DNA of 62,733 bases from a virus. Where the stretch lies: positions 1-62,733 of IMG/VR virus record IMGVR_UViG_3300023115_000020, one strand, 5' to 3'. Under the pieces are notes generated by a model. That model searched no databases, had not been told where the DNA came from, and worked only from the letters and a program-made list of their open reading frames with translations. Both the position numbers and the translations under genes were made by a program. Shown here in pieces: positions 1 to 62,733 of the stretch. The stretch's first letter is position 1. Each line of letters begins with the position of its first letter.

Positions 1-141
1 CACATTAAACGGAAACCATTTGCGGTCTTTTAAGAAAAGATAATATCGAGTTAAGTAAGGCTCGTTTTCGTAACGGTCCATAATTACTCGCTTGCGTCCT
101 AGTTTGTCTAACCAGGATAAAAATTTAGAACGGAATGTCAT
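1..141 (-). CDS. Cupin-like protein, N-terminal part only (runs off left edge)
   Basis: An open frame starts at ATG 141 and is still open at base 1, giving the first 47 residues. The segment contains the run EPYLTRYYLF followed by DRKWFPFN. I associate this with a small cupin-fold (RmlC-like) family in marine phages and bacteria whose metal site lies further downstream, but that part is outside the window, so neither function nor metal binding can be checked. Its start overlaps the 3' end of the preceding gene by 17 bases, the close packing typical of this genome. The family call rests on recall of a short N-terminus and is tentative; that it is a real gene is more secure. Confidence 0.5.
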   Translation of the reverse strand, partial: MTFRSKFLSWLDKLGRKRVIMDRYENEPYLTRYYLFLKDRKWFPFNV

Positions 142-547
142 CTTCGAATTCATCTATTTCTCCTGCCTTTTTCTTGCCTTCGTAGTCTTGTTTAACCATA
201 TCGTATACAGCCTTAAAGTTACGCCAAACTTTTTTTAATGCTGGATACTCTTTACACATCTTTTCAACTTCACTTGGGCTAATGATGCCAAAGTCGCCTG
301 TCAAGTTCCAATCACCAATGTTAATAGTAGTATCTATAGTATTAGTGTCAATAGTAAACGAACCGTCGTAACTACTGCTGTCATAAACAACGTCAGTTAC
401 ATTATTACCTGCCCAGTACGTTGTAGTAGTACCGTAAGTATCATTTAAGTTGATAGTAACACTATCACCAGTATTATTTACAAAATCGTCCAACTTTAAA
501 TCACTTATATCGATAGTAAAACTATCATCCTTCTTTGATTGCGTCAT
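125..547 (-). CDS. Hypothetical acidic protein with SSB-like C-terminal tip
   Basis: This 140-residue protein has no recognised catalytic domain. The first 80 residues are rich in Thr, Asp, Asn and Ile and look like a beta-strand region with repeated T-I-D/N-I patterns. From about residue 88 it becomes helical and charged, with a YPALKKVW segment. It ends in the acidic tail EFEDDIPF. DDIPF is also the extreme C-terminus of bacterial single-stranded-DNA-binding proteins, where it docks replication and repair partners. No OB fold is apparent, so this is not an obvious SSB. The start overlaps the end of the glycosyltransferase gene by 23 bases, suggesting translational coupling. I believe similar short proteins occur in marine T4-like phages; function unknown. 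Confidence 0.75.
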   Translation of the reverse strand: MTQSKKDDSFTIDISDLKLDDFVNNTGDSVTINLNDTYGTTTTYWAGNNVTDVVYDSSSYDGSFTIDTNTIDTTINIGDWNLTGDFGIISPSEVEKMCKEYPALKKVWRNFKAVYDMVKQDYEGKKKAGEIDEFEDDIPF

Positions 548-1625
548 AAAGAGCCGCTCCGCTAAAAAAGTTTTTATTTAATACTGTACGCTGTTTATCT
601 AAACTTACTAGATAGTCGTCATAGTTTTCCATATAATGACGAATCTTATCAACTATTAAACCTCTGTACTTTCTATAAGCAAAAAAGTCTTCAGTCCATT
701 CACTTGGATATAAAAACTCTGGAACAGACATTTCTGAATAACTTAATCTATCAGGCACCATGGGAATTGTATCTACTAGTGCGCCTTCGTACCAACTAAT
801 ACCAAGTGTTTCTTGTAGGTTAGCAGAGAACACCATCTTTGCTTCGCCTAACAAATTATGATATTCATTTTTAGTAAGCTCACGTTCTTGACATACAACA
901 AACTCGTATTCAGGCAGTTGTTCTGCTAAATCGCGGAATATTTCAACTTGTTTCTCTGGAGCAATACGATGCGGAAAGAGTATAAGATTACGCTTCTCCA
1001 TACCTTTGTAATTGTCTAAACTGTTCTTTAAATACTCCATAGGCCAGCCTGCACGTACAATTTTACCGTCGTTGTACAGTTCTTCTACTTCTTCGTCAAA
1101 CCAAGGATTCTCTGAAGGCATGCCATTGTTTAGCATTTCTGTGTGAAACAGTTTAGCGTGGAAGTCAGTAGCAAAAAAGTTTTGATCGTATACATGATAC
1201 ATACTCTTTTCTGCATGACGTACCCACGGAGCATTACCAATCAGTCTACCAAGGAAATCATGAGGATCGTAAGAACCAGCATGCCAAAGGCCACCGATTC
1301 TAATATCCACGGACAAAAGACTAGCCATGTAACGAAGCTGGATAACCGTTGGATTCCACGCATCAGTATATAGGAAATAGTCTCCATCTTTAATTTCTCC
1401 TTTACAAAACATTTCGCCAATAGTTTCAAGCTGTTTGCTCTTGTACACATTGGTTCCGCCGAAATTAAGAAATGCCCCAGGCGTAGTAGCCTGAGGCGTC
1501 TCTCCTCCACTTATGACCTTTACGTCTACATTTGTAGCACGTTGAAGTTGCCGTGGAAGATATTCCTTCCATTGCTTAGTATAACGTGTATCTACTGCTT
1601 CAATGTCTACAATGTAGATAGTCAT
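525..1625 (-). CDS. GT-B fold glycosyltransferase (GT4-like)
   Basis: This 366-residue protein looks like a retaining GT-B glycosyltransferase. The C-terminal half shows the nucleotide-sugar-binding Rossmann region: a strand ending FPHR followed by IAPEKQ near residue 220, a YEFVVCQE strand, and near residue 270 the run ETLGISWYEG, which holds the family's ExxGxxxxE-type donor-binding pattern. The N-terminal half, with WNPTVIQLRY and GLWHAGSYDPHDF, would form the acceptor domain. A GGAG ribosome site precedes ATG 1625. The acceptor cannot be read from sequence. T4 uses phage glycosyltransferases on modified DNA bases, and here a DpdA-like base exchanger lies 1.5 kb upstream in the same orientation, so DNA is one candidate and a virion protein or host surface sugar the other. 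Confidence 0.75.
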   Translation of the reverse strand: MTIYIVDIEAVDTRYTKQWKEYLPRQLQRATNVDVKVISGGETPQATTPGAFLNFGGTNVYKSKQLETIGEMFCKGEIKDGDYFLYTDAWNPTVIQLRYMASLLSVDIRIGGLWHAGSYDPHDFLGRLIGNAPWVRHAEKSMYHVYDQNFFATDFHAKLFHTEMLNNGMPSENPWFDEEVEELYNDGKIVRAGWPMEYLKNSLDNYKGMEKRNLILFPHRIAPEKQVEIFRDLAEQLPEYEFVVCQERELTKNEYHNLLGEAKMVFSANLQETLGISWYEGALVDTIPMVPDRLSYSEMSVPEFLYPSEWTEDFFAYRKYRGLIVDKIRHYMENYDDYLVSLDKQRTVLNKNFFSGAALYDAIKEG

Positions 1626-1832
1626 TTAGTTTCTCCGTTGGTTAATATTGCGCCCTGCATTACGGGCTTTTGCACGAAGATAATTTTGATATTTTTGATA
1701 AGATTGCCAGGTAATATCATCCTTGTTGTACAAAGCCTTTTCATCAAAAACCTTACCTTCAAAGCGACAGTAGTCGCGAAACTTTTCCAAATCGTCAAAA
1801 ATCTTTTCGACTGGTGGGAAGTTAGTAGCCAT
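1626..1832 (-). CDS. Small hypothetical protein (68 aa)
   Basis: A 68-residue basic protein with the N-terminal pattern PPVEKIFDDLEKFRDYCRFE and an Arg/Asn-rich tail. I recall short phage proteins with a similar FDDLxxFRxxCRFE core but know of no assigned function. The gene abuts the glycosyltransferase start with no spacer (stop at 1626, next ATG at 1625), and a weak GAGAGAG stretch precedes its own ATG. Its single Cys does not suggest a zinc site. It is most likely co-translated with the flanking genes. Confidence 0.65.
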   Translation of the reverse strand: MATNFPPVEKIFDDLEKFRDYCRFEGKVFDEKALYNKDDITWQSYQKYQNYLRAKARNAGRNINQRRN

Positions 1833-1848
1833 TTTAATTTACTCTCTC

Positions 1849-2334
1849 TTAGCATTTGGGATAAAAAATGGAACAGCCGTTTTCGTTGTCTTCAGCGACA
1901 CTAATCTCTACAAATCGGCCGGGATACTTTGTAGAAATTTCCTGATACAAGTCATCTGCAATCATCTCACATGACTTGTAATCTAGTTCTAAAACTGACA
2001 CTTTACCGTCGGACGAATCGCCTCCATTATAGAGTCTTTCCATCCATCGTTTGAACTGGATGAACTCGATGTCTCTATCGTTGTGGAACACCTCGATGCG
2101 CACCCGGAAGTGGAAAATATGACGATGAGGAACAGCAAGGAAACTAACATCGTCCCAGTCACCTGTCGCCAATTTTGGATCTTTGTCTGCATTTGGATAT
2201 TTATGTATTCCTTCCTTAGTAAAGGTGACCCAAATACTACGTTCTGCATTTTGCATTGCGTTTTGTTGTGACATTTTTTGATCTTCTTCTCTCATTCTTC
2301 TGCCCATATAATCATGGTAGGATTCACGTTGCAT
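1849..2334 (-). CDS. Divergent QueD / pyruvoyl-tetrahydropterin-synthase-fold protein
   Basis: The 161-residue protein carries the order of elements seen in the tunnelling-fold QueD/PTPS family. Around residue 65 there is HRHIFHFRVRIEV, matching the HGHxYxVxV strand with its zinc-binding histidines. Next comes DIEFIQFK, matching the usual VxDFxxLK, then SCEMIADDLYQEI, matching the P-T-x-E-x-x-A helix, and finally EISVAEDNENG, matching the substrate-binding VxxxET strand. The Cys preceding HGH and the Asp-His dyad of active QueD are not obvious, so it may have altered chemistry or be a binding protein. A TTGACA-17-TATTAT promoter ends 7 bases before its ATG, so it probably begins a transcript. 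A second QueD lies at 55.4 kb. With the DpdA-like gene nearby, a role in 7-deazaguanine metabolism is the main hypothesis. Confidence 0.55.
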   Translation of the reverse strand: MQRESYHDYMGRRMREEDQKMSQQNAMQNAERSIWVTFTKEGIHKYPNADKDPKLATGDWDDVSFLAVPHRHIFHFRVRIEVFHNDRDIEFIQFKRWMERLYNGGDSSDGKVSVLELDYKSCEMIADDLYQEISTKYPGRFVEISVAEDNENGCSIFYPKC

Positions 2335-2341
2335 TGTTTAT

Positions 2342-2370
2342 ATAATACTTTCATTCTATAACTTTGTCAA
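2342..2370 (-). promoter_or_regulatory. Early sigma70-type promoter
   Basis: Read on the minus strand: TTGACA (2365-2370), a 17-base spacer, TATTAT (2342-2347). Only seven bases separate the -10 box from ATG 2334, so the predicted start point falls at or beside the start codon of the QueD-like gene. It lies within the 3' end of the upstream gene. Confidence 0.8.
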
Positions 2371-2884
2371 GTCCATACTTACTCCAATCGGTAAACTTTT
2401 CATCGTCCATTAGATTGTGAAGTCTGTGACACCAAACACCTGGATTAGTTGCGTTAAAATCCTTATCATCCAATTTAATCATGGTGTTATAATTATACTG
2501 TTTGATGTAAGGAAGGGGAATTCTAATCTGCGGAATAAAGTTGTTCTGCTCAATTAGAATACTTTCGAGTAGTGCTTCTGCGTGACTGTAAGGAAGATCT
2601 AAACTACACAAGATACCTTTCTCAAGAAAGTGCATAATCATGTCGTCCCACTCTTCCCAAGCATCTGCATCTTTTGGAAAATTTACACCTGGATGGAAAC
2701 TGTGATTGGCTCCAAAGAAGATGTGTTCACACTGCTCCTTTTCGTACCAGAATTCAATTTCGTCTACAGGCTGTACACCTGTAACAAACAATGTACGCAT
2801 ACCAAGTGCAGGAGTCTTTTCAACTTCGACGCCTACAAAGTATTTTACATCAGTTTGTACACCGTCTTCGTAGTCTCTTTTCAT
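2351..2884 (-). CDS. Unrecognised 177-aa protein of the DpdA neighbourhood
   Basis: I do not recognise this protein's function. Visible features are KTPALGMRTLF near residue 25, the His/Phe-rich segment FGANHSFHP near residue 58, LCSLDLPYSHAE near residue 92, a run of aromatic residues (IKQYNYNTM), and NPGVWCHRLH near residue 150. There is no CxxxCxxC, so it is not a radical-SAM QueE, and there is no nucleotide-binding loop. It sits between a DUF465-like gene, whose stop it overlaps as ATGA, and the QueD-like gene, downstream of the DpdA-like gene. Guilt by association with 7-deazaguanine chemistry is the only functional clue. Confidence 0.7.
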   Translation of the reverse strand: MKRDYEDGVQTDVKYFVGVEVEKTPALGMRTLFVTGVQPVDEIEFWYEKEQCEHIFFGANHSFHPGVNFPKDADAWEEWDDMIMHFLEKGILCSLDLPYSHAEALLESILIEQNNFIPQIRIPLPYIKQYNYNTMIKLDDKDFNATNPGVWCHRLHNLMDDEKFTDWSKYGLDKVIE

Positions 2885-3090
2885 TTTAGTTCCAACTGTA
2901 CTAAACGTAGGTTAATTCTATGTATTTCGTCTTTTAAATAGAGTTTCATAGTTTTCATTTTACGAACTTCGTCGGTTACTGTTTGATTATTGTAACGTAT
3001 TTTAAGTTCAGTGTCAAGAGCTTTATGACGCCGCTCTAGTTCTTCCAAGTGACTACGAAGTTTATCTTCTTCTTCAGGATAATTGCTCAT
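2881..3090 (-). CDS. DUF465/YdcH-like coiled-coil protein
   Basis: This 69-residue all-helical protein matches the DUF465 pattern: LxxLxxRHKALDxEL, then LKDEIxRIN near the C-terminus, with heptad spacing suited to a short antiparallel coiled coil. The molecular role of the family is not established. A longer frame would begin with TTG at 3096, but ATG 3090 is chosen. GGAG lies 11 bases before this ATG, or 4 before the TTG, so the start is not certain. It overlaps the end of the DpdA-like gene by 17 bases and its stop overlaps the next ATG (ATGA). Confidence 0.7.
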   Translation of the reverse strand: MSNYPEEEDKLRSHLEELERRHKALDTELKIRYNNQTVTDEVRKMKTMKLYLKDEIHRINLRLVQLELK

Positions 3091-4627
3091 CTTCAAGAAT
3101 CTCCAAATTATGCTCCTCTTCTTCAGTAAAGGAACCGTCCTCGTGTAAATCTTCTTGGACTTCTGATTCTTCTACATCAAATAAGGCGTTAAAATGTGTA
3201 CTAGCATTTACAGTCTTTTTACCAACTGCACCTCTAGTGCCGGGTATAGCCATCCAAAAGCGACTATATTCTTCTATTTTTTGTAAAGCTTCGTCTCTGT
3301 CTGTAATTGCAAATATTTCTTCCACAACATCTCTAAATAGTATCCTGTCAAATTGCTCTTGAACAAGCATTCTCGGAATGACGCCATTGTCGTATTGTCT
3401 GTTTGCTTCTTGTACTGCATTAATGTGACTCCACACGTTATGTCCCATTTGGATAGCGTACGAGAAACTATCCCAGGACGTCTTCCCTTCTTTACCTATC
3501 TTATTTAGGTCTCCGGGAGCATATGTACAAACGTCTGATACTTTAAGTTCAGCGGTAATTGGACTGTCTTCAAAGTTTTTAAATATCCCATCTGATATAA
3601 CAGCATCTCTAAACAAACGGTTGTCTGTAGCATACTTTTTATCGTCAACTGACGGCACCATTCGATATGTCCATTTCGACCGATCCTCTGTCTCGTTCTG
3701 TATGTATATCTGTCCGTTTGCGGTTGCAAGGAAAGGACTAGCACAGTCAAAAGTGATAGTGAAGTTTTCATTATAATTCTTCCTTACTGCTCTTTGAATA
3801 TCTGTTAGTAGTAATGCCCATTCTAATTTTGATGTACCTAGGAAGTGCATTACATCGTGAATGCCTTTTTCTAATAGTCCGTCAAAGTGCAGTGTAACGA
3901 TTCGTTTCAACACCAAGTGAACATCACACATATTTTGTCCACCCATTGCCCAACCGTTAAAGTGATTGTCCGGATACTGTTTGGGATCACAGTAGTCCTT
4001 CATTTGGTTGTACCAATCATCTGCTTCTGCGTGATTCTCGCCTTGCAATACGTTTAGGAATTTGCAAGCACCAGTACGATTAGCAATCCAATAGTCATTG
4101 TTAATTCTTGTACCATCTACAGCCTCTTGATAACTTGTAATGCCTGTTGCTTCTTGTCCACGAGGTGAACGTGCCACCCACGCTGGAATATCAAGCACCA
4201 TGCCATAGTCCATATAAGCATCCATCCAACGGAGAACACCATCTCTTTTCTTTTGTGCTTTAGGACAGTTAGGATTTTTCCAGTCACCTTCCCATACGCC
4301 TTTACCAATCTGGAAACCACCTGAGTCGCCTAGTATCCACGAGTTCTGTCTATCTCTATTACGCACCATATCTTCTTTGGGTGAGTGCTTGTTCACATCA
4401 AGCTCTGCATGTCCTGCAGAGTACAGTGTCCATTGGTATTGGAACTGACCTTCTTGTTTGTTTAAATAGTTTAGACTTTCAACACCGTTAGCAAAGTTGC
4501 TAGGAATTCGTGACTTATCTACATATTCATCAAAACGCTGTTTGCCTACATAAGTTGCATAAAAGCCACTTAATGCTGGCAAAAATCTTGCGTAGTCTTT
4601 TTGTTCAGTAGTTAAGTCTTTATTCAT
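3074..4627 (-). CDS. dpdA: DpdA-like tRNA-guanine-transglycosylase homologue (DNA base exchange)
   Basis: The 517-residue protein has the landmarks of the TGT barrel: WILGDSGGFQIG at 98-108 (general acid/base Asp101), MVLDIP at 143-148, LNVLQGE at 191-197, GWAMGG at 225-230, HFLGTSK at 261-267, and TFDCASP at 292-298, which corresponds to the TGT nucleophile motif DCxxP (Asp294). Both catalytic aspartates are thus present. The CxCxxC zinc motif of tRNA-modifying TGT is not seen, and about 200 extra C-terminal residues end in an acidic tail. These features fit DpdA, which exchanges guanine in DNA for 7-deazaguanine derivatives such as preQ0. QueD-fold genes in the window would supply that pathway; folE, queE and queC were not seen here. 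It overlaps a 50-codon gene upstream. Confidence 0.7.
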   Translation of the reverse strand: MNKDLTTEQKDYARFLPALSGFYATYVGKQRFDEYVDKSRIPSNFANGVESLNYLNKQEGQFQYQWTLYSAGHAELDVNKHSPKEDMVRNRDRQNSWILGDSGGFQIGKGVWEGDWKNPNCPKAQKKRDGVLRWMDAYMDYGMVLDIPAWVARSPRGQEATGITSYQEAVDGTRINNDYWIANRTGACKFLNVLQGENHAEADDWYNQMKDYCDPKQYPDNHFNGWAMGGQNMCDVHLVLKRIVTLHFDGLLEKGIHDVMHFLGTSKLEWALLLTDIQRAVRKNYNENFTITFDCASPFLATANGQIYIQNETEDRSKWTYRMVPSVDDKKYATDNRLFRDAVISDGIFKNFEDSPITAELKVSDVCTYAPGDLNKIGKEGKTSWDSFSYAIQMGHNVWSHINAVQEANRQYDNGVIPRMLVQEQFDRILFRDVVEEIFAITDRDEALQKIEEYSRFWMAIPGTRGAVGKKTVNASTHFNALFDVEESEVQEDLHEDGSFTEEEEHNLEILEDEQLS

Positions 4628-4772
4628 CTTTTTCCTTTATGTGTTCGTAATCTAAGTAACTAGAACACCACTCGTAAAAATGTTTATCTGTATCAGGCCA
4701 ACAATCAGCAAACACAGAATCTTCTTTTCTATGTTGTCTATATTCTTGTCTAGCCTGTTTTTCAGTAATCAT
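4620..4772 (-). CDS. Small hypothetical protein (50 aa)
   Basis: A 50-codon frame beginning MITEKQARQEYR and ending EHIKEKDE is locked between its neighbours. Its ATG shares bases with the gp45 stop (TAATG), and its stop lies inside the first codons of the DpdA-like gene (ATGAATAA). That double overlap is the normal junction in this genome and is the main evidence for a real gene. The product is charged and probably helical, with two Cys and two Trp but no recognisable motif. Confidence 0.65.
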   Translation of the reverse strand: MITEKQARQEYRQHRKEDSVFADCWPDTDKHFYEWCSSYLDYEHIKEKDE

Positions 4773-5512
4773 TACTTGCTCTGTGCTGGTAAGATATAAT
4801 CGTATGTTGCCATACCTGAGTTAACACTAATCTTCATTGCACCTTGATCTGAAATGCTCATTGTAATGTCGCCACTTAGATTTAGTATTGCTTGTACTTG
4901 TGCTACAGGCCAACTCCATGTATGTTGTAATGAACCTGAAATTGCATTCTGGAAAACAAATTTACCTGCGTGTGTGCTTGCATCGCCAAAACTAAACACT
5001 AAGTCTGTAACACCGCCTGTAACTTCAGTTCTTACATTAAATGTAGGTTCTTCAGCATGTGCCGCTGCCATTAGTTTTAAACGTCCAATGCTTGAAACAC
5101 TTGGCTTTACTTCGACATCCCATGTTGCGCCTTTAAATTTTACACTTTTAAGTTTTTCTTCAATGATTGCTTTGTTCATAAAGCGATAATCATTTTGGAA
5201 ATCACCTGTTGTGTTTTCAAAGTGAATATGTGTTGGAACAACTTCTCCGTTGCGTTCTGCTTGTACAACTTCAATTTTAGCATTGTCTTTGTATTCAGGA
5301 TTCTTAAGATGCAAACTTAGTTTGTCTAAGTTAGGCATACCAAAAGTTCCTACAAACTCGTTAACTGGATTGTGTGTTTCTGCTGTTAAAATAACAGAAC
5401 GATCTTCCGCCATCGAGTCAATTGATGTGCTTTCGTCATTAGTAACTTTGACTAACGATAAAAAACCTAGTGCGTGAGTATGTGCTACTACGTCTTGTAA
5501 AATGTCTTTCAT
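4772..5512 (-). CDS. gp45: DNA polymerase sliding clamp (T4 gp45-like)
   Basis: The 246-residue protein matches the gp45 processivity clamp of marine T4-like phages. Diagnostic stretches are GTFGMPNLDKLSLHL near residue 57, HFENTTGDFQNDYRFM near residue 100, KFKGATWDVEV near residue 125, FSFGDASTHAGKFVF near residue 178 and ATYDYILPAQ at the C-terminus. It would trimerise into a ring that tethers gp43 to DNA and, in T4, also activates late transcription. T4 gp45 is 228 residues, so the length is close. It has its own consensus early promoter and a GGAG ribosome site. The clamp loader gp44 is encoded 25 kb away. Confidence 0.92.
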   Translation of the reverse strand: MKDILQDVVAHTHALGFLSLVKVTNDESTSIDSMAEDRSVILTAETHNPVNEFVGTFGMPNLDKLSLHLKNPEYKDNAKIEVVQAERNGEVVPTHIHFENTTGDFQNDYRFMNKAIIEEKLKSVKFKGATWDVEVKPSVSSIGRLKLMAAAHAEEPTFNVRTEVTGGVTDLVFSFGDASTHAGKFVFQNAISGSLQHTWSWPVAQVQAILNLSGDITMSISDQGAMKISVNSGMATYDYILPAQSK

Positions 5513-5539
5513 TTATGATTCTCCATTGATGTTAAGTTT

Positions 5540-5568
5540 ATTATAGTGCCTAAGTGCTTGTTTGTCAA
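5540..5568 (-). promoter_or_regulatory. Early promoter of the sliding clamp gene
   Basis: Exact consensus on the minus strand: TTGACA at 5563-5568, a 17-base spacer, TATAAT at 5540-5545. A start near 5533 gives a leader of about 20 bases containing GGAG before ATG 5512. Confidence 0.9.
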
Positions 5569-5571
5569 GCA

Positions 5572-6282
5572 TTAATTTGCAATTTTTCGTTCTTTGAACC
5601 AACTTAGATACTCCCAAGTTTGTCTCCAATTTTGTATTGTTCTAGTATGATGTGCTAATTGTGCTAACGGATAGTCATTACCGTCTTTGTGCATTGCATC
5701 ACCAAAAAACCAAATTGTATCTTTTTCCATATCAAAATCTTTTACAACTTGACTTTTGTCAGCACCTTTTGGTGCAATGTCAATTCCAGTTTCACCGCCT
5801 ACCTTTGCTTCAAGATTGGTAAACAATCTATTAAACTTGTAAGCAATCTTTTCACGTTCTTTTTGTTCACTGTCCCATTTTACATACAGTTTGCGTTCTC
5901 CAAGCGTAGCATTACGTCCTACTATACTAAAGTTTACCATACCGGGGCGATGTTCAAAGTGTAATCCTGTGCGTAGCGGAAATGCGCTTGCAGTTAGTTC
6001 TTCGCTTAACCAGTCGTGTGCATCTTCAGGTAGTATCCATTCGTTTGTGCGAATGTGAGTTGTACCTTCCCAAACATCATTGCCATTACAGTTGTAAACA
6101 CGTTTACATAAGTTGTAGGTAGGCTCACTAATTTGTTCAATAGTCTTAGGCTTGTCGCTACCTGTAACTAGATATACATCATTCATTAGACAAAAAGAAT
6201 TAAAGAACGCTTTAAAGTCTAAGTCAATAATACCTCTACTAGGAGTAAGTGTACCATCTACATCAAAAATAAACTTATTCAT
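5572..6282 (-). CDS. HAD-family phosphomannomutase-like phosphatase/mutase
   Basis: The 236-residue protein starts with the HAD motif FDVDGTLTPSRG (nucleophile Asp and acid/base Asp at 7 and 9), has VTGSDKPK as motif II, and ends with WFFGDAMHKDGNDYPLA, the motif IV of the eukaryotic-type phosphomannomutase subfamily. PMM2-like landmarks between them are GMVNFSIVGRNA near residue 113 and DIAPKGADKSQV near residue 168. Human PMM2 is 246 residues, so it is full length. It probably interconverts hexose-6- and hexose-1-phosphate or dephosphorylates a sugar phosphate. It lies in one operon with a cytidylyltransferase and a cupin, fitting supply of an activated sugar. Its start overlaps a 57-codon gene (ATGA). 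Confidence 0.8.
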   Translation of the reverse strand: MNKFIFDVDGTLTPSRGIIDLDFKAFFNSFCLMNDVYLVTGSDKPKTIEQISEPTYNLCKRVYNCNGNDVWEGTTHIRTNEWILPEDAHDWLSEELTASAFPLRTGLHFEHRPGMVNFSIVGRNATLGERKLYVKWDSEQKEREKIAYKFNRLFTNLEAKVGGETGIDIAPKGADKSQVVKDFDMEKDTIWFFGDAMHKDGNDYPLAQLAHHTRTIQNWRQTWEYLSWFKERKIAN

Positions 6283-6452
6283 CTTAGGCTCGATTGATTA
6301 TCTAGTAGCCAAATGCATTCTCCAATGTCACCTGGATCTGTAAATCCTTTGTCTACAGTGCATCTTTCATATGGATGTATTTGATATGCAAACTCTATAC
6401 CTAATCCAAATGCAGCCGCCATTAATACAAGTATAAGTAAGAACTGCTTCAT
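6279..6452 (-). CDS. Small membrane or secreted protein (57 aa)
   Basis: A 57-codon frame encodes a protein whose first 18 residues are hydrophobic (MKQFLLILVLMAAAFGLG), resembling a signal anchor. A short polar part follows, with two Cys (ERCTVD and GECIWL) that could form a disulfide outside the cytoplasm. It overlaps the preceding gene by ATGA and its TGA lies inside the start of the phosphomannomutase-like gene. No family recognised. Confidence 0.7.
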   Translation of the reverse strand: MKQFLLILVLMAAAFGLGIEFAYQIHPYERCTVDKGFTDPGDIGECIWLLDNQSSLR

Positions 6453-6613
6453 CCTTGTAGTGCCTTATGTCTTGCTTCGCTTGCTGCTTTTACATATTCT
6501 GAAAATCTGTCTGCAATTTCTCGCATTTCTTTTGCATTTACATTAGAAGTACCATATGATTCTGCAGTACGAGCAATATCGTGTAATTTGATAATCATTT
6601 CATTGTCGGTCAT
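6449..6613 (-). CDS. Small hypothetical helical protein (54 aa)
   Basis: This 54-codon frame begins MTDNEMIIKL and is predicted to be two amphipathic helices (IIKLHDIARTAESY and EMREIADRFSEYVKAASEAR). It overlaps the cytidylyltransferase stop and the next small gene by ATGA on both sides, which supports it as a translated gene. No motif or function recognised. Confidence 0.65.
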   Translation of the reverse strand: MTDNEMIIKLHDIARTAESYGTSNVNAKEMREIADRFSEYVKAASEARHKALQG

Positions 6614-7026
6614 AGTTTTGTTCTCTCTGTTACTCGCGACCTTAAATCACTAGATGAAAATCTATGGTCGCGTTTGTTGAAGTATAAATCAATATCTCTT
6701 TGACGGCAGATATCCTTTCCGGTGAAATCCTTATCTCTGTATTCCTCTCCTAATATTCTAACATCAATATGATACATTGTCAAGATATCTTCAAGGTCTT
6801 TTTCAGTTCCATAAGGAATAATTTCGTCAACATACCCAACTGCTTTAAGTTGTGTATAACGCTCTACAACAGTTTGAATAGGACTATTTTTTTCTGCTCT
6901 ATCTATACTTGGATCAACTTGTAATCCGCATATAAGATAATCGCATTGTTCTTTTGCTTCACGTAACATTATTACATGTCCGGCATGTAATAAGTCAAAT
7001 GTTGAACAAGTAAATCCCACCTTCAT
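6610..7026 (-). CDS. Glycerol-3-phosphate-type cytidylyltransferase
   Basis: The 138-residue protein is a compact nucleotidyltransferase of the TagD/CTP-transferase class. It has TFDLLHAGHVIML (HxGH signature, residues 9-21), ERYTQLKAVGYVDEIIPY (the RYxxLKxxxxVDEVxxx block near residue 55), LGEEYR in the position of the family's G-x-D-Y/W segment, and SSSDLRSRV near the C-terminus, matching the R-T-x-G-I/S-S-S/T-x-x-R loop. TagD makes CDP-glycerol; related enzymes make CDP-ribitol, ADP-heptose or CDP-choline precursors, so the substrate is open. Neighbours (phosphomannomutase-like, cupin, glycosyltransferase at 0.5-1.6 kb) suggest a nucleotide-activated sugar or polyol. ATGA overlaps on both sides. 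Confidence 0.8.
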   Translation of the reverse strand: MKVGFTCSTFDLLHAGHVIMLREAKEQCDYLICGLQVDPSIDRAEKNSPIQTVVERYTQLKAVGYVDEIIPYGTEKDLEDILTMYHIDVRILGEEYRDKDFTGKDICRQRDIDLYFNKRDHRFSSSDLRSRVTERTKL

Positions 7027-7112
7027 TGTTTTTTTACCTTATGATTCATTAGTTTACAAGAGCTCCACTTACAGTTAACATCGTATTTCTTTTTACATAT
7101 TACGCAAATCAT
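7023..7112 (-). CDS. Tiny Cys4 protein, possible zinc knuckle (29 aa)
   Basis: A 29-codon frame begins MICVICKKKY and contains Cys3, Cys6, Cys14 and Cys19 followed by a basic tail. CxxC-x7-C-x4-C could hold one zinc ion. It overlaps the cupin stop and the cytidylyltransferase start by ATGA at each end, exactly as its larger neighbours do, which is why I call it despite its size. Function unknown; a nucleic-acid or partner-binding knuckle is a guess. Confidence 0.55.
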   Translation of the reverse strand: MICVICKKKYDVNCKWSSCKLMNHKVKKQ

Positions 7113-7438
7113 TCGTACCTCTTTCCGTCAAACACACAAATAAACTCTAACCAGTAAGGTCCTGTATTATGAACTTTATGAAATACATTATCTTCAACAA
7201 GAACAACATCACCTTCTTTAACATCAAAAATTTTATGATCTAGTTCCATTTTTCCTGTGCCTGATACAAAGAAATAAACTTCTTCTTGTCCAGCGTGTCT
7301 ATGTCCATTAGTGGATTGATTAGAACGTAATCTAGTTTTACTAACAACTAAGTTTTTTAAAGTCTTATTATCAAACAATTGATATTGATCATTGTCTTTA
7401 ACTAACTCGCCTTCAATATTTGATGTAGTAAGTTTCAT
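7109..7438 (-). CDS. Single-domain cupin
   Basis: This 109-residue protein is a small cupin. It has the first cupin motif NGHRHAGQEEVYFFVSGTG around residues 43-60, with metal-ligand histidines and glutamate, and the second motif VLVEDNVFHKVHNTG around 78-95 with a further histidine. A longer frame begins with TTG at 7453. I choose ATG 7438 because AAGGA lies eight bases before it and the TTG has no ribosome site. Such cupins include sugar-phosphate isomerases and mannose-6-phosphate isomerase-like proteins. Its location beside the cytidylyltransferase and phosphomannomutase-like genes suggests sugar chemistry, but the reaction cannot be read. Confidence 0.75.
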   Translation of the reverse strand: MKLTTSNIEGELVKDNDQYQLFDNKTLKNLVVSKTRLRSNQSTNGHRHAGQEEVYFFVSGTGKMELDHKIFDVKEGDVVLVEDNVFHKVHNTGPYWLEFICVFDGKRYE

Positions 7439-7442
7439 GTTT

Positions 7443-7559
7443 TTATCCTTCAAAGTTATAATTTTCTGCTAATGCTTTTAATATTTCAATTAATTCTTGT
7501 ATGGTATTTAGGTCTTGATCTCTCTCGGTATCAATTTCTATTTCCATTTTTATTTTCAT
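7443..7559 (-). CDS. Small acidic helical protein (38 aa)
   Basis: A 38-codon frame, starting MKIKMEIEID with a Leu/Ile-rich helix after it, begins one base after the DNA polymerase stop codon. Its own stop overlaps the AAGGA ribosome site of the cupin gene. The placement supports translational coupling between polymerase and cupin. No homologue recognised. Confidence 0.55.
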   Translation of the reverse strand: MKIKMEIEIDTERDQDLNTIQELIEILKALAENYNFEG

Positions 7560-7560
7560 T

Positions 7561-10257
7561 TTAGTCTCCAAAGTCAAACAAACTGTTGAATGTAGTGTTT
7601 TGCTTAGTATCTTCTAAGTCATAATCTAGTACACCAATTAGGTTATCTAACTTATTATCAATAATGGTACTTTCCATTGCGTCTCCGTCAAATGGAAGTT
7701 CCTTAAACCATTCAGGTAGTCTTAGCTCATCTGTTGGATAAGCAACACTCGTATATCCTAAAGGGTTTTGTTTTAACTTACAAACAATAACTTTCATACC
7801 GTCAACGATTTCTTGCGAATACTTGTCGCCATTCATACGTTTTAGTGTATTCCAATTAATACTTGCTCTTACATGTCCGGGCATATTTGCTTTACCTTGT
7901 TTCTTTTCAAGTCGCTCATAATGCCCGATTTTATTTGCACGTTTGGGAGAACCTTTTTCAAATCCCGGACGTTCTTTAAAGTCCTTACGGAATTGTGTAA
8001 TACGCTCGAGTACTTCTTTTTCTGTTGCATCTGTAAGTACCATAAGCAATACTTCGCTCAAAAACTCTTGCATAAACACAGGAGTATCAGAACGTCTAAG
8101 GTCTAATCCCATTGCTTTTACTTTACCAGGTTTTCCGTCTACGTCTGTACGGAAACCTTCGTTGTCAATTACTAAAGCCGCATAACGCTTCTTAGTAATA
8201 TACAAACCGCTTTGTGCTACAATTTCTCTACCTGCGGCAATAACATCTGAACGTGTCTTTGGACAGTGAAATGCCTTTGCCATAAAGTCGCCGAACGTTG
8301 TATTTGCTTGCTCTGCAACTTGATCGTATAATGTAATGCACTTTTCAATGCTCCACTCAAGGTTACCACTTTCAATATCATCTTTTAACACAGGATACGC
8401 ACTAAAATAAACGGAGTCTGTATCACCGTAAATGACTGCTTTACCTACGTGATCATATTCGCCTGTAATAACTTTGTTAACCTCAGCACTCATGTGCTTA
8501 ACAATTTGTCTACCTGTTAGTGTTGTAGATTGTCCTATACGTTTGTCAAAAAATCTGCAACCAGGATTAAGAATGGCCCCATAAAGAGAGTTAAGATTAA
8601 TTTTCTTAACAAGTTGACGTTTGTCCCAAAATGCAGTTTCAATAGCATTGCCTGCTTCTTTTGCTTTCTTAAGTTGTTTTTGTAGATCCTTACGTTCTGC
8701 ATACCAGCGTTTTAAGATACCAGGTATCACTCCTTCAAATTCTGTAGTAAATATTGTACCGTTAGCACTTAGCATCCACGGCATATGTGAATCAAATATA
8801 AGTTGATGAATTTCTGCACCACTTAGTACATCTGAACGTCCATCTTCCCAGTCAACCGTTAGTGCAATATCTTTGCGTTTCTCCATAACTGCTTCGTATT
8901 CTTCTGTTGCAAAACGTCCTTCCCAGCTACCTGCAAATGATTTCTTTTTAAGAGTCATATCTTCATGTACACGAGAATCTGTTATCTCTGGACGTAGTTG
9001 TCCAATAATAGTTTCCGGAGCCATATTCAACGCACGAATTACTGACGGATACAGTGAGTTCAAGTCCATTGAGCCGATGTACTTGTGCAAACCTTTCTTA
9101 GGAAACGCAACATAAGCACCTGCGGCTTGTGTGTTTTCGTCATCACGTTTTGGACGATTAGGAACTTGTAAGCCTCTGTGATGTGCCTCGTTAATGATTG
9201 CTTGCTCAGTAACAGCAACAGCACCCATTGTTGTTTGTAACAATACAGTGTTTGCGTGAGCAAGTTCGTTGCTCAAATCAATAAATCGTAGTTTCTTGTC
9301 TAGTTTGTCAAGTAGTGCAACGTCTTGTCTGTTATATTCAATAAACGTTTCAAAGTCATTGTTATATAATTGATCAAGTGTACCTTCATAAACAGTTTTA
9401 TTTTCGCCTACTTCTAATTCACCGATAGCATCTAATCGATATGTATGCCTTTCTTCATATGTATATTTGCGATACAGTTCAAGCGAGTCTAAATGCACAC
9501 GACCCACAAAATCATAAGTTTCGGCAGTTTTTCCATATTTTTCATATTCACGTTTCTTAGGTAGTTGTCCCCACAAGCAGAAACGTCTTGTGTCATCTTT
9601 GCTTAGTACACGCTGGATACGGTTTACAGTGTAAGGAACATCGTACCCTTCTGAGTTCCAACCACTTTGTACATCTGCATCTTCAATCAAATCAAGAAAA
9701 GCAAGTAACATTTGTTTTTCACCGTTACCTTCTTCGTCATTGGTAAACAGAATAACTTCGTCACCCCAACGCTGTTTACACATAGCAACAGCATCTTCAT
9801 GTTTCATACCTTTAGGCGGAACTGCTAGTGTAATCAACGCACTGTCTAGCCATTGCAAACATACAGTAATAGCAGTAATTGGCATAAACGGATCACTAGG
9901 ATCAGCAAAGCCTCGTTCTGGATCAAAGTCTGTCTCAATATCCCAAAACGCAATGTTTAGTTTAGGTGCGTCTTGGTTGAGATAGTTTTCACTTAGACAT
10001 TGGAAGATTGGATTAATGTCGCTTTCAAACAAGTCCTTGCCTTTGTTAATAGCAACTTCTTTACGAAAATCTTTTGTGTTTTTACAAACAATTCTATTAA
10101 GTGGATCACCGTAAACACTTTTATATTTTCCACGAGGATCTTTGTAATAGAATGTGTATTTTGCAGGATACTCTGTGTAATGTCTTTTGCCGTCGCGACG
10201 CTCTACGACACGAATAATGTCTTGGTCTCGATCAAACATTGCATCTACATAAGGCAT
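7561..10257 (-). CDS. gp43: DNA polymerase, family B (T4 gp43-like)
   Basis: At 898 residues this equals the length of T4 gp43. Exonuclease motif I is FWDIETDFD near residue 104, and a QSGWNSEGYDVPY segment near residue 200 provides Exo II. The polymerase palm shows DLNSLYPSVIR (motif A) near residue 397, KKINLNSLYGA (motif B) near 560 and YGDTDSVYF (motif C) near 618, so both activities appear intact. It would replicate the phage genome with gp45 and gp44. The gene begins immediately after the halogenase-like stop (TAAATG). No intein or split is visible; reading is continuous. Confidence 0.97.
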   Translation of the reverse strand: MPYVDAMFDRDQDIIRVVERRDGKRHYTEYPAKYTFYYKDPRGKYKSVYGDPLNRIVCKNTKDFRKEVAINKGKDLFESDINPIFQCLSENYLNQDAPKLNIAFWDIETDFDPERGFADPSDPFMPITAITVCLQWLDSALITLAVPPKGMKHEDAVAMCKQRWGDEVILFTNDEEGNGEKQMLLAFLDLIEDADVQSGWNSEGYDVPYTVNRIQRVLSKDDTRRFCLWGQLPKKREYEKYGKTAETYDFVGRVHLDSLELYRKYTYEERHTYRLDAIGELEVGENKTVYEGTLDQLYNNDFETFIEYNRQDVALLDKLDKKLRFIDLSNELAHANTVLLQTTMGAVAVTEQAIINEAHHRGLQVPNRPKRDDENTQAAGAYVAFPKKGLHKYIGSMDLNSLYPSVIRALNMAPETIIGQLRPEITDSRVHEDMTLKKKSFAGSWEGRFATEEYEAVMEKRKDIALTVDWEDGRSDVLSGAEIHQLIFDSHMPWMLSANGTIFTTEFEGVIPGILKRWYAERKDLQKQLKKAKEAGNAIETAFWDKRQLVKKINLNSLYGAILNPGCRFFDKRIGQSTTLTGRQIVKHMSAEVNKVITGEYDHVGKAVIYGDTDSVYFSAYPVLKDDIESGNLEWSIEKCITLYDQVAEQANTTFGDFMAKAFHCPKTRSDVIAAGREIVAQSGLYITKKRYAALVIDNEGFRTDVDGKPGKVKAMGLDLRRSDTPVFMQEFLSEVLLMVLTDATEKEVLERITQFRKDFKERPGFEKGSPKRANKIGHYERLEKKQGKANMPGHVRASINWNTLKRMNGDKYSQEIVDGMKVIVCKLKQNPLGYTSVAYPTDELRLPEWFKELPFDGDAMESTIIDNKLDNLIGVLDYDLEDTKQNTTFNSLFDFGD

Positions 10258-11757
10258 TTATTTTCCCTCGTACCAAGATTGTAAAAATTCATAATGATTT
10301 GGAAATGTTGCTTTACACAAATCAGTTTGTTTTTGTTTGCTTTCAATAAAATATTTCAAATACATATCTTCCTCAGGAGTATTTTTTTCAGCATCAATGT
10401 AGCCGCCACCAGCATGTATCATACTCCACCATTGTACACTCGAAAACATACTTTGTCTAGTTAAAAACATGATAGGTTTTGGATATGGATAATAGGTACT
10501 AATAATATTAATACAATCATCAGGTAGATCTTTAAGAGTTTTATTTCTTATTGCCTGCCAGTACATTGTATCTTTCTTATTACTAAAGAAATAGTGTGCA
10601 AAGATAAAAGAAAGTATTTCAATATTCAACCCGTAATATGATTGATTGATTGCATCTTTAACTTCGTCGCTCCAATTACCTTGAGACATCTGTATAAAGT
10701 GTACAAATGCTCTAACAATACTTGTAGTAAATGTAATACCTGTTGCTTCTAAAGGTTCCACAAATCCTGCACTTAGTCCTACAGCAAGGACATTTTTAAC
10801 TGCAACTCTTTGATGGGTTCCACATTTCATTTTTAAATGTTTTGCTGGAGCATCGTATTCGCCTAAAGCATCACGTAATTCTTTTTCTGCTTCTTCTGGT
10901 GTAATAAAGTTTGAACTGTATACATAGCCGTTACCAATACGGTCATAGACAGGGATAGTCCATCTCCATCCTGCATTCATAGCAGTTGCTTTTGTATAAG
11001 GGTGACATTCTGTTTTAGGATCTGTGTATTGAGTTTGTAGTGCAACAGCACTATCGTTTGGCAACCAAGTTTTAAAAGAAATAAATTCTTCTTTTAGTTC
11101 ATTTTCTAATAGAAGACTTTCAAAACCTGTACAGTCAATATACAAGTCTGCTTCGTAAATAGTACCTTCTTTGTCTTTGAGGAATGAAATACCATTAACG
11201 TCACTTCTAATATCTACAATTTCTGTATCTACATATGTAATTCTATTAAGGATAAGTTTTTTAATACAATCAATAATTTTATATGCATCAAAATGTACAG
11301 CACCAAATCCTTCAGGTCCAGTATTAAAGTTACAATCTAAATCTTTTGTAAGTTTTGGGCTAATATTGTTTTCTGCTAGTTGATAAGCAGGATACCAATC
11401 TAAAAACTCTTTATAGGATTTGTCTGCAAAATGCTTGTTAGCAAATAAATCAGGAGTAGCAAGATAGTTTATTGGATCATCGTTATCTACAAAATAAGGC
11501 TCGTCATTCCAGCCTTCTAGTTTAACTCCGTGCTTAAATGTTGCATTACTAGCAGGCATCCATTCATGCGGCTGTAGTCCACATTCATAAAGGAAACTAG
11601 CAGTTGCAGGTTGAGTTCCTTCACCTACGCCAATTGGACCTTTTTTGCTATCTTCAATTAAGCAAATTTTTACTTGTTCAGGGAGATTATTAGTTAGATA
11701 TGCGGCAGTCAACCAACCACTGGTTCCGCCACCAAAGACGATTATTTTTTCTATCAT
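10258..11757 (-). CDS. Flavin-dependent tryptophan-halogenase-like protein
   Basis: The 499-residue protein has the FAD-binding start VFGGGTSGWLTAAYL, the halogenase signature WRWTIP near residue 245 (WxWxIP), a KLEGW segment in the position of the catalytic lysine of PrnA, and GFVEPLEATGI, matching the conserved FVEPLE(S/A)TGI that carries the active-site glutamate. Key residues thus look intact. Known family members chlorinate or brominate tryptophan or indoles using FADH2, oxygen and halide; the phage substrate is unknown. It lies between dsbA and gp43 in a replication operon. The only redox candidate seen is the ferredoxin at 29.8 kb. Confidence 0.85.
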   Translation of the reverse strand: MIEKIIVFGGGTSGWLTAAYLTNNLPEQVKICLIEDSKKGPIGVGEGTQPATASFLYECGLQPHEWMPASNATFKHGVKLEGWNDEPYFVDNDDPINYLATPDLFANKHFADKSYKEFLDWYPAYQLAENNISPKLTKDLDCNFNTGPEGFGAVHFDAYKIIDCIKKLILNRITYVDTEIVDIRSDVNGISFLKDKEGTIYEADLYIDCTGFESLLLENELKEEFISFKTWLPNDSAVALQTQYTDPKTECHPYTKATAMNAGWRWTIPVYDRIGNGYVYSSNFITPEEAEKELRDALGEYDAPAKHLKMKCGTHQRVAVKNVLAVGLSAGFVEPLEATGITFTTSIVRAFVHFIQMSQGNWSDEVKDAINQSYYGLNIEILSFIFAHYFFSNKKDTMYWQAIRNKTLKDLPDDCINIISTYYPYPKPIMFLTRQSMFSSVQWWSMIHAGGGYIDAEKNTPEEDMYLKYFIESKQKQTDLCKATFPNHYEFLQSWYEGK

Positions 11758-11832
11758 TTTTCCTCTCGTTGCTTATGGCCAACTTAACCTTCTTCTTGCT
11801 CGACTATTGTCATTGAGCGTTATTAATATTTA

Positions 11833-12114
11833 CTAGATCCAACCCATTGCTCGACTAAATCCGAGCACGTTAACACATGCAAAATATGATGTTAACACTA
11901 ATGGCCAGGCAAGTGTGCGTCTATAGTAAGCATATACTGCTGTACACGAACCTATAAAAAATCCCGGGTACACGTATCTCATATCAGGACTGTCTGCATT
12001 TAGTGCAAGTGTTAGACTAGCAGCAATCGTAAAGACTGTGCTAATCATTTCAAATGCAAATGCTATCTTGTCACTGTCATATGAGCTTTTAAAAAATTTC
12101 CTTATAGGATCCAT
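11833..12114 (-). CDS. Small membrane protein (93 aa)
   Basis: The 93-residue protein has a charged N-terminus (DPIRKFFKSS), then three likely membrane helices: FEMISTVFTIAASLTLAL, YPGFFIGSCTAVYAYY and AWPLVLTSYFACVNVLGF. Its ATG shares a base with the dsbA stop codon (TAATG), so it is translationally coupled to dsbA. No family recognised. The 75 bases after it, before the halogenase-like gene, hold no gene or hairpin that I can see. Confidence 0.7.
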   Translation of the reverse strand: MDPIRKFFKSSYDSDKIAFAFEMISTVFTIAASLTLALNADSPDMRYVYPGFFIGSCTAVYAYYRRTLAWPLVLTSYFACVNVLGFSRAMGWI

Positions 12115-12374
12115 TATTTGTCGTAACCAAGTGTAGTAATTAATGTTTCAAGATCGTCATAGGCATCAGCATGTTGTGCCCAATCACGTTTTTGTGCAAT
12201 TTTGATTGCCTTGTTGATAAGACTTGGCTTAATATCCATTTCTTCTGCAACAGCCTTTACAGTTTCTTTTAAGCCTGTTTGTAAATCTTCAACTTCTTGT
12301 AATACAGTTACGCCCTCACGGACAAGGCGTTCTAGTTTGGCTTTTTCGTCAGCCCCGTAGGTTCTGCTACTCAT
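12114..12374 (-). CDS. dsbA: dsDNA-binding late-transcription regulator DsbA
   Basis: This 86-residue helical protein resembles the T4 DsbA family (89 residues), which binds double-stranded DNA near late promoters. The pattern is a Lys/Glu-rich helix (EKAKLERLVREGVTVLQEV), a central LKETVKAVAEEMDIKPSLINKAIKIA, and a C-terminal acidic helix ending LGYDK. It carries a near-perfect early promoter and an AGGAG ribosome site, suggesting it is made early and helps switch on the GATAAATA late promoters described below. Confidence 0.8.
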   Translation of the reverse strand: MSSRTYGADEKAKLERLVREGVTVLQEVEDLQTGLKETVKAVAEEMDIKPSLINKAIKIAQKRDWAQHADAYDDLETLITTLGYDK

Positions 12375-12402
12375 ATTAAACTCCTATGTTAGTTTAATTT
12401 AT

Positions 12403-12431
12403 ATTATAGTGGAATTTTGTCTAGAAGTCAA
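12403..12431 (-). promoter_or_regulatory. Early promoter of dsbA
   Basis: TTGACT (12426-12431), a 17-base spacer, TATAAT (12403-12408) on the minus strand. Predicted start near 12396, giving a leader of about 22 bases with AGGAG. Confidence 0.88.
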
Positions 12432-12440
12432 CCTAAAAAA

Positions 12441-13046
12441 TTAATTTTTAAGCTGATATTTGGCTAGTTCTGCATAAAGTCTATCTTTAATAGACTCATC
12501 TTTTTTGGCATTTTTAGTTGCAGTTGCATACATAACTGCTTCGGCATCTTTGCCGTAACGTTTCTTAAAGTCGTCTTTGTTCTTTTTCATGCCTTTGACA
12601 TACTTTTCACGTTTCTTTTCTTCGCCTTTAGTAAGTGAACGTTCGGCTAGTAATTCTTCTAGTTGTGCTACTCTTGCTTCTAGCGCAGCAATTCGATCTT
12701 CTGAACTTTCGCCAACTAGTTTATCTTTTAATGGGTGTGGTTGCTCACCTGTATGACTTGGTTTAGACATTTTAGGCATAGGGTCTTTACCTTTTGCCTG
12801 TCCTGCACTGCCAGTTTTTTGTTTACCTTCTGTAATAACACCTGCTAGTGCAGCAAAGTCGCTTACAGAATAATTTTTATCTAATTGTAACGAACCTTCT
12901 GCAACTTCGTAACTTTCTGCTATTGGTTGCGTAACTTCTGGTGCAGGAGTATTACCTTGTAAAGCCGCCACCATTTTAGCTTTATCTTCAGCAGGGTCAG
13001 TTGGTTCAATATTAAAAAGTTTTTTCTGTAATGCGTGAAAATCCAT
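12441..13046 (-). CDS. Virion-type structural protein (201 aa)
   Basis: I start this protein at MDFHALQKKLF, because that ATG follows the previous stop by one base; an upstream in-frame extension runs inside the neighbouring gene. The N-terminus carries the block LFNIEPTDPAEDKAKM, which I recall from structural proteins of marine T4-like phages. A coiled-coil (IAALEARVAQLEELL) occupies the middle and a lysine-rich segment with KRYGKDAEAVMYATATKNAK the C-terminus. Function unknown; a head or internal protein is plausible since the operon begins with a late promoter. Confidence 0.65.
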   Translation of the reverse strand: MDFHALQKKLFNIEPTDPAEDKAKMVAALQGNTPAPEVTQPIAESYEVAEGSLQLDKNYSVSDFAALAGVITEGKQKTGSAGQAKGKDPMPKMSKPSHTGEQPHPLKDKLVGESSEDRIAALEARVAQLEELLAERSLTKGEEKKREKYVKGMKKNKDDFKKRYGKDAEAVMYATATKNAKKDESIKDRLYAELAKYQLKN

Positions 13047-13047
13047 A

Positions 13048-14229
13048 TTACTTGCCGCCACCGCCGCTAGTGCTTTTAACTGGTTTAATACTTTTTGCTT
13101 TAATATTTTTTGCATCTATTTTTGATGGTGATGTAGGAGGAGTTACTGTACCTTCTAGTTTTTTTGCAAGTTTTTCAGCAATACTTTTTTTGTAAGCGTC
13201 TGTACTTTCTTTTTTTGATTTAGCAGCATGTACTGCTTTACGTTGTGCATCGTTTTTGTACTTGCCTTCTTTCATTGCTTTGTTCTTTTCGTAGCAATCG
13301 CAATGAGGACAGTCTGGACCACATGAACACTCAGTTACTGGTTTACCACAGCACTCTTCTGGACACATTTCAACGCCTTCGTTCATGCCTTCACCAAACT
13401 TCATATCGTAGTCTAGGTTGTGATATACTGAACCAATGTAGTCAGCTGCTTTAGTAATCTTTGCTTGCTGCCAACCTTCTAGTCCTTGCTCTTCTGATAC
13501 ACCTTTTAGCATATCATGTAATTTAATAGCATACTTAGCAATCTTGTAAAGATCAGCTCTAGCCATTTGTACTTCGTGATCAGCTTCTGCTCTGCCAGCT
13601 AGATCAGCTAATCCTTCTTTCATTGCTTTGCTCATAATGTTTTCCTTTGTCTTTCCAGCATCGGATCCTTTCTCTGGAGAGTATTTCCAATCCTGACCGT
13701 TAACTTGCGTTATATTATCTCTATCAATTGCAAATACAGCACCTTTCTTTTTAAGTTGTATTTGCAAATCGCCTTGTTTATCTCTAGTATCTAGTAACTT
13801 AGTTACTTCACCGTCTTTAGTTTTCCCAGCAGCATTTTTATAAACTATAGCATCACCAGGTTTAACTTTTACGTAGTTACCTCCTGAAATGCCTGACGGA
13901 AAGTCGTCTTTTGCTTTCGGCTCTGCTGCTTTCGGCTCGACTGCTTTTGGCTCGACTGCTTTAGGTTCTGGAGCAGGCTTGCCTTTTTCTGTAGGTTTAG
14001 TAGCATCTGCAGGTTTTTTTGTAACTACTGTGTTTTTTGTCTTTTTAACATCAGGCTTAGGCTTGTCCTTTTTAGGATCGTCACCTGGTTTAGTAAAAAA
14101 GTTTTTAATAAACTGTTCAGCAGAATCAGGACCTATCGCTCCACCTTTTTGTGTAGCATTAAATCCTTTTGCAAGAGATCTACCAAATCTAGTTCTTTCT
14201 TTTTCGCTTATGATGTTTCTAATACGCAT
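13048..14229 (-). CDS. Virion-type protein with Cys-rich knuckle and EPKA repeats (393 aa)
   Basis: The 393-residue protein has a basic N-terminus (RFGRSLAKGF) and a low-complexity Lys/Pro/Glu region with four tandem EPKA units at about residues 88-107. Next is a helical block (EADHEVQMARADLYKIAKYAIKLH) that I recall from marine T4-like phages. A cluster follows near residues 291-318 with eight cysteines in 24 residues (CPEECCG, ECSCGPDCPHCDC), probably a metal-binding knuckle. The C-terminus is basic and Gly-rich. A GATAAATA late element lies four bases before its ATG, so it should be expressed late. A DNA-condensing or head-internal role is possible but unproven. Confidence 0.7.
   Translation of the reverse strand: MRIRNIISEKERTRFGRSLAKGFNATQKGGAIGPDSAEQFIKNFFTKPGDDPKKDKPKPDVKKTKNTVVTKKPADATKPTEKGKPAPEPKAVEPKAVEPKAAEPKAKDDFPSGISGGNYVKVKPGDAIVYKNAAGKTKDGEVTKLLDTRDKQGDLQIQLKKKGAVFAIDRDNITQVNGQDWKYSPEKGSDAGKTKENIMSKAMKEGLADLAGRAEADHEVQMARADLYKIAKYAIKLHDMLKGVSEEQGLEGWQQAKITKAADYIGSVYHNLDYDMKFGEGMNEGVEMCPEECCGKPVTECSCGPDCPHCDCYEKNKAMKEGKYKNDAQRKAVHAAKSKKESTDAYKKSIAEKLAKKLEGTVTPPTSPSKIDAKNIKAKSIKPVKSTSGGGGK
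13911..13970 (-). repeat. Four tandem 15-bp units encoding EPKA repeats
   Basis: Four 15-base units (13911-13925, 13926-13940, 13941-13955, 13956-13970) differ by a few bases and encode EPKA(V/A) steps in the preceding structural gene. This is a slippage-prone coding minisatellite. Confidence 0.85.
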
Positions 14230-14233
14230 AATG

Positions 14234-14240
14234 TATTTAT
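14234..14240 (-). promoter_or_regulatory. Late promoter (GATAAATA), directly before ATG
   Basis: ATAAATA on the minus strand, preceded by G, resembles the T4 late element TATAAATA. Only four bases separate it from ATG 14229 and no ribosome site fits between them. Confidence 0.7.
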
Positions 14241-14614
14241 CGCTTTATTGTTTTGCCGCCCATTAAATTATTATCTATATCTAATGCGTTTTTTGCTGTA
14301 CCGTCTGAATTTTTCTTTTGTGGCGCTTCTGGAGCACCATATTTACCACGCTTTTTAGGTTTAAAATGTGCAGATGGAGGATTTGCTACACTTGCAATAT
14401 TTCCAGCACTAGTAGCACCGGCAGTAGCATCTTCATCAAACTTTGCTCGTTGTGCCGCAAGTTGTAAACGCTTTGTATTAATTGCTTTTTCTGTTTCTTT
14501 ATCCATTTGTCCAGACTTGCGTATATCACGCTCTAAATCGTCTAGATCTTTTTGATGTCTACGATTTTTTTCTTGGTCTGTTTCTGCTTCGTTGATTAAG
14601 TCTAATAGTTTCAT
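14237..14614 (-). CDS. Hypothetical late protein (125 aa)
   Basis: The first 60 residues are charged and helical (LDDLERDIRK, ETEKAINTKRLQLAAQRAKF). A linker follows (ATAGATSAGNIASVANPP) with a basic FKPKKRGKYGAPEAPQKK block. The linker style recurs in structural proteins of marine T4-like phages, so I place it with virion or head-assembly proteins. It overlaps the upstream fusion protein gene by ATGA, and its 3' end contains the late promoter of the next gene. Confidence 0.65.
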   Translation of the reverse strand: MKLLDLINEAETDQEKNRRHQKDLDDLERDIRKSGQMDKETEKAINTKRLQLAAQRAKFDEDATAGATSAGNIASVANPPSAHFKPKKRGKYGAPEAPQKKNSDGTAKNALDIDNNLMGGKTIKR

Positions 14615-16383
14615 TTTCTACCTGCCTTCATGTTAGCACACCAGTGATACATTTTACCTTTCTCACCACTATACTTTTTTGCTTTCTTACGTAAACTAGT
14701 TACACTTCCGCTACAACTAGCACCAGCCTTTTTGACTCTACCAGGTCGGCTTTTACCCTTTTCCTTACCGTCGGCAAAATTTTCGTTTTTCTTTTTGCCA
14801 GCGCAATGCGCCTTTTGACTGAAACCTTTTGGGTTTGAGCAGTTAATACTATCTTTGTACTTTTTACTCCAACCTTCGTCTAGCATATTTTCAAGCACAT
14901 CATCTGCCATATGCACACGAGCATACTCTGCACCTGTTAAACGTAGTGCATCGTATCTGTGATGTCCATTTACAATACGTCCTTTTCGATCAATCTGTAT
15001 TGGCTCATAGTCATCATTTAATACTTTAACTAATTGTTTACCTAGTTTGTTCCATTGACGTTCGCTTTGTACACTTTTAAGTTTGTCTAATTTAATCTTA
15101 CCAATTGGTCCAAACTGCTTTAATTGTGGAGGTGCTTTACCGCCTGTAGGTTTTTCATCATAGTGAAAATCTTTATAACCACCAGCATCTTGTACTTTAT
15201 ATCCTATGCGCTTTAACTGCTTCATAAGATATTTCATTTCTTTTTTGCCTGCATACGGAGCAACAACTATATCTGGTTCGTCTACATTAGAATCTGCTGG
15301 CATTGCTTTTAGGTTAGCCATATTAGTGCCTAATTTTATAAAATCGTATTCACCATCGGCTTTAACAACAAAAGAATTTTCAGGATTTTTAAATAGATTA
15401 CCTTCTTCTACAGGTTCTTGCATATGCTGTTTAATTGCTTTTGCTGTGCGCTCAAACTTATGATCTTTGTGCTTAAATCCAATACCACCTGCTGCTTCCC
15501 ATTTGCCAATGTTAACACCGTAATCGTCAATTAGTATGTTAGGTGTACCGTCTGCTTGTGTAGCATACTTTGCTTTATCATGTGTAATGATTACATCTGC
15601 CGGAGGGAAGAAACCTAAGTGTTTTTTAATCCATTCGTGCTTGTGTGGTTCTGAATTAGGATCACCTGGTAACGGTGAACTTAATATTTTATATTCACCT
15701 TTTACTTTTTTAATTAATCCTAATAAACCTTTTGCATTATCTGTTAATGGTAAGTTAAGCCAAAAGTCTTCTGTATCTTTAATTTTTTGTAAACCTGCTT
15801 CTACGTCTTTAATATCACGGAAGCTATCTACACCCATTAGTTTAGCCCAGTCGCCGAAGAAGTCTGCAAGCACACCATCCATGTCTACATAAATTTCTGT
15901 AGCACTTGCAATTTCACCTAGTGCTTCTTCTAAGTCTGTTAGATTGTCTATTGCTTTTGGACCGTCTGGGTGTTTAGGATTTATTACAACAGTTTCACCG
16001 TTCATTAGTTCACTAATGTTTGCTGCCTTACCTAAACTATCTAGCAGTCTATGTAATTTATCTTTAGGATCGTAGCCGCCACTTTCGTATCCACTCTTAC
16101 CACGAACTTCTACACGGTTTTTACCTTTTTCTTTTATGTGTAAAATATCGTAGTCGTCGCCACGTTCAAACTTAATAGCAACACTTTCAGTAAGTCCTAG
16201 GTTAAACAATACATTTGTTGATTTGCCTTTTACTTTTGTACTGAGTGTAGGTGGCTTACCGTCTTTGTCTACTTTAAAGCCAAACTTTGCTGCTTCAATA
16301 GGAATTTGTCCAACACCTACATCTACTGTGGTATTAACTCCCTTTACAATTCTGCCGTATTCGTATAGTTGACGCAATCTCAT
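14611..16383 (-). CDS. Multidomain fusion: nucleotidase-like HAD, ParB-like domain, Cys-containing tail
   Basis: This 590-residue protein joins several modules. Residues 1-160 are unrecognised. At 163-315 a HAD domain begins IYVDMDGVLADFFGDW (Asp168 and Asp170) and continues with ILSSPLPG and ILIDDYG, like 5'(3')-deoxyribonucleotidases. Near residues 455-505 is a ParB/sulfiredoxin-like segment, PIQIDRKGRIVNGHHRYDAL, with the GHHR core. The last 80 residues contain CSNPKGFSQKAHCAGKKK and KGKMYHWCANMKAG, short Cys/basic patches common in phage virion proteins. The nucleotidase could act on dNMPs, but the late, virion-like context suggests a packaged enzyme. Coupled by ATGA to genes on both sides. 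Confidence 0.75.
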   Translation of the reverse strand: MRLRQLYEYGRIVKGVNTTVDVGVGQIPIEAAKFGFKVDKDGKPPTLSTKVKGKSTNVLFNLGLTESVAIKFERGDDYDILHIKEKGKNRVEVRGKSGYESGGYDPKDKLHRLLDSLGKAANISELMNGETVVINPKHPDGPKAIDNLTDLEEALGEIASATEIYVDMDGVLADFFGDWAKLMGVDSFRDIKDVEAGLQKIKDTEDFWLNLPLTDNAKGLLGLIKKVKGEYKILSSPLPGDPNSEPHKHEWIKKHLGFFPPADVIITHDKAKYATQADGTPNILIDDYGVNIGKWEAAGGIGFKHKDHKFERTAKAIKQHMQEPVEEGNLFKNPENSFVVKADGEYDFIKLGTNMANLKAMPADSNVDEPDIVVAPYAGKKEMKYLMKQLKRIGYKVQDAGGYKDFHYDEKPTGGKAPPQLKQFGPIGKIKLDKLKSVQSERQWNKLGKQLVKVLNDDYEPIQIDRKGRIVNGHHRYDALRLTGAEYARVHMADDVLENMLDEGWSKKYKDSINCSNPKGFSQKAHCAGKKKNENFADGKEKGKSRPGRVKKAGASCSGSVTSLRKKAKKYSGEKGKMYHWCANMKAGRK

Positions 16384-16601
16384 TTTTTCTTACGTCCTCT
16401 AAATTGTACAGGTCCTGTCATAAATGGTTTTGAAAACCATAACTTAAACCAATCAGGATCACCAGGTTTTAATCCTAAATCTCTTTCTCTTTGCTTAAGA
16501 GCAGTTGCAGTTTCACTAGGATTTTCATCTATTTGATAAGCAGTATACCCTTTAAATTCATTTACGCCAGCAAGTTTTTTAATGTATTCAAGTTCATCCA
16601 T
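16380..16601 (-). CDS. Small hypothetical protein (73 aa)
   Basis: This 73-residue protein begins with an acidic helix (DELEYIKKLAGV) and ends in a basic RGRKKK tail after DPDWFKLWFSKPFM, an aromatic-rich motif I vaguely associate with marine T4-like phages. It overlaps the gene before it (TAATG) and the one after it (ATGA), so it is part of the same late operon. No function recognised. Confidence 0.65.
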   Translation of the reverse strand: MDELEYIKKLAGVNEFKGYTAYQIDENPSETATALKQRERDLGLKPGDPDWFKLWFSKPFMTGPVQFRGRKKK

Positions 16602-17656
16602 TATACTTTCCTACTGTTACTAAATGCTTTTGGATCACCCTTAGCAGCCAATGCTCTACGTTTGGCAAGTTTGTCTTTTACACTATCTTCTTCTGGTGGA
16701 CGCTTTTTTTTAATTGTTGTTGTTTTTTGATTCTTTGTAGCAAAGCCTAGTATTTCTGTAATATCTTCATCAGTAATAGTATATGCTCTATCACCCCTAG
16801 TTTTAATTTCCTTACCTACAAGCATTTTAAGAACACGTGATAATTTTTCTATATCTTCTTCTTTTTCAATAGCGTCTTGTATCATTTTAGTAAGAAAGGA
16901 TCTTAGTGATGCTTTATTAACAACTAAATCACCTTCGTCTATTTCTTTACCTTTAGCACGTTGATCGTCGACCCAATCTTCATATTCTTTAGCACTTTGT
17001 ACTTTATCTGAATCTGGAGCATAGCCCATTGCAATTAATTCTTCTGAACTTTTACTAGGTTTTTCTGGACGTATTCCTTCTTGTGCAGGAACTTCATCTT
17101 TAATTCCCATACCTGTGCGAACTGCGTCATACAATTTTTGTGCTAGTGCTGGAGTAGGCACGCCTTGTGCAAATGACTCATAGTCACCCGCAGCAGCCGC
17201 AGCTCTCATTTTACTTGCACTCATACCTTCCGCACCATCTGCATCTGGATCACGTTCGCCTGCGTTTTCTACTGTAATACTATTGAAGTTATATTCTTTG
17301 CCGTTGTAGTCGTTAAACAGTTTATCAAAACTTGCTACACGATCTGAACCTGCTACGTAGATAACATCTGTATAGCCTAGTTTCTCTAACATTTGCAACA
17401 TTTGAATTGGTGTACGTACACTAGGATGTCCTACGTTTACACCGGGAAAAAACTTTTTAGCAAATTCTAATTTAACATCAAATGGTAATGGATTGTCTTT
17501 TGGCTTTTGAGTTTGACTTAAAAAGATATAATGATCACCTTCGAAGCTCTTTACTTTTTCTACAAGTTTTTCGTGCCCAATAGTAGGAGGGTTCATTCTT
17601 CCAAATGCCGCTACTGCTACTTTCTTAGGTGCTTCAAATAATTCTCTTAAGAACAT
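16601..17656 (-). CDS. Nucleotidyltransferase (cytidylyl/adenylyltransferase-like) with C-terminal extension
   Basis: The first 175 residues form an HxGH-class nucleotidyltransferase: FGRMNPPTIGHEKLV (residues 18-32), VIYVAGSDR near residue 100, and GMSASKMRAAAAAGD near 145, which parallels the ISSTxxR loop of NadM/NadR-type enzymes. It could make NAD, FAD or a CDP/ADP compound; the substrate is not readable. The remaining 175 residues are charged and helical and resemble other head-associated proteins here, suggesting a fusion in which an enzyme rides with the virion. It overlaps the next gene upstream by ten bases. Confidence 0.75.
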   Translation of the reverse strand: MFLRELFEAPKKVAVAAFGRMNPPTIGHEKLVEKVKSFEGDHYIFLSQTQKPKDNPLPFDVKLEFAKKFFPGVNVGHPSVRTPIQMLQMLEKLGYTDVIYVAGSDRVASFDKLFNDYNGKEYNFNSITVENAGERDPDADGAEGMSASKMRAAAAAGDYESFAQGVPTPALAQKLYDAVRTGMGIKDEVPAQEGIRPEKPSKSSEELIAMGYAPDSDKVQSAKEYEDWVDDQRAKGKEIDEGDLVVNKASLRSFLTKMIQDAIEKEEDIEKLSRVLKMLVGKEIKTRGDRAYTITDEDITEILGFATKNQKTTTIKKKRPPEEDSVKDKLAKRRALAAKGDPKAFSNSRKV

Positions 17657-17991
17657 TCCTTGTACATTCCTTTTTTAATATTAGGCATTTCTTCTGCTTG
17701 AATTTTTTTACAGCAGCCGTCGATGTCTTCTTTTGTAAAAATGTCTTCAGGACGTTTGTCTTTAATAAATTTTTTGCAATAACTATTGACACCTTTGTTT
17801 ACAATTGGTTTTATAAACACAATAGGATCGATACTTTCGTCTCTTTCTATCTTGTCACTAGCATCTGCCATTGCAGGAAAAAATGTTTTGCGATAAAACA
17901 TAGGATCGTTACGCATAAAGATAGCAAGGTCGTCTACTACGTTAAAAGGAACATCATTATCCTTTCGGTCATCTAATTCAAATAATTTCAT
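17647..17991 (-). CDS. Hypothetical late protein (114 aa)
   Basis: Taken to start at MKLFELDDRKDND, two bases after the preceding stop (TAATATG); the in-frame extension upstream lies inside the neighbour and is dropped. The segment FMRNDPMFYRKTFFPAM near residue 29 and NSYCKKFI near 75 recur in my memory of marine T4-like phage proteins. A pair of Cys (GCCKK) sits near residue 94. No enzymatic motif. It is embedded in the late operon ending at 12441. Confidence 0.65.
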   Translation of the reverse strand: MKLFELDDRKDNDVPFNVVDDLAIFMRNDPMFYRKTFFPAMADASDKIERDESIDPIVFIKPIVNKGVNSYCKKFIKDKRPEDIFTKEDIDGCCKKIQAEEMPNIKKGMYKECS

Positions 17992-17992
17992 A

Positions 17993-18562
17993 TTACCACT
18001 TCCTACATGACCAGTAACGTGCCTTTGTGCGTGGTCCTGGATTATCACAGTTGTGTCTTGCACGGAATGAACGTCTACGTGCAGGGTTTGATTTTTTAAT
18101 ACGCATATTAGGATCACCAAAGTTAACTTTAACTACGTTACCTTTAGGATTCTTTACATATACTTTAAACTTTTTAACATCACCCTGCATAGGCTTGCCT
18201 AGTTTAACTTTACGTCCACGATATTCTGCTTCGTCTAACTCATCGTCTTCGTTAAACCACATAACACCGTATTCTTCGTAGAAGTCATCGCCGTCATATG
18301 TTTCTTCATCTTCTAGAACATCTACATCGTCTGCGCTAATTTGAATATCAAAGTCATCGTAACCTTGTTCAAATACATAGTCTGCTAAACGTTGTGCAAA
18401 TTCGTCTGCTTCTTCTTCACTTAGAACATTTGGTAAAGGCATTTCAAATACTGTTGCGCCTTGATCTGACTCATATACATAACTGTTTGGAAACACTGAT
18501 TCATTTAAGCCTTCGCTTAGTGTTTCTTGTTTTTCCATTACTACTCTAATAAAATGTTCCAT
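17993..18562 (-). CDS. Late protein with conserved Arg/Cys C-terminal domain (189 aa)
   Basis: Residues 1-120 are acidic, with a helical EEEADEFAQRLADYVF block and a run of Asp/Glu/Tyr. The last 65 residues form a distinct basic domain, KFKVYVKNPKGNVVKVNFGD followed by SFRARHNCDNPG and YWSCRKW. I know this as a short module at the C-terminus of several head-related proteins in marine phages. A zinc or nucleic-acid role is possible from the paired Cys and His. GGTAGGA before ATG 18562 supports that start; another ATG lies eight codons inside. Confidence 0.7.
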   Translation of the reverse strand: MEHFIRVVMEKQETLSEGLNESVFPNSYVYESDQGATVFEMPLPNVLSEEEADEFAQRLADYVFEQGYDDFDIQISADDVDVLEDEETYDGDDFYEEYGVMWFNEDDELDEAEYRGRKVKLGKPMQGDVKKFKVYVKNPKGNVVKVNFGDPNMRIKKSNPARRRSFRARHNCDNPGPRTKARYWSCRKW

Positions 18563-18572
18563 TGTTCCTACC

Positions 18573-18929
18573 CTAGTGATTTAATTGAATACTATTTACT
18601 GTGCCGTCTGTCCAGTTGCTTATGTATGCTCTAATCCATACATAGTTGCCTGTAAAGTTTGCGAAGTTACTTTTAGTTGTACCTTCGTCATTTACTACTG
18701 GATATGCTTGTGTATATACAGTGAACCAATCATCTGCTGTTGGATCAACAGCCAATGTTGCCTGGATATTAACAGTACCAATAAAGCCAGTTATGTTATA
18801 CTGAACAGTATGGAACCCGTCACTACGTCCGTAGTAACCGTCCCCTTTAAACTTTTCTCCAGTTACAGTTTGTATACTACTGTCACTTGGGTGTGTATTT
18901 TCTGTTAAAATCGTTTCACTCTGTGCCAT
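18573..18929 (-). CDS. Small beta-rich structural protein (118 aa)
   Basis: The 118-residue protein is beta-rich with many Thr, Asn, Tyr and Trp, including GFIGTVNIQATLAVDP and NFTGNYVWIRAYISNW, a pattern like small beta-sandwich decoration or fibre-associated proteins. A GATAAATA late element ends five bases before its ATG, with no room for a ribosome site. No catalytic motif. Confidence 0.65.
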   Translation of the reverse strand: MAQSETILTENTHPSDSSIQTVTGEKFKGDGYYGRSDGFHTVQYNITGFIGTVNIQATLAVDPTADDWFTVYTQAYPVVNDEGTTKSNFANFTGNYVWIRAYISNWTDGTVNSIQLNH

Positions 18930-18933
18930 ATAA

Positions 18934-19608
18934 CTATTTATCTAAATTAGGCTTCACGACTAATTTGTCGATTCGGCGTATATTAGACAACATAAGTTCG
19001 CACAAGTTAACAGTTTTTTCGTCTCTAGCATAAAAGTACATATCTGCAACATAACTATTTTGTTCTAGATTATGTTGTAATTGCGGTCCTACACGTACTT
19101 GTTTAGGGTTATTTTTAGCCCAATTAGCAAATCCTGATGTATCGCCAATTTTATTACCTAATGTTACTTTGTAATTAAATCCATTATTTTTATCAACTAT
19201 AATAGTATTAGGTTCGAGCTGAGACAAGTGATTTGGGTCAGGCTCCCAAAATTCAATTAAATTCTTTTTGTTTAATGCACTTTTTAAAGTATGTAACCAT
19301 TCTCTATTATTAGAGTATATACAAGTAGTTGAACCTTCGATTCGTAAAGTCCAATCTTCGTGTTTATTTAAGAACTTGTATAATTTACGTGCATCTAAAA
19401 AACTAAGTTCTTTTACAGGCATTTCTCTATAGAATCGATTAACTACTAACGGTTCTCCTTCTTCGTATTGCTGTTGCAATTTATCAAGGACTTCCCTAGC
19501 ATAAGAAAGATTTTTGTCACGAAAGATAGTACCTATACCGTTGCTAATACACAACTTGTATAGATACTTCCCCCAAAATAGTTTAGTTGTTTGACAGTTC
19601 TTCAACAA
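18934..19608 (-). CDS. Hypothetical protein after clpA (224 aa)
   Basis: The 224-residue protein starts MLKNCQTTKLFWGKYLYKL and includes SFLDARKLYKFLNKHEDW, a central ESTTCIYSNNREWLHTL-like strand-helix region and VRVGPQLQHNLEQNSYV. I do not recognise the family with confidence. Content is mixed alpha/beta without membrane segments or nucleotide motifs. It overlaps the end of clpA by 26 bases, so it is translated from the same mRNA. Confidence 0.65.
   Translation of the reverse strand: MLKNCQTTKLFWGKYLYKLCISNGIGTIFRDKNLSYAREVLDKLQQQYEEGEPLVVNRFYREMPVKELSFLDARKLYKFLNKHEDWTLRIEGSTTCIYSNNREWLHTLKSALNKKNLIEFWEPDPNHLSQLEPNTIIVDKNNGFNYKVTLGNKIGDTSGFANWAKNNPKQVRVGPQLQHNLEQNSYVADMYFYARDEKTVNLCELMLSNIRRIDKLVVKPNLDK
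18935..18941 (-). promoter_or_regulatory. Late promoter (GATAAATA), directly before ATG
   Basis: Minus-strand ATAAATA preceded by G, five bases before ATG 18929. It overlaps the 3' end of the upstream gene. Confidence 0.7.
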
Positions 19609-21838
19609 CTTGATCCTCGGTCTTTAAGATAAACTGATCTAACTCTGAATTGTAGTCAACAGTTAGGTTACCACCGTTTTTCAAATTGCCAAATAATAAT
19701 TCTCTAGAAAGAGGACGTTTAATTTCTTTATCAATTACACGTTGTAAAGGTCTAGCACCCATCTTACTATCAAACCCTTTGTCAACTAATGCATCTAATG
19801 CTTCGTCGGTGATAGTAATATTTACCTGCTTTTCCTTAACCATATTTTTAAGTTCAACAAGGAATTTACCAACAATTTTCATCATTACTTCTTTTCCTAG
19901 TTTAGCAAATGTAATTACACCATCTAACCTGTTGCGGAACTCTGGAGCAAAGAATTTCTTTAATTCTTTATCTTCATACTTTTCTACATTAAAATCTTCA
20001 TCAAAGCCAATTGTATTCTTTTCAGCATCTTTGGCTCCTAAATTAGTTGTAAGAATTAAGATACAGTTACGAGCGTCTGCTTCACGTCCATTAGAGCCAG
20101 TTACTTTACCGTTGTCCATAACTTGCAATAGAATCTGTGAAACATCAGGGTGTGCCTTTTCAACCTCATCAAGTAATAGAACACAGTTTGGTGCTTCTTG
20201 TATACGCTCTATTAGCAGTCCGCCAGTTTCTTCGTGTCCTACATATCCTGGAGGAGAACCTAGTAGTTTAGCAACAGCATGTTTTTCTTGATATTCGCTC
20301 ATATCAAAACGTACAAGTTTTACACCTAGTGCGTTTGCTAGTTGTTTAGCAGTTTCTGTTTTACCAGTACCAGTTGGACCCATAAACACAAATGAACCAA
20401 TTGGCTTATCATCTGGTTTAAGTCCTGCTTGTGCAACAAGAATTTTATCAACAATACTTTCAATTGCTTCGTCTTGGCCATAAACTGTTGATTTCATATT
20501 CTTTTCAAGATTAGCAAGATTTTCAGTTTCACGTTCTGCAACCTGTTCTTCAGGCAAGTTTAGCATCTTACTAATTTCAAATTGAATTTCTCGTTCGCTT
20601 ACTGTACGTTCTATATTTTCTTCTTTAAGATTAAATCTTGAACATGCAACATCAATCAAATCAATTGCTTTGTCTGGTAATTTTTTATCTGATTGATATT
20701 TTACTGACAGTTTAACAGCAGCCTCAACAGCACTTTCTGTGATAGTAGTTTTGTGATGTTCTTCGTAGTATTTTTTAATACCGTTTAGGATATCTTTAGT
20801 TACTTCTGGTGTTGGCTCGTCAACTGTTACACGTTGGAAACGGCGCATTAAAGCACGATCCTTTTCAAAGTACTTGCGATATTCTTCCCATGTAGTTGAA
20901 GCAACAACTTTAATATTTCCTTTGCTTAGAGCAGGCTTTAGCATGTTAGCAAGATCATTTGCACTATTTCCGCCACCTGCACCTGCACCACTAATCATGT
21001 GTGCTTCGTCAATAAACATAATAGTTTTGCCTTTGCCTTTTAAGGCAGCAAGGACTAATTTAAATCTTTCTTCAAAGTCACCGCGGTATTTAGATCCGGC
21101 AAGTAATGATCCAATGTCTAAGTTATAAACTTCGTATTCTGTTAAAAACTTTGGAACATCGTTGTTTACAATCTTCCAAGCAAGTCCTTCTGCAATAGCA
21201 GTTTTACCTACACCTGGATCACCAACCATTAGTACGTTGTTTTTACTACGGCGTCCTAATGCAAGAGCAATTCTTTCAATTTCATCATTTCTGCCTATAA
21301 CAGGATCAACTTTGTTTTTCTTTACTTCTTCGTTGATGTTAGTAGTAAATGCACGAAGTGCTTTTTGTGCTTGTCCTGATTGTTCTATTGCTTCTTCTGA
21401 AGTATCAAATTCATTACTGATATATTCAGCAAAGTTATCTTTTCTAATTCCAGCTTGTTCTAAGAAATAATTAGCCATACTTTTCTTTTCAGAAAACACG
21501 CTAATTAATACATCTGACAATTCAATCTCTGGACGTCCTTGAAACAACACTTGAGTAAATGCTCTATTAAGAACACGTTCTACTGTTTGTGTTTTCTTAG
21601 GCTTGTATTTTGTATCTTCAATTTTAAGTTCGTCTAATTTTTTAGTAAGATAGTGTTCTAGGTTACTTTTTAAATATTCTACATCCGCACCAAAACCTTT
21701 AACAACATTAAAAAAGTTTTCCTCACAAAGCATTGCAAAAAGCAAATGCTCAAGAGTAACATATTCATGTTGTAATTTTTTAGCGTCTTTAATAGACTTA
21801 TCAAATACTAACTGTAGTGCGGCACTAGGTTCAACCAT
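19583..21838 (-). CDS. clpA: ClpA-type AAA+ unfoldase
   Basis: The 751-residue protein has the full ClpA layout: an N-domain (about 1-140), AAA1 with GDPGVGKT and IMFIDEAH, and AAA2 with GPTGTGKT, VLLLDEVEKAHP and the sensor region GARPLQRVID. E. coli ClpA is 758 residues. The loop before FFAPEFRNRLD reads NTIGFDED, so it retains the IG(L/F) tripeptide that docks ClpP. This suggests it feeds a ClpP peptidase, presumably the host's, since no clpP was seen here. It is followed by an unknown 224-aa gene and preceded by peptide deformylase and a DnaJ-like gene with overlapping ends. A role in redirecting host proteolysis is inference. Confidence 0.93.
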   Translation of the reverse strand: MVEPSAALQLVFDKSIKDAKKLQHEYVTLEHLLFAMLCEENFFNVVKGFGADVEYLKSNLEHYLTKKLDELKIEDTKYKPKKTQTVERVLNRAFTQVLFQGRPEIELSDVLISVFSEKKSMANYFLEQAGIRKDNFAEYISNEFDTSEEAIEQSGQAQKALRAFTTNINEEVKKNKVDPVIGRNDEIERIALALGRRSKNNVLMVGDPGVGKTAIAEGLAWKIVNNDVPKFLTEYEVYNLDIGSLLAGSKYRGDFEERFKLVLAALKGKGKTIMFIDEAHMISGAGAGGGNSANDLANMLKPALSKGNIKVVASTTWEEYRKYFEKDRALMRRFQRVTVDEPTPEVTKDILNGIKKYYEEHHKTTITESAVEAAVKLSVKYQSDKKLPDKAIDLIDVACSRFNLKEENIERTVSEREIQFEISKMLNLPEEQVAERETENLANLEKNMKSTVYGQDEAIESIVDKILVAQAGLKPDDKPIGSFVFMGPTGTGKTETAKQLANALGVKLVRFDMSEYQEKHAVAKLLGSPPGYVGHEETGGLLIERIQEAPNCVLLLDEVEKAHPDVSQILLQVMDNGKVTGSNGREADARNCILILTTNLGAKDAEKNTIGFDEDFNVEKYEDKELKKFFAPEFRNRLDGVITFAKLGKEVMMKIVGKFLVELKNMVKEKQVNITITDEALDALVDKGFDSKMGARPLQRVIDKEIKRPLSRELLFGNLKNGGNLTVDYNSELDQFILKTEDQVVEELSNN

Positions 21839-22340
21839 TCTGTAGAGTCCTCTTATTTAATTTCTGTCGTTTTTTCTTAGCTCGATCCAGTCTAAGTTTA
21901 CTAACTCTGTCAGTAAATTCTATACCGTTAAGATGATCGTATTCATGTAAAAAACATCTAGCATCTATATCGTATAATTCTATTTTACATTCTTTTGCAG
22001 TAATGTCAAGATAATTGGCAATCACACCACGTGGACGCTTTACCGATAAAAACAAATTAGGATGGCTAAGGCATCCTTCGGGTAAGTCTTCATAATTAAC
22101 TGTTACACTTTCTAAATGAGGATTAATAATAACTAAAGGACTGTTGTCTTGTAACAAATGTGGCTTCATTACAAATATTCTAGCATCAAGTGCTACTTGA
22201 TTCGCACTAAGACCTATACCTCCTTCTTGTAACATTAGATCAATCATCTCTTCAGATATAGACTTAGCATCTAGTTCTTCAAAATCAAAGTCCTTTACAT
22301 TTTTTTGTAACCAAGGATCGGGTGATTTAACCAAGTGCAT
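21831..22340 (-). CDS. def: Peptide deformylase
   Basis: All three deformylase motifs are present in 169 residues: GIGLSANQV (motif 1, GxGxxAxQ with Ser in place of Ala), EGCLS (motif 2, metal-ligand Cys) and HEYDHLNG (motif 3, HExDHLxG). It should remove N-formyl groups from nascent proteins. Marine phages often carry deformylases. The C-terminus is Lys/Arg-rich. It overlaps clpA by 8 bases and the DnaJ-like gene by 14, making a three-gene protein-maturation cluster. Confidence 0.93.
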   Translation of the reverse strand: MHLVKSPDPWLQKNVKDFDFEELDAKSISEEMIDLMLQEGGIGLSANQVALDARIFVMKPHLLQDNSPLVIINPHLESVTVNYEDLPEGCLSHPNLFLSVKRPRGVIANYLDITAKECKIELYDIDARCFLHEYDHLNGIEFTDRVSKLRLDRAKKKRQKLNKRTLQNG

Positions 22341-23127
22341 CTTTTATTCTCTCCAATTCTTGTACTATTCCTATATTTGAAATATTAGGAACAACAGGGT
22401 TAATTTTAACTATTATATTTCCTCTTTGACCATTTTTTACATTAGGTATACCTTGACCCGGTATGCTAAACTTTGCATCTGCTTGTGTTCCTTTAGGAAT
22501 TTTTACAGATAAGTTTTTTCCTTCTAGCGTTCTTATACTAACTGATCCACCTAACAAACAATCAAAAATACTGCAATATACTCTAATGACTAAATTGTTA
22601 CCGTCTCTTTTCCACATAGGATCTTCAACTACTCTAATCTTTACGATAAGATCTCCGGGCGGTAGCATAGGGTGTCCATCATCTCCTAAACCTCTAAATC
22701 TAATACCTGTGCCGTTTGCTACACCGGGCGGAATAGTTATATCGGCTTCTTTTATTCTACCGCTTGGTATTTTATATCTAGTTGTTAATTCTTTTCCTAA
22801 TAAAACATCATGAATAGTCAATGTTAAATTTATTGTAATATCTCTATTCTTTTGATGAGAAGGACGAAAACCATTCATAAAATCTGCAAATGGATTTCCA
22901 GCAGTTCTAAACCCACCAGTGTCAAATCTAAATTGTGGCTGAGGATTATCGTATGCAGAACGTTTTTCTGGATCGCTTAATGTATCGTATGCTTCAGAAA
23001 TTTTTTGAAAAAGTTTTTCGTCACCTCCTCTATCGGGGTGATTTTTCATCGCTAGTTTGCGATATGCCTTTTTTATATCTGCTTGGGAAGCAGTTTTTGT
23101 TACACCGAGTATATTATAATAGTCCAT
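22327..23127 (-). CDS. DnaJ-like J-domain co-chaperone without zinc domain
   Basis: Residues 1-65 form a J-domain: YYNILGVTKTASQADIKKAYRKLA, then NHPDRGGDEKLFQKISEAYDTL with the HPD tripeptide that stimulates DnaK. A Gly/Phe-containing linker (FRFDTGGFRTAGNPF) follows, and then a beta-rich peptide-binding region (IPPGVANGTGIRFRGLGDDG, IPKGTQADAKFSIPGQG). The four CxxCxGxG zinc repeats of DnaJ are absent, so it is CbpA-like (class B). At 266 residues it is slightly short. It would recruit host DnaK to phage substrates. No clear ribosome site is visible before ATG 23127. Confidence 0.88.
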   Translation of the reverse strand: MDYYNILGVTKTASQADIKKAYRKLAMKNHPDRGGDEKLFQKISEAYDTLSDPEKRSAYDNPQPQFRFDTGGFRTAGNPFADFMNGFRPSHQKNRDITINLTLTIHDVLLGKELTTRYKIPSGRIKEADITIPPGVANGTGIRFRGLGDDGHPMLPPGDLIVKIRVVEDPMWKRDGNNLVIRVYCSIFDCLLGGSVSIRTLEGKNLSVKIPKGTQADAKFSIPGQGIPNVKNGQRGNIIVKINPVVPNISNIGIVQELERIKDALG

Positions 23128-23173
23128 ACAATTACTTATCGTACAGACTATTAAGTATTAACAGTAGTGATTA

Positions 23174-23503
23174 CTAAGGCTTTTTGCCAAAACTCTGTGC
23201 GCCAAAAAATGCTGCAACAATCGCCGCAACTGACACAAAATATGTAGCAGCCATATCGCCTAGAATTTTTGCTGCTTGTTCTAGTCCTATTAGATTTGCT
23301 AGTACAACTGCAAATGGATATAGTAGCATACCAAATAATGCGAACCATGCCATGTTGCGTTGTGCATCACGCATTGCATCTTCATCTTCTAGACGCTTGC
23401 GTTTAAACTCCATGTACATTGCATGTTCTTCAGCGGATACTTTACCGTCACCGTTAGTGTCTGCTGGATGATGTCCTGCTGCTTTTACTTCTTCTTCGCT
23501 CAT
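23174..23503 (-). CDS. EF-hand membrane protein (109 aa)
   Basis: The N-terminus carries a canonical 12-residue EF-hand loop, DTNGDGKVSAEE (Asp15, Asn17, Asp19, Gly20, Ser23, Glu26), which binds calcium when intact. After a charged helix come two hydrophobic segments, MAWFALFGMLLYPFAVVLANLIG and AATYFVSVAAIVAAFFGA, so the protein is membrane-embedded. A single EF hand fused to two membrane helices is unusual; calcium-gated channel or holin-like activity is speculative. The ATG overlaps the preceding gene's stop (ATGA). Confidence 0.75.
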   Translation of the reverse strand: MSEEEVKAAGHHPADTNGDGKVSAEEHAMYMEFKRKRLEDEDAMRDAQRNMAWFALFGMLLYPFAVVLANLIGLEQAAKILGDMAATYFVSVAAIVAAFFGAQSFGKKP

Positions 23504-23862
23504 TTACGTTTCCCCTCTAATTTTTTGATACGAGCATCTAGTTCAGGCCATACATCAAACTCATGTAGTTCTTTGCATGGATGACTGTCTGCTTCGAGCT
23601 TTGCTAGACGAGCCTCAATCTCGTCAATTTTTGCTGTTATCTTAGGATACTTTACACGCCACGCATTAGGATCATTTTGGAGCCAAGTCCAACCCCAGCG
23701 TTTTGCTAGATATTCTAAGGTAGCATCAAATTTAGTTACTCCCCATGTTGCCATTCTAGTATCTTTAAACCAGAATAAAAATGCAGCACCTAGTAATGAC
23801 CCTGCAATACTAGTATAAATCCATAGACGGTCGCCCGCCATCTGTTGTATCATTTCCCACAT
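23500..23862 (-). CDS. Membrane-anchored coiled-coil protein (120 aa)
   Basis: An N-terminal membrane helix (LWIYTSIAGSLLGAAFLFWF) is followed by a Trp-rich segment and a C-terminal coiled coil (KIDEIEARLAKLEAD, LDARIKKLEGKRK). ATG 23862 is preferred over the TTG two codons upstream because GAGGGG lies six bases before the ATG. A late promoter at 23889-23895 precedes it. No function recognised; the lysis genes lie 1.2 kb upstream. Confidence 0.7.
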   Translation of the reverse strand: MWEMIQQMAGDRLWIYTSIAGSLLGAAFLFWFKDTRMATWGVTKFDATLEYLAKRWGWTWLQNDPNAWRVKYPKITAKIDEIEARLAKLEADSHPCKELHEFDVWPELDARIKKLEGKRK

Positions 23863-23888
23863 ATACAACCCCTCAATTGTTATATATG

Positions 23889-23895
23889 TATTTAT
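23889..23895 (-). promoter_or_regulatory. Late promoter (AATAAATA)
   Basis: Minus-strand ATAAATA 26 bases before ATG 23862, leaving space for the GAGGGG ribosome site. Confidence 0.65.
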
Positions 23896-23899
23896 TCTA

Positions 23900-24034
23900 T
23901 TATGCTACATATGAAGCGTATATAATTGCTAAAGGTAGTAAAATAGGTGCTGTTAGAAAAAATGTAAACTCTACAAATTCACAAAATACACAAACCCTTT
24001 TATCATTCTTTAACTTTAATATTAATTGACTCAT
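23900..24034 (-). CDS. Small membrane protein overlapping its neighbour (44 aa)
   Basis: This 44-codon gene starts inside the 3' end of the preceding gene in another frame. It has a strong AAGGAG ribosome site four bases before ATG 24034. The product starts MSQLILKLKNDKR and has a hydrophobic half (FFLTAPILLPLAIIYASYVA) forming one membrane helix, with a CVFC motif before it. The strong ribosome site and coding length make it a credible gene despite a 32-base overlap. Confidence 0.6.
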   Translation of the reverse strand: MSQLILKLKNDKRVCVFCEFVEFTFFLTAPILLPLAIIYASYVA

Positions 24035-24170
24035 TTTCTCCTTGATTCCTATGTTTTTCGTTGGCTGCATTTCTCATGTTTATTACATACGTTAAATCAT
24101 GCATAGGTGCATACTTTATATAAAAATATGATACAACAATAGCAGCGATGCTTATTAATAAAAATTCCAT
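24003..24170 (-). CDS. Small membrane protein (55 aa)
   Basis: A 55-residue protein with an N-terminal membrane helix (MEFLLISIAAIVVSYFYI) and a short polar tail. The start is set at ATG 24170 because it shares a base with the stop of a tiny upstream frame (TAATG); the longer in-frame extension covers non-coding-looking sequence. Function unknown; one of four small membrane proteins in a row. Confidence 0.6.
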   Translation of the reverse strand: MEFLLISIAAIVVSYFYIKYAPMHDLTYVINMRNAANEKHRNQGENESINIKVKE

Positions 24171-24268
24171 TAAATAACTCCGTATAATGAAATTACAAAA
24201 ATAGTTAAAAGGCAACCCAGTTCGAGACTGTCCCGAAGAGATGCAATATCATACTTTGGTAATTTCAC
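24170..24268 (-). CDS. Possible micro-membrane protein with GTG start (32 aa)
   Basis: A 32-codon frame starts with GTG at 24268 and encodes a charged N-terminus (KLPKYDIASLRDSLE) followed by a hydrophobic helix (LGCLLTIFVISLYGVI). Its stop overlaps the next ATG (TAATG). There is no clear ribosome site, only an A/T-rich run, so this is tentative. Confidence 0.4.
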   Translation of the reverse strand: MKLPKYDIASLRDSLELGCLLTIFVISLYGVI

Positions 24269-24359
24269 TTTATAATAATATTAGTAAATTTTATATTAGA
24301 ATATAATTATATTATATAATTTCAACCTTATTTATCATAAAGTTTAAAAAGTGTGTATT
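24269..24359. other. A/T-rich non-coding stretch before the micro-membrane genes
   Basis: About 90 bases composed almost entirely of A and T, between iscU and the small membrane genes. It holds one GATAAATA element (24329-24335) and several TATAAT-like words, but no TTGACA at the right distance and no hairpin with a T-run. It is probably a promoter/leader zone. Confidence 0.5.
24329..24335 (-). promoter_or_regulatory. Candidate late promoter (GATAAATA)
   Basis: Minus-strand ATAAATA preceded by G. It lies 61 bases before the GTG frame and 159 before ATG 24170, further than at other late genes, so it is less certain. Confidence 0.45.
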
Positions 24360-24794
24360 TTATGAATTTAGACTAGGACCGCCGTTGTGTCCTATTTTAG
24401 ATTTTTTCTTTTCCCAATCCTTAATTGCATCTTTAATAGATTCTTCTGCTAGTACAGAACAATGCAATTTGATTGCTGGGAGTTCTAATGATGCAGCAAT
24501 ATCCTTATCTTTAATAAGTTTTGCTTCTTCTATAGTTTTGCCTTTTAGCATTTCAACAAACATTGTTGAACTTGCTATAGCACTTCCGCATCCATATGTT
24601 TTAAATTTAACATCTATAATGCGTTCTTCTTCGTCTAGTTTAAGTTGAAGTTTCATAACATCGCCACAAGCAGGAGCACCTGTCATACCTGTAGCAACTC
24701 GAGGATCTTTAGGATCAAATCTACCTACACTGAATTCGTGAGGATTTGCTAAAACGCTTTCAAAGCGTTCAATTACTTTTTGTGAATATGCCAA
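24360..24794 (-). CDS. iscU: IscU-like iron-sulfur cluster scaffold
   Basis: The 144-residue protein has all IscU hallmarks: PACGDVMKL with Cys43 and Asp45, YGCGSAIASS with Cys69, and LPAIKLHCS with Cys112. LPAIK also resembles the LPPVK motif recognised by the HscA chaperone. The three cysteines and the Asp that assemble [2Fe-2S] clusters are therefore intact. A 12-residue C-terminal extension ends IGHNGGPSLNS; GHNxGP tails are, from memory, frequent in alphaproteobacterial and phage proteins. The ATG follows the Rz1-like stop with no gap, placing this gene in the lysis operon. No IscS was seen, so sulfur would come from the host enzyme. Confidence 0.9.
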   Translation of the reverse strand: MAYSQKVIERFESVLANPHEFSVGRFDPKDPRVATGMTGAPACGDVMKLQLKLDEEERIIDVKFKTYGCGSAIASSTMFVEMLKGKTIEEAKLIKDKDIAASLELPAIKLHCSVLAEESIKDAIKDWEKKKSKIGHNGGPSLNS

Positions 24795-25175
24795 TTAATT
24801 TTCCGGTTGTGAAGTAGTTTCTTCGGGTTTAACTGCTTCTTCGTAGTATACAATTATTTCTTTTTGTTGTTCAATGTATCTACGTAGTTCAGCAAAGTTT
24901 AGTGATAGGTTTTCGTAGTCTTTAACGCTAATTGCAATCCAGGCTGTCTTGCCATTCTTAGCATAAAACTCTTCAAGGAACTCTTGATAGTTATCTTCAG
25001 TAACCACATAGATTTTTACCCTGTTCATATTCACACCTTTAGGGTGTGGAACAATTGGTACTGTAGTTTTAACTGTGTTAGTTACTACTTGTATCTGTGG
25101 TTCCGGAGTCAGTAGACTGCACCCCGCCGTTAGCGTTAGGATCAGTAATAGACTCGAGATCTTTCCAAAGCTCAT
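24795..25175 (-). CDS. Outer-membrane spanin lipoprotein (Rz1-like)
   Basis: The 126-residue product begins with a lipoprotein signal, FGKISSLLLILTLTAGCS, whose L-T-A-G-C lipobox puts the lipidated Cys at residue 19. Its first 98 bases overlap the end of the Rz-like gene in another frame, the classic Rz/Rz1 arrangement. ATG 25175 is chosen (AAGGTG nine bases upstream) over a TTG nine codons earlier. The mature protein is longer than lambda Rz1, with a globular part (RVKIYVVTEDNYQEFLEEF) and a coiled coil (ELRRYIEQQKEI). It should join the inner-membrane spanin to fuse membranes in the last step of lysis. Confidence 0.75.
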   Translation of the reverse strand: MSFGKISSLLLILTLTAGCSLLTPEPQIQVVTNTVKTTVPIVPHPKGVNMNRVKIYVVTEDNYQEFLEEFYAKNGKTAWIAISVKDYENLSLNFAELRRYIEQQKEIIVYYEEAVKPEETTSQPEN

Positions 25176-25509
25176 CTGTTGCACCTTGCATTCTTGGTTC
25201 AATTAAACCTGGCTTTTGTGTAGCCAAGTGTGTTAAATTATGACGTTGCAGAGTAGCACGAAGTTCATCTCCGTACTGCTCTGCTTTTTGTAAGTCATTT
25301 TGTAGTTTACCGTTTAGTTCGCCTAGTCTTACTGTTTCTTCTTGAACAAGTTTTAAACTTGCTTCACTTGTTTGAACAGCAACTTCCATACGTGCTACAT
25401 TTGCTCTTGCAGTTTCTAAATCGCTTTGCAACTTCTTAATCCATAGAAAGCCGCCGCCTGCTGTAGCAAGCACTACAAGTATCATAGCAATTCGAATTGA
25501 AGCGAACAT
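25078..25509 (-). CDS. Inner-membrane spanin (Rz-like)
   Basis: The 143-residue protein has one N-terminal membrane helix (IAMILVVLATAGGGFLWI) and a long periplasmic coiled coil (KKLQSDLETARANVARMEVA and further heptads to about residue 95), then a Ser/Thr-rich tail. This is the usual topology of an i-spanin. It follows the endolysin by 11 bases and overlaps a lipoprotein gene in another frame, so function by position and topology is well supported. Confidence 0.78.
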   Translation of the reverse strand: MFASIRIAMILVVLATAGGGFLWIKKLQSDLETARANVARMEVAVQTSEASLKLVQEETVRLGELNGKLQNDLQKAEQYGDELRATLQRHNLTHLATQKPGLIEPRMQGATDELWKDLESITDPNANGGVQSTDSGTTDTSSN

Positions 25510-25520
25510 AGTATTATTAT

Positions 25521-26378
25521 TTAGTCTAGAAGTTTACCTAGTGTAGCAGGTCCGGCTATGCCATCAGCAACTAAGCCATTTGCTGCTTGCCATTCTTTTA
25601 ATGCACGTTCTGTACCTGGTCCAAAGTCGCCATCTGCGCCAATGCCTAATGCTTCCTGCATCATCTTAACACCTTCGCCTTTAGCACCTCTGCGTAATAC
25701 ACCAATATCATCGATATCAAAAGAATCATCTTCGTCGTCTGCACCATGATCAGTATGAGCATCTTCGCCCATTGCTTTTAGTGCTTCTTCCCAATGATGA
25801 ATACGGTCTTCAAGACCAATATAGCCACCGTTAATACGTTTGGTCATTGTTTTAATATCGCCGCTATCGGCATAACGATTTAATCCGTTTTTGTTCCAAA
25901 ACCAAATAGCACTCATTAGTGCTACTTCTTTATCTTCTGAAACTTGATCTGGATTGTCAACTGCGTCTACATCCATGTCTGCACTAAATGCAGAGTAGTT
26001 TGCCTTGCCAGTTAACTGAATAGGCCCACGACCGCGATAACGCCAGCCGTCACCACTAGCAGTGTCGCCATTATCCATCCTGTTAGCATATACGATGTTA
26101 GCAATTTTTTCAGGTTGTCTGGCGTACTCATTTGCGTCTCTGCCGGCTCTGACAAAATACTTTCCAAAGACTGCGTCCAACGCTTTTGCGCTATAGTTAA
26201 GATTTTCACTGAATGTCCTCCATCCTCCAGATTCGTGTCCACACTGCGCAATAAATGCTGCAATACGTTGTGGAGTATTAATTTCGTATTCTGGGAATAC
26301 TTTGTTCATTGCTTCGACCCAGCCGTCTGGATCTGCACAGCGAGGGAACAACTCGCTAAATTGATTTGCTGTTAGCAT
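25521..26378 (-). CDS. Endolysin: GH19 lysozyme/chitinase domain plus peptidoglycan-binding domain
   Basis: Residues 1-205 form a GH19 domain, with FIAQCGHESGGWRTFSENLNYSA carrying the catalytic Glu49 and second Glu58, YRGRGPIQLTGKANY in the middle, and MTKRINGGYIGLEDR near the end. An acidic linker (about 205-225, DDEDDSFDIDD) leads to a peptidoglycan_binding_1 domain at 228-285 (LRRGAKGEGVKMMQEALG, DGDFGPGTERALKEWQ). It would cut murein glycan strands. No signal peptide or SAR helix is visible, so export depends on a holin. AAGGAAG precedes ATG 26378. Confidence 0.92.
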   Translation of the reverse strand: MLTANQFSELFPRCADPDGWVEAMNKVFPEYEINTPQRIAAFIAQCGHESGGWRTFSENLNYSAKALDAVFGKYFVRAGRDANEYARQPEKIANIVYANRMDNGDTASGDGWRYRGRGPIQLTGKANYSAFSADMDVDAVDNPDQVSEDKEVALMSAIWFWNKNGLNRYADSGDIKTMTKRINGGYIGLEDRIHHWEEALKAMGEDAHTDHGADDEDDSFDIDDIGVLRRGAKGEGVKMMQEALGIGADGDFGPGTERALKEWQAANGLVADGIAGPATLGKLLD

Positions 26379-26379
26379 A

Positions 26380-27096
26380 TTACTTCCTTTTTACTACGAG
26401 AGCCTTGCCTTCATTCTCAAAGACAAGTTTGTCTCCATATTTACTTATGTTGTAATCGCCGATATATTTGGTTAAAAAGAGTATTTCAGGATAGCTTTCC
26501 ATTAAATCAAACTTGCCTTCGATATTGTTTTTAATAGTTAATACATCGCCAAAATCGATAAACTCAAAAAATAAAGGATCTGCATATTTTTTTGTTATAG
26601 TTAGATTGTTTTCAACTAGATCTACTTGATCTAAATAACCTTTATTAAAAAATTCTTTATAATTTTCTAAACGTGATTCTTCAACTTTAATACCATACTT
26701 ATCTGGATCGTTTGGTACTAACTCTTCTAGTGTTTCTTGTGATACTGGACTTGATCTCCAGTTTTTGTAATATCTAAATTTAAAATTATCCATGTTTGAC
26801 AAATTTTTAACACCGTCGATAATTTCTAAAATATTATTATGTACGTCTCTATTTCTTTGTAATTCAACAAAAACTTTATATGTACCGTCGCTTTGCTCAC
26901 CACTAGTAACATCAGCATCTAGAATAAATCCGTAGCCTCTTTCTAAGAAGTTCATTAAATCATCTGCTGGTGCTTTTTCTTTTAAACTAAAACTTAGTGT
27001 AACAATGTCTTTATCAGCTCCCATCTTTGAAGCAAATGAGTCAATTTCAAAAACATCAATTACCATATCTTTTAAGTCACCTTCGCGTAAACTCAT
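26380..27096 (-). CDS. Virion structural protein (238 aa)
   Basis: This 238-residue protein resembles a structural protein found in marine T4-like phages. It opens MSLREGDLKDMVIDVFEIDSF, with KMGADKDIVTLSF, GFILDADVTSGEQ and FKFRYYKNW following, then FFNKGYLDQVDL. Precise virion location is not known to me. It is coupled to the next upstream structural gene by TAATG and to the endolysin by a one-base gap, which ties it to late expression from the 27647 promoter. Confidence 0.75.
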   Translation of the reverse strand: MSLREGDLKDMVIDVFEIDSFASKMGADKDIVTLSFSLKEKAPADDLMNFLERGYGFILDADVTSGEQSDGTYKVFVELQRNRDVHNNILEIIDGVKNLSNMDNFKFRYYKNWRSSPVSQETLEELVPNDPDKYGIKVEESRLENYKEFFNKGYLDQVDLVENNLTITKKYADPLFFEFIDFGDVLTIKNNIEGKFDLMESYPEILFLTKYIGDYNISKYGDKLVFENEGKALVVKRK

Positions 27097-27617
27097 TAGA
27101 TTGTCTCCTGTGCTTCTGGTGCTGCTGCTTGATCTGCAGGTTGTGCTTCTGCACCTGCTTGTGTTTCTGCTGCATTTGCAGGCTCTTGTGCGTATGATGT
27201 GGTATCTATTTCGCCTATGATATCTATTATTAATTTTTTAGGCATTTGTATTTCTACAATCCAAATAGGCTTACGATCTAACTTACCTTTTTTAGTGCCA
27301 GGACGAATGTCATCTGGATTAGAAATTTTTCTTGGAACTATAACACTGTCTTTTTTATAACGTACTTTGCAATCGTAATCAACTAAACGTTTACCACCCA
27401 TTGGATCAGGCATATTATCTCTATCCCACATAAAGGCACAGGTTACCCAATGTCTTTCAATATCAGGACCCATTGCTAATTCGCCATCTTCCCAGTTTTT
27501 GTAAACATATAAGTCAAGTTCATCTAAGACTTTTTCAAAGTCTTTTAGAACATTAAATGCTGTATTGCTATCATAGATAGATTCAACATTTTTAATAATA
27601 TCCATTACATCATGCAT
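27096..27617 (-). CDS. Virion structural protein (173 aa)
   Basis: Visible landmarks are VLDELDLYVYKNWEDGEL, PDIERHWVTCAFMW, DPMGGKRLVDYDCKVRY and KPIWIVEIQMPKKLI, a set I recall from cyanophage structural proteins. An Ala/Gln/Glu-rich tail ends the protein. I start it at MHDVMDIIKN (ATG 27617) because the late promoter at 27647-27653 lies between this ATG and an earlier in-frame ATG at 27668; late mRNA would begin downstream of the earlier one. Confidence 0.72.
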   Translation of the reverse strand: MHDVMDIIKNVESIYDSNTAFNVLKDFEKVLDELDLYVYKNWEDGELAMGPDIERHWVTCAFMWDRDNMPDPMGGKRLVDYDCKVRYKKDSVIVPRKISNPDDIRPGTKKGKLDRKPIWIVEIQMPKKLIIDIIGEIDTTSYAQEPANAAETQAGAEAQPADQAAAPEAQETI

Positions 27618-27646
27618 AAGTACAGTTCCAAATCTCGTTGTATACT

Positions 27647-27653
27647 TATTTAT
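27647..27653 (-). promoter_or_regulatory. Late promoter (GATAAATA)
   Basis: Minus-strand ATAAATA preceded by G, 29 bases before ATG 27617. It should drive the two structural genes, endolysin, spanins and iscU. Confidence 0.7.
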
Positions 27654-27698
27654 CCTAACAGCAAACATAAACTACAGTTTTATCTTTTTGCAGAGATG

Positions 27699-27705
27699 GT
27701 AAATA
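27699..27705 (+). promoter_or_regulatory. Candidate late-type promoter of phoH (GTAAATA)
   Basis: Plus-strand GTAAATA, the same word found before the other two plus-strand genes. It lies 68 bases before the phoH ATG. Confidence 0.45.
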
Positions 27706-27719
27706 TTATTGTAGGGCAA

Positions 27720-27734
27720 GTGTGTTCTACACAC
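27720..27734 (+). other. Hairpin in the phoH leader
   Basis: GTGTGT, three bases, ACACAC: a perfect 6-bp stem between the GTAAATA element and the AGGAGG ribosome site of phoH. Possibly a 5' stabilising hairpin. Confidence 0.5.
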
Positions 27735-27773
27735 AGACTACCCTGCGTATTCCATAACTCATAGGAGGACTTA

Positions 27774-28496
27774 ATGGGTGCAAAGAGAAAAGCTCGTAAC
27801 CAACGAGTATCAAACGGTAACAATGTTATCGAATTTAACACATTTCATAAAAAACACACAGTACAATTACTTCCAAGAAATAGACATCAAGAAAATTATA
27901 TACTAAAATTACTAGACAGACAGAAATCAATAGTGTTTGCTATTGGTCCTGCAGGTACAGGTAAAACGATGTTAGCAGTTCAAACTGCTGTAAAAAAATT
28001 CAAGGAAGGCGAAATTGACAAAATCATAGTTACAAGACCAGCAGTATCGGTCGACGAAGATTTAGGATTTTTACCAGGAACGCTAGAACAAAAAATGGCG
28101 CCATGGACAAGACCAATTTTTGATGTGTTACGTGAATATTTTGATGCACGACAAATTGAAGGCATGATTGAAGAAGGCATTGTTGAGATCGCCCCTCTAG
28201 CATATATGCGAGGCAGAACATTTAAAAACTCATATATTATTGCAGACGAAATGCAGAACGCAACCCCTAACCAAATGAAAATGCTATTAACAAGGCTAGG
28301 AGAACATTCTGAAATGGTCGTTACTGGTGACTTAGCACAAGCAGATCGATTAAAAGATAACGGTTTAATAGATTTTATTAGTCATCTTGAATCACGCGAC
28401 AACAACAAACATTTGGACGTAGTCCACTTTGAACAAGGAGACATTGAAAGGCATGATGCAGTTAAGGAAGTACTCCAAGTTTATGGTGATGAATGA
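27774..28496 (+). CDS. phoH: PhoH-like ATPase
   Basis: The 240-residue protein is a PhoH family P-loop ATPase: AIGPAGTGKTMLA (Walker A), ITRPAVSVDEDLGFLPG, IADEMQNATPNQMKMLLTRLG (Walker B and following motif) and MVVTGDLAQADR (Q-loop-like). Full-length for the phage family. The cellular role in phages is unresolved, with links to phosphate stress and RNA metabolism. It is one of only three plus-strand genes, has a strong AGGAGG site, and converges on the dCMP deaminase gene with a 16-base overlap of ends. Confidence 0.93.
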   Translation: MGAKRKARNQRVSNGNNVIEFNTFHKKHTVQLLPRNRHQENYILKLLDRQKSIVFAIGPAGTGKTMLAVQTAVKKFKEGEIDKIIVTRPAVSVDEDLGFLPGTLEQKMAPWTRPIFDVLREYFDARQIEGMIEEGIVEIAPLAYMRGRTFKNSYIIADEMQNATPNQMKMLLTRLGEHSEMVVTGDLAQADRLKDNGLIDFISHLESRDNNKHLDVVHFEQGDIERHDAVKEVLQVYGDE

Positions 28497-28921
28497 ATTA
28501 CTTTAACACCTGACTTTATTAAAAACTCAAGTCCCTGTGTACTACGATATTCATTTTTGTAGTACACAGTGGCTATACCTGTTTGGTATATAAGTTTTGC
28601 ACAATCCATACATGGAGCATGTGTACAGAATAAGGTAGCCTCTCTGCCACTTTCATTACTACCTGCAAGTTTTGTTAGAGCATTTGCTTCAGCATGTAAT
28701 ACTTCTGGCTTAGTTTTTAATTCTTTTTCATGGCTACCTAAGTCACCCAATACTTCATACTCACACGTATTGTCCCATCCACTGGGCATACCGTTGTAGC
28801 CAATTGAGATAATACGATCGTCCTTTACAACAATCGCACCCACTTGTAAACGCTTTGCTGAACTTAGTTGTGCAAAGCGTTCAGCAACATCTATGTATGC
28901 GTCAATGAACTTTTGCTTCAA
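28481..28921 (-). CDS. dCMP deaminase
   Basis: The 146-residue protein has the zinc-dependent deaminase signature: HAEANAL with the catalytic Glu, and CTHAPCMDC with the paired Cys ligands. KRLQVGAIVVKDDRIISIGYNGMPSGWD near the start is typical of dCMP deaminases. It converts dCMP to dUMP, the substrate of the ThyX encoded just upstream (ATGA overlap), so the pair forms a direct route to dTMP. Its 3' end carries a strong inverted repeat. Confidence 0.93.
   Translation of the reverse strand: MKQKFIDAYIDVAERFAQLSSAKRLQVGAIVVKDDRIISIGYNGMPSGWDNTCEYEVLGDLGSHEKELKTKPEVLHAEANALTKLAGSNESGREATLFCTHAPCMDCAKLIYQTGIATVYYKNEYRSTQGLEFLIKSGVKVIHSSP
28535..28569. repeat. 11-bp perfect inverted repeat in the dCMP deaminase 3' end
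   Basis: CTGTGTACTAC (28535-28545) and GTAGTACACAG (28559-28569) pair perfectly around a 13-base loop. It lies 39 bases beyond the phoH stop and inside the convergent gene. There is no T-run on the plus strand, so it is not a standard terminator. Confidence 0.75.
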
Positions 28922-29607
28922 CTGGTCAATTCCTTTGCTAACGGAAATACTTCAGCAATTACCTTTGCACATGCTTTTGCAATTTCCATGTGTTCTTTTT
29001 GTGTTCCGTTTGCACTGCGTAATTCAATATAGTGAATCCAACTACGCAATGAACCATTCATATACAATCGTGTTTTAGTAAGTCCTTCGGGTAGTACTTT
29101 ACGAGCAACTTCTTTTGCAATACCGTTATTAATTGCCCAGTCGTAGGCTCTACCTGCTGTATAAATTACATCTTGTTGTAGTTCTTCCCATTTAACAACA
29201 AGTTCAGCCATGCCTTCTTCACTAAGATCAAGTTCAATTGAATTTTGTCTATTTTTTTGATCTTGCAATCTTGCTTCACTAGTTATAAAAACTTCATCTC
29301 CCATTTGACCTGGCTCTGCATATCTCTGACTAAATTCTTGGAAGGCAAAACTACGATGACGTACAATTTGATGAGCAATGTCTCGAGTTGTATCAATTTC
29401 AATACAAGCATTAACCATTTCTAATGGCGACCAATGCTGATGTTTAATCAAATACTTTACAAGTTTCTCGCTAGTTTCGCTGTTAATTTGATTTGCTGGG
29501 TTACTAACTCTTGCACAAAATGCGACAAGATCTAATAGATCGTTGTCTTTAATTCCCTGCTCTGCAAATTCTTCTGTTACTCTACTATAACTTACTAGTC
29601 GTGTCAT
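28918..29607 (-). CDS. thyX: Flavin-dependent thymidylate synthase ThyX
   Basis: The 229-residue protein contains the ThyX motif RHRSFAFQEFSQRY (RHRxxSxxxxSxRY, with Phe-Ala in the variable part), plus LEMVNACIEIDTTRDIAHQ before it and LYMNGSLRSWIHYIELR near the C-terminus for dUMP binding. It makes dTMP from dUMP with methylene-tetrahydrofolate and reduced FAD. It lies between dCMP deaminase and a small gene followed by a ferredoxin gene. Confidence 0.95.
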   Translation of the reverse strand: MTRLVSYSRVTEEFAEQGIKDNDLLDLVAFCARVSNPANQINSETSEKLVKYLIKHQHWSPLEMVNACIEIDTTRDIAHQIVRHRSFAFQEFSQRYAEPGQMGDEVFITSEARLQDQKNRQNSIELDLSEEGMAELVVKWEELQQDVIYTAGRAYDWAINNGIAKEVARKVLPEGLTKTRLYMNGSLRSWIHYIELRSANGTQKEHMEIAKACAKVIAEVFPLAKELTS

Positions 29608-29779
29608 TTATATCTTCTCCGTTTCTTCCGCGATCGCGATTACCTTCAGCATTTAACTCTGTAATATCCTGCTGTACTTCTTTATACGTTTTATTTTTTC
29701 GATCAAAAATTGAGTTCCAATTTTTTTCAAAAGTGTCGTTATCTATGACTCTAGGTCTCTGTCTACTTCCTTTACCCAT
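29585..29779 (-). CDS. Small charged protein (64 aa)
   Basis: A 64-residue protein, highly charged, starting [17 protein letters not shown] and including [16 protein letters not shown]. It overlaps thyX by 23 bases and ferredoxin by 8, supporting coupled translation. I recall a similar basic N-terminus in marine T4-like phages but no function. Confidence 0.6.
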
Positions 29780-30134
29780 CTGTAATATCCGTAATATCTT
29801 TAACTGGTATTATACCAAATTCTTCATACTTGTTGGGATACCCATCCCAATCATCTGCATCAGGCAGTGGGTCTTTTTGATCAATAATGTTAATGTTCCA
29901 GTCACTAACACGTCGATTTATATCTTCCCACTTTTCTCTTAGTTCAGGACTTAACTCATTATCTGCTACAATAGCATCTGCTGGACATTCAGGAACACAA
30001 ACTCCACAATCAATACATTCTTCTGGATTAATTGCTAGAAAGTTGTCTGCTTCATAAAAACAATCTACAGGGCATACTGCTACACAATCTGTATGTTTAC
30101 ATTTAATACAATTATCTGTTACTAGATATGTCAC
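29772..30134 (-). CDS. 7Fe-type ferredoxin (FdxA-like)
   Basis: The 120-residue protein has Cys at 9, 12, 17, 21, 25, 40, 43, 46 and 50. This is the same spacing, shifted by one, as Azotobacter ferredoxin I, which binds one [3Fe-4S] and one [4Fe-4S] cluster. The C-terminal 60 residues contain [15 protein letters not shown] and an acidic stretch, also typical of FdxA. It is not the plant-type PetF known from cyanophages. It would carry low-potential electrons; possible partners encoded here are ThyX, the halogenase-like protein or host enzymes. It overlaps gp44 by ATGA. Confidence 0.92.
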
Positions 30135-31048
30135 TGTAACCTCGCTAATCTAATTAGAGTTGCTGCTAAATTAATCTCTGGATCTACAACTAATGTGTGA
30201 TCTACTAACCCTTGCTTAATAATTAGCACTGCACTGTCTTGTTTCTCGTCAGTTCCGAACAATTCAATATTATCATAAAGCCAACGATATACTTCTTCCA
30301 TTTCTTCAGGACGAATTGCACCACACAGTAGTTTACGTGCTTCTTGAATTTTACCTGCTTTAAACAGTTCAACCATTTCAAGTTTCCAGTCGCTTTCGCC
30401 TGTGTCACCTTCATTTGGTTTAGTAAGCACACCATCTACACTGTTCATTTGTACTGTGTTGATACACTTACGCAAGTCTGGATACGTTGCTTTTACATAG
30501 GTATCGAGTGTATCCAAATCAGGACTAACACCTTCGGTAATAAGGATTTCAGCAACTCGAGCTGTGAACTCAGTTTGGTCAATTTTAGCAATGTGGAAAC
30601 CTTGACACCTACTATGCAGAGCGGGTATAATACGATTTGGATAGTTACAAGTAAGAATGAAACGAGCAGTAGTATGATACTCTTCCATAACACCACGCAA
30701 CGCCGCTTGAGCGTTGGGAGATAAGTAATCAGCTTCATCTAGTAATACAACCTTAAAGTCCCCAAATGGGATCATCTGTACAAAGTTTACAATTTTATCA
30801 CGAACATCATCTACTGAGTTTGTTCGCGATGCGTTAATTTCTAGTATGTCTAAATCGTTTACTTCAAGCTCGTTAAATAGTAACTTAGCAAGAGTAGTTT
30901 TACCAATCCCAGCATTGCCACTAAAAAGCAAGTGCGGAATAGTTTTGTCTTTGATCCAAGTTTTGACTTGTTGTTTTTGTGCTTCATCTCTAAATACATA
31001 ACCGTCTACTGTTTTAGGACGGTACTTTTCTACCCATAATTCTTTCAT
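30131..31048 (-). CDS. gp44: Sliding-clamp loader, large subunit (T4 gp44-like)
   Basis: The 305-residue AAA+ protein shows [14 protein letters not shown] (Walker A), [23 protein letters not shown] (Walker B) and HSRCQGF, the SRC motif with the arginine finger, close to T4 gp44 (319 residues). It loads gp45 onto primer-template DNA. In T4 the small subunit gene 62 follows gene 44; here ferredoxin follows and no gp62 is recognised in the window. Confidence 0.93.
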
Positions 31049-31216
31049 TTATTTCTCTGCCTTTTTCTTTTTATTTCCGTAAAAACTGCTGCCTTTATAG
31101 TCAATATCTTCAGTGCGAGCACCAGGAGGACATACCGTAATTGTACCTCCTCTGTCAAAAAATTCTTGCAACATTTGTTCTGTTACTTCTGATTCTTTTG
31201 ATTGTCGATCTATCAT
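31049..31216 (-). CDS. Small hypothetical protein (55 aa)
   Basis: A 55-codon frame begins MIDRQSKESEV and contains FFDRGGTITVCPPGARTED, then a Lys-rich tail. The central block resembles a short conserved phage segment I have seen beside clamp-loader genes, though I cannot name it. Its ATG overlaps the exonuclease stop (ATGA) and its stop abuts the gp44 ATG. Confidence 0.68.
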   Translation of the reverse strand: MIDRQSKESEVTEQMLQEFFDRGGTITVCPPGARTEDIDYKGSSFYGNKKKKAEK

Positions 31217-31758
31217 CTTGCTTTTACTCCAAAGTGTTTATATGATTGTTGAACACACTTCGCCTGATAATAGCAATCAGCTAATGCATTATGTAGTTCT
31301 TCTTGTATTGCTTTACGCGGATCCTGAGGCATCATAGCAAACAGTGTACGGCTGTCTCTAATCTGCCAATAGTTCCACGGTGCAGGTTTTTCTGCTGCCT
31401 TGTATAAACTTTGTAAAATAACAAAGTCAAATGTAGGACCTTGACACCAAATGTAGTCTAATCCTACACACCATTTGTTTAATTGACGCAACATTTCTTG
31501 TACTGTGACACGATCGCTATGATCACCAAATGCTTCGTCTTGAATAGCTTGCGGCTGAGTAGCCCACCAAGCAAGAGTATTGTCGTCAATTGAACGATTG
31601 TACTGCTCGCTTTGTTCTTCTACATCGCCACGCAAGTATAATGGAGTATGTGGTTCTGCATCTGAAAATGGATCAAACTTAATAGCACCTAGGGTCATAA
31701 CAACACTATCAGGTTCTACACCCAGTGTTTCTAAGTCAATCATTCCATGTGTAGCCAT
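31213..31758 (-). CDS. DnaQ/DexA-like 3'-5' exonuclease
   Basis: The 181-residue protein has an RNase-H-fold DEDD exonuclease pattern: MIDLETLGVEPDSVVMTLGAI (Exo I, Asp8 and Glu10), a WCQGPTFDFVILQSLY segment (Exo II region) and LHNALADCYYQAK (Exo III with His and Asp). T4 DexA is about 227 residues; this is shorter. It may degrade host DNA or trim DNA ends; an exoribonuclease role cannot be excluded. Confidence 0.82.
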   Translation of the reverse strand: MATHGMIDLETLGVEPDSVVMTLGAIKFDPFSDAEPHTPLYLRGDVEEQSEQYNRSIDDNTLAWWATQPQAIQDEAFGDHSDRVTVQEMLRQLNKWCVGLDYIWCQGPTFDFVILQSLYKAAEKPAPWNYWQIRDSRTLFAMMPQDPRKAIQEELHNALADCYYQAKCVQQSYKHFGVKAR

Positions 31759-31925
31759 TACTTTTTACGATTCTCTTGTCCAATTCCAGAAATAATAAGC
31801 ATAACATACAGCAGAGGCCATGCCCAACCTGTTAAATATCCTGTAACATGTAAAATCATTAGTGCAATGCCTGCTGCACCTGTTGTGCCAATTCCGCTAC
31901 TTTGCGGAGGTGTTGGTAACATCAT
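31758..31925 (-). CDS. Small membrane protein (55 aa)
   Basis: A 55-codon frame with two adjacent ATGs (31925, 31922) after AGGAG. The product begins with a Pro/Gly-rich stretch (LPTPPQSSGIGTTGAAG), and then has two hydrophobic segments (IALMILHVTGYL and WPLLYVMLIISGIG). It ends in ENRKK. The stop overlaps the exonuclease ATG (TAATG). It is the first gene after an early promoter. Confidence 0.68.
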   Translation of the reverse strand: MMLPTPPQSSGIGTTGAAGIALMILHVTGYLTGWAWPLLYVMLIISGIGQENRKK

Positions 31926-31951
31926 AAGAAAACTCCTAACATTTTATTAGT

Positions 31952-31980
31952 ATTATAACTGATAAAACGCTAGGAGTCAA
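31952..31980 (-). promoter_or_regulatory. Early promoter of the exonuclease-gp44-ferredoxin-thyX operon
   Basis: TTGACT (31975-31980), 17 bases, TATAAT (31952-31957) on the minus strand. Leader of about 20 bases with AGGAG before ATG 31925. It should drive genes down to 28481. Confidence 0.88.
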
Positions 31981-31998
31981 GTATTATTTGTTCAAAAT

Positions 31999-32352
31999 TT
32001 AGATAAACTGTTTCAAATTAGGTGGTTGCCAACCTTCTGGTTTCAATACCTTACCGTCTTCACGTTTACGCACCTTGCCTGTTTCAGGATCAATTTTGGC
32101 AAAGTTTGTACGCATAACTTCTTCCCAAGCACTTTCGCCGTCAAAGCCACCTGCTCTAACAGCACCTAGCGTAACAACAAGAATGTCAATAAGAGCATCT
32201 AGTTGTTCTACACGATCATTTGCTTCTACTGCTTCTTGTAGTTCTTCAAATTCTTCTTTAATGAGTCCTAGATACATATCATAGTTTTCTTTACTCATTA
32301 ATTGGTCACACGCTACGTGAAACGTGTTAATGTCTTTAAATGGGTTTGTCAT
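31999..32352 (-). CDS. mazG: MazG-like nucleotide pyrophosphohydrolase
   Basis: The 117-residue protein has the MazG core: KEEFEELQEAVEA (ExxE pair) and EQLDALIDILVVTLGA (ExxD pair), which coordinate magnesium. A conserved tail follows, TNFAKIDPETGKVRKREDGKVLKP. Phage MazG proteins hydrolyse nucleoside triphosphates or alarmone-like nucleotides. Its ATG overlaps the stop of the GroES-like gene. Confidence 0.9.
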   Translation of the reverse strand: MTNPFKDINTFHVACDQLMSKENYDMYLGLIKEEFEELQEAVEANDRVEQLDALIDILVVTLGAVRAGGFDGESAWEEVMRTNFAKIDPETGKVRKREDGKVLKPEGWQPPNLKQFI

Positions 32353-32756
32353 TATGTCCTCATAAAATCTTCTGGGTTGATATTTACACTACCACCGTTT
32401 TCTGTAGTGTGTCCAATATAAACTTCATCTGGTTTTTCATCACTCCATGCTAGAATACTTTCAGTTTCTACCATACGGATCTCTAAATCACCGTCATTAG
32501 TTTCGATATTCATTCCTCGTGTCCAGCGACCATGTTCTATAAGTATCCAATCACCTACTTCGTATGGATCTTTATTTTCTGGACCTTTAGAATATACCTT
32601 AGCCCAACGAGGATAAATGCCGCGTTCTTTGCCGTTGTCACTTGAAATAATTAACCCACTAGCAGTAGTTTGTTCACCAAAATACATGTCTGAAACTAAA
32701 ACACGATTTCCTATTGCTCGAGGCGTACCTTTAATTTTGTTAATGTTTATAGCCAT
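32352..32756 (-). CDS. GroES-like co-chaperonin (gp31-like)
   Basis: The 134-residue protein follows the GroES pattern: PRAIGNRVLVSDMYFGEQTTASGLI, with a polar loop where the GroEL-binding mobile loop should be. IYPRWAKVYSKGPENKDPYEVGDWILIEHG follows, matching the VxxVGxG...VKVGDxVLF block. T4 gp31 (111 residues) replaces GroES when folding the capsid protein, and this may do the same. Sequence identity is low, so the assignment rests on order of elements and on recall of similar marine phage annotations. Confidence 0.7.
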   Translation of the reverse strand: MAININKIKGTPRAIGNRVLVSDMYFGEQTTASGLIISSDNGKERGIYPRWAKVYSKGPENKDPYEVGDWILIEHGRWTRGMNIETNDGDLEIRMVETESILAWSDEKPDEVYIGHTTENGGSVNINPEDFMRT

Positions 32757-32765
32757 GTTTTATCC

Positions 32766-33353
32766 TTAATCTTTTTCGTTATCGTAATAAATCCAACCTG
32801 TTATTATATACTTGTGGTGTTCTTTACTAATTTGTCCACGGTGTATATGTGTAAGTCCTGCAGGCCAAATAAGTGTTTTTCCTTTGGTTGCTGTTGTAGT
32901 TATGTCTTGGAACATAAACTCGGTACCTCCATCTGGCACATCATTAAGATATGTCATGTAAACAAATGCTCTTTCGTGTGCATCTTGTCCGCCGTCTACG
33001 TGCCATTTATAAAATCCGTCTCCTGGAGCATACCATTGTATTTGAGGTAAATGCTTCATATAAAATTTACCTACGTATTTGTATAAATGATATTTTTGAC
33101 AATAATCTTCTACAAAAGCAGCAAGTTCGTCGTGGTATTCTGGCCATTTAAACAGGCTAGCAGGACCAACCTTAAATGCTTCGTGTAAAGGTAAGTCTAT
33201 ACTTTTTTTGGTAGTCGGATCGACAGTGTCGTTTGCTCCAACTACACCGTCGTTTGTTAATCCTCGTTTGTGGCCTTCTGCGAAAAGAGTAAGTAATGCA
33301 GTACAAATAGTATCGTCAGATAACTGATACTCCTCTATAAAGGTGGGACTCAT
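32766..33353 (-). CDS. 2-oxoglutarate/Fe(II)-dependent oxygenase
   Basis: The 195-residue protein has a prolyl-hydroxylase-like double-stranded beta-helix: FYKWHVDGG (the HxD iron ligands), then AFVYMTYLNDVPDGGTEFMF, and LTHIHRGQISKEHHKYIITGWI with the distal His ligand and Lys/Arg position for 2-oxoglutarate. Substrate unknown: protein side chains are usual for this subfamily, and nucleobases are conceivable given the DNA modification genes elsewhere. It overlaps the next gene's stop by one base. Confidence 0.85.
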   Translation of the reverse strand: MSPTFIEEYQLSDDTICTALLTLFAEGHKRGLTNDGVVGANDTVDPTTKKSIDLPLHEAFKVGPASLFKWPEYHDELAAFVEDYCQKYHLYKYVGKFYMKHLPQIQWYAPGDGFYKWHVDGGQDAHERAFVYMTYLNDVPDGGTEFMFQDITTTATKGKTLIWPAGLTHIHRGQISKEHHKYIITGWIYYDNEKD

Positions 33354-33763
33354 TACTCACCTTTAGGTACAAAGTTTCCGTTTTCGTCTTCAACCCATTC
33401 AACATCGTCGCCAAATTCTTCTGCTTCTTTAGCAGTTGCTTCTGCAATAGGTTGTTCTGCTTTTTGTTGTGCTCTAGTTTTTGTTTTTGCTTTTGTTTCT
33501 ACTACAGGCTCTTCTTCTGCTACTTCCTGTCTTTTAGGCATTGGTTCATCTGGAACCTTGTTAGTTGTTTCGTAATATTCTCTAAGGACATCTTCCTTTT
33601 TACGAATAATTTTACCGCCAGGGCCTAACTCATCCCCGCGAGCATTAACACGAGCATTACCTACAGCAGGTGTTAATTCATTACGCTGTTGCAATAGGTC
33701 CATATCAACCAATTTGCCGCGCATTGTTTTATAAGTTTTTCTTGCATTACCTTTTAGTGCCAT
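33353..33763 (-). CDS. Conserved marine-phage-type hypothetical protein (136 aa)
   Basis: Begins MALKGNARKTYKTMRGKLVDM with LTPAVGNARVNARGDELGPGGKI after it, a block I recall from cyanophage genomes. The C-terminal half is low-complexity, rich in Glu, Lys, Thr and Ala, and ends with DDVEWVEDENGNFVPKGE. A GATAAATA late promoter and an AGGAG site precede it, pointing to a virion or assembly function. Confidence 0.72.
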   Translation of the reverse strand: MALKGNARKTYKTMRGKLVDMDLLQQRNELTPAVGNARVNARGDELGPGGKIIRKKEDVLREYYETTNKVPDEPMPKRQEVAEEEPVVETKAKTKTRAQQKAEQPIAEATAKEAEEFGDDVEWVEDENGNFVPKGE

Positions 33764-33789
33764 TTTAATTCTCCTGTGAATTATATACG

Positions 33790-33796
33790 TATTTAT
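33790..33796 (-). promoter_or_regulatory. Late promoter (GATAAATA)
   Basis: Minus-strand ATAAATA preceded by G, 26 bases before ATG 33763. The leader contains AATTC...GAATT around the AGGAG site, so the ribosome site could sit in a hairpin loop. Confidence 0.68.
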
Positions 33797-34323
33797 CTAA
33801 GAAACTCATGCCAATCCAGGCCATATTGGATTGAATTTATCCTGTGTACACCTATCAAATACAGCACATAACTTGCTACACTTGATCCACGTCCTACACC
33901 CCATACAATGTTATTCTCACGCATAAAGTCTACAAGATAGATCATATAACGTAATAAGTTGTGCATATCACGTTCTTTAAAAGCATCTAATTCTTCCCAT
34001 ATACGGTCTTGTATGTGTTGCGGACAAGGTGTTTCTGCTTTGCCCAGCACATATTCATATACATTAATGTCTTTGTATTCATCAGGCATAAACCATTCAC
34101 CTTGACATACACCGTCAAAAGACTTTTGATCTACATCTAATGGAATATACTTTTGTAGTTTGTCAAAGCCTTGTTCTTCCATAGCGGCATTAAATTTATT
34201 AATGTCATCAGATTCGTCACAAAGTACAACGTGTACCTTGTCTGCATGACCACTATAAATCATGTCGATAAGATCGCGATTAGAAAATCGTGGTATTCCT
34301 AATGAGTCTGTCTTCATAAGCAT
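33793..34323 (-). CDS. Stand-alone fragment resembling DNA polymerase III alpha palm
   Basis: The 176-residue protein's C-terminal third reads MRENNIVWGVGRGSSVASYV followed by HRINSIQYGLDWHEFL. This matches the bacterial DnaE block (G-P-G-R-G-S-x-x-x-S, then P-x-x-Y-G-L-x-F-x-R-F-L). The first two thirds (DLIDMIYSGHADKVHVVL, WFMPDEYKDINVYEY) could correspond to the region before the palm. The PHP domain, catalytic Asp triad and fingers are missing, so it cannot be a polymerase. I recall similar short proteins in T4-like marine phages. Its ATG lies six bases after a TAAAAT -10 box, leaving no ribosome site. Confidence 0.7.
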   Translation of the reverse strand: MLMKTDSLGIPRFSNRDLIDMIYSGHADKVHVVLCDESDDINKFNAAMEEQGFDKLQKYIPLDVDQKSFDGVCQGEWFMPDEYKDINVYEYVLGKAETPCPQHIQDRIWEELDAFKERDMHNLLRYMIYLVDFMRENNIVWGVGRGSSVASYVLYLIGVHRINSIQYGLDWHEFLR

Positions 34324-34329
34324 TAATGT

Positions 34330-34358
34330 ATTTTACGATACATTGATAAGATTGTCAA
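34330..34358 (-). promoter_or_regulatory. Early promoter directly before the PolIII-alpha-like gene
   Basis: TTGACA (34353-34358), 17 bases, TAAAAT (34330-34335). The -10 box ends six bases before ATG 34323. Confidence 0.78.
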
Positions 34359-34566
34359 GTCCTTCTTCACCATTTTGTTCTTGTTGTTGAAGTTTTTGGC
34401 GGGCTCGACGTGCTTCTAGTTCTAGTTTATAATCATCTAATAGGTAAGAAATTTGATCTCTAACTTGAAGGTTAGAAGTTTGAAAATATCTTTTGTTTAA
34501 AAGATAAATTTTTTCTTCTAATTCAACATCTGAAAGTAATTGAGCATTTTCAAACAAAGGGTGCAT
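34333..34566 (-). CDS. Small helical protein (77 aa)
   Basis: A charged, helical 77-residue protein: ELEEKIYLLNKRYFQTSNLQ, then LLDDYKLELEARRARQKLQQQ, likely coiled coil, then an acidic tail. It is coupled to the upstream structural gene by TAATG, so it is probably made late. Its 3' end contains an early promoter for the next gene. No function recognised. Confidence 0.68.
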   Translation of the reverse strand: MHPLFENAQLLSDVELEEKIYLLNKRYFQTSNLQVRDQISYLLDDYKLELEARRARQKLQQQEQNGEEGLDNLINVS

Positions 34567-35177
34567 TATGCAAAGTTACCTAAGTATTTTACATAGAAAG
34601 TTGTAGATCCCTGGTGTGTCCAAATTTCAAAAAGACGAATCTCTTCGTTTGCGATAACATTATTTGGAGCGTTCCAAAAAACACTATTACTTTCTTGATC
34701 AAATTTAAATGTTTGTCCAGAGTCCCAATTAAGTGTACTATCTCCTGAAGAAGTAACTTCTAAAATAATTTTTTGATATACACCTGAATCTGGAGTAGAA
34801 GTTGACAAAATTTGCAATGTAGTAGTACCAGTTAGTGTTATAGTTTGAAAATCACCAGCCGACATATCAAGTGTTACAGTGCCGTTTTGTTGTCCGTATG
34901 TACTTTTAGTTAGTGTAGGAGTTTTAAGATGTGCATCTTCAATGACTATACGTTCACTAGCCGATTGTGTAAAAACGTTGTCATTATCAAGTCTTAGTGT
35001 ATTTGTCTCTAAATCTTCAAGGCGAGCTTTTACAGCTACAAAGTTTCCATCAATAACTGTAAAGTTATCGCGAAATCCTTGACTATCGTTGTCTTGTCCT
35101 GGAACAGGAAATTCTGTATCTATATCAGATACGTTGATTATTTTATCATCATAAAAAGTTTCGCTTGGGTTCGGCAT
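34566..35177 (-). CDS. Fibre or appendage structural protein (203 aa)
   Basis: The protein starts with an N-terminal anchor-like region (DTEFPVPGQDNDSQGFRDNF), then a short coiled coil (VKARLEDLETNTLRLDND) and a beta-rich Ser/Thr domain ending in STTFYVKYLGNF. The DNDSQGFRDNF block recurs, as variants, at the start of the larger appendage genes that follow, suggesting a shared attachment module. It has its own late promoter and AGGAG site. Confidence 0.75.
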   Translation of the reverse strand: MPNPSETFYDDKIINVSDIDTEFPVPGQDNDSQGFRDNFTVIDGNFVAVKARLEDLETNTLRLDNDNVFTQSASERIVIEDAHLKTPTLTKSTYGQQNGTVTLDMSAGDFQTITLTGTTTLQILSTSTPDSGVYQKIILEVTSSGDSTLNWDSGQTFKFDQESNSVFWNAPNNVIANEEIRLFEIWTHQGSTTFYVKYLGNFA

Positions 35178-35198
35178 AATTATTTTCTCCTAGTGCAG

Positions 35199-35205
35199 TA
35201 TTTAT
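35199..35205 (-). promoter_or_regulatory. Late promoter (GATAAATA)
   Basis: Minus-strand ATAAATA preceded by G, 21 bases before ATG 35177 with AGGAG between. Confidence 0.7.
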
Positions 35206-35210
35206 CGCAT

Positions 35211-38168
35211 TTATATGTTAAATTCATAATTTGCGAACACAATATACTGTTCGTTACTATTTCCTTTTGTACTATCAATTATATATCTATCAACTTCAAA
35301 GTTTATGTCTTTAAAGTCAAATGTACTGTTTTTAATATTTAACAGTATAGAATCTGCGGTGTTAGGTTTACAGTATGCTAATACTACAGCAGGAGTGTAA
35401 CCAAGTGCTTCAATGTTATTTTCCTGCGGAGTTCTCATCCATAACGGTAAGAAATTATTATCTGTTTCGCCTATTTCTGCTATTCTTTTTCTCATATTAG
35501 TTAAGTTGCTAATATATTTTGTTGTTTCAGTAGCTTCGTCAATACTAATAGCATCACTATCAATTTTTAGTGTATTTGTAACTGGTCTAAATCTATTAGA
35601 ATTAGTATCATTCCAACCTGAACTATCATCAAGAGTTTCGTATTGTATACTGTTTATTGATCTCTTGTTATTACTTTTTATTCTAATACTTTCTCTAGTG
35701 TTACCATTTGTTGCTTCTAGTGGATCTATAATATCTACGTATACTACTTCGTAGACAATATTCCTTGTTCCTGGCTCAAAAGCAACAGCCTTTTTTACTG
35801 AACCAAATTTAAATTTTTTCTTTTTATGATTTTTGCCAGTAGCAGCCGCAAATTTTTCTACACCTTCAGTTTCAATACCAGCATATATTAACATTTTAAG
35901 ATCAGTTTGTAAACCAAATTCTGTATCACTTGGTCTATAAATTTTAGCAGGTTCAAATATAATTGGATCACTGATAAAACTACTGTATAAGAATCTTTGG
36001 TACTGTGGTAAAAATGCTTTAACAGTTACGTTACTAAAGATTAAATCATTAGGATCGTTAATAACAATAGTAAATGATCTTGTTATTGCACTAAAGCCAA
36101 ACTGGTCTTCTGCTCTTGCTGTAAATGTGTAAGTTTTGTCAATACTAGTTGTGTTGCCGTCAAACGTTAAATCATTTTTATCAAAAGTAGTTAATCCTGA
36201 AACTGCAAATTCATTATATAATTCCCATTTTGCTGAATCAACAATAAAATCGCTAGAGCTAGTATGTGTAATTATACATTTATATTTTTGAGTTCCTACC
36301 TTAACAATGTCGTTTGGATTGTAAACCCTTGAAGCCTTCCAAAAACTTCTATAATAGTTTTCACCAAACTGTTGAACCTTACCAAATATTTCTCCATCAA
36401 GTGATAGTCCTAGTCCTGGTGGCAGTCTACCGCCTATCTTTGTATATCTAATAGTTGCATCAGTTACACTTGTAGTTGCTGTAATTCTAAATGTACTTGT
36501 TAGATTAGCGTTTATAGTTCCTAAATTCTTATCGCTGTTCCAATAAAGTCTAGAGTCAACTTCGCCTAATAATCTTACAGTAAATGTTTTACTTTTAGCA
36601 GCAGAATTAGTATCCTCTTGCCCAGGTATTGTAACAGTTGTTGTAAACACTTCGTCTACATTGAGTCTTGCATCTAAAGGCTTTGAAAATGTAATTACAT
36701 CATATAAGTAATTTGAATTGCTTACATCGGAAATTTTAAATAGTGTACCTTTTAGATTAAATGTTACACCTTTTAATTTAGTAAGATTTGCATTTTTCTT
36801 AATCTTTAATGTATATGCGCCGCTTGCTTGTTTTACTAAACTTTCGTTTGTACCTGAAGTAGGACCAGTTGCAGTAAAAACTGTGCCTGGATTATTATCA
36901 GCAGCACCTACTAGAGTATAATCTGTTGAACCAAATACAGAAACAATTTCATACCTTTTATTAGGTTTCATCTGTGTGCCAGGAATTCTTAAATGCGGAT
37001 ATGTTGTTTCATATACTTCAAAACTTAAATCTTCTGTATTAGTTGCCGGACCAACATATCTTGTTGCTGTAACTGTAAATTTATATTCTCTTGTTACACT
37101 AGGTTGATAAGGTACTATACCGGCAAGTTCTCCAGTACCTGTATCTAATTTCATTCCTGGAGGAATAACACTTTCACTACCGTCGTCGTTAGTTTCTTCT
37201 AAATTATATGTAATAAATCCAACTGTACTAGAAGCATCAATTGTATCTAAAAATAGTGTTACATAATTATCTGCTCTACGATAACCTAAGTCTGCTGGCG
37301 TTAACCAAATTGGAGTTCTTACAAATGTTGCATCAGCACCAAATAATGTATTGCCTGATTGCATAATAGTATTATCTGCACGTAGGAAATCGTCACCTAC
37401 TACAAAAATTCTAAACAAACGTTTTTCAATTGTATCGCCATCACTTACACTAACACGGAATTGATAATTTCTGTTTAGTTTTTTAGGTGATTTTGTAGCA
37501 ATACTTCTATCATAAAATTCTACATCATAGTAAAAACTATCATAACCGTTAGCACTTCGAGTACCAAAATCAAAAGGAAATGCACCATAAGGGCTATCGT
37601 CGTAGTATCCTTGTGCTGCTAGTTTATCTAATGCTAGAATAGGATCAACAACGCCGACTATTCTACCGTCTCTAGTTAACTCGATACCAGGAGGTAATTC
37701 TCCATCGCCACTAGCAATAAAATATTCTAGTGTTTGTCCTGCTTCAAGATCGTCATCGTTTGCTATTAATTGAAAGTCTATAGGCGCACTGTCTAGTATA
37801 TAATATGTGTCATTATTACCAACAGGTAATGGTCCAGCAGTAGTTTGCCATATAGGAGCATCAGCTCCTACAACAACAACCTTGTATGTTCTATCATCTA
37901 TTTCTCCGTCTTTAGATGCTCTGATAACAAATTTAAATTCTGTTTCTCTAGCAACTTCTAACGGAGTTCCTTGTAAGGTGTTGTCTATGATTCTTAAGCC
38001 AGGTGGAAGTGTACCGCTTATAACTTCTAAAGTTGAGCCAGAAACTGCGCCAAGCTCTATGGGTAAAAACTTGCTATCAAGTGTTTCGCCTGTTTTAGCA
38101 GTTCTTATTGTTTGTCCTTCTGAGACTTCTCTAAGAACGATATTATTTGGTAATGTCCACAGTGCCAT
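35211..38168 (-). CDS. Large fibre protein with Ig/cadherin-like (He_PIG) repeats
   Basis: The 985-residue protein holds several putative-Ig modules with the signature L/I-P-P-G-x-x-L...G-x-I/L-x-G: TLPPGLRI near 55, ELPPGIELTRDGRIVG near 158, IPPGMKLDTGTGELAG near 335 and RLPPGLGLSLDGEIFG near 580. Linkers contain FVIRASKDGE-like and FTARAEDQFG-like strands. Such modules build elongated adhesins, so a tail fibre or whisker that meets the host surface is likely. A late promoter lies 24 bases before the ATG with AAGGA. Confidence 0.82.
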   Translation of the reverse strand: MALWTLPNNIVLREVSEGQTIRTAKTGETLDSKFLPIELGAVSGSTLEVISGTLPPGLRIIDNTLQGTPLEVARETEFKFVIRASKDGEIDDRTYKVVVVGADAPIWQTTAGPLPVGNNDTYYILDSAPIDFQLIANDDDLEAGQTLEYFIASGDGELPPGIELTRDGRIVGVVDPILALDKLAAQGYYDDSPYGAFPFDFGTRSANGYDSFYYDVEFYDRSIATKSPKKLNRNYQFRVSVSDGDTIEKRLFRIFVVGDDFLRADNTIMQSGNTLFGADATFVRTPIWLTPADLGYRRADNYVTLFLDTIDASSTVGFITYNLEETNDDGSESVIPPGMKLDTGTGELAGIVPYQPSVTREYKFTVTATRYVGPATNTEDLSFEVYETTYPHLRIPGTQMKPNKRYEIVSVFGSTDYTLVGAADNNPGTVFTATGPTSGTNESLVKQASGAYTLKIKKNANLTKLKGVTFNLKGTLFKISDVSNSNYLYDVITFSKPLDARLNVDEVFTTTVTIPGQEDTNSAAKSKTFTVRLLGEVDSRLYWNSDKNLGTINANLTSTFRITATTSVTDATIRYTKIGGRLPPGLGLSLDGEIFGKVQQFGENYYRSFWKASRVYNPNDIVKVGTQKYKCIITHTSSSDFIVDSAKWELYNEFAVSGLTTFDKNDLTFDGNTTSIDKTYTFTARAEDQFGFSAITRSFTIVINDPNDLIFSNVTVKAFLPQYQRFLYSSFISDPIIFEPAKIYRPSDTEFGLQTDLKMLIYAGIETEGVEKFAAATGKNHKKKKFKFGSVKKAVAFEPGTRNIVYEVVYVDIIDPLEATNGNTRESIRIKSNNKRSINSIQYETLDDSSGWNDTNSNRFRPVTNTLKIDSDAISIDEATETTKYISNLTNMRKRIAEIGETDNNFLPLWMRTPQENNIEALGYTPAVVLAYCKPNTADSILLNIKNSTFDFKDINFEVDRYIIDSTKGNSNEQYIVFANYEFNI

Positions 38169-38192
38169 ATAGAAAAAATCCTTTATATAGCA

Positions 38193-38199
38193 TATTTAT
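38193..38199 (-). promoter_or_regulatory. Late promoter (GATAAATA)
   Basis: Minus-strand ATAAATA preceded by G, 24 bases before ATG 38168. Confidence 0.7.
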
Positions 38200-38206
38200 C
38201 GAAAAA

Positions 38207-38932
38207 TTAGATGTTAATACTACCAAGATCAAGACTTACATTTAAGTTATTGCCAGCAATAGAACCAAAGTCTACATTAACTGTAGCAAATAAAAAATCC
38301 CAAAGGTTGTTTACTGGATTAGGTGTAATACTTCCAAAATTCCAACTGTTATTGCTATTTCGGAAATAGTTTAAGTCTCTTACATCAATACCGTGTACTA
38401 ATCCTGTTAGGTTACCGTTGAAGTTTGCTGTAACAGTTGTAGCATTAATTAATCCAACGTTGCCTAGGTTATGTCCGTCAGCATTTAATCCTGCTGCTAG
38501 TTTTGGTGTTGGATCATCTTCTAGTCTTCCTAATGCACTAGAATCAATTCTAATATTGCTACCATCTCTAGTAGTAGATATTAAGTTGCCACCTTGAATA
38601 GTAAATGTAGTATTTTCTACTACTGTAAGACTACCACTGTCAGCAGCAACTACAAATTGTGTAACACCAGCATCAACGTTAACTGTCAGTTCGTTTGCAG
38701 TTGAGCTAAGTGATACATTGCTTCCTGCTACTAGTGACTTAAATTGAAGTTCGGCATCGTTTTTGCTTGAGAATAAACCTTCGCCGCCGCCTAGATTTAC
38801 AACAGTTGTTGCTTCAGGTGTTCTTGCATCTAGTTCTGAAAAGTTAAAAACAACCTTTTCAAAAGCCTCTCTTAAATCATCACCAGAACCATCATTTGCT
38901 ACTGATCCAAGGTTTATTACTTTTAATGCCAT
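38207..38932 (-). CDS. Fibre or appendage structural protein (241 aa)
   Basis: It starts MALKVINLGSVANDGSGDDLREAF, a head module also present at the start of the giant gene upstream (INIGVEGNDGTGDSIRESFRKTNENF). This identifies a shared attachment domain. The rest is beta-rich (GSLTVVENTTFTIQGG, NNLNVSLDLGSINI). Probably a short fibre or baseplate-associated protein. A TATAAATA late promoter and AGGAG site precede it. Confidence 0.75.
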   Translation of the reverse strand: MALKVINLGSVANDGSGDDLREAFEKVVFNFSELDARTPEATTVVNLGGGEGLFSSKNDAELQFKSLVAGSNVSLSSTANELTVNVDAGVTQFVVAADSGSLTVVENTTFTIQGGNLISTTRDGSNIRIDSSALGRLEDDPTPKLAAGLNADGHNLGNVGLINATTVTANFNGNLTGLVHGIDVRDLNYFRNSNNSWNFGSITPNPVNNLWDFLFATVNVDFGSIAGNNLNVSLDLGSINI

Positions 38933-38952
38933 GCTATCTATCTCCTATACTG

Positions 38953-38959
38953 TATTTAT
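38953..38959 (-). promoter_or_regulatory. Late promoter (exact TATAAATA)
   Basis: Minus-strand ATAAATA preceded by T, 20 bases before ATG 38932. One of two elements matching the full T4 late octamer; it overlaps the end of the giant gene. Confidence 0.72.
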
Positions 38960-41900
38960 AGTCTACCAACAACAACTTCAACAACGCCTCTGTCTTCGCT
39001 GTCTTTTGTGCCAACTGCTTTACCAATAACAGTACCTAGTTTAGGATCGTTATCAACAATAGCATATCCTGGTATAGCACTTGTTACAAGCATATCACCT
39101 TTTTGTACTTTACCAATAACCTTACAAGGAACACGACCTGTTAGTGCTAGTTCTACAGCAGTGTCTCCTTCTAAGCCTTTATTCATTAAGAATCCTGGGT
39201 TAGTTGAAACAACGCCTGCAACTCTACGGTCACCTTTAACAGTACATGCTGTAACTTCTTCATCTCCACCAAATACTAGTACAGTTCCTGGTTCGTATGC
39301 TTCATCAGCAACATATTTCTCTGCCAAGTCAGCGTAGTTAGCAGTAGATGCATTACCACTTAGATACGGAACAGATAATGTTGTAGTACCTGGATTGTAA
39401 GTATAGCTTGCACTGTTAGCAAATACCTCATTAGAAGTACCAGTACCATCTGAGAATAGTGGGAAGAAAGTACCTGAGGTTGTTGTATCTGTGACAGCTA
39501 AATTCGAAGCTGTCTCTGCTGTAACATCTGCACTGTTAATAGAAATTTCACCATTAGATATACTAATACCAGTACCGCTACTAAATGCTGCTCTAGCTCT
39601 TGCAGTTGTGTGATATAGGTTGCTAGAACCTTCACTTAAATCATCAGTGTCATGGTTACCAATACTTGAAACTCGACCATACAAGTATCCTGTTGTTCCA
39701 CCTGTTCCGTCTAGATCAAGGATCGTTGTTGTTCCAGATACTATGTCACCTTGTAGATTTCCTGTAAACTTAGTTGTCGAAATCCCACCGTCTGCTATGC
39801 TAGTACCTGTGCCTACTTTTAATATATTGCTAGTTGGATTGTATGTTAATGCTGCATCAGTAAATAATTTTTCATTTCCGTCTGCACCACTTCTATCACC
39901 GTAGGCATTGTTAACAGTAGTAAACGTAACAAAAATGTCACTATCTAATAGTCCGTCAGTTTGACCAGCAGTGTTCATTTGCGAAGTTCTTAGTGTATTT
40001 GCTATTACAGCTTCGTCAACGCCACCTGTTAATGGACCATTAAATTTACCGTAGAAAACTGTGGCATTTGCATCACTACCTGCCTGTACTGTACCAACAT
40101 CAACAATAATATTACCACTTGAATCTTTAATATCACCTTGATGTGTACCGTAGTTAGTTGTAATGTATGCCTTATCCCAATAGTTGCTGCTTGCACCTAT
40201 GTTTAGTGTACCATTAGGTTCAAAGTTACTATACGATGTTATTGTATTTGAAATAGTCAACCTATTTTGAACAGCACCATTATTGTGTGCTGTTTGAATA
40301 ACTAGTTCACTTCTTTCACCACCATTTGTTGCATTAGTAGTATTACTAACTATATTTGTAAGTATTTGATCAGTTTCTTCAGCTGCGTTAACACCTCTAA
40401 ACTGTATTACTCCCATATTGTCTGTGTCTAGACTATCAACATCTGTATCAAACCTTTGAAGAATGAGCGATGGAGCACTGGCATCAGTACGAGCTTTTAT
40501 TGTTAAACTATCGTTTGAAATAACCGAATTAATTTTTAAGGTATCAAAACTTACATTGTCGCCCAAATCAATGTTGCCATTTACAAACAAATCGCCTTGT
40601 ACAGTAACATCATGATTAAATGTAGCAGTACCTGCGTCTGACATATTGAACGATAGTGCAGTAAATTCAGTGCCATCGTCATTGCCACGTATACGTAATA
40701 CTTTATCTTGTTCAGTGTGATAAATGTCAGCACCGCTGGTAGTATTAGTAAACTTCAAGAAGTCTGTGCCATCGTCTTTAAATGTAATATCAGCATCGTT
40801 AGCATCAAGGATAATATCACCCTCCGCATCAAGTGTAATATCACCGCTTGCAGATAAACTAACTGTACCACTTGCTGCGGTAGTATGAGTTGCACTAATA
40901 CTTACAGCACCTTTTTCAGCAGTTAACCCTATACCACCACTTGCTTCGGCAGTAAAGTTTTTCTCAGTACCGCCAACATCAATAGTAAATGCACCTTGTG
41001 TTGTAAGCTCTTGAGCATCTTCTGTAAGTGCAAAGCCCATTCTTTCATCAGTACCGTCGTTGAACTTAATGTTCTCACCGGCAGCATCTAGTATAATGTT
41101 ACCACTTGTAGTAGTTTCAATTTCAAAGTCGCCACCTGCTCTACTAATCTTATTGTCATCTAACACACTGTTATCTACAGTTAGTTTAGTAGTAGTTAAG
41201 TTAGTACCATTAACAGTTAATGTACCTGCAATAGTTGTATTACCATTATTACCTGCAACAGTAAACACTGCTGTACCACCGTCTGGTACTGATCCGCCGG
41301 ATGAAACGTTAAATGTATTAGTGATCGATGTAGAACCATTTGCAATGTGCATACGATTTACACCATTAGTTCCCAGTTTAATATTATTCTGTTCAACTTT
41401 AAGTGCAGATCCGTATCCATTAACTACAAGTGCAATTTCTTTTGCGTCAGTTGCCCAACCACCTGCACCTATAGAAACACCTGTACCAAGTGATGTAAGT
41501 TCACCTGGTGCTTGAATAAAGTTTGAATATATCCATGGTGATACCAAGTAAGGTTGGCTATTAGCAATCTGCGGACCTTCAGTGTTTTGCTGGAAGTTAC
41601 TTGCATATCCACCGTAGTTAACATCATCTTTAAGTACAGTTGTTGAACCTATTTGTACCGATGCACTCGGAATTGCCACTGTGCTCTTATCTGTTGCATT
41701 GCTAGGAGCAGTACCTGACAGTTCCATAATTAAATGATCGTTTGGTGTGTATAGTGTTAGTTTAGAATTAACAACATCCAATGCTCTTGTGCTGTCAATT
41801 ATTAAACCTTTAATATTGATCCAGCCACCTAAGTTTAACTGGTTGTTAATATTACCAACAACATCTCCAGTTGCTAATGTCCTTACAAGAGAATCATTAG

Positions 41901-44900
41901 CACCAGTTTTAGTAATATCTGTTGTTCCGTAAACTTTATCTCTAACTTTAACCAGTGCCTTACCAATTAAGTTTTGCGAAGTTATAATTGATGTTGGAAC
42001 ACTTGCTGGACCTAATGATGAACCATTCTTTATTTGCAACATTCCAATTGTATTAAATGCTGTTCCACTTACGTTTACAAGAACAATTTGGTTTTCGCTG
42101 TTTACATCACCTTGTAGTGTACCTTCTGCGGCAGTGTTACCTACCTGTGTAATAATTGGTGATGTACTTGCATCTATTGTTACTTCGCCTGTTAGTGTAA
42201 GAACAGTTCCACTTAGTTTTACAAGATTGCTGTCATTAAAGTCGTTATCTTGAATACCACCACCTTCGTCAACAATCATGCTAAACGGAATAGCTCTAGT
42301 AATACCAATTTCGCCTGCACCTTCTTGATTGCCATCAAAGTCAATATCTGCACGACCAATTACAGTACGTTCTGGAATTTCTTGTAACTTGTCAAAAGTA
42401 ATACCTCTGTCTTTAACATTAATATAACCTGTATTAAGAATTCCGGTAATATATGTAGTACTCTGAGATTGTGTATCTTTAGTATAATCTGCATTAACAG
42501 CAATTCTAGTTAAGTAATTTGCAGAACTGCTTCCTATACTAAACGAACTTGCTGTTCTTACTTTGATTTGATCAGTTACACCGTCGCCTGAATTTGTATT
42601 ATTTGCAATCACATATGCAACTCTTGCACCATTTGATTGTGTGATAATATCACCGGCTTGTAAAGAACTCATAAATGTTGTATGATTTGATCCTGCTAAA
42701 GTCCAAATTTGGTCCTCTGCAAATGTACTTCCATCAAAAGCAACAACACCTTGACTTGCTTGACGTGTGCGTTGACCTGTAGTTCTAACATATTCTGGAA
42801 CACTATTGTTGCCTAGTAAAGCACCGCCTTGTATCTGTAGTTGTTGGCCGCCTTCACTTTCTGGTAAGAATGTACCTGTAACATCTTCAAGAACTAGAAT
42901 GTTATATCCTTGAATAGTATTTGCTAGTGCTGCAAGTCCTACTACTGCTGTACCTACTGCGTTTGTATTTCCTTGTTGGGTAATAATTGTTCCTGCTGTT
43001 ACTGGAACATTATCTTGCAGTTGTAAAGTAACAGTTGTTTTTTCAAAGTAATTAGAGTTAGTTAACACTGGAGCAGTGTTTAGTTTTAGTTTATTTTGAC
43101 TAATATCTGCGTATGTATTAACATCACTGTTAACGACTGCTTCGTCCTGTAGCTGTAGATTTATTTTAGTTTCACCTGGGAAAATAATATCCACATCATT
43201 TTGTGCTTGTGTTGCTCTCTTGCGTTCAACACTAATATTAATATCACTTCTTGATGCAGTTCCTGGGTCACCGTCTTCAGTTTTATTTGCTTCGCTGGCA
43301 TTTGCAAACTCAAGTGTTGTAGTAACAGGTGCGCCGTCAAAACCACCTGTAGTATTACTCCAGTCACCGCCCGAGTTTTCAATCTTTTCGTTACTGAAAT
43401 CACTTACTGATAAGTCGTTAGCTGATAGCGGACTAACTGTTGAAGTTGTTAAATTACCAAACAGATCTTCAACAATCAATGCTTCACCAACAACAAACTG
43501 TTTATTTGGATTTCTGTTAATTACTTGTATTTCATTATCTTGTGTTTTTTGTCTATTGTCATTGGTTGTACTTGAACCTTGTGGCCAAATAACTTCACCG
43601 TATGCACCGCTAGCCTGTCTAAGGATGTATCCTCTTTGTGTAGGAAGATTATTATTTGCACCATTTGTTGTAATTGTTGTAATCTTTAAAGGACTATAAA
43701 CTAGTACAAAAACTTGTTCATCGTTATCAAGAACTTTTGCTTCTAAATCTTCTATATAGGCTGCTGTAGCAGATGTTACACCAGTAATTAGTTGTCCTAT
43801 TCTCCAATCATCTGGGTTACCTGTATTTTGTTTAACATAAACTCTTCTATTACCAGTTAGAACAACAATATCATTTTTACCGTATTCTGATGCAAAGTCT
43901 ATTTGATTAAGTTCAATATCTCTAAGTTCTTGAACCTCGTCATTTGCAAAAACACGTTTGTCAACGTATTGCTTATTGGTAGCGTCTAGATCATCTGAAG
44001 GATCGCCTAACTGTATTAGTCTACCACCCTGCATGTTCATTGTATGTACAGGAAGTCCTGCAACAATATCTGGAGTAAGTATTGGATTAAGTTGTGGTAA
44101 GAAACCGTCGCCTAGTTTTGCTAGTTTGACATTCATGTTTCTATCATAACCTAAACGTCTATCAATATATTGTTCTACAGCATAAGATGTTGGAACAGTA
44201 CTATTATCAATTGGTGACATACCGTTATCACCTGTAAACTTACTAATTGTTTCACCATCTCTAAATCCAAGTCCGTCTAGACCAGAAATATTAATCTGCG
44301 CTGCAAATTTAACTGTACCTGTACCTTGGTCAACTTCAAAGAACTTACCAACTCTAAAGAAGCCGTCTTCGTCTGTTGACATAACAAACACACGACCCTT
44401 ACCTTTTTCCCAGACTTGAGATTTTTCAGCTGTGTCTGCGTTAGTGTATGCTTCTGCTTTTGCTTCTGTTGCTTCACCAAATAGTATATTTGGATAGTTA
44501 GAAGTATTAAATCCGCCTGTACCAATGTTACTAAAGTCGTGTCCTGTAGCACGAGTTAATGAAATATTAACTGTAATACTTGAAGGTTCTCCGTCCTGTA
44601 CACCTATACTTAGAACAAGTTGTTGATTTTGTCCGCCTAGTCTTAAAGGTCTAGCAATACCACTTGTTGGTGGTGTAGGACTACTTTGAGAATTTTTGTC
44701 GCTAAGTGGAGTTGACTCTAATTCATAATATGGGAATCCTGTTAGTAGTGAACTTCCTGCTGGAACACCTTGGTAGTTTCCTTCACCATCGTGATATGCT
44801 TTAACAACATGAACTCTGTCTTTCCAACCAAAGATCATGTCTGCATTATTAAGTCTGCTTAGTGTGTCACTATCTGTAACAGGAGCAGTTATTGCAACTA

Positions 44901-47900
44901 AAGTATCACCTGCTGTACTACCAAATGTAGTACTTGAACTAATCCCAACAACTTCGCTAGGCGTTGCTGCTGATGCGCTGCCAGCTATGGTGATTACACC
45001 AGATGTAGTAAATGCTGTTCCGTTCCAGTCTTTAAGCCATAGTGTAGTTGTATTAGTTAGTGATTCTATAGCAACAGCACTTGCACTTCCTTGAGTAATA
45101 ACATCGCCTTTAGTAACAGAAACTTGGGCATCTAGTACAAGTTTAACTTGTGTTTCAAATTTTGAGTAATCAACTGTTGATAAAATATACTTATAGTTGT
45201 CATCAAATGTTACAAGATTCCAACCTGAAGGTAAATCGTTATCATTAATTCCACCCCAGTCTGTAATATTTTGTTTGCTAAAGTCTAACGATCTATATAC
45301 TTTTGATGATTCGTCGAGTACAACAGCAGTTGAAGGTCGGATGCTTGTATTTGGATCAATATTATCAAATATTAATTTAGCACGTTGTCTAATAACAACA
45401 GTTTCGCCACCGTATAACGGATATATTAATCCACCAGTTGTTGTACTTCCGCTTACATCGCTTGTTTGATTTGAGAAAGATATTTTCCAAACAGCACCGT
45501 TGCCGCCTTCTAACGGTAATCCGCTAGTGTCTCCACTCGAGTTTGTAGCTGTGACATTAACGCCGTCTGTATACACAGTAGTATCTTGTCCAGTATATAC
45601 ATTTGTAATTTTAATTCTGTCAGAATTGTTAAAGAAATTAGTAGTACCATCTGGTTGTGATATGTATACTTGAGTACCACCAACAACATCGCCGTTACTG
45701 TCTTTTGTTTTTTGTGGTACTACAATAGTACCAACAGCACCTGTATTTTCTTGTGTTATAGTGTCACCATAATCTGCAATAACATAATCATCTAGTGTAA
45801 GAATAATTTGGTTAACTGCTGGAATACCTTCCTCAATAAATGCTGAAACAACATTAACAACTTCAAACTTTCTTAAATCAGTACCTTCTTCGTCTGCAGG
45901 GTAAATATCACCATTAGTGCTTAATGTTCCAGATAAACTTGCAGCAGAAGATAAAGCCTCATCACTGTAAAGAGTAAAGTTATTAACATCAACAACACTA
46001 ATATACCAATCACTGTTTAACCCAGTAACACCTACACTATCTGAAATAGTAACTTTCTGTCCAGTTTCCCAGCCGTGTCCTATTAAGTTAATACTATTAG
46101 GAGCAGTAAATCCGTCTATTTCTTGTTTTTCGGTAAAGATAATATCTATCTCACCTTCTGGAATAGGAGTAAAGTCTGTGTCATACACAAACACATAATT
46201 TTGATTTGCATCAGCTGATGCTTGAATGGTTGGGTTCACATAAACTTTAGCAGTCTGTACAGTGTTATATGCTAGTTGTCCTGATTGTGGAACTTCGTTA
46301 GGGTCACTACCTGCTGCAACAAGACCAAAGTTACCATATGCGTTAGAACCGCCTACTGATCTAATTTCAGAACCATTATTTGCGTAATAAGCAGCATGAC
46401 AGTAGTATGTAAACATACCGACCATCTCTGACAAACCAGTGTTAGTTACAAGTAAGCCGTAACCTAGGTCGTTAATTTGTGTAAAGTCGTTTCCTAACTG
46501 TGATCTGTTACCAGCTGTTTGTAGTACAGTTGGATAGTTTTCTATCTGACCATATGTATATTGTTTGTCACCATTACTATCGTAGTAAGAACCTAATACC
46601 GGACCTTGCCATCCTGTCACAAGTCCATTACTGTCTGTAACACCAGAGTTGGCATCTAGGATAAGTTCACAAGTACCTGCATCAATGTCGTGGTTAACTA
46701 TTGAGTTAACTTGATAACGTATGCCATTTACATAGAACGGAGCAGGAAGCTCAGGTCTTCTAACAAATAAACCGTGTCCTACGCCTACACCATTGACTGT
46801 AACTTGTGATCGTTTACTTCTTGCAAACAATCTAAATGCATTACCATTCTTTTGACCAACAATTTCAATTGGCATGTTACCGTTAAATCCGTCAACAAAC
46901 ATACCACCTCTAAATGCTTGTTTGTTAGCAGATTGTGCAAATGAAGAACCTGTCTGAATATATGGAGATTTAGTTAGAATCTGTCCAGCAGGGTCAAGCA
47001 CAGTCATAAATCCACCGTGTCCTTGAACAGTACAGTTACGTATAATAGTAGCATCGTTCATTAAGAACACATCCATGTCTTTGTTGTTTAATGCAGGATT
47101 ATATTCTGCATTGAATGCATATACAATGGTAGAAATTAAATCATTAACAACACCGGCTGCACCAGCTTCTGCTGTTGGTAAATTAGTTTTCCAAGTTGTT
47201 ATAACTGTACCTGTTGGTTCTTGTATACCTGCTATGCTTAACAAGTCTGCACAAACAGTAGCAATTCTATTAATTGCTTGAGATGTAATTTCTTCTTGTC
47301 CTACTTCAACGGCGTTTTCGTAGTACTTTCCTTGCACTTCCATTGATTGGTCATTTCGACCTTTTACTAAGTCGTATGCAAGTGCATCTACAATGTATCC
47401 AATATCTCTTTTACATTTTGTAGTAAATGTAAACTTACCTACACTAACACTATCTGGAACACCAGCAGCACCATGTGCTCCTGATACACTACCAGAAATT
47501 GTATCAGCAGTATTAAATGCTCTAGTAGGTGATACAAGAATAACTGTAGTTTGTCCGGCAGCAGTAACAGGATCTTCTTTAACAATACCAGAAGCACCAT
47601 CACCGCCTAATTGAGTCATTGTTTCACCTTTAACTGCGGCAACAGTTCCTGTGAATACTATAGTAGTTTGTGCCCAAGTACCAAATCCTGCTGTCTGAGC
47701 AGCAGTTGCTTGGATATCCATCCAGTCATAAATTTCTTCTTGTATGTTTGCTTTGTTTTGTGTTAAAATTTCAGCAGCATTTTCTCTGCCGCCTCTATTA
47801 GTAACAGACACTAAAGAATTATTGTTTACAGGCTTTGTAGGATCTTTAGCATAATGCCATCCCATATCAAAATCACGAGTGTTAACAGTGTTAACAGAAT

Positions 47901-50900
47901 TAATAGTTAGTCCAGCTTGTACAACACCATTTAAACTAAATGGGTCTGTATTTACAAACTGTCCACTTGCTGGGAAGTTTGCACCTGCTGGGTTATAGCC
48001 GTCAAAATATGTTACAGGTACTGATGTAGCATTAACAACATCTTCTAGTATTGTTGCTTTTTTATTTGTGTTACTATTAATAAATGTAATAGTTCTGTCA
48101 ACAATATTTACATTAGCATCTGCACTTTGAAGATTTGTGTCAATATCTGCTTTGGCATCTCTATATGCTTGTGGAATGTTTGTTCCATTTAAACTAGCTG
48201 ATGGCAATGTTGCTGCTGCTGGCACAGTTTGTGTAGCAATAGCATTTTGTATAATATTAAGAAGTGTTTGTGCTTCAGACTCTTCAGTTACTGATGCATT
48301 TGCACCACTGGTTACCTGATCATTGATACCGTCTGAGTTATCATTACCTGTTGCGCCAGTTAAAGTTACGCCAGTAAGTACTTCGCCTACAATGTTTTTG
48401 AAGTGTGTTATTGCAGTTTGGATAACAGTTGCAAATGTAGCATTAATATTTAAAGATGTATCTGTAAAATACAATCTTGCTAAAGTTGTTGAAGCATCAT
48501 TACCGCCATAAAGTATATCATATGTTAATGCATCTATCCAACGATAAATGTGTACACCTAAAAGATTTTCAACTGTTTGATTATATCCTGCTGGTGGAGA
48601 TGTATCATTTTCAACGTGTGCTAATATATCATCTCTTAAAAATGGTTTGTTGTTTTGTAATTTGTCACGTGCAGCAACTTTATTAGAATCAACGCCAGTC
48701 CAATCCGGAAATACAATAGTTTCTGTTACATCAGCAATGTATCCAGGTAAAGGAATACCGTTACCGTCTAAACTACCTACAGTGTTTGTATCTACATTAC
48801 CATTTTCAATAATATCTAAAACAGTTTCAAAGTATTCCGTTGCTCGTTCAACCATTGTAGAGTTGTCTGCTACGTCATCTAATAATTTTACTAAGTTACC
48901 TGCAAATCCAACTGCTGCAAGTTCTTGTGCTAATTGACTATTTTGTACAACGGCACCACTTGGATACTGATATGCAAGACCGTTTATAACTTGATTATAG
49001 TTTGTTCCTAGCACTAAGTCAAACCCAGCACCAGTAAGAATATATTCTAAGTCTCTTTCACATTTGGCTTGATCATATGTAAAAGTACTTGTTTGTGTAA
49101 TTACATCGCCTTTGTATGCAGTTAGTGTTCCACCTGTAATTGTTAGTACTGCTTCATCTTGGAAAGTAACAGTATTATTGTGAAGTGTTAGTCCATCAAA
49201 GTATTTGTCGCGATAGAAATAAGTGTTTGCCCATTTAGATTGTGATACACGATTCTTTGGACGTATAATTGCACGTCTCATCTCGTCGCCAACAATAGAT
49301 ACCTGAGACGAAACTTTAATTGGATAATCTTCTTCGTAGATTCCTGATTCAACCATAATGGTAATTTGTTTAGTACTAACTCTGTTACCAAATTCTAAAG
49401 TATCACCTAATGCATCTGCAACTTCAACTCCTTGAATATCACGTCCTGCACCTTCTACTAAAAACTCAAATGGTTCTTCTAATATAAGTTCTAGCTCGTC
49501 TACATTATTAGCATTGTTAATATCGTTGCTGTAACTAACAATACGACCAATAGCACCACTTCTTGTACCAACTACAACTTTTCCTGGAATTAAATCAATG
49601 TTTCCGCTTTGTCCTTGCCATACAGCATCTGCACTACCGTTATCAAATTGAATAACATACGGAGCACCTTCGCGTAATGTAGGAGCACCGTCAAGACCAT
49701 CTCTAATAATACTAGTAACAACATTGAACTTTGCTTCAAACACATCTATTGCTGCACTTGGTGCATTAGCTGCTGCACTTGGTGCAGCCGGATCAAAGTA
49801 CTGAACGTAGTCAACGTTTCTTACAGTTGGCCAAGTAGTATTAACAAGTATATAATCTCTAAGTAATTCTAGTGCAAAGTTAATAATAGCAACAGTTTGT
49901 TCTTCTTGTGTTGTAACAGCAAGTCTACCGCTAGAGTTACTGTAGTATCTTAAACCTGCATTTCTTGATAGTTTGTTAGCAGTAGGACTAGACTGTGTAT
50001 CTAGTTTTGCTGCATCAATAATATAGCCTAAGTCTCTAGCACATATTGCTTCATTGTATGCAAAGTTTTTCCAAATATAGTCTGGATCAGCTTCTGTAAG
50101 TGTTAGATCTGCTGTAGCAGTTTCAATTTTATAAGAAGCATAAGCGATAGCTTCTGCAATAACAAAGTCTTTGTTTTGTACAATAAGTGATTGTAATTTT
50201 TCTGTACTTGCACCGTAATCTGCTCTTTCGCCTTGTTTAAATTCTGCTGAACGAACTTTTGAAGGTGTTAAGTTTTGTGCATCAGTACCGTATTCGATTA
50301 CCTGCATGTATGGACCAGGTTCAACTGGACTTGCTTCTACAATTTCTTCTGCTCTACGTGCCGCCGCATTAACAGTACGATATGCATATGCTAGTGAACG
50401 ACCTTCTTTACCTGGAGGTGTACTTGCTTGAGTATCGTCACCTGTTGTGCTAACAAACAAGTTAATGTTAGATGCAAAACTTGTATTGTCTACATAGAAT
50501 TTTGTAGCAGCCTGTAAATCTTCAATGCCGTTCGGAGTACCTATGCCTGCAAGTTCGCCTGGATGATCTTCTAGATACAAAGTACCTTCCATTTGATCGC
50601 CTTGTCTGCGAACAGCACTTTGGCGTGGTATTGCTTCATTAGCAAGATAATCGCCAGTTAAATCATTTGGTTGATAATAATAATCTGTTAGTGTTTGTGT
50701 TCCGTTGCCGCCTGCAACATTTATTCTGTTAACTCCTGCTTCCGCATCAGCCTTAGAAGAATATAAACCTAATTGGGTATCATTAATAACTCTGATATAA
50801 AATAATGACTCAGGAAATTCTGCAACATCATTTAGATCTGCTTGTGTTGCTTGGTCAACTGCACTTGTTCCTGTAGTAGCATATACAAATGATGCACCAT

Positions 50901-51615
50901 TAGCAGAACTGTCTAATCCATGTCCTTCTCCACTAATTAATACTCCGTTAACATATCTATCATTAATAACAGCATTACCTGCATTGTATCCTGCAACAGT
51001 ATATGAATAATCTTCTGTAAAGATTTCATCTTCTGTGCGTACACGTAATTGAGATCCTGTTCCGCTACCAGAAGATTTTAAATAATTCTCGTCTGCATAA
51101 CCTTTTGTAATTAAAACATCTTCAAGTGTGTAACCGTCGTCTTCTGCTTTTTGTTTCCAAGTTGCTGATGGAGCAGGGTTGTAGGCAATATAGTTCCCTG
51201 CCATGTCTAGGTTTCCGCCTAGTGTTGGATTTCCGTCGCTCTTTAAATCACTTTTGTTATTTTTAATAACAATAACTGGCCTACCATCGTCGTCAACTCT
51301 GCTAACATCAAATATAATACTGTCATCTATGTTTGGATCAACAAAACTATCACTAACTAATCTAAAAAATTCTAATTGACTACCTTGTGTATCATTGTTA
51401 ATACCTGCTAGTACCGGAGCCGAGTCTGTACTTGGAAAGTTTTGAAAGGAATCAACTGCAATATCGCCTAAGTCTGTTAGTGATATCTGTCCACCTTCAC
51501 CAAATACAGCATATAGTTCGTTAAAGTTTTCGTTCGTTTTACGAAACGATTCTCTAATACTATCGCCAGTGCCGTCGTTACCTTCAACGCCAATATTAAT
51601 GTCTTGTTTTGCCAT
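38956..51615 (-). CDS. Giant tail-fibre-like structural protein (4219 aa)
   Basis: A single 12.66-kb frame, a fifth of the window. The N-terminus has the GNDGTGDSIRESFRKTNENFNEL attachment module. The body shows at least seven beta modules with G-D/T-x-I-T-Q followed by A-x-G and three or more helical modules with C-x-R-D-I/L-x-Y-I. A large parallel-beta-like region follows (FNVSSGGSV, ITLDAEGDIILDAND). The C-terminal 130 residues, from YADLAEKYVADEAYEPGTVL to the end, form a domain seen on many marine phage fibres (rVAGVVSTNPGFLMN, ALTGRVPCKVIGKV). It likely forms a long fibre or tail shaft accessory. GGAG precedes the ATG, and iscA lies immediately upstream. Confidence 0.85.
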   Translation of the reverse strand: MAKQDINIGVEGNDGTGDSIRESFRKTNENFNELYAVFGEGGQISLTDLGDIAVDSFQNFPSTDSAPVLAGINNDTQGSQLEFFRLVSDSFVDPNIDDSIIFDVSRVDDDGRPVIVIKNNKSDLKSDGNPTLGGNLDMAGNYIAYNPAPSATWKQKAEDDGYTLEDVLITKGYADENYLKSSGSGTGSQLRVRTEDEIFTEDYSYTVAGYNAGNAVINDRYVNGVLISGEGHGLDSSANGASFVYATTGTSAVDQATQADLNDVAEFPESLFYIRVINDTQLGLYSSKADAEAGVNRINVAGGNGTQTLTDYYYQPNDLTGDYLANEAIPRQSAVRRQGDQMEGTLYLEDHPGELAGIGTPNGIEDLQAATKFYVDNTSFASNINLFVSTTGDDTQASTPPGKEGRSLAYAYRTVNAAARRAEEIVEASPVEPGPYMQVIEYGTDAQNLTPSKVRSAEFKQGERADYGASTEKLQSLIVQNKDFVIAEAIAYASYKIETATADLTLTEADPDYIWKNFAYNEAICARDLGYIIDAAKLDTQSSPTANKLSRNAGLRYYSNSSGRLAVTTQEEQTVAIINFALELLRDYILVNTTWPTVRNVDYVQYFDPAAPSAAANAPSAAIDVFEAKFNVVTSIIRDGLDGAPTLREGAPYVIQFDNGSADAVWQGQSGNIDLIPGKVVVGTRSGAIGRIVSYSNDINNANNVDELELILEEPFEFLVEGAGRDIQGVEVADALGDTLEFGNRVSTKQITIMVESGIYEEDYPIKVSSQVSIVGDEMRRAIIRPKNRVSQSKWANTYFYRDKYFDGLTLHNNTVTFQDEAVLTITGGTLTAYKGDVITQTSTFTYDQAKCERDLEYILTGAGFDLVLGTNYNQVINGLAYQYPSGAVVQNSQLAQELAAVGFAGNLVKLLDDVADNSTMVERATEYFETVLDIIENGNVDTNTVGSLDGNGIPLPGYIADVTETIVFPDWTGVDSNKVAARDKLQNNKPFLRDDILAHVENDTSPPAGYNQTVENLLGVHIYRWIDALTYDILYGGNDASTTLARLYFTDTSLNINATFATVIQTAITHFKNIVGEVLTGVTLTGATGNDNSDGINDQVTSGANASVTEESEAQTLLNIIQNAIATQTVPAAATLPSASLNGTNIPQAYRDAKADIDTNLQSADANVNIVDRTITFINSNTNKKATILEDVVNATSVPVTYFDGYNPAGANFPASGQFVNTDPFSLNGVVQAGLTINSVNTVNTRDFDMGWHYAKDPTKPVNNNSLVSVTNRGGRENAAEILTQNKANIQEEIYDWMDIQATAAQTAGFGTWAQTTIVFTGTVAAVKGETMTQLGGDGASGIVKEDPVTAAGQTTVILVSPTRAFNTADTISGSVSGAHGAAGVPDSVSVGKFTFTTKCKRDIGYIVDALAYDLVKGRNDQSMEVQGKYYENAVEVGQEEITSQAINRIATVCADLLSIAGIQEPTGTVITTWKTNLPTAEAGAAGVVNDLISTIVYAFNAEYNPALNNKDMDVFLMNDATIIRNCTVQGHGGFMTVLDPAGQILTKSPYIQTGSSFAQSANKQAFRGGMFVDGFNGNMPIEIVGQKNGNAFRLFARSKRSQVTVNGVGVGHGLFVRRPELPAPFYVNGIRYQVNSIVNHDIDAGTCELILDANSGVTDSNGLVTGWQGPVLGSYYDSNGDKQYTYGQIENYPTVLQTAGNRSQLGNDFTQINDLGYGLLVTNTGLSEMVGMFTYYCHAAYYANNGSEIRSVGGSNAYGNFGLVAAGSDPNEVPQSGQLAYNTVQTAKVYVNPTIQASADANQNYVFVYDTDFTPIPEGEIDIIFTEKQEIDGFTAPNSINLIGHGWETGQKVTISDSVGVTGLNSDWYISVVDVNNFTLYSDEALSSAASLSGTLSTNGDIYPADEEGTDLRKFEVVNVVSAFIEEGIPAVNQIILTLDDYVIADYGDTITQENTGAVGTIVVPQKTKDSNGDVVGGTQVYISQPDGTTNFFNNSDRIKITNVYTGQDTTVYTDGVNVTATNSSGDTSGLPLEGGNGAVWKISFSNQTSDVSGSTTTGGLIYPLYGGETVVIRQRAKLIFDNIDPNTSIRPSTAVVLDESSKVYRSLDFSKQNITDWGGINDNDLPSGWNLVTFDDNYKYILSTVDYSKFETQVKLVLDAQVSVTKGDVITQGSASAVAIESLTNTTTLWLKDWNGTAFTTSGVITIAGSASAATPSEVVGISSSTTFGSTAGDTLVAITAPVTDSDTLSRLNNADMIFGWKDRVHVVKAYHDGEGNYQGVPAGSSLLTGFPYYELESTPLSDKNSQSSPTPPTSGIARPLRLGGQNQQLVLSIGVQDGEPSSITVNISLTRATGHDFSNIGTGGFNTSNYPNILFGEATEAKAEAYTNADTAEKSQVWEKGKGRVFVMSTDEDGFFRVGKFFEVDQGTGTVKFAAQINISGLDGLGFRDGETISKFTGDNGMSPIDNSTVPTSYAVEQYIDRRLGYDRNMNVKLAKLGDGFLPQLNPILTPDIVAGLPVHTMNMQGGRLIQLGDPSDDLDATNKQYVDKRVFANDEVQELRDIELNQIDFASEYGKNDIVVLTGNRRVYVKQNTGNPDDWRIGQLITGVTSATAAYIEDLEAKVLDNDEQVFVLVYSPLKITTITTNGANNNLPTQRGYILRQASGAYGEVIWPQGSSTTNDNRQKTQDNEIQVINRNPNKQFVVGEALIVEDLFGNLTTSTVSPLSANDLSVSDFSNEKIENSGGDWSNTTGGFDGAPVTTTLEFANASEANKTEDGDPGTASRSDINISVERKRATQAQNDVDIIFPGETKINLQLQDEAVVNSDVNTYADISQNKLKLNTAPVLTNSNYFEKTTVTLQLQDNVPVTAGTIITQQGNTNAVGTAVVGLAALANTIQGYNILVLEDVTGTFLPESEGGQQLQIQGGALLGNNSVPEYVRTTGQRTRQASQGVVAFDGSTFAEDQIWTLAGSNHTTFMSSLQAGDIITQSNGARVAYVIANNTNSGDGVTDQIKVRTASSFSIGSSSANYLTRIAVNADYTKDTQSQSTTYITGILNTGYINVKDRGITFDKLQEIPERTVIGRADIDFDGNQEGAGEIGITRAIPFSMIVDEGGGIQDNDFNDSNLVKLSGTVLTLTGEVTIDASTSPIITQVGNTAAEGTLQGDVNSENQIVLVNVSGTAFNTIGMLQIKNGSSLGPASVPTSIITSQNLIGKALVKVRDKVYGTTDITKTGANDSLVRTLATGDVVGNINNQLNLGGWINIKGLIIDSTRALDVVNSKLTLYTPNDHLIMELSGTAPSNATDKSTVAIPSASVQIGSTTVLKDDVNYGGYASNFQQNTEGPQIANSQPYLVSPWIYSNFIQAPGELTSLGTGVSIGAGGWATDAKEIALVVNGYGSALKVEQNNIKLGTNGVNRMHIANGSTSITNTFNVSSGGSVPDGGTAVFTVAGNNGNTTIAGTLTVNGTNLTTTKLTVDNSVLDDNKISRAGGDFEIETTTSGNIILDAAGENIKFNDGTDERMGFALTEDAQELTTQGAFTIDVGGTEKNFTAEASGGIGLTAEKGAVSISATHTTAASGTVSLSASGDITLDAEGDIILDANDADITFKDDGTDFLKFTNTTSGADIYHTEQDKVLRIRGNDDGTEFTALSFNMSDAGTATFNHDVTVQGDLFVNGNIDLGDNVSFDTLKINSVISNDSLTIKARTDASAPSLILQRFDTDVDSLDTDNMGVIQFRGVNAAEETDQILTNIVSNTTNATNGGERSELVIQTAHNNGAVQNRLTISNTITSYSNFEPNGTLNIGASSNYWDKAYITTNYGTHQGDIKDSSGNIIVDVGTVQAGSDANATVFYGKFNGPLTGGVDEAVIANTLRTSQMNTAGQTDGLLDSDIFVTFTTVNNAYGDRSGADGNEKLFTDAALTYNPTSNILKVGTGTSIADGGISTTKFTGNLQGDIVSGTTTILDLDGTGGTTGYLYGRVSSIGNHDTDDLSEGSSNLYHTTARARAAFSSGTGISISNGEISINSADVTAETASNLAVTDTTTSGTFFPLFSDGTGTSNEVFANSASYTYNPGTTTLSVPYLSGNASTANYADLAEKYVADEAYEPGTVLVFGGDEEVTACTVKGDRRVAGVVSTNPGFLMNKGLEGDTAVELALTGRVPCKVIGKVQKGDMLVTSAIPGYAIVDNDPKLGTVIGKAVGTKDSEDRGVVEVVVGRL

Positions 51616-51616
51616 T

Positions 51617-51985
51617 TTATGTGAGCTCCGTTATCTTAGCATTTTGTTCGACTTTATCTAAGTCAAAGTTTACACTTACTCCACAACCACAACTGCTTTG
51701 AGCATTTGGATTGTTAATTACAAATTGTGTTTGGAATACATCTGTTACATAGTCAATTTCGCAACCAAATAAGTACATTAAACTAGTTGCATCTATTACT
51801 AAATTGCCATTGCCACAGTTAATAATTTCATCGTTTACACCAACATCTTCTTTTTGAATCATAGTCCATTCGTATTCAAAACCAGCACAACCACCACCTT
51901 TCATACCTAAATGAACTCCAAATGCATCTTTGCATAATTCGTTAATTTTACTTTTAGCAGTAGGTGTTAGGTTAATAGCAAACAA
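51617..51985 (-). CDS. iscA: IscA/HesB-type A-type Fe-S carrier
   Basis: The 122-residue protein has the A-type carrier fold landmarks: GMKGGGCAGFEYEW with the first conserved Cys, and SSCGCGVSVNF with the C-terminal Cys-x-Cys pair, all three ligands being present. It would carry iron or [2Fe-2S]/[4Fe-4S] clusters to target proteins. It starts with TTG (51985), six bases after a strong AAGGAG; no ATG is available. It lies directly before the giant fibre gene and shares its late promoter. HesB-like genes beside fibre genes are, from memory, recurrent in marine T4-like phages. Confidence 0.9.
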   Translation of the reverse strand: MFAINLTPTAKSKINELCKDAFGVHLGMKGGGCAGFEYEWTMIQKEDVGVNDEIINCGNGNLVIDATSLMYLFGCEIDYVTDVFQTQFVINNPNAQSSCGCGVSVNFDLDKVEQNAKITELT

Positions 51986-52004
51986 TGTGTACTCCTTGTC
52001 GTAG

Positions 52005-52011
52005 TATTTAT
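52005..52011 (-). promoter_or_regulatory. Late promoter (AATAAATA) of iscA and the giant fibre
   Basis: Minus-strand ATAAATA, 19 bases before the TTG start of iscA with AAGGAG between. Confidence 0.66.
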
Positions 52012-52033
52012 TTCTTTATTTTATAATCTTAAT

Positions 52034-52040
52034 GTAAATA
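52034..52040 (+). promoter_or_regulatory. Late-type promoter (TGTAAATA), directly before ATG
   Basis: Plus-strand GTAAATA, five bases before ATG 52046, with no ribosome site between. Divergent from the iscA late promoter. Confidence 0.5.
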
Positions 52041-52045
52041 CTTAT

Positions 52046-52333
52046 ATGTTCATTCGAGAATACAAGCTAAAGAAGATGTACGAACGTCCAAGTAAATGCG
52101 GCAAACTGCATACATATTACAGAGATGTTACTATGATTGTAATGCGTTGTGATAATTGTAATGCTGAATTTGAGCGTTCAAGAGGAAGTATGGATCCTAA
52201 ACGTATATCAAACAACTATTTTCATGTGTGTAGTAATTGTGATAGCAAGAAATTTGCACAAAAAACAGGCATAACCCGTAAAAAGATATGGGATATGCCT
52301 GCTAGTTCTGATTTAGATATTAGTAAACTTTAG
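52046..52333 (+). CDS. Cys4 zinc-finger protein (95 aa)
   Basis: The 95-residue protein has two CxxC pairs, MRCDNCNAEF and HVCSNCDSKK, spaced 28 residues apart, forming a probable zinc ribbon, with the conserved-looking start REYKLKKMYERPSKCGKLH. I recall this family from cyanophages, where its function is unknown; DNA or RNA binding is likely. Plus-strand orientation. Its stop overlaps the end of the convergent small membrane gene by four bases. Confidence 0.8.
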   Translation: MFIREYKLKKMYERPSKCGKLHTYYRDVTMIVMRCDNCNAEFERSRGSMDPKRISNNYFHVCSNCDSKKFAQKTGITRKKIWDMPASSDLDISKL

Positions 52334-52494
52334 TCTTCTTTTTTCCAAAGTGTCCATGCACCGTATGCAATAGCACCGTATGCAACTAGACTAGCAATTG
52401 GTTTAAAAATAAGGAATGCAATACCTGCACCGATCAATACTGCACCGTCTAATGAAGTACGCTCTCCTAGTCTTTCTATAATCCATTTTTTCAT
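52330..52494 (-). CDS. Small membrane protein (54 aa)
   Basis: A 54-codon frame with AGGAG before ATG 52494. The product begins MKKWIIERLGERTSLDGA and has two short hydrophobic segments (VLIGAGIAFLIF and ASLVAYGAIAYGAW), ending KKED. It shares four bases with the convergent zinc-finger gene. No family recognised. Confidence 0.68.
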   Translation of the reverse strand: MKKWIIERLGERTSLDGAVLIGAGIAFLIFKPIASLVAYGAIAYGAWTLWKKED

Positions 52495-52506
52495 AATATT
52501 CTCCTA

Positions 52507-52698
52507 TTATTTTTTATAACCGTCAGCTGTAATATTGGCTTGGGCTTTCATTGATTTCAAACTTAGGGCTTCAAATCTTACAGGCTTTTTTACAGGAGCA
52601 TCGATAAATTTATTACCATTGTCTACTCTCACGCCTACCACTCTATCGAGTGTTAATGAACCTTTATTAAAAACTGGTGAAACTTTTCTTTGTGCCAT
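52507..52698 (-). CDS. Small basic protein (63 aa)
   Basis: A 63-residue basic protein, MAQRKVSPVFNKGSLTLDR to the C-terminal ITADGYKK, without a recognisable domain. A late promoter lies 20 bases upstream with AGGAG between, so it is a late gene, perhaps a minor virion component. Confidence 0.62.
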   Translation of the reverse strand: MAQRKVSPVFNKGSLTLDRVVGVRVDNGNKFIDAPVKKPVRFEALSLKSMKAQANITADGYKK

Positions 52699-52718
52699 TT
52701 TTGTATCTCCTGTTAAAC

Positions 52719-52732
52719 TATTTATGTAAATA
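52719..52732. promoter_or_regulatory. Back-to-back divergent late promoters
   Basis: TATTTAT (minus-strand ATAAATA, 52719-52725) directly abuts GTAAATA on plus (52726-52732). One faces the 63-aa gene, the other the SAP-like gene at 52756. Confidence 0.6.
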
Positions 52733-52755
52733 ATTGTTCCTATAGGAGGAAAATT

Positions 52756-53022
52756 ATGTTTAATTGGTTAAAGAAAATTTTAGGAATTGGACCTTCAGTG
52801 CCAGCAGCTATAGAAGCAGCTATACCGGAACCAGAAGAGAAACCTGCTCCTAAAGCAGTAAAGAAAACAACCACAAAAAAGCCAGCAACAAAAAAGTCTG
52901 GCAAAGCAGACCTAAGCGGTATGTCAAAGAATGAATTACTTGCTCATGCTAAGGCAAACGGTGTAAAAGCTAATGCTAGTATGAATAAGGCTGCTATTTT
53001 AAAAGCAATTAAGAACGGCTAA
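52756..53022 (+). CDS. SAP/HeH-like DNA-binding protein with basic repeats (88 aa)
   Basis: An N-terminal amphipathic segment (FNWLKKILGIG) and a proline/alanine linker lead to a histone-tail-like stretch (KKTTTKKPATKKSGK). A C-terminal SAP/HeH helix-extended-helix motif follows (LSGMSKNELLAHAKANGV, NKAAILKAIK). Both parts suggest nucleic-acid binding. It has a strong AGGAGG site. The 3' end overlaps the convergent gene by 14 bases. Confidence 0.75.
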   Translation: MFNWLKKILGIGPSVPAAIEAAIPEPEEKPAPKAVKKTTTKKPATKKSGKADLSGMSKNELLAHAKANGVKANASMNKAAILKAIKNG

Positions 53023-53293
53023 GTTTAGCACTTAACTGATCAATTGCAGTTTCACAGCGAGTGAGCTTGCGTTCTAAAACGTTTATAGCTGCTCGCTGTT
53101 TTCTTGACTGTTCTTCTAAAGAACGAACATATGCTAAGGTTGGAAGTTCTTGCTGAGCACCGTCTTCGCCAAGCATAACAATCGTATCTACACCCTGTGC
53201 TTTTAATCCGCCAGTAATTCTATTTGGATTTTTATCAGTAGAGGGCGCAGTGTTCTTGGATTGACGACCGTACATCTTGTTCAAATAGCTCAT
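53009..53293 (-). CDS. Hypothetical coiled-coil protein (94 aa)
   Basis: Starts at ATG 53293 (MSYLNKMYGRQSKN), preceded by AAAGGAAG and an exact TATAAATA late promoter. A longer in-frame start lies upstream of that promoter and is rejected. The second half is a coiled coil (YVRSLEEQSRKQRAAINVLE, TRCETAIDQLSAKL). Its first 59 bases overlap the end of the UV endonuclease gene in another frame. Probably a small structural or assembly protein. Confidence 0.66.
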   Translation of the reverse strand: MSYLNKMYGRQSKNTAPSTDKNPNRITGGLKAQGVDTIVMLGEDGAQQELPTLAYVRSLEEQSRKQRAAINVLERKLTRCETAIDQLSAKLSRS

Positions 53294-54320
53294 AATCTTC
53301 CTTTGCTTTCTTATATTTATACAAGTCAATGCTTGCTAAATTCTTACACTTAGACTCTACCATAATGTCTGCATAGTCGTTAAACTCTAATGCCCAGTCA
53401 TTAACAGCATTGTTCCACATCATATCAGAGTGGGCACGTAGTTTTTGTTTCTTAAAGCCATTCATAAGCAAGAACTCCATGTCAGGTAGTTCGTTGTCAG
53501 GCCATTCTGCAAGTAAATCTTCTTTGCTTACGCTGTAATGTATAACAGGACGCACACCACGCCATGATTCAATTACACGATCAAATCTACGGTCGGTTGG
53601 TAGAATGTATTCTCCTGTACGCACCCAGTGATGGTGTATGTCAAGAACGAGGGCAACGTGCTTTTCAAGTTCGAGGCTTGCGTCGAGTCCCCACGACATT
53701 TCGTCGTTTTCGATCGTGATGGTGTTTCTTGCTTCGGGCGATAGTCTTGGTAGGACGTCGATGATGCCTTGTGGACCTTTTCGACCCGATATGTGTACAT
53801 TGCATTTAAAGTCTTGAAATGTCTGTCCGTATCCCATCCAGCGTATGACATCCACATGATACTCAAACTCCTCTATACTTCTATTTACTATATCATCACT
53901 GTCACTTGCCAAGACAGTAAACTGCCCAGGATGCATACTAAGCCGGACGCCATTACTTTTGGCGAGGGTTCCGACCCGTGCCAAATGCTTTTCACAATAT
54001 GCGACCACATCAGGACGTTTCCAAAAATAGCACCAATCAGGCTGAGTGTATACAGGGAGGACATCAGAGCCCAGTCGAACCATTCGTAACTCATTAGGTA
54101 AATCTCCTACATATTCAATAAGGTTGTAAAACGACTGAATATTATGTACCATGATGTCCCACAGTCGTTGTTCTGCAACATCACGAGTTTGTCTATTGAG
54201 CCAAGCAACTGTAGTTGACTTGGTATTCAACGGACGTTGAATTTCCTCTAATAATTTTTTCTTTTGCTTTTGATCTGGATGCATGTACTTACATGCAAAG
54301 CCTATGCGTTTAGTAGTCAT
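53235..54320 (-). CDS. uvsE: UV damage endonuclease (UvsE/UVDE)
   Basis: The 361-residue protein fits the UVDE TIM-barrel family: MVRLGSDVLPVYTQ, LSMHPGQFTVLASDSDD, VHISGRKGPQG, ITIENDEMSWG, ALVLDIHHHW and IHYSVSKED, holding the conserved His, Glu and Asp metal ligands. The enzyme nicks 5' to pyrimidine dimers and other lesions, giving photorepair-independent resistance to sunlight damage, apt for a surface-ocean phage. A consensus early promoter precedes it; the ribosome site is weak (AGG). Confidence 0.93.
   Translation of the reverse strand: MTTKRIGFACKYMHPDQKQKKKLLEEIQRPLNTKSTTVAWLNRQTRDVAEQRLWDIMVHNIQSFYNLIEYVGDLPNELRMVRLGSDVLPVYTQPDWCYFWKRPDVVAYCEKHLARVGTLAKSNGVRLSMHPGQFTVLASDSDDIVNRSIEEFEYHVDVIRWMGYGQTFQDFKCNVHISGRKGPQGIIDVLPRLSPEARNTITIENDEMSWGLDASLELEKHVALVLDIHHHWVRTGEYILPTDRRFDRVIESWRGVRPVIHYSVSKEDLLAEWPDNELPDMEFLLMNGFKKQKLRAHSDMMWNNAVNDWALEFNDYADIMVESKCKNLASIDLYKYKKAKEDYELFEQDVRSSIQEHCALY
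53314..53320 (-). promoter_or_regulatory. Late promoter (exact TATAAATA)
   Basis: Minus-strand ATAAATA preceded by T inside the 3' end of uvsE, 20 bases before ATG 53293. Confidence 0.72.
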
Positions 54321-54352
54321 ATGTTAGCCTAATATCTGTTAATTTAATATTC

Positions 54353-54381
54353 ATTATACTATCTTTATTTCCAGTTGTCAA
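54353..54381 (-). promoter_or_regulatory. Early promoter of uvsE
   Basis: TTGACA (54376-54381), 17 bases, TATAAT (54353-54358), overlapping the end of the upstream glycosyltransferase gene. Leader of about 26 bases. Confidence 0.9.
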
Positions 54382-55246
54382 TAACCCATTTGTCCTCTAC
54401 TAATGCTGGATTTGGATCTCCGTGAAAAACACAAACACAACATTCTACCCTTGGTTTGGCATCATTTTCTACTATCTCAAACTTACGATTTCCACGCATA
54501 GTACCGGGCTTAAATGTTCTAGATTTTCTTACTTCCCATTTCCAACTTTGTATCCAACTATCTGGATACATCATTGCTTGTGTTCCTCGTGTTGCTTCAA
54601 ACAACCAATCTTGATCACCGTGTAATCTTTTTTGTATGTTTATTTTATCTTTGTCAAATCCTGTCCATACATGGTCTAACTGTCCTACATTAAATCTAAC
54701 AACACTTGAATTGTACCTATTCCATTTAGGACGCATCACTCGGGTGAAATCTCTAATAGTACACCAATGCCCTGGACTATATGTAAAAAGTTTATCTATG
54801 TTTCCAGACAATACAACATCAAGATCCATATATAAAACTGTTCCTTTTAATGGCAAGTTTTTTGAGAACATATATGGTTTACACCACCATCCTTGCAATC
54901 CGCCTGGCAATGATATAATTTTAACATTTGGATTAATACCGGTTCTATCTTCGGTTAAACAAACAAACTCGTAGTCTATTGTACAGTTTCGTTCAACCAT
55001 GTTATAGAGTTTGTTTACATAATCTGCAGAATACTTTGTACCATGCTTTAAGCATAGCACATAGTATTTGTCTTTTATTAATGGATTGGCGTTATAGGGA
55101 ATATCGTACAAGCCAAGCTCTTGATCTAGTTTTGTTAGTTTTTCAAGAGCTTTGCGTTGTTTACGTTTTTCTTTAGTTTCGCCTTCATGATACTTCTTAA
55201 CCAAATCATGCCTCGTAGATAGCTGAGTTTGCTCCGTGTTCTGCAC
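54365..55246 (-). CDS. GT-A (GT8-like) glycosyltransferase
   Basis: The 293-residue protein has a Rossmann start (YYVLCLKHGTKYSADYVNKLY near residue 62), a GLQGWWCKPYMFS segment and VLYMDLDVVLSGNIDKLF with the DxD metal/nucleotide-sugar motif (near 140). It also has NSSVVRFNVG and HGDQDWLF, as in GT8-like transferases. The first 50 residues are charged and helical. The start is uncertain: ATG 55246 overlaps queD by 41 bases without a ribosome site, while TTG 55204, just past the queD stop, has GAGG six bases before it. The neighbour queD makes a DNA-modification role possible. Confidence 0.78.
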   Translation of the reverse strand: MQNTEQTQLSTRHDLVKKYHEGETKEKRKQRKALEKLTKLDQELGLYDIPYNANPLIKDKYYVLCLKHGTKYSADYVNKLYNMVERNCTIDYEFVCLTEDRTGINPNVKIISLPGGLQGWWCKPYMFSKNLPLKGTVLYMDLDVVLSGNIDKLFTYSPGHWCTIRDFTRVMRPKWNRYNSSVVRFNVGQLDHVWTGFDKDKINIQKRLHGDQDWLFEATRGTQAMMYPDSWIQSWKWEVRKSRTFKPGTMRGNRKFEIVENDAKPRVECCVCVFHGDPNPALVEDKWVIDNWK

Positions 55247-55655
55247 ATTCTACTTTTACGCAATAACAGCGATTATCTGTTGCTTCGCGTATTAGTTTGT
55301 CTGCAAAATTAAATGCGTGTTCTGCAAATTTTTCTGCACCAACGCCATCGAAGATACGTAGTTCTGCTAAACCTAGTGCTTCTAGTTTTTGTAATTCTTC
55401 TAAAAAAGGATCTGCTTTATCTACTGCTACTTTATGATCAAATGAATCTTCTAACCAAGCCTTCAAAGGTTTTAGTCCTCCAAAGTCTACTGCCCAGTTT
55501 TTATTGTCTAAATGATCGCAACCAAAAGTAAATGTAAATGCTAAACTGTAACCGTGTAGCAGATGACAGTGTGAATGATCTGCGTTAGGTTGACGGAACA
55601 CTGCTGATAGTCCAATATTGTGTCCGTAATGTTTTGTTGAATAATGTTTTGCCAT
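55206..55655 (-). CDS. queD: QueD: 6-carboxy-tetrahydropterin synthase with variant metal site
   Basis: The 149-residue protein matches QueD/PTPS: the Cys-x-x-x-His-Gly block HCHLLHGYSLAF (catalytic Cys30, His34), WAVDFGGLKPLK, FDHKV (Asp-His dyad near 72) and VKVECAEHGANSAIY near the C-terminus with the substrate-binding Glu. Two differences from E. coli QueD are visible: HGH is HGY, and the earlier A-H ligand position reads V-F, while an unusual HSHCH cluster lies just before. QueD makes the precursor of preQ0. Its promoter is a perfect consensus and the 62-base leader ends in AGGAG. Confidence 0.88.
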   Translation of the reverse strand: MAKHYSTKHYGHNIGLSAVFRQPNADHSHCHLLHGYSLAFTFTFGCDHLDNKNWAVDFGGLKPLKAWLEDSFDHKVAVDKADPFLEELQKLEALGLAELRIFDGVGAEKFAEHAFNFADKLIREATDNRCYCVKVECAEHGANSAIYEA

Positions 55656-55717
55656 ATGTTTTCTCCTGTATATATGGCGGCAGAATTAGAAGGGTTGACG
55701 CCAAGTCCTATTTAATA
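55656..55717 (-). promoter_or_regulatory. queD leader
   Basis: A 62-base untranslated leader, the longest before an early protein gene here. TGGCG and CGCCA (at 55699-55703 and 55675-55679) can pair around a 19-base loop, followed by AGGAG. No known preQ1 riboswitch consensus was recognised. Confidence 0.4.
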
Positions 55718-56314
55718 TTAATTATTATACGATATATTACTTATCGTGTCAACCTTTACATTTGAATAATTCCAGGCTTTTGGCAGTTCCCATTCATCGT
55801 CCTGATATATAGTGAATTTAATTTTTGGAAAACAACTAAAAACCATACCTATTTGATGTATCCAGTAACGCGGATCGACTGCTTTTTTATCTGTATCGTC
55901 ATAGTTAGGAGTACCTTTATATATGTTATTAACTGTTTTAGTTTTGCTATGTAAATCAAAACCAATTAGATTAACGTATTTTTCTTTTGCAAATAATGCT
56001 GCAACAAGAACAGCATAAGGTCCACTTCCCCATTGAAAAGGTTCGTCCCAACGTTGATCACCTTTATATGGCAACGGCGGAACTTGCCTAACTCCTATAT
56101 TTTTAAATCTTGGATACCAGTCTGGTCGTGTATACACTAAGGTATTATTTAAATTTACTTTTGCATTTAGTGCTTCTTGCACCATACGTTTATCAACACA
56201 TATTAAATAGTCGGTGTAATAGTCTCGATATAAAGCATTGCAACCAGACTTAGGGCCGTCTAGTTTGCCTATGTCAATTGTTGATCGGCTCTCGCCATTG
56301 CCTATCGCCCACAT
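55718..56314 (-). CDS. Rossmann-like protein, DUF115/MptE-like (198 aa)
   Basis: It begins MWAIGNGESRSTIDIGKL, a glycine-rich loop like the GNGPS start of DUF115/MptE-type proteins, with SGCNALYRDY and DYLICVDKRM next. Later it has WGSGPYAVLVAALFAKEKYVNLIGFDL and DPRYWIHQIG. I recall relatives in marine phages annotated only as hypothetical. A role in pterin or sugar-nucleotide chemistry is conceivable from the fold and from queD downstream, but is not shown. It overlaps the preceding membrane protein gene by 41 bases. Confidence 0.65.
   Translation of the reverse strand: MWAIGNGESRSTIDIGKLDGPKSGCNALYRDYYTDYLICVDKRMVQEALNAKVNLNNTLVYTRPDWYPRFKNIGVRQVPPLPYKGDQRWDEPFQWGSGPYAVLVAALFAKEKYVNLIGFDLHSKTKTVNNIYKGTPNYDDTDKKAVDPRYWIHQIGMVFSCFPKIKFTIYQDDEWELPKAWNYSNVKVDTISNISYNN
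55724..55752 (-). promoter_or_regulatory. Early promoter of queD
   Basis: TTGACA (55747-55752), 17 bases, TATAAT (55724-55729), lying inside the 3' end of the upstream gene. Confidence 0.9.
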
Positions 56315-56585
56315 CTTTTCTAATCTCTTTTAGTTCATCTTTAAGTGTATCAAAGTTCTTTTCTGTTCGTTTGGCACATTGTACCATATACACTATTTTA
56401 CTTATCGCCCACCACCACCAGAATACACTGGTTGCGATAAAAATGACTACAATAGATACTGATGTGATATTGATTAGTGATTTAAAACCTAATAATATTT
56501 CGCCTATGATGATGGCTAGTGCGACAAATGGTGCTGTCCACGCCGCATATTTCCACCAACGTGCCTGTTGTTCTGTTTTGTTCAT
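56274..56585 (-). CDS. Two-helix membrane protein (103 aa)
   Basis: ATG 56585 is chosen because GAGGGAG lies seven bases upstream; a longer frame has no ribosome site. Two membrane helices (WTAPFVALAIIIGEILLGF and SVSIVVIFIATSVFWWWWAISKIVY) are followed by a cytoplasmic-looking coiled coil (TEKNFDTLKDELKEIRKDV). A holin-like or membrane-tether function is possible. Expression is late, with a hairpin at the expected 5' end of its mRNA. Confidence 0.72.
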   Translation of the reverse strand: MNKTEQQARWWKYAAWTAPFVALAIIIGEILLGFKSLINITSVSIVVIFIATSVFWWWWAISKIVYMVQCAKRTEKNFDTLKDELKEIRKDVGDRQWREPINN

Positions 56586-56598
56586 TGATGCTCCCTCT

Positions 56599-56616
56599 CT
56601 GAGTATCATTACTCAG
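56599..56616 (-). other. Hairpin at the predicted 5' end of a late mRNA
   Basis: CTGAGTA, four bases, TACTCAG: a perfect 7-bp stem-loop. The late promoter ends at 56623, so transcription should begin about 56617, placing the hairpin at the extreme 5' end, before GAGGGAG. Confidence 0.65.
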
Positions 56617-56622
56617 CATAAT

Positions 56623-56629
56623 TATTTAT
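56623..56629 (-). promoter_or_regulatory. Late promoter (AATAAATA)
   Basis: Minus-strand ATAAATA, 37 bases before ATG 56585. Confidence 0.65.
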
Positions 56630-56659
56630 TAGAGGGTGGTTAAGAATTAAATATTGATA

Positions 56660-57775
56660 TTATGAGCTGATAGAACCAAAAGTTTTCCAAACACCTGGAG
56701 AACCTTCTTTAACACAGATCCATCCTACATGTCCAGTTGGTTTAGGCTCGCTATTCCAAACAATGTCGCCCAGTCTATAAGAACCGTTACTTGGAGCACT
56801 AGAGCCAACTTCGAAACGTTTACCTTCAAAACTTACAGGTCCAGCAGTTTCTATATCTGCTGTAGGGTTGTTAACATTAACACCTAGTTTACCTTTTACG
56901 TTTGTCTTGCTTTCGCTGTCTGCACCTATAGTTATCTTACCTGTAGATGATATACTAATACGAACAGCATTATCAGTAATTACATTTAAATCAGCAGTTG
57001 TATATGTACCTAGTGTAGCAGTTTTTCCTTCGGTATCTATAATAAACTCTGCATCATCTTGTACTATACCAAATGTACCGTTAGGAGTTTCAGTACCAAT
57101 ACCAAAACGCATATAGTCGCCGTTCCAGAATACATACTGATCAATGTTCATGTTGCCTTCCATAGCAACATTTTGTAATACACCTACTTGTGTTAGACTA
57201 CTTCTTGTAACAGTTGGACCTAGTTCGTCCATGCTTAGAACACTAACTTGATCTATTGCATAGTGTTGATCTCTTTGTAAGTCAATAGACTCTGAAGACC
57301 AAATTCTGTCCGGACCGCTTCTTAATACAAATTGTTTTGTAGGACCATCGACACGCCAAATCATACCTTTTTGATATACAGTATCAGCGCCATTAGAAAC
57401 AAACTCTAATGGACTAGAACGTTCTATACGAACATCTGCTGTAAGTTCGTCAACATGTAGTTTACTAACAGTTAAATCACCTTGTACAGTTAGATTTCCT
57501 GTAACAGTTGTATCGCCAACAATATTTTCAACATCAATATTATCAGTTAATATGCCGTTTTCGTCTACAACAACAACTAATCTTGTGCTATCATCTCTAA
57601 TTCCCTGACTTTGGAATCTAGTAATTGTACCTCCGTCGATAACATCGCCAGACAGGCTTCTGTTACCTATTACAGGTGCAGTAGGTTCAGCTCTTGAAAG
57701 CTGGAATATAGCATCGCCTAAATCGTTTAGACCTTGGCGAATTCTGCTGATTTCTTGATCGGATACATTGCTCAT
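56660..57775 (-). CDS. Tail fibre-like structural protein (371 aa)
   Basis: The N-terminus is helical (SDQEISRIRQGLNDLGDAIFQL). The rest is beta-rich and repetitive in the style of phage fibres: VVGDTTVTGNLTVQGDLTVSKLHV-like strands (near 90), FGIGTETPNGTFGI and KLGVNVNNPTADIETAG. It ends in a small domain with WNSEPKPTGHVGWICVKEG, often seen at fibre C-termini. A GATAAATA late element lies five bases before ATG, without a ribosome site. Confidence 0.78.
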   Translation of the reverse strand: MSNVSDQEISRIRQGLNDLGDAIFQLSRAEPTAPVIGNRSLSGDVIDGGTITRFQSQGIRDDSTRLVVVVDENGILTDNIDVENIVGDTTVTGNLTVQGDLTVSKLHVDELTADVRIERSSPLEFVSNGADTVYQKGMIWRVDGPTKQFVLRSGPDRIWSSESIDLQRDQHYAIDQVSVLSMDELGPTVTRSSLTQVGVLQNVAMEGNMNIDQYVFWNGDYMRFGIGTETPNGTFGIVQDDAEFIIDTEGKTATLGTYTTADLNVITDNAVRISISSTGKITIGADSESKTNVKGKLGVNVNNPTADIETAGPVSFEGKRFEVGSSAPSNGSYRLGDIVWNSEPKPTGHVGWICVKEGSPGVWKTFGSISS

Positions 57776-57780
57776 GTAAG

Positions 57781-57787
57781 TATTTAT
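57781..57787 (-). promoter_or_regulatory. Late promoter (GATAAATA), directly before ATG
   Basis: Minus-strand ATAAATA preceded by G, five bases before ATG 57775; it touches the last base of the upstream gene. Confidence 0.7.
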
Positions 57788-59082
57788 CAGTTTACTTTAA
57801 GAAGCACTGTATCAGGATTACAACGTCCGTTTAGTTTTGTATCTGTAGTTTTTATATCATCTAAGAACTTGCGTAGAGCAACTTTACCTGCGGCTTTGAA
57901 CTCTTTTAGTTGTTCTTCTGGCTTACGCAGAGTCTTTTGAATACTTTCTTTTTCGTCAAACCCGATAATAGTTGTACCTTTTACACTAAGTCCTGTTCCA
58001 TCTCTTGCAAGTCCTTTTGGATCTACGTTTGAAGCAACATATTTTCCTAGTTTACGTGTCTTACTGTTAAACACCCACAGCTCATTAGCACCTACAATAA
58101 GTGTAGGATCAATGCTTGCAAGTGAATATTTGTCATCTGCTTTGTTAAACTTCAACTTCTCTACAATTTTACTTGCAGAACGTTGTTTAGGCTTACGTGG
58201 CTTACGTGTTGCTTTGGCTTGCTCAATAATAAAGTCTAGTTCTGAGTTAACAGTTTCAATTGCTTTGCGGTATTTTGCAATCTCAGATTTATTTCTATGT
58301 GAATATCCTTCTTTGAGTTGTTCCCACATATCAGCTTCGTGTTCGTCCATTTTAGCCAACTGTCCTTTTGTTGGCATTCTTTCTAGGTCGTCAAAGTCTA
58401 CTAGTTCCATTTCCCAGAAAGATTTCATCTTGCGAGCGTGTGCTTGACTGGGCTGAATCTTTTTTAAGTATGCTTTAAAATCAAAACCTTTAGGGTCAAA
58501 TGACTTTGGGTCAACTATCCAACCTTCTAACCATTCGTCAATGGGCTCTGCCATTTCGTTTGCTTGATCGCGAATACGTTCTTGAATTGTAGGAACATAG
58601 ACATTTGCTTTTGCTTTTTCTTCCTCTTTCTTTTCTACTACTACTTTAGAACCTTTTTCAATATATTCTGCAATTTTATTTTTTAACCAACTGCTAGGAC
58701 CTTTTTTCTCCCCCATTGTACCAGGAAGACTTTGCCAATATTCATCTTCTCTCTTTACATAGTCGGGAGCACCGTCTAAAAAGGAAACAGCAACAGTTGC
58801 ACAAGTTACACTAAGATACGCACTAGGAACCGCTTTTACGTGTTTGATTTGTTCTTTGGTGTATTCACCGCTTTGTTCCATCCATTTAAAAATATATGGA
58901 TATAAGTCTGTAGGTTTGTAATTTTCGTAGTAGAAGGATCTTACATGTTCTCTATGACGATGGATCTGTTCGCCAGTCCATTCTTCCCAACCATTCCAGC
59001 TCGGTGCGGCAAGTTTTGCTCCACGTTTGACACGAGGCGCGGCTCTAGTTTTCTTTTTACGGGTTGTCTTGGGAAGTGCCAT
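57787..59082 (-). CDS. Unrecognised 431-aa protein
   Basis: The N-terminus is very basic (TTRKKKTRAAPRVKRGAK). Next are a Trp/His-rich segment (WNGWEEWTGEQIHRHREHVRSFYY), a long charged helical middle (VVVEKKEEEKAKANV, MDEHEADMWEQLKEGYSHR) and a C-terminal beta-like domain with NELWVFNSKTRKLGKYVA. Homologues in marine T4-like phages seem familiar to me, but no function is known. An early promoter and AGGAG precede it, so a nucleic-acid-related early function is more likely than a virion role. Confidence 0.68.
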   Translation of the reverse strand: MALPKTTRKKKTRAAPRVKRGAKLAAPSWNGWEEWTGEQIHRHREHVRSFYYENYKPTDLYPYIFKWMEQSGEYTKEQIKHVKAVPSAYLSVTCATVAVSFLDGAPDYVKREDEYWQSLPGTMGEKKGPSSWLKNKIAEYIEKGSKVVVEKKEEEKAKANVYVPTIQERIRDQANEMAEPIDEWLEGWIVDPKSFDPKGFDFKAYLKKIQPSQAHARKMKSFWEMELVDFDDLERMPTKGQLAKMDEHEADMWEQLKEGYSHRNKSEIAKYRKAIETVNSELDFIIEQAKATRKPRKPKQRSASKIVEKLKFNKADDKYSLASIDPTLIVGANELWVFNSKTRKLGKYVASNVDPKGLARDGTGLSVKGTTIIGFDEKESIQKTLRKPEEQLKEFKAAGKVALRKFLDDIKTTDTKLNGRCNPDTVLLKVN

Positions 59083-59113
59083 GTCATAAATCTCCTAACG
59101 TTCAAGTTTTAGT

Positions 59114-59142
59114 ATTATATATGTCTTATCGAAAAAAGTCAA
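59114..59142 (-). promoter_or_regulatory. Early promoter of the 431-aa gene
   Basis: TTGACT (59137-59142), 17 bases, TATAAT (59114-59119); leader of about 25 bases with AGGAG. Confidence 0.88.
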
Positions 59143-59378
59143 CTATTTTTGAGTGCGTATAGGGTTGCATACTTACCTTCGAGTATACCAGTAATGGTAA
59201 CTTTGTAACCATAAGAATAGTCATCGGGATATATATTATACCTTACGTCTTCAGCGTGATCCATACACCATTTACCTTCATTAGTTTGTTGCCAACGCCA
59301 TATTGGTTCTGCACAATATAGTTCAGGATCTTCTACATCGCCCATTTGAAATGATGTCAGAATGTACTTAGCCTTCAT
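59139..59378 (-). CDS. Small hypothetical protein (79 aa)
   Basis: A 79-residue protein, MKAKYILTSFQMGDVEDPELY, continuing PIWRWQQTNEGKWCM and a beta-rich end (YGYKVTITGILEG). The FQMGDVEDPxLYxAEPIWxWQ block is one I recall from cyanophage proteins of unknown function. It follows ligase by 29 bases. Confidence 0.7.
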   Translation of the reverse strand: MKAKYILTSFQMGDVEDPELYCAEPIWRWQQTNEGKWCMDHAEDVRYNIYPDDYSYGYKVTITGILEGKYATLYALKNS

Positions 59379-59407
59379 TTTCTAAATCCCAAATACATAT
59401 ATTTGGT

Positions 59408-60724
59408 TTAGATTTTTTCGCCAGTTTCAAATCCGCGGAAGGTTTTAAATCTTGGAAAGCGAAGCGAATAAGTACCGTCTTGATTTTGTGTAATTGCATC
59501 TGCTCTAACCTCTACAAGATTTCCGATAATATTGTTGCGATTATTCCAAAAGTCATCACGATTAGCATCGCTGAACCCACTACCAACATTAACGCGAATA
59601 TCTTTTCCGTCATCGGTCCCGGCGCAGACAAACGCTCCAAGGCGACCTTCATTCCTACCAGTACCTTCTTCAATTTCTTTTACCTCCAATGTAACCTCAA
59701 TAAATGGTTTGGCTTTGAGCCAAGCATGGCTACGTTTGCACTCATAATGTGCATCTATATCTTTAATCATTACGCCTTCGTAACCACCGTCTACAGCCGC
59801 TTTATTAAGCTCTACAAAGCGTTTTTCGCCTTCAGGAGTGTCTAAGTCTACATCTTCCCAGTCCAGTGCTTGTACGTGCTGTAAGACGTCCTTATGCTCC
59901 TCTACCCAAGCCTTAGTGATTGCACTACGAAAGCTCTGCGGTTTATCCCACTCGCCTTTTTGGAAACAACCTAGCGGAATGGTATCAAACAAATGTAGTA
60001 CAGCATCGTTTGCAGCCACGTTTTCTTTACGGTGTACCTGCTTCATTAGATCTTGAAAGTTAGCACTCATTACCTCACCGTCTAGTACAAGCGGATAAGG
60101 CACAGGATATTCTTTAACTACAGCACGGATTTCTTCAATGATGTGATCGAAGTTGTGGAACTGTTTTCCGTTGCGGCTGTACATTTCAATCTTGTTGCCG
60201 TTTACATCGTGGATAACAACTAGCACACGAACACCGTCTAGTTTGATTTCAATCTGTTTCTTGCCTACCATTTTCTTTTCGTGCTTGGCACTGTCATGTG
60301 CAAGTTGACAAGTGAATACAGGAACAGTACCTGGTACTACTTTGTTTACAGTCTTTTCACTTACACCACAACGTAGGTCTTTGATAAGGATCCTGCGATA
60401 CCAATCGTTCCATTGCTCTGTAGTAGCAACACCCATTGCTAGTTCAATTGCGTCACGTGCCGCATGTCCGGTTAGCTCACGCTGTTGTAGTTTTTCAGCA
60501 AGTTCTTTAAACACTTCCCAAGATAATCCCTGTCCTGACAACACATCTGAACGCTCTGGCACTTGCTTTACACCAAATGTTACAAGAGCATCAAGTGCCA
60601 TTGTAAGACCTTCAAAGAACTCTGGAAGTCCTTCTTCGTGTGCTTGTTTTAGGATTGCTTCTTTGCCCAAGCGACTATTGTCTGCTTCAAGTTTAGCGAT
60701 AATATCTTGTGGTTGTGTTCTCAT
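59408..60724 (-). CDS. gp30: ATP-dependent DNA ligase (T4 gp30-like)
   Basis: The 438-residue protein carries the nucleotidyltransferase motifs in order: IEIKLDGVRVLV (motif I, Lys-x-Asp-Gly), EMYSRNGK (motif Ia/III region), LVLDGEVM (motif III), YEGVMIKD (motif IV), and WLKAKP (motif V). The C-terminal OB-fold region follows, ending FPRFKTFRG. The N-terminal helical domain (about 1-145) is gp30-like. T4 gp30 is 487 residues. It seals Okazaki fragments. A TTGACA-17-TATTAT promoter lies 43 bases before the ATG with GAGG. Confidence 0.94.
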   Translation of the reverse strand: MRTQPQDIIAKLEADNSRLGKEAILKQAHEEGLPEFFEGLTMALDALVTFGVKQVPERSDVLSGQGLSWEVFKELAEKLQQRELTGHAARDAIELAMGVATTEQWNDWYRRILIKDLRCGVSEKTVNKVVPGTVPVFTCQLAHDSAKHEKKMVGKKQIEIKLDGVRVLVVIHDVNGNKIEMYSRNGKQFHNFDHIIEEIRAVVKEYPVPYPLVLDGEVMSANFQDLMKQVHRKENVAANDAVLHLFDTIPLGCFQKGEWDKPQSFRSAITKAWVEEHKDVLQHVQALDWEDVDLDTPEGEKRFVELNKAAVDGGYEGVMIKDIDAHYECKRSHAWLKAKPFIEVTLEVKEIEEGTGRNEGRLGAFVCAGTDDGKDIRVNVGSGFSDANRDDFWNNRNNIIGNLVEVRADAITQNQDGTYSLRFPRFKTFRGFETGEKI

Positions 60725-61005
60725 ATTTGCCTCGGTGTTGTGCCTGTTAAAAAATACATTTTAGTTATAATAGCATCAACATCACTTTCTGTCAACCAAC
60801 CTTTTACTGTATCACCTTCATTAGTAATACCTGGCATTTCTTTTTGCTCGCCATCTTTAAATACAGCAATTTCAAACAAGCCTTGTTTATTACCGTATGA
60901 CACTTCGTTTTTAATAACACTTAATTCATAGTTGCCAAACTGTATAACAGCCTGTACACCTTTTGGTGTTTCAGTTTCCAATAATTGAAAGTCCTTCATT
61001 TTCAT
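60721..61005 (-). CDS. Hypothetical protein (94 aa)
   Basis: A small alpha/beta protein with GVQAVIQFGNYELSVIKNEVSYG, GLFEIAVFKDGE and GWLTESDVDAIITKMYF, a pattern I associate with hypothetical proteins of marine T4-like phages. It overlaps the ligase start (ATGA) and starts 35 bases inside the preceding gene. No motif suggests an enzyme. Confidence 0.7.
   Translation of the reverse strand: MKMKDFQLLETETPKGVQAVIQFGNYELSVIKNEVSYGNKQGLFEIAVFKDGEQKEMPGITNEGDTVKGWLTESDVDAIITKMYFLTGTTPRQI
60767..60795 (-). promoter_or_regulatory. Early promoter of DNA ligase
   Basis: TTGACA (60790-60795), 17 bases, TATTAT (60767-60772), embedded in the coding end of the upstream gene. Confidence 0.82.
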
Positions 61006-61165
61006 AATATTCTGGCTCCATTTCTAGTGATTCGTGAAAGTCAAATACTTCATAGCCTTGTAGTGCATACCAAGTAGCACGAGCAGGAGTAGTCAACACT
61101 AGTTCGTCGTGTATCCTACCCTTGCTCGTCCATTTTTCTATACTATATAGTCTATGTTCAATCAT
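60971..61165 (-). CDS. Small hypothetical protein (64 aa)
   Basis: A 64-residue protein, MIEHRLYSIEKWTSKGRIHD, with ATWYALQGYEVFDFHE in the middle and an acidic end. It overlaps the phosphoesterase stop by ATGA and the next gene by 35 bases. No function recognised. Confidence 0.62.
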   Translation of the reverse strand: MIEHRLYSIEKWTSKGRIHDELVLTTPARATWYALQGYEVFDFHESLEMEPEYYENEGLSIIGN

Positions 61166-61701
61166 CTGACTCTAAGTTCTTCGATGTTGATCGGAGTGTA
61201 GTTGATTTGCTCAACGCACACACATCTGTGAAACTCAGTTGGGCTTGGATTCTGGTGAATGTGTCCGTGTACGTTTACCATACTTCCTTCACCAAATCTG
61301 TGACTCTCGCCCAGTGTACTGTTGTGTACAGGAACGTGAGTCAACAGCAAGCCAAACTCTGGAAACATTCTCCACATGTCAATCTTACCCCAGACACCAC
61401 TAGACGCCATCATCTTGATGTTGTCGTGGTTGCCAACGATAAGTCTTTTCTGTCCGTTCAGTTTAGGAAAGTTAGTCTTTAACCATTCTTCCTTATCTGT
61501 ACCAAACAGCACATCGCCTAAGTGGTAGACTTTGTCGCCAGGCTTAACAACGCTATTCCAGTTATCCATCATGGCTTCATTCATCTCGTCCACATTAGCG
61601 AACCTGTCGCCGCGAGTGGGCCTACCGTCGATGTCGGTAAAGTTCAAAATGTTTGCGTGGTTAAAGTGCGTATCACTTATTACCCAAATATCTCTTGCCA
61701 T
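61162..61701 (-). CDS. Calcineurin-like metallophosphoesterase
   Basis: The 179-residue protein has the metal-binding motifs of the family in order: ISDTHFNH (DxH), YHLGDVLFG (GDxx), LIVGNHDN (GNHD), LLTHVPVH (Hxx) and NVHGHIHQ (GHxH). It hydrolyses phosphoesters; phosphodiesterase or RNA-end activity is possible. A consensus early promoter and AGAGGG precede it. It heads an operon running through two small genes to DNA ligase. Confidence 0.88.
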   Translation of the reverse strand: MARDIWVISDTHFNHANILNFTDIDGRPTRGDRFANVDEMNEAMMDNWNSVVKPGDKVYHLGDVLFGTDKEEWLKTNFPKLNGQKRLIVGNHDNIKMMASSGVWGKIDMWRMFPEFGLLLTHVPVHNSTLGESHRFGEGSMVNVHGHIHQNPSPTEFHRCVCVEQINYTPINIEELRVR

Positions 61702-61730
61702 AGGATTACCCTCTTTAAACTTATATCTAT

Positions 61731-61759
61731 ATTATACGACATTATACCCATAATGTCAA
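61731..61759 (-). promoter_or_regulatory. Early promoter of the phosphoesterase-ligase operon
   Basis: TTGACA (61754-61759), 17 bases, TATAAT (61731-61736), just beyond the first tRNA gene. Confidence 0.9.
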
Positions 61760-61766
61760 CTAAATT

Positions 61767-61843
61767 TGGCCCGCTCGGAGAGATTCGAACTCCCGGCCTT
61801 AGGTTCCGCAAACCTACGCTCTATCCAGCTGAGCTACGAGCGG
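61767..61843 (-). tRNA. tRNA-Arg (GCG)
   Basis: Complete cloverleaf on the minus strand: acceptor CCGCTCG/CGAGCGG, anticodon loop TTGCGGA between TAGGT and ACCTA, T-loop TTCGAAT, discriminator G and encoded CCA. Anticodon GCG reads CGC and CGU. Confidence 0.9.
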
Positions 61844-61851
61844 ATAAGTTT

Positions 61852-61879
61852 AGTATACTTCTTTACACTCGTATGTCAA
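61852..61879 (-). promoter_or_regulatory. Promoter between tRNA-Cys and tRNA-Arg
   Basis: TTGACA (61874-61879), 16 bases, TATACT (61852-61857). It would give tRNA-Arg its own transcript. Confidence 0.65.
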
Positions 61880-61885
61880 GTTTTT

Positions 61886-61960
61886 TGGAGTGGATGACAG
61901 GACTTGAACCTGCATTGTACGGATTTGCAATCCGTTGCGTAACCATTCCGCCACACCCAC
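61886..61960 (-). tRNA. tRNA-Cys (GCA)
   Basis: Acceptor GTGGGTG/CATCCAC with one G-U pair, anticodon loop TTGCAAA, discriminator T (as in bacterial tRNA-Cys), T-loop TTCAAGT, encoded CCA. Confidence 0.92.
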
Positions 61961-61965
61961 AAAAT

Positions 61966-62042
<77 letters not shown>

Positions 62043-62046
62043 AATT

Positions 62047-62121
62047 TGGCAGGCAAGCAAGGATTCGAACCTCATACTCGAGTTTTGGAGACTCGCGTGT
62101 TGCCAATTACACCACTCACCC
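62047..62121 (-). tRNA. tRNA-Trp (CCA)
   Basis: Anticodon loop CTCCAAA between CGAGT and ACTCG, discriminator G, encoded CCA. The acceptor GGGTGAG/CTTGCCT contains three G-U pairs including G1-U72, an unusually weak stem. Confidence 0.88.
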
Positions 62122-62123
62122 AT

Positions 62124-62159
62124 AAAAAAAGCCCCTAACATTATTAGTGCTAGGGGCTT
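62124..62159 (-). terminator. Rho-independent terminator upstream of tRNA-Trp
   Basis: On the minus strand a perfect 9-bp stem AAGCCCCTA/TAGGGGCTT with a 13-base loop is followed by a run of T. It ends transcripts started at the 62280 promoter before the tRNA-Trp gene. Confidence 0.88.
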
Positions 62160-62279
62160 ATCTTAAATAACTTTTTAAAAAGTCGCGTTAAGACATACCC
62201 CCTTTTGGCGGCCAACAAGTAATGTTTGTTGTGTTAGTCTTAATCACGTTAGTATTCCTTTTTTGTTTAGTATGTGTAT
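62160..62279 (-). ncRNA. Candidate small transcript between promoter and terminator
   Basis: A promoter (62280-62308) and a strong terminator (62124-62159) bracket about 150 bases containing no tRNA. The predicted RNA runs from about 62273 to 62124. It could be a small RNA or the mRNA of the 19-codon frame inside it. The segment also holds the palindrome ACTTTTTAAAAAGT near 62170. Confidence 0.5.
62188..62247 (-). CDS. Possible 19-codon micropeptide
   Basis: GTG 62247 opens a frame of 19 residues beginning MIKTNTTN, containing CWPPKGG, and ending at TAA 62188. AAAAGGA lies about eight bases upstream. It is the only frame in the terminator-bounded transcript. Too short to judge by composition. 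Confidence 0.35.
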   Translation of the reverse strand: MIKTNTTNITCWPPKGGMS

Positions 62280-62308
62280 ACTATACTATCTTTATTTATC
62301 GTTGTCAA
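62280..62308 (-). promoter_or_regulatory. Promoter of the small transcript
   Basis: TTGACA (62303-62308), 17 bases, TATAGT (62280-62285), just downstream of tRNA-Glu. Confidence 0.8.
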
Positions 62309-62319
62309 CCTCTTTTGGT

Positions 62320-62395
62320 TGGTATCCCGTACCGGACTCGAACCGGTGTTGCCGCCGTGAAAGGGCGGTGTCCTAGGCCACTAGACGAACGGGAC
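62320..62395 (-). tRNA. tRNA-Glu (TTC)
   Basis: Acceptor GTCCCGT/ACGGGAT with G1-U72, anticodon loop CTTTCAC between CCGCC and GGCGG, discriminator A, encoded CCA. Confidence 0.93.
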
Positions 62396-62399
62396 ATAG

Positions 62400-62476
62400 T
62401 GGCGACCTGTACCGGGCTCGAACCGGTGACCTCTAGCGTGACAGGCTAGCGTTCTAACCAACTGAACTAACAGGCC
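62400..62476 (-). tRNA. tRNA-Asp (GTC)
   Basis: Acceptor GGCCTGT/ACAGGTC, anticodon loop CTGTCAC between CTAGC and GCTAG, discriminator G, encoded CCA. Confidence 0.93.
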
Positions 62477-62481
62477 AAAAC

Positions 62482-62555
62482 TGGAGCGGGTACCGAGAAT
62501 CGAACTCGGACGATCACGTTGGCAACGTGGCAGGCTACCTTTACATCATACCCGC
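62482..62555 (-). tRNA. tRNA-Gly (GCC)
   Basis: Acceptor GCGGGTA/TACCCGC, anticodon loop TTGCCAA, discriminator T, encoded CCA. One mismatch at the base of the anticodon stem. Confidence 0.92.
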
Positions 62556-62556
62556 T

Positions 62557-62632
62557 TGGTGGAGAATGGCGGGATCGAACCGCCGACCTCCTGAATGCAA
62601 ATCAGGCGCTCTCCCAGCTGAGCTAATTCCCC
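62557..62632 (-). tRNA. tRNA-Ala (TGC)
   Basis: Acceptor GGGGAAT/ATTCTCC with the identity pair position 3-70 as G-U, anticodon loop TTTGCAT between CCTGA and TCAGG, discriminator A, encoded CCA. Confidence 0.94.
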
Positions 62633-62639
62633 TTAAAAC

Positions 62640-62722
62640 TGGTGCCCATGGAGAGACTCGAACTCCCACACTTTCGTACTAGAACCTAAATCTAGCGTGT
62701 CTACCAATTTCACCACATGGGC
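62640..62722 (-). tRNA. tRNA-Leu (TAG)
   Basis: Acceptor GCCCATG/CATGGGC, anticodon loop TTTAGGT between CTAGA and TCTAG, an 11-base variable arm as in class II tRNAs, discriminator A, encoded CCA. Confidence 0.93.
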
Positions 62723-62725
62723 ATA

Positions 62726-62733
62726 TGGTGCCG
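62726..62733 (-). tRNA. 3' end of a further tRNA, cut by the window edge
   Basis: The last eight bases read, on the minus strand, CGGC-A-CCA. This matches an acceptor 3' strand, discriminator A and encoded CCA at the short spacing seen between the other tRNAs. Identity unknown. Confidence 0.4.

Follow-up and report, generated by a model that had tools for sequence, protein, structure and literature searches.

The replacement of guanine in DNA by DpdA, and by DpdA2, is established, and the DpdA2 phage nt-1 carries dPreQ0 (Hutinet et al. 2019, PMC6884629). The same study already noted a QueC-less phage that possibly carries the QueC substrate (PMC6884629).

Like the locus described here, the DpdA2 module of Vibrio phage nt-1 and KVP40-like phages combines folE, queD and queE with an enzyme of the tRNA-guanine transglycosylase (TGT) superfamily that has both catalytic aspartates and the core motifs. 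However, the protein studied here is about 16% identical to nt-1 DpdA2 and falls in a separate, fully supported clade, and nt-1 has QueC and is without the 161-aa, 177-aa and glycosyltransferase (GT) genes of our locus. Acidovorax phage ACP17 has the same components as our locus, in the order queD–folE–177–dpdA2–GT–161–queE and without QueC, but its DpdA belongs to the DpdA2 clade and its genes form one compact cluster, which the literature searched does not present as a modification system. Enterobacteria phage 9g (DpdA/Gat-QueC) likewise replaces guanine in its DNA by means of a transglycosylase; its QueC, however, is fused to an amidotransferase, and the product is archaeosine. The DpdA of 9g was not matched by the profiles built here. 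The dCDG and 7-deaza-dG pathways of Cui et al. 2023, with DpdL and DpdA3, reportedly follow a similar QueC-less logic that ends at 7-carboxy-7-deazaguanine (CDG) or its decarboxylated form; to our knowledge, no glycosylated form has been described for them. Our literature search, which covered open-licence papers, returned no report of glycosylated 7-deazaguanine in DNA, nor of the module described here in PA5oct, Paride or ACP17.

Here, we analyse an IMG/VR virus record of 62,733 bases (the whole stretch, hereafter ‘the window’), which is probably a fragment. We judge it likely that the block of genes near its left end is a CDG-based 7-deazaguanine DNA-modification operon of a jumbo phage, with a GT that probably glycosylates the inserted base or its precursor.

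Gene layout and phage affiliation

The genes of the block, together with a second queD-type gene at a distance, are as follows (window coordinates).

125–547, minus strand: 140-aa acidic ORF overlapping the glycosyltransferase gene, conserved in many relatives
525–1625, minus strand: 366-aa putative GT4-type (Glycos_transf_1) glycosyltransferase
1626–1832, minus strand: 68-aa small ORF, conserved, between the 161-aa and glycosyltransferase genes
1849–2334, minus strand: 161-aa QueD-fold protein; H44, H70 and H72 (metal site), E123 and E148 kept
2351–2884, minus strand: 177-aa protein, fold not matched; conserved E20/E22, H54, N60, D139/D140 and NPGVW
2881–3096, minus strand: 71-aa helical ORF, DUF465-like (Pfam 3e-6), with a TTG start; kept in most relatives
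3074–4627, minus strand: 517-aa dpdA-like putative DNA guanine transglycosylase; D101 general acid/base and D294 nucleophile by analogy with TGT
4772–5512, minus strand: 246-aa member of PHROG_12062 and probable sliding clamp; in relatives, the gene immediately upstream of dpdA
55206–55655, minus strand: canonical queD, encoding a CPH4 synthase with Cys, Asp-His and Glu all present

The minus-strand genes from the probable clamp (5512) to the 140-aa ORF (125) overlap or follow one another at no more than 16 bases, and on these spacings and their common strand they look like one operon. The clamp assignment comes from inspection of the sequence and from position; in Phosso, the gene adjoining the polymerase carries a clamp annotation. 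In a scan of viral contigs, homologues of the 517-aa protein turned up in at least 598 IMG/VR stretches. Of the loci, 80 extend far enough to show the gene order, and almost all of these preserve clamp–dpdA–71–177–161–68–GT; the signal is far beyond chance. Scans with the PA5oct, Phosso and ACP17 proteins added few or no new lineages.

An earlier note on this DNA had placed the dpdA-like, 177-aa, 161-aa and canonical queD genes where we find them. The 177-aa gene does lie between the dpdA-like and 161-aa genes, but two genes intervene rather than the one proposed, the other being the 71-aa ORF, which overlaps both dpdA and the 177-aa gene. The reading of the block as a 7-deazaguanine module is borne out by folE and queE next door in relatives and by the queD at 55.4 kb; the GT and the likely extension past the left end had been missed. 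The label ‘T4-like’ was right at the level of the T4 superfamily and otherwise loose: the polymerases closest to that of the window belong to two jumbo phages, Phosso (469 kb) and Atu_ph07 (490 kb), and the window comes from a marine jumbo phage of that superfamily.

Elsewhere, the window encodes (all on the minus strand) a flavin-dependent tryptophan halogenase directly upstream of the DNA polymerase gene (10258–11757; Pfam E 2e-91), a single ORF of 4219 aa that takes up about 20% of the record (38956–51615), a UvdE-type UV endonuclease (53235–54320; Pfam E 2e-38) and a cluster of nine tRNA genes at the right end (61767–62722).

A putative DpdA-type transglycosylase outside DpdA2

As a single query, the 517-aa protein has no match in Pfam, PHROGs or PADLOC, so the call of a DpdA/TGT-like enzyme in the earlier note was not a trivial one. 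Single-sequence searches of these collections with the dpdA, 161-aa, 177-aa and GT products returned little or nothing, as did narrow profiles against the PDB; broad-family profiles alone worked. Compared with DpdA2 (Vibrio phage nt-1 and kin), the family profile of the 517-aa protein aligns over 193 columns (P 95%, E 4e-8), with both aspartate motifs in register, and a joint profile of the window family and DpdA2 matches almost exclusively tRNA-guanine transglycosylases among PDB sequences (best E 0.006). Among 15 homologues with identity down to 31%, including PA5oct, Phosso and Vibrio phage 2.275.O, D101 (GDSGGFQ) and D294 (TFDCASP) never vary, and the same is true of a 12-row alignment with DpdA2 included; the pair lies in the DSGGF and FD(C) motifs of the TGT superfamily and DpdA. 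The protein has no CxCxxC zinc site and no match to Pfam TGT (PF01702), which sets it apart from bacterial tRNA TGTs. Both catalytic aspartates and the missing zinc motif had been correctly read from the sequence before, and the comparison of profiles with the DpdA and TGT families agrees with that reading.

The AlphaFold model of the protein is of modest confidence (pLDDT 61, pTM 0.67), with about 200 residues poorly predicted. The 50 PDB matches listed for it by Foldseek are without exception TGTs or 7ui4, the crystal structure of DpdA (probability 1.00, with E 1e-5 to 1e-4 and low TM-scores of 0.3–0.46), which points to the (beta/alpha)8-barrel fold of TGT. Our tree sets the window clade against DpdA2 and splits the two by a 100/100 branch; membership of the nt-1 DpdA2 clade was rejected on this branch, despite the profile relationship. 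From motifs, profiles and tree, we assign the 517-aa protein as a DNA-type guanine transglycosylase, DpdA-type, in a clade of its own outside DpdA2.

A third transglycosylase-like family (motifs DNSGF / HFLG / WDTSS; weak profile support) occurs near folE and the 161-aa gene at loci L119:6417-7289, L120:6686-7543, L102:9071-10339 and L115:9855-10634. Phages Ahp1, D479, RHph_I1_18 and phiST, which are without the window-type DpdA, have this family nearby.

The glycosyltransferase and a possible sugar

Pfam Glycos_transf_1 is found in six of 11 members of the 366-aa family (best E 8e-12; the window member alone falls below threshold), and by this family membership we class the protein as a GT4-type glycosyltransferase. 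From its motifs, we suspect that it may be specifically related to the mannosyltransferases of tRNA queuosine. The gene travels with DpdA and the 161-aa gene across divergent lineages: it adjoins dpdA in PA5oct, ACP17 and X1, and the 161-aa gene in BUCT-ZZ01 and in Phosso, where folE is also near. In PhiXhv-12, its neighbours are gat-queC and a gene resembling a sugar deacetylase. Neither 9g nor the DpdA phages with QueC (nt-1, pf16, Marzo and Vibrio 2.275.O) have the GT. Given this distribution, a sugar on the modified base is the most economical reading, and the GT probably adds it to the inserted base or its precursor, an acceptor suggested by linkage.

The GT could also act on something other than DNA, and the strongest competing account builds on this: the DNA would contain unadorned dCDG or 7-deaza-dG, while the GT glycosylates something else. 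Both dCDG and dDG are said to be known in phage DNA from the work of Cui et al. 2023, and folE occurs with the 161-aa gene but without the GT in RHph_I1_18, phiST, Bakedbeans, Ahp1 and D479. Nevertheless, five divergent phages have the GT adjoining dpdA or the 161-aa gene, and a sixth has it adjoining gat-queC, which is hard to reconcile with an unrelated GT; we consider this account possible but doubtful.

The PhiXhv-12 locus (L121:3669-6903), where gat-queC, a BshB/LmbE-like deacetylase and the GT stand together, hints that the decoration also exists in an amino-sugar form.

The 177-aa protein

That the 177-aa protein is a pathway candidate, as previously suggested, has support, and our guess is that it serves the tailoring branch as an accessory. 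We rejected the idea that it is a degenerate form of QueE, QueC or DpdA (hhalign P at most 0.2%, and no PDB fold match). Its model (pLDDT 77.5) likewise has no fold match in the PDB and one convincing viral structural relative, the ACP17 homologue. The core of the module does not need the protein: X1, Phosso and BUCT-ZZ01 possess DpdA, the GT and the 161-aa gene but no 177-aa gene. These absences, and the position of the PA5oct homologue (44%) far from dpdA, are what one would see in a passenger that contributes nothing to the pathway. Yet nearly all relatives of the window keep the gene at the same place, and in the distant ACP17 it is wedged between folE and dpdA, its start overlapping the folE stop and its end running into dpdA, so that we think a mere passenger unlikely. 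As to the ACP17 gene itself (gp122; L097:6236-6721), the deposited start is probably too far downstream, the conserved protein beginning at the ATG that overlaps the folE stop.

Precursor genes, QueC and the QueD-fold protein

Strong folE genes occur in 14 of 14 long relative contigs, and the order GT–...–PRTase–folE–queE, about 6 kb from dpdA, is found in 12 of 12 regions examined, with folE and queE adjacent and downstream of the GT in all 12 long relatives. The window stops 3 kb beyond dpdA, so by analogy with these relatives folE and queE are expected just outside its left end. In four inspected reads (by eye), the queE of relatives has the TGGEP motif and apparently the three cluster cysteines, the last two of which are separated by a long insert. 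Canonical queD lies elsewhere on the contig in four of the 14 relatives. A type-I PRTase with an intact PRPP motif sits between the GT and folE in all 12 long relatives (L103–L114) and could salvage the guanine released by DpdA.

QueC presents a different picture. The search for folE, queE and queC that had been proposed earlier recovered the first two in long relatives, but no true QueC in 14 relative contigs of up to 357 kb, which yielded three weak matches, none of them in the 357-kb contig. The complete preQ0 set (QueC with FolE, QueD and QueE) was thus absent from these contigs, the window itself being a fragment. The weak matches in G012 and G014 were discounted as lying inside radical-SAM gene blocks; that in G002 lies elsewhere and is weak too. 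Such blocks, of up to about 20 radical-SAM genes, share contigs with the module in relatives (G002:C1 3.9–39.4 kb, G004:C1 42–78 kb, G010:C1 11–39 kb and others).

With QueC missing from the clade, the phage-encoded pathway stops at CDG, and the product is more likely CDG-derived than preQ0-derived. The 161-aa protein fits this reading. As the earlier note had recognised, it is a divergent QueD-fold protein (hhalign against QueD: P 92.8%, E 4e-7, a PTPS/QueD fold); it shares metal-binding histidines with QueD (6-carboxytetrahydropterin synthase), but is about 13–19% identical to it and, across its family, is without the catalytic Cys and Asp-His, which makes the QueD reaction by the known mechanism impossible. 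We compared 16 phage records, 10 with the 161-aa gene and six without. QueC is above the cut-off in all six without the gene; among the 10 with it, eight have no QueC match, X1 falls short of the cut-off and D479 matches in part (Fisher p 2e-4 to 9e-4, according to how D479 is treated, the phages being related and not independent samples). The exclusion holds in both DpdA clades, as well as in Ahp1, D479, RHph_I1_18 and phiST. Given this mutual exclusion, the 161-aa protein probably acts on CDG in the place of QueC. A 2023 study reportedly proposed a CDG decarboxylase, DpdL, for phages with 7-deaza-dG, and the 161-aa protein may be DpdL or its kin; on the exclusion and this proposal, CDG decarboxylation is the simplest role for it, activation of the carboxylate being less likely.

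The base proposed in the earlier note was derived from preQ0, and this part of the proposal is not supported. Host QueC could supply preQ0, the enzyme being present in many bacteria, and nt-1 carries dPreQ0 (PMC6884629). However, the phages bring FolE, QueD and QueE and not the next enzyme: even a 357-kb contig of the clade has no true QueC, and the 161-aa protein is found where QueC is missing. We regard preQ0 or a preQ0 derivative as improbable. Far less credible still is a transglycosylase that modifies tRNA and boosts host or phage queuosine, with DNA not the target: the TGT fold and the nine tRNA genes of the window speak for it, but the missing zinc motif, the DNA-modifying DpdA2 as the nearest characterised family, the lack of QueC in the clade and the location beside the polymerase and probable clamp all speak against it.

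Proposed pathway

In the CDG-based pathway that we favour, FolE, QueD and QueE would convert GTP to CDG, and the 161-aa protein would process CDG instead of QueC, most simply to 7-deazaguanine. The DpdA-like enzyme would then swap guanine in replicated DNA for the modified base by TGT chemistry, D294 attacking C1', D101 serving as general acid/base and free guanine leaving, perhaps to be recycled by the PRTase of relatives. The GT would probably glycosylate the inserted base or its precursor, with the 177-aa protein as a presumed accessory of this branch. The computations themselves show the TGT/DpdA fold with its catalytic residues, the linkage of the genes, the lack of QueC, a QueD fold devoid of the catalytic residues of QueD, and the family of the GT. 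For each chemical step after CDG, for the sugar and for protection from restriction, we infer function from genes and their neighbours. Tentatively, as falling somewhat short of probable, we put forward the full combination: a glycosylated 7-deazaguanine whose synthesis starts from CDG, bypasses QueC and involves a new subfamily of DpdA, a QueD-fold enzyme turned to another use, a GT4 that acts on DNA and, in the 177-aa protein, a new family of enzymes.

Implications

On this reading, an abundant group of uncultured jumbo phages, represented by at least 598 contig stretches, joins the phages that replace guanine. The analysis also delineates a clade of DpdA that lies outside DpdA2, and it points to the linked 161-aa, 177-aa and GT families as candidate tailoring enzymes. 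PA5oct-like phages and ACP17 offer culturable proxies for it. If the sugar is real, it would represent a class of hypermodified purine in DNA of which we found no report, and would be relevant to the question of which restriction or Type IV systems can act on these phages. Through the module, an altered base probably takes the place of guanine in the phage DNA and is perhaps decorated with a sugar, which would be a new variation on an established means of hiding DNA from bacterial defences.
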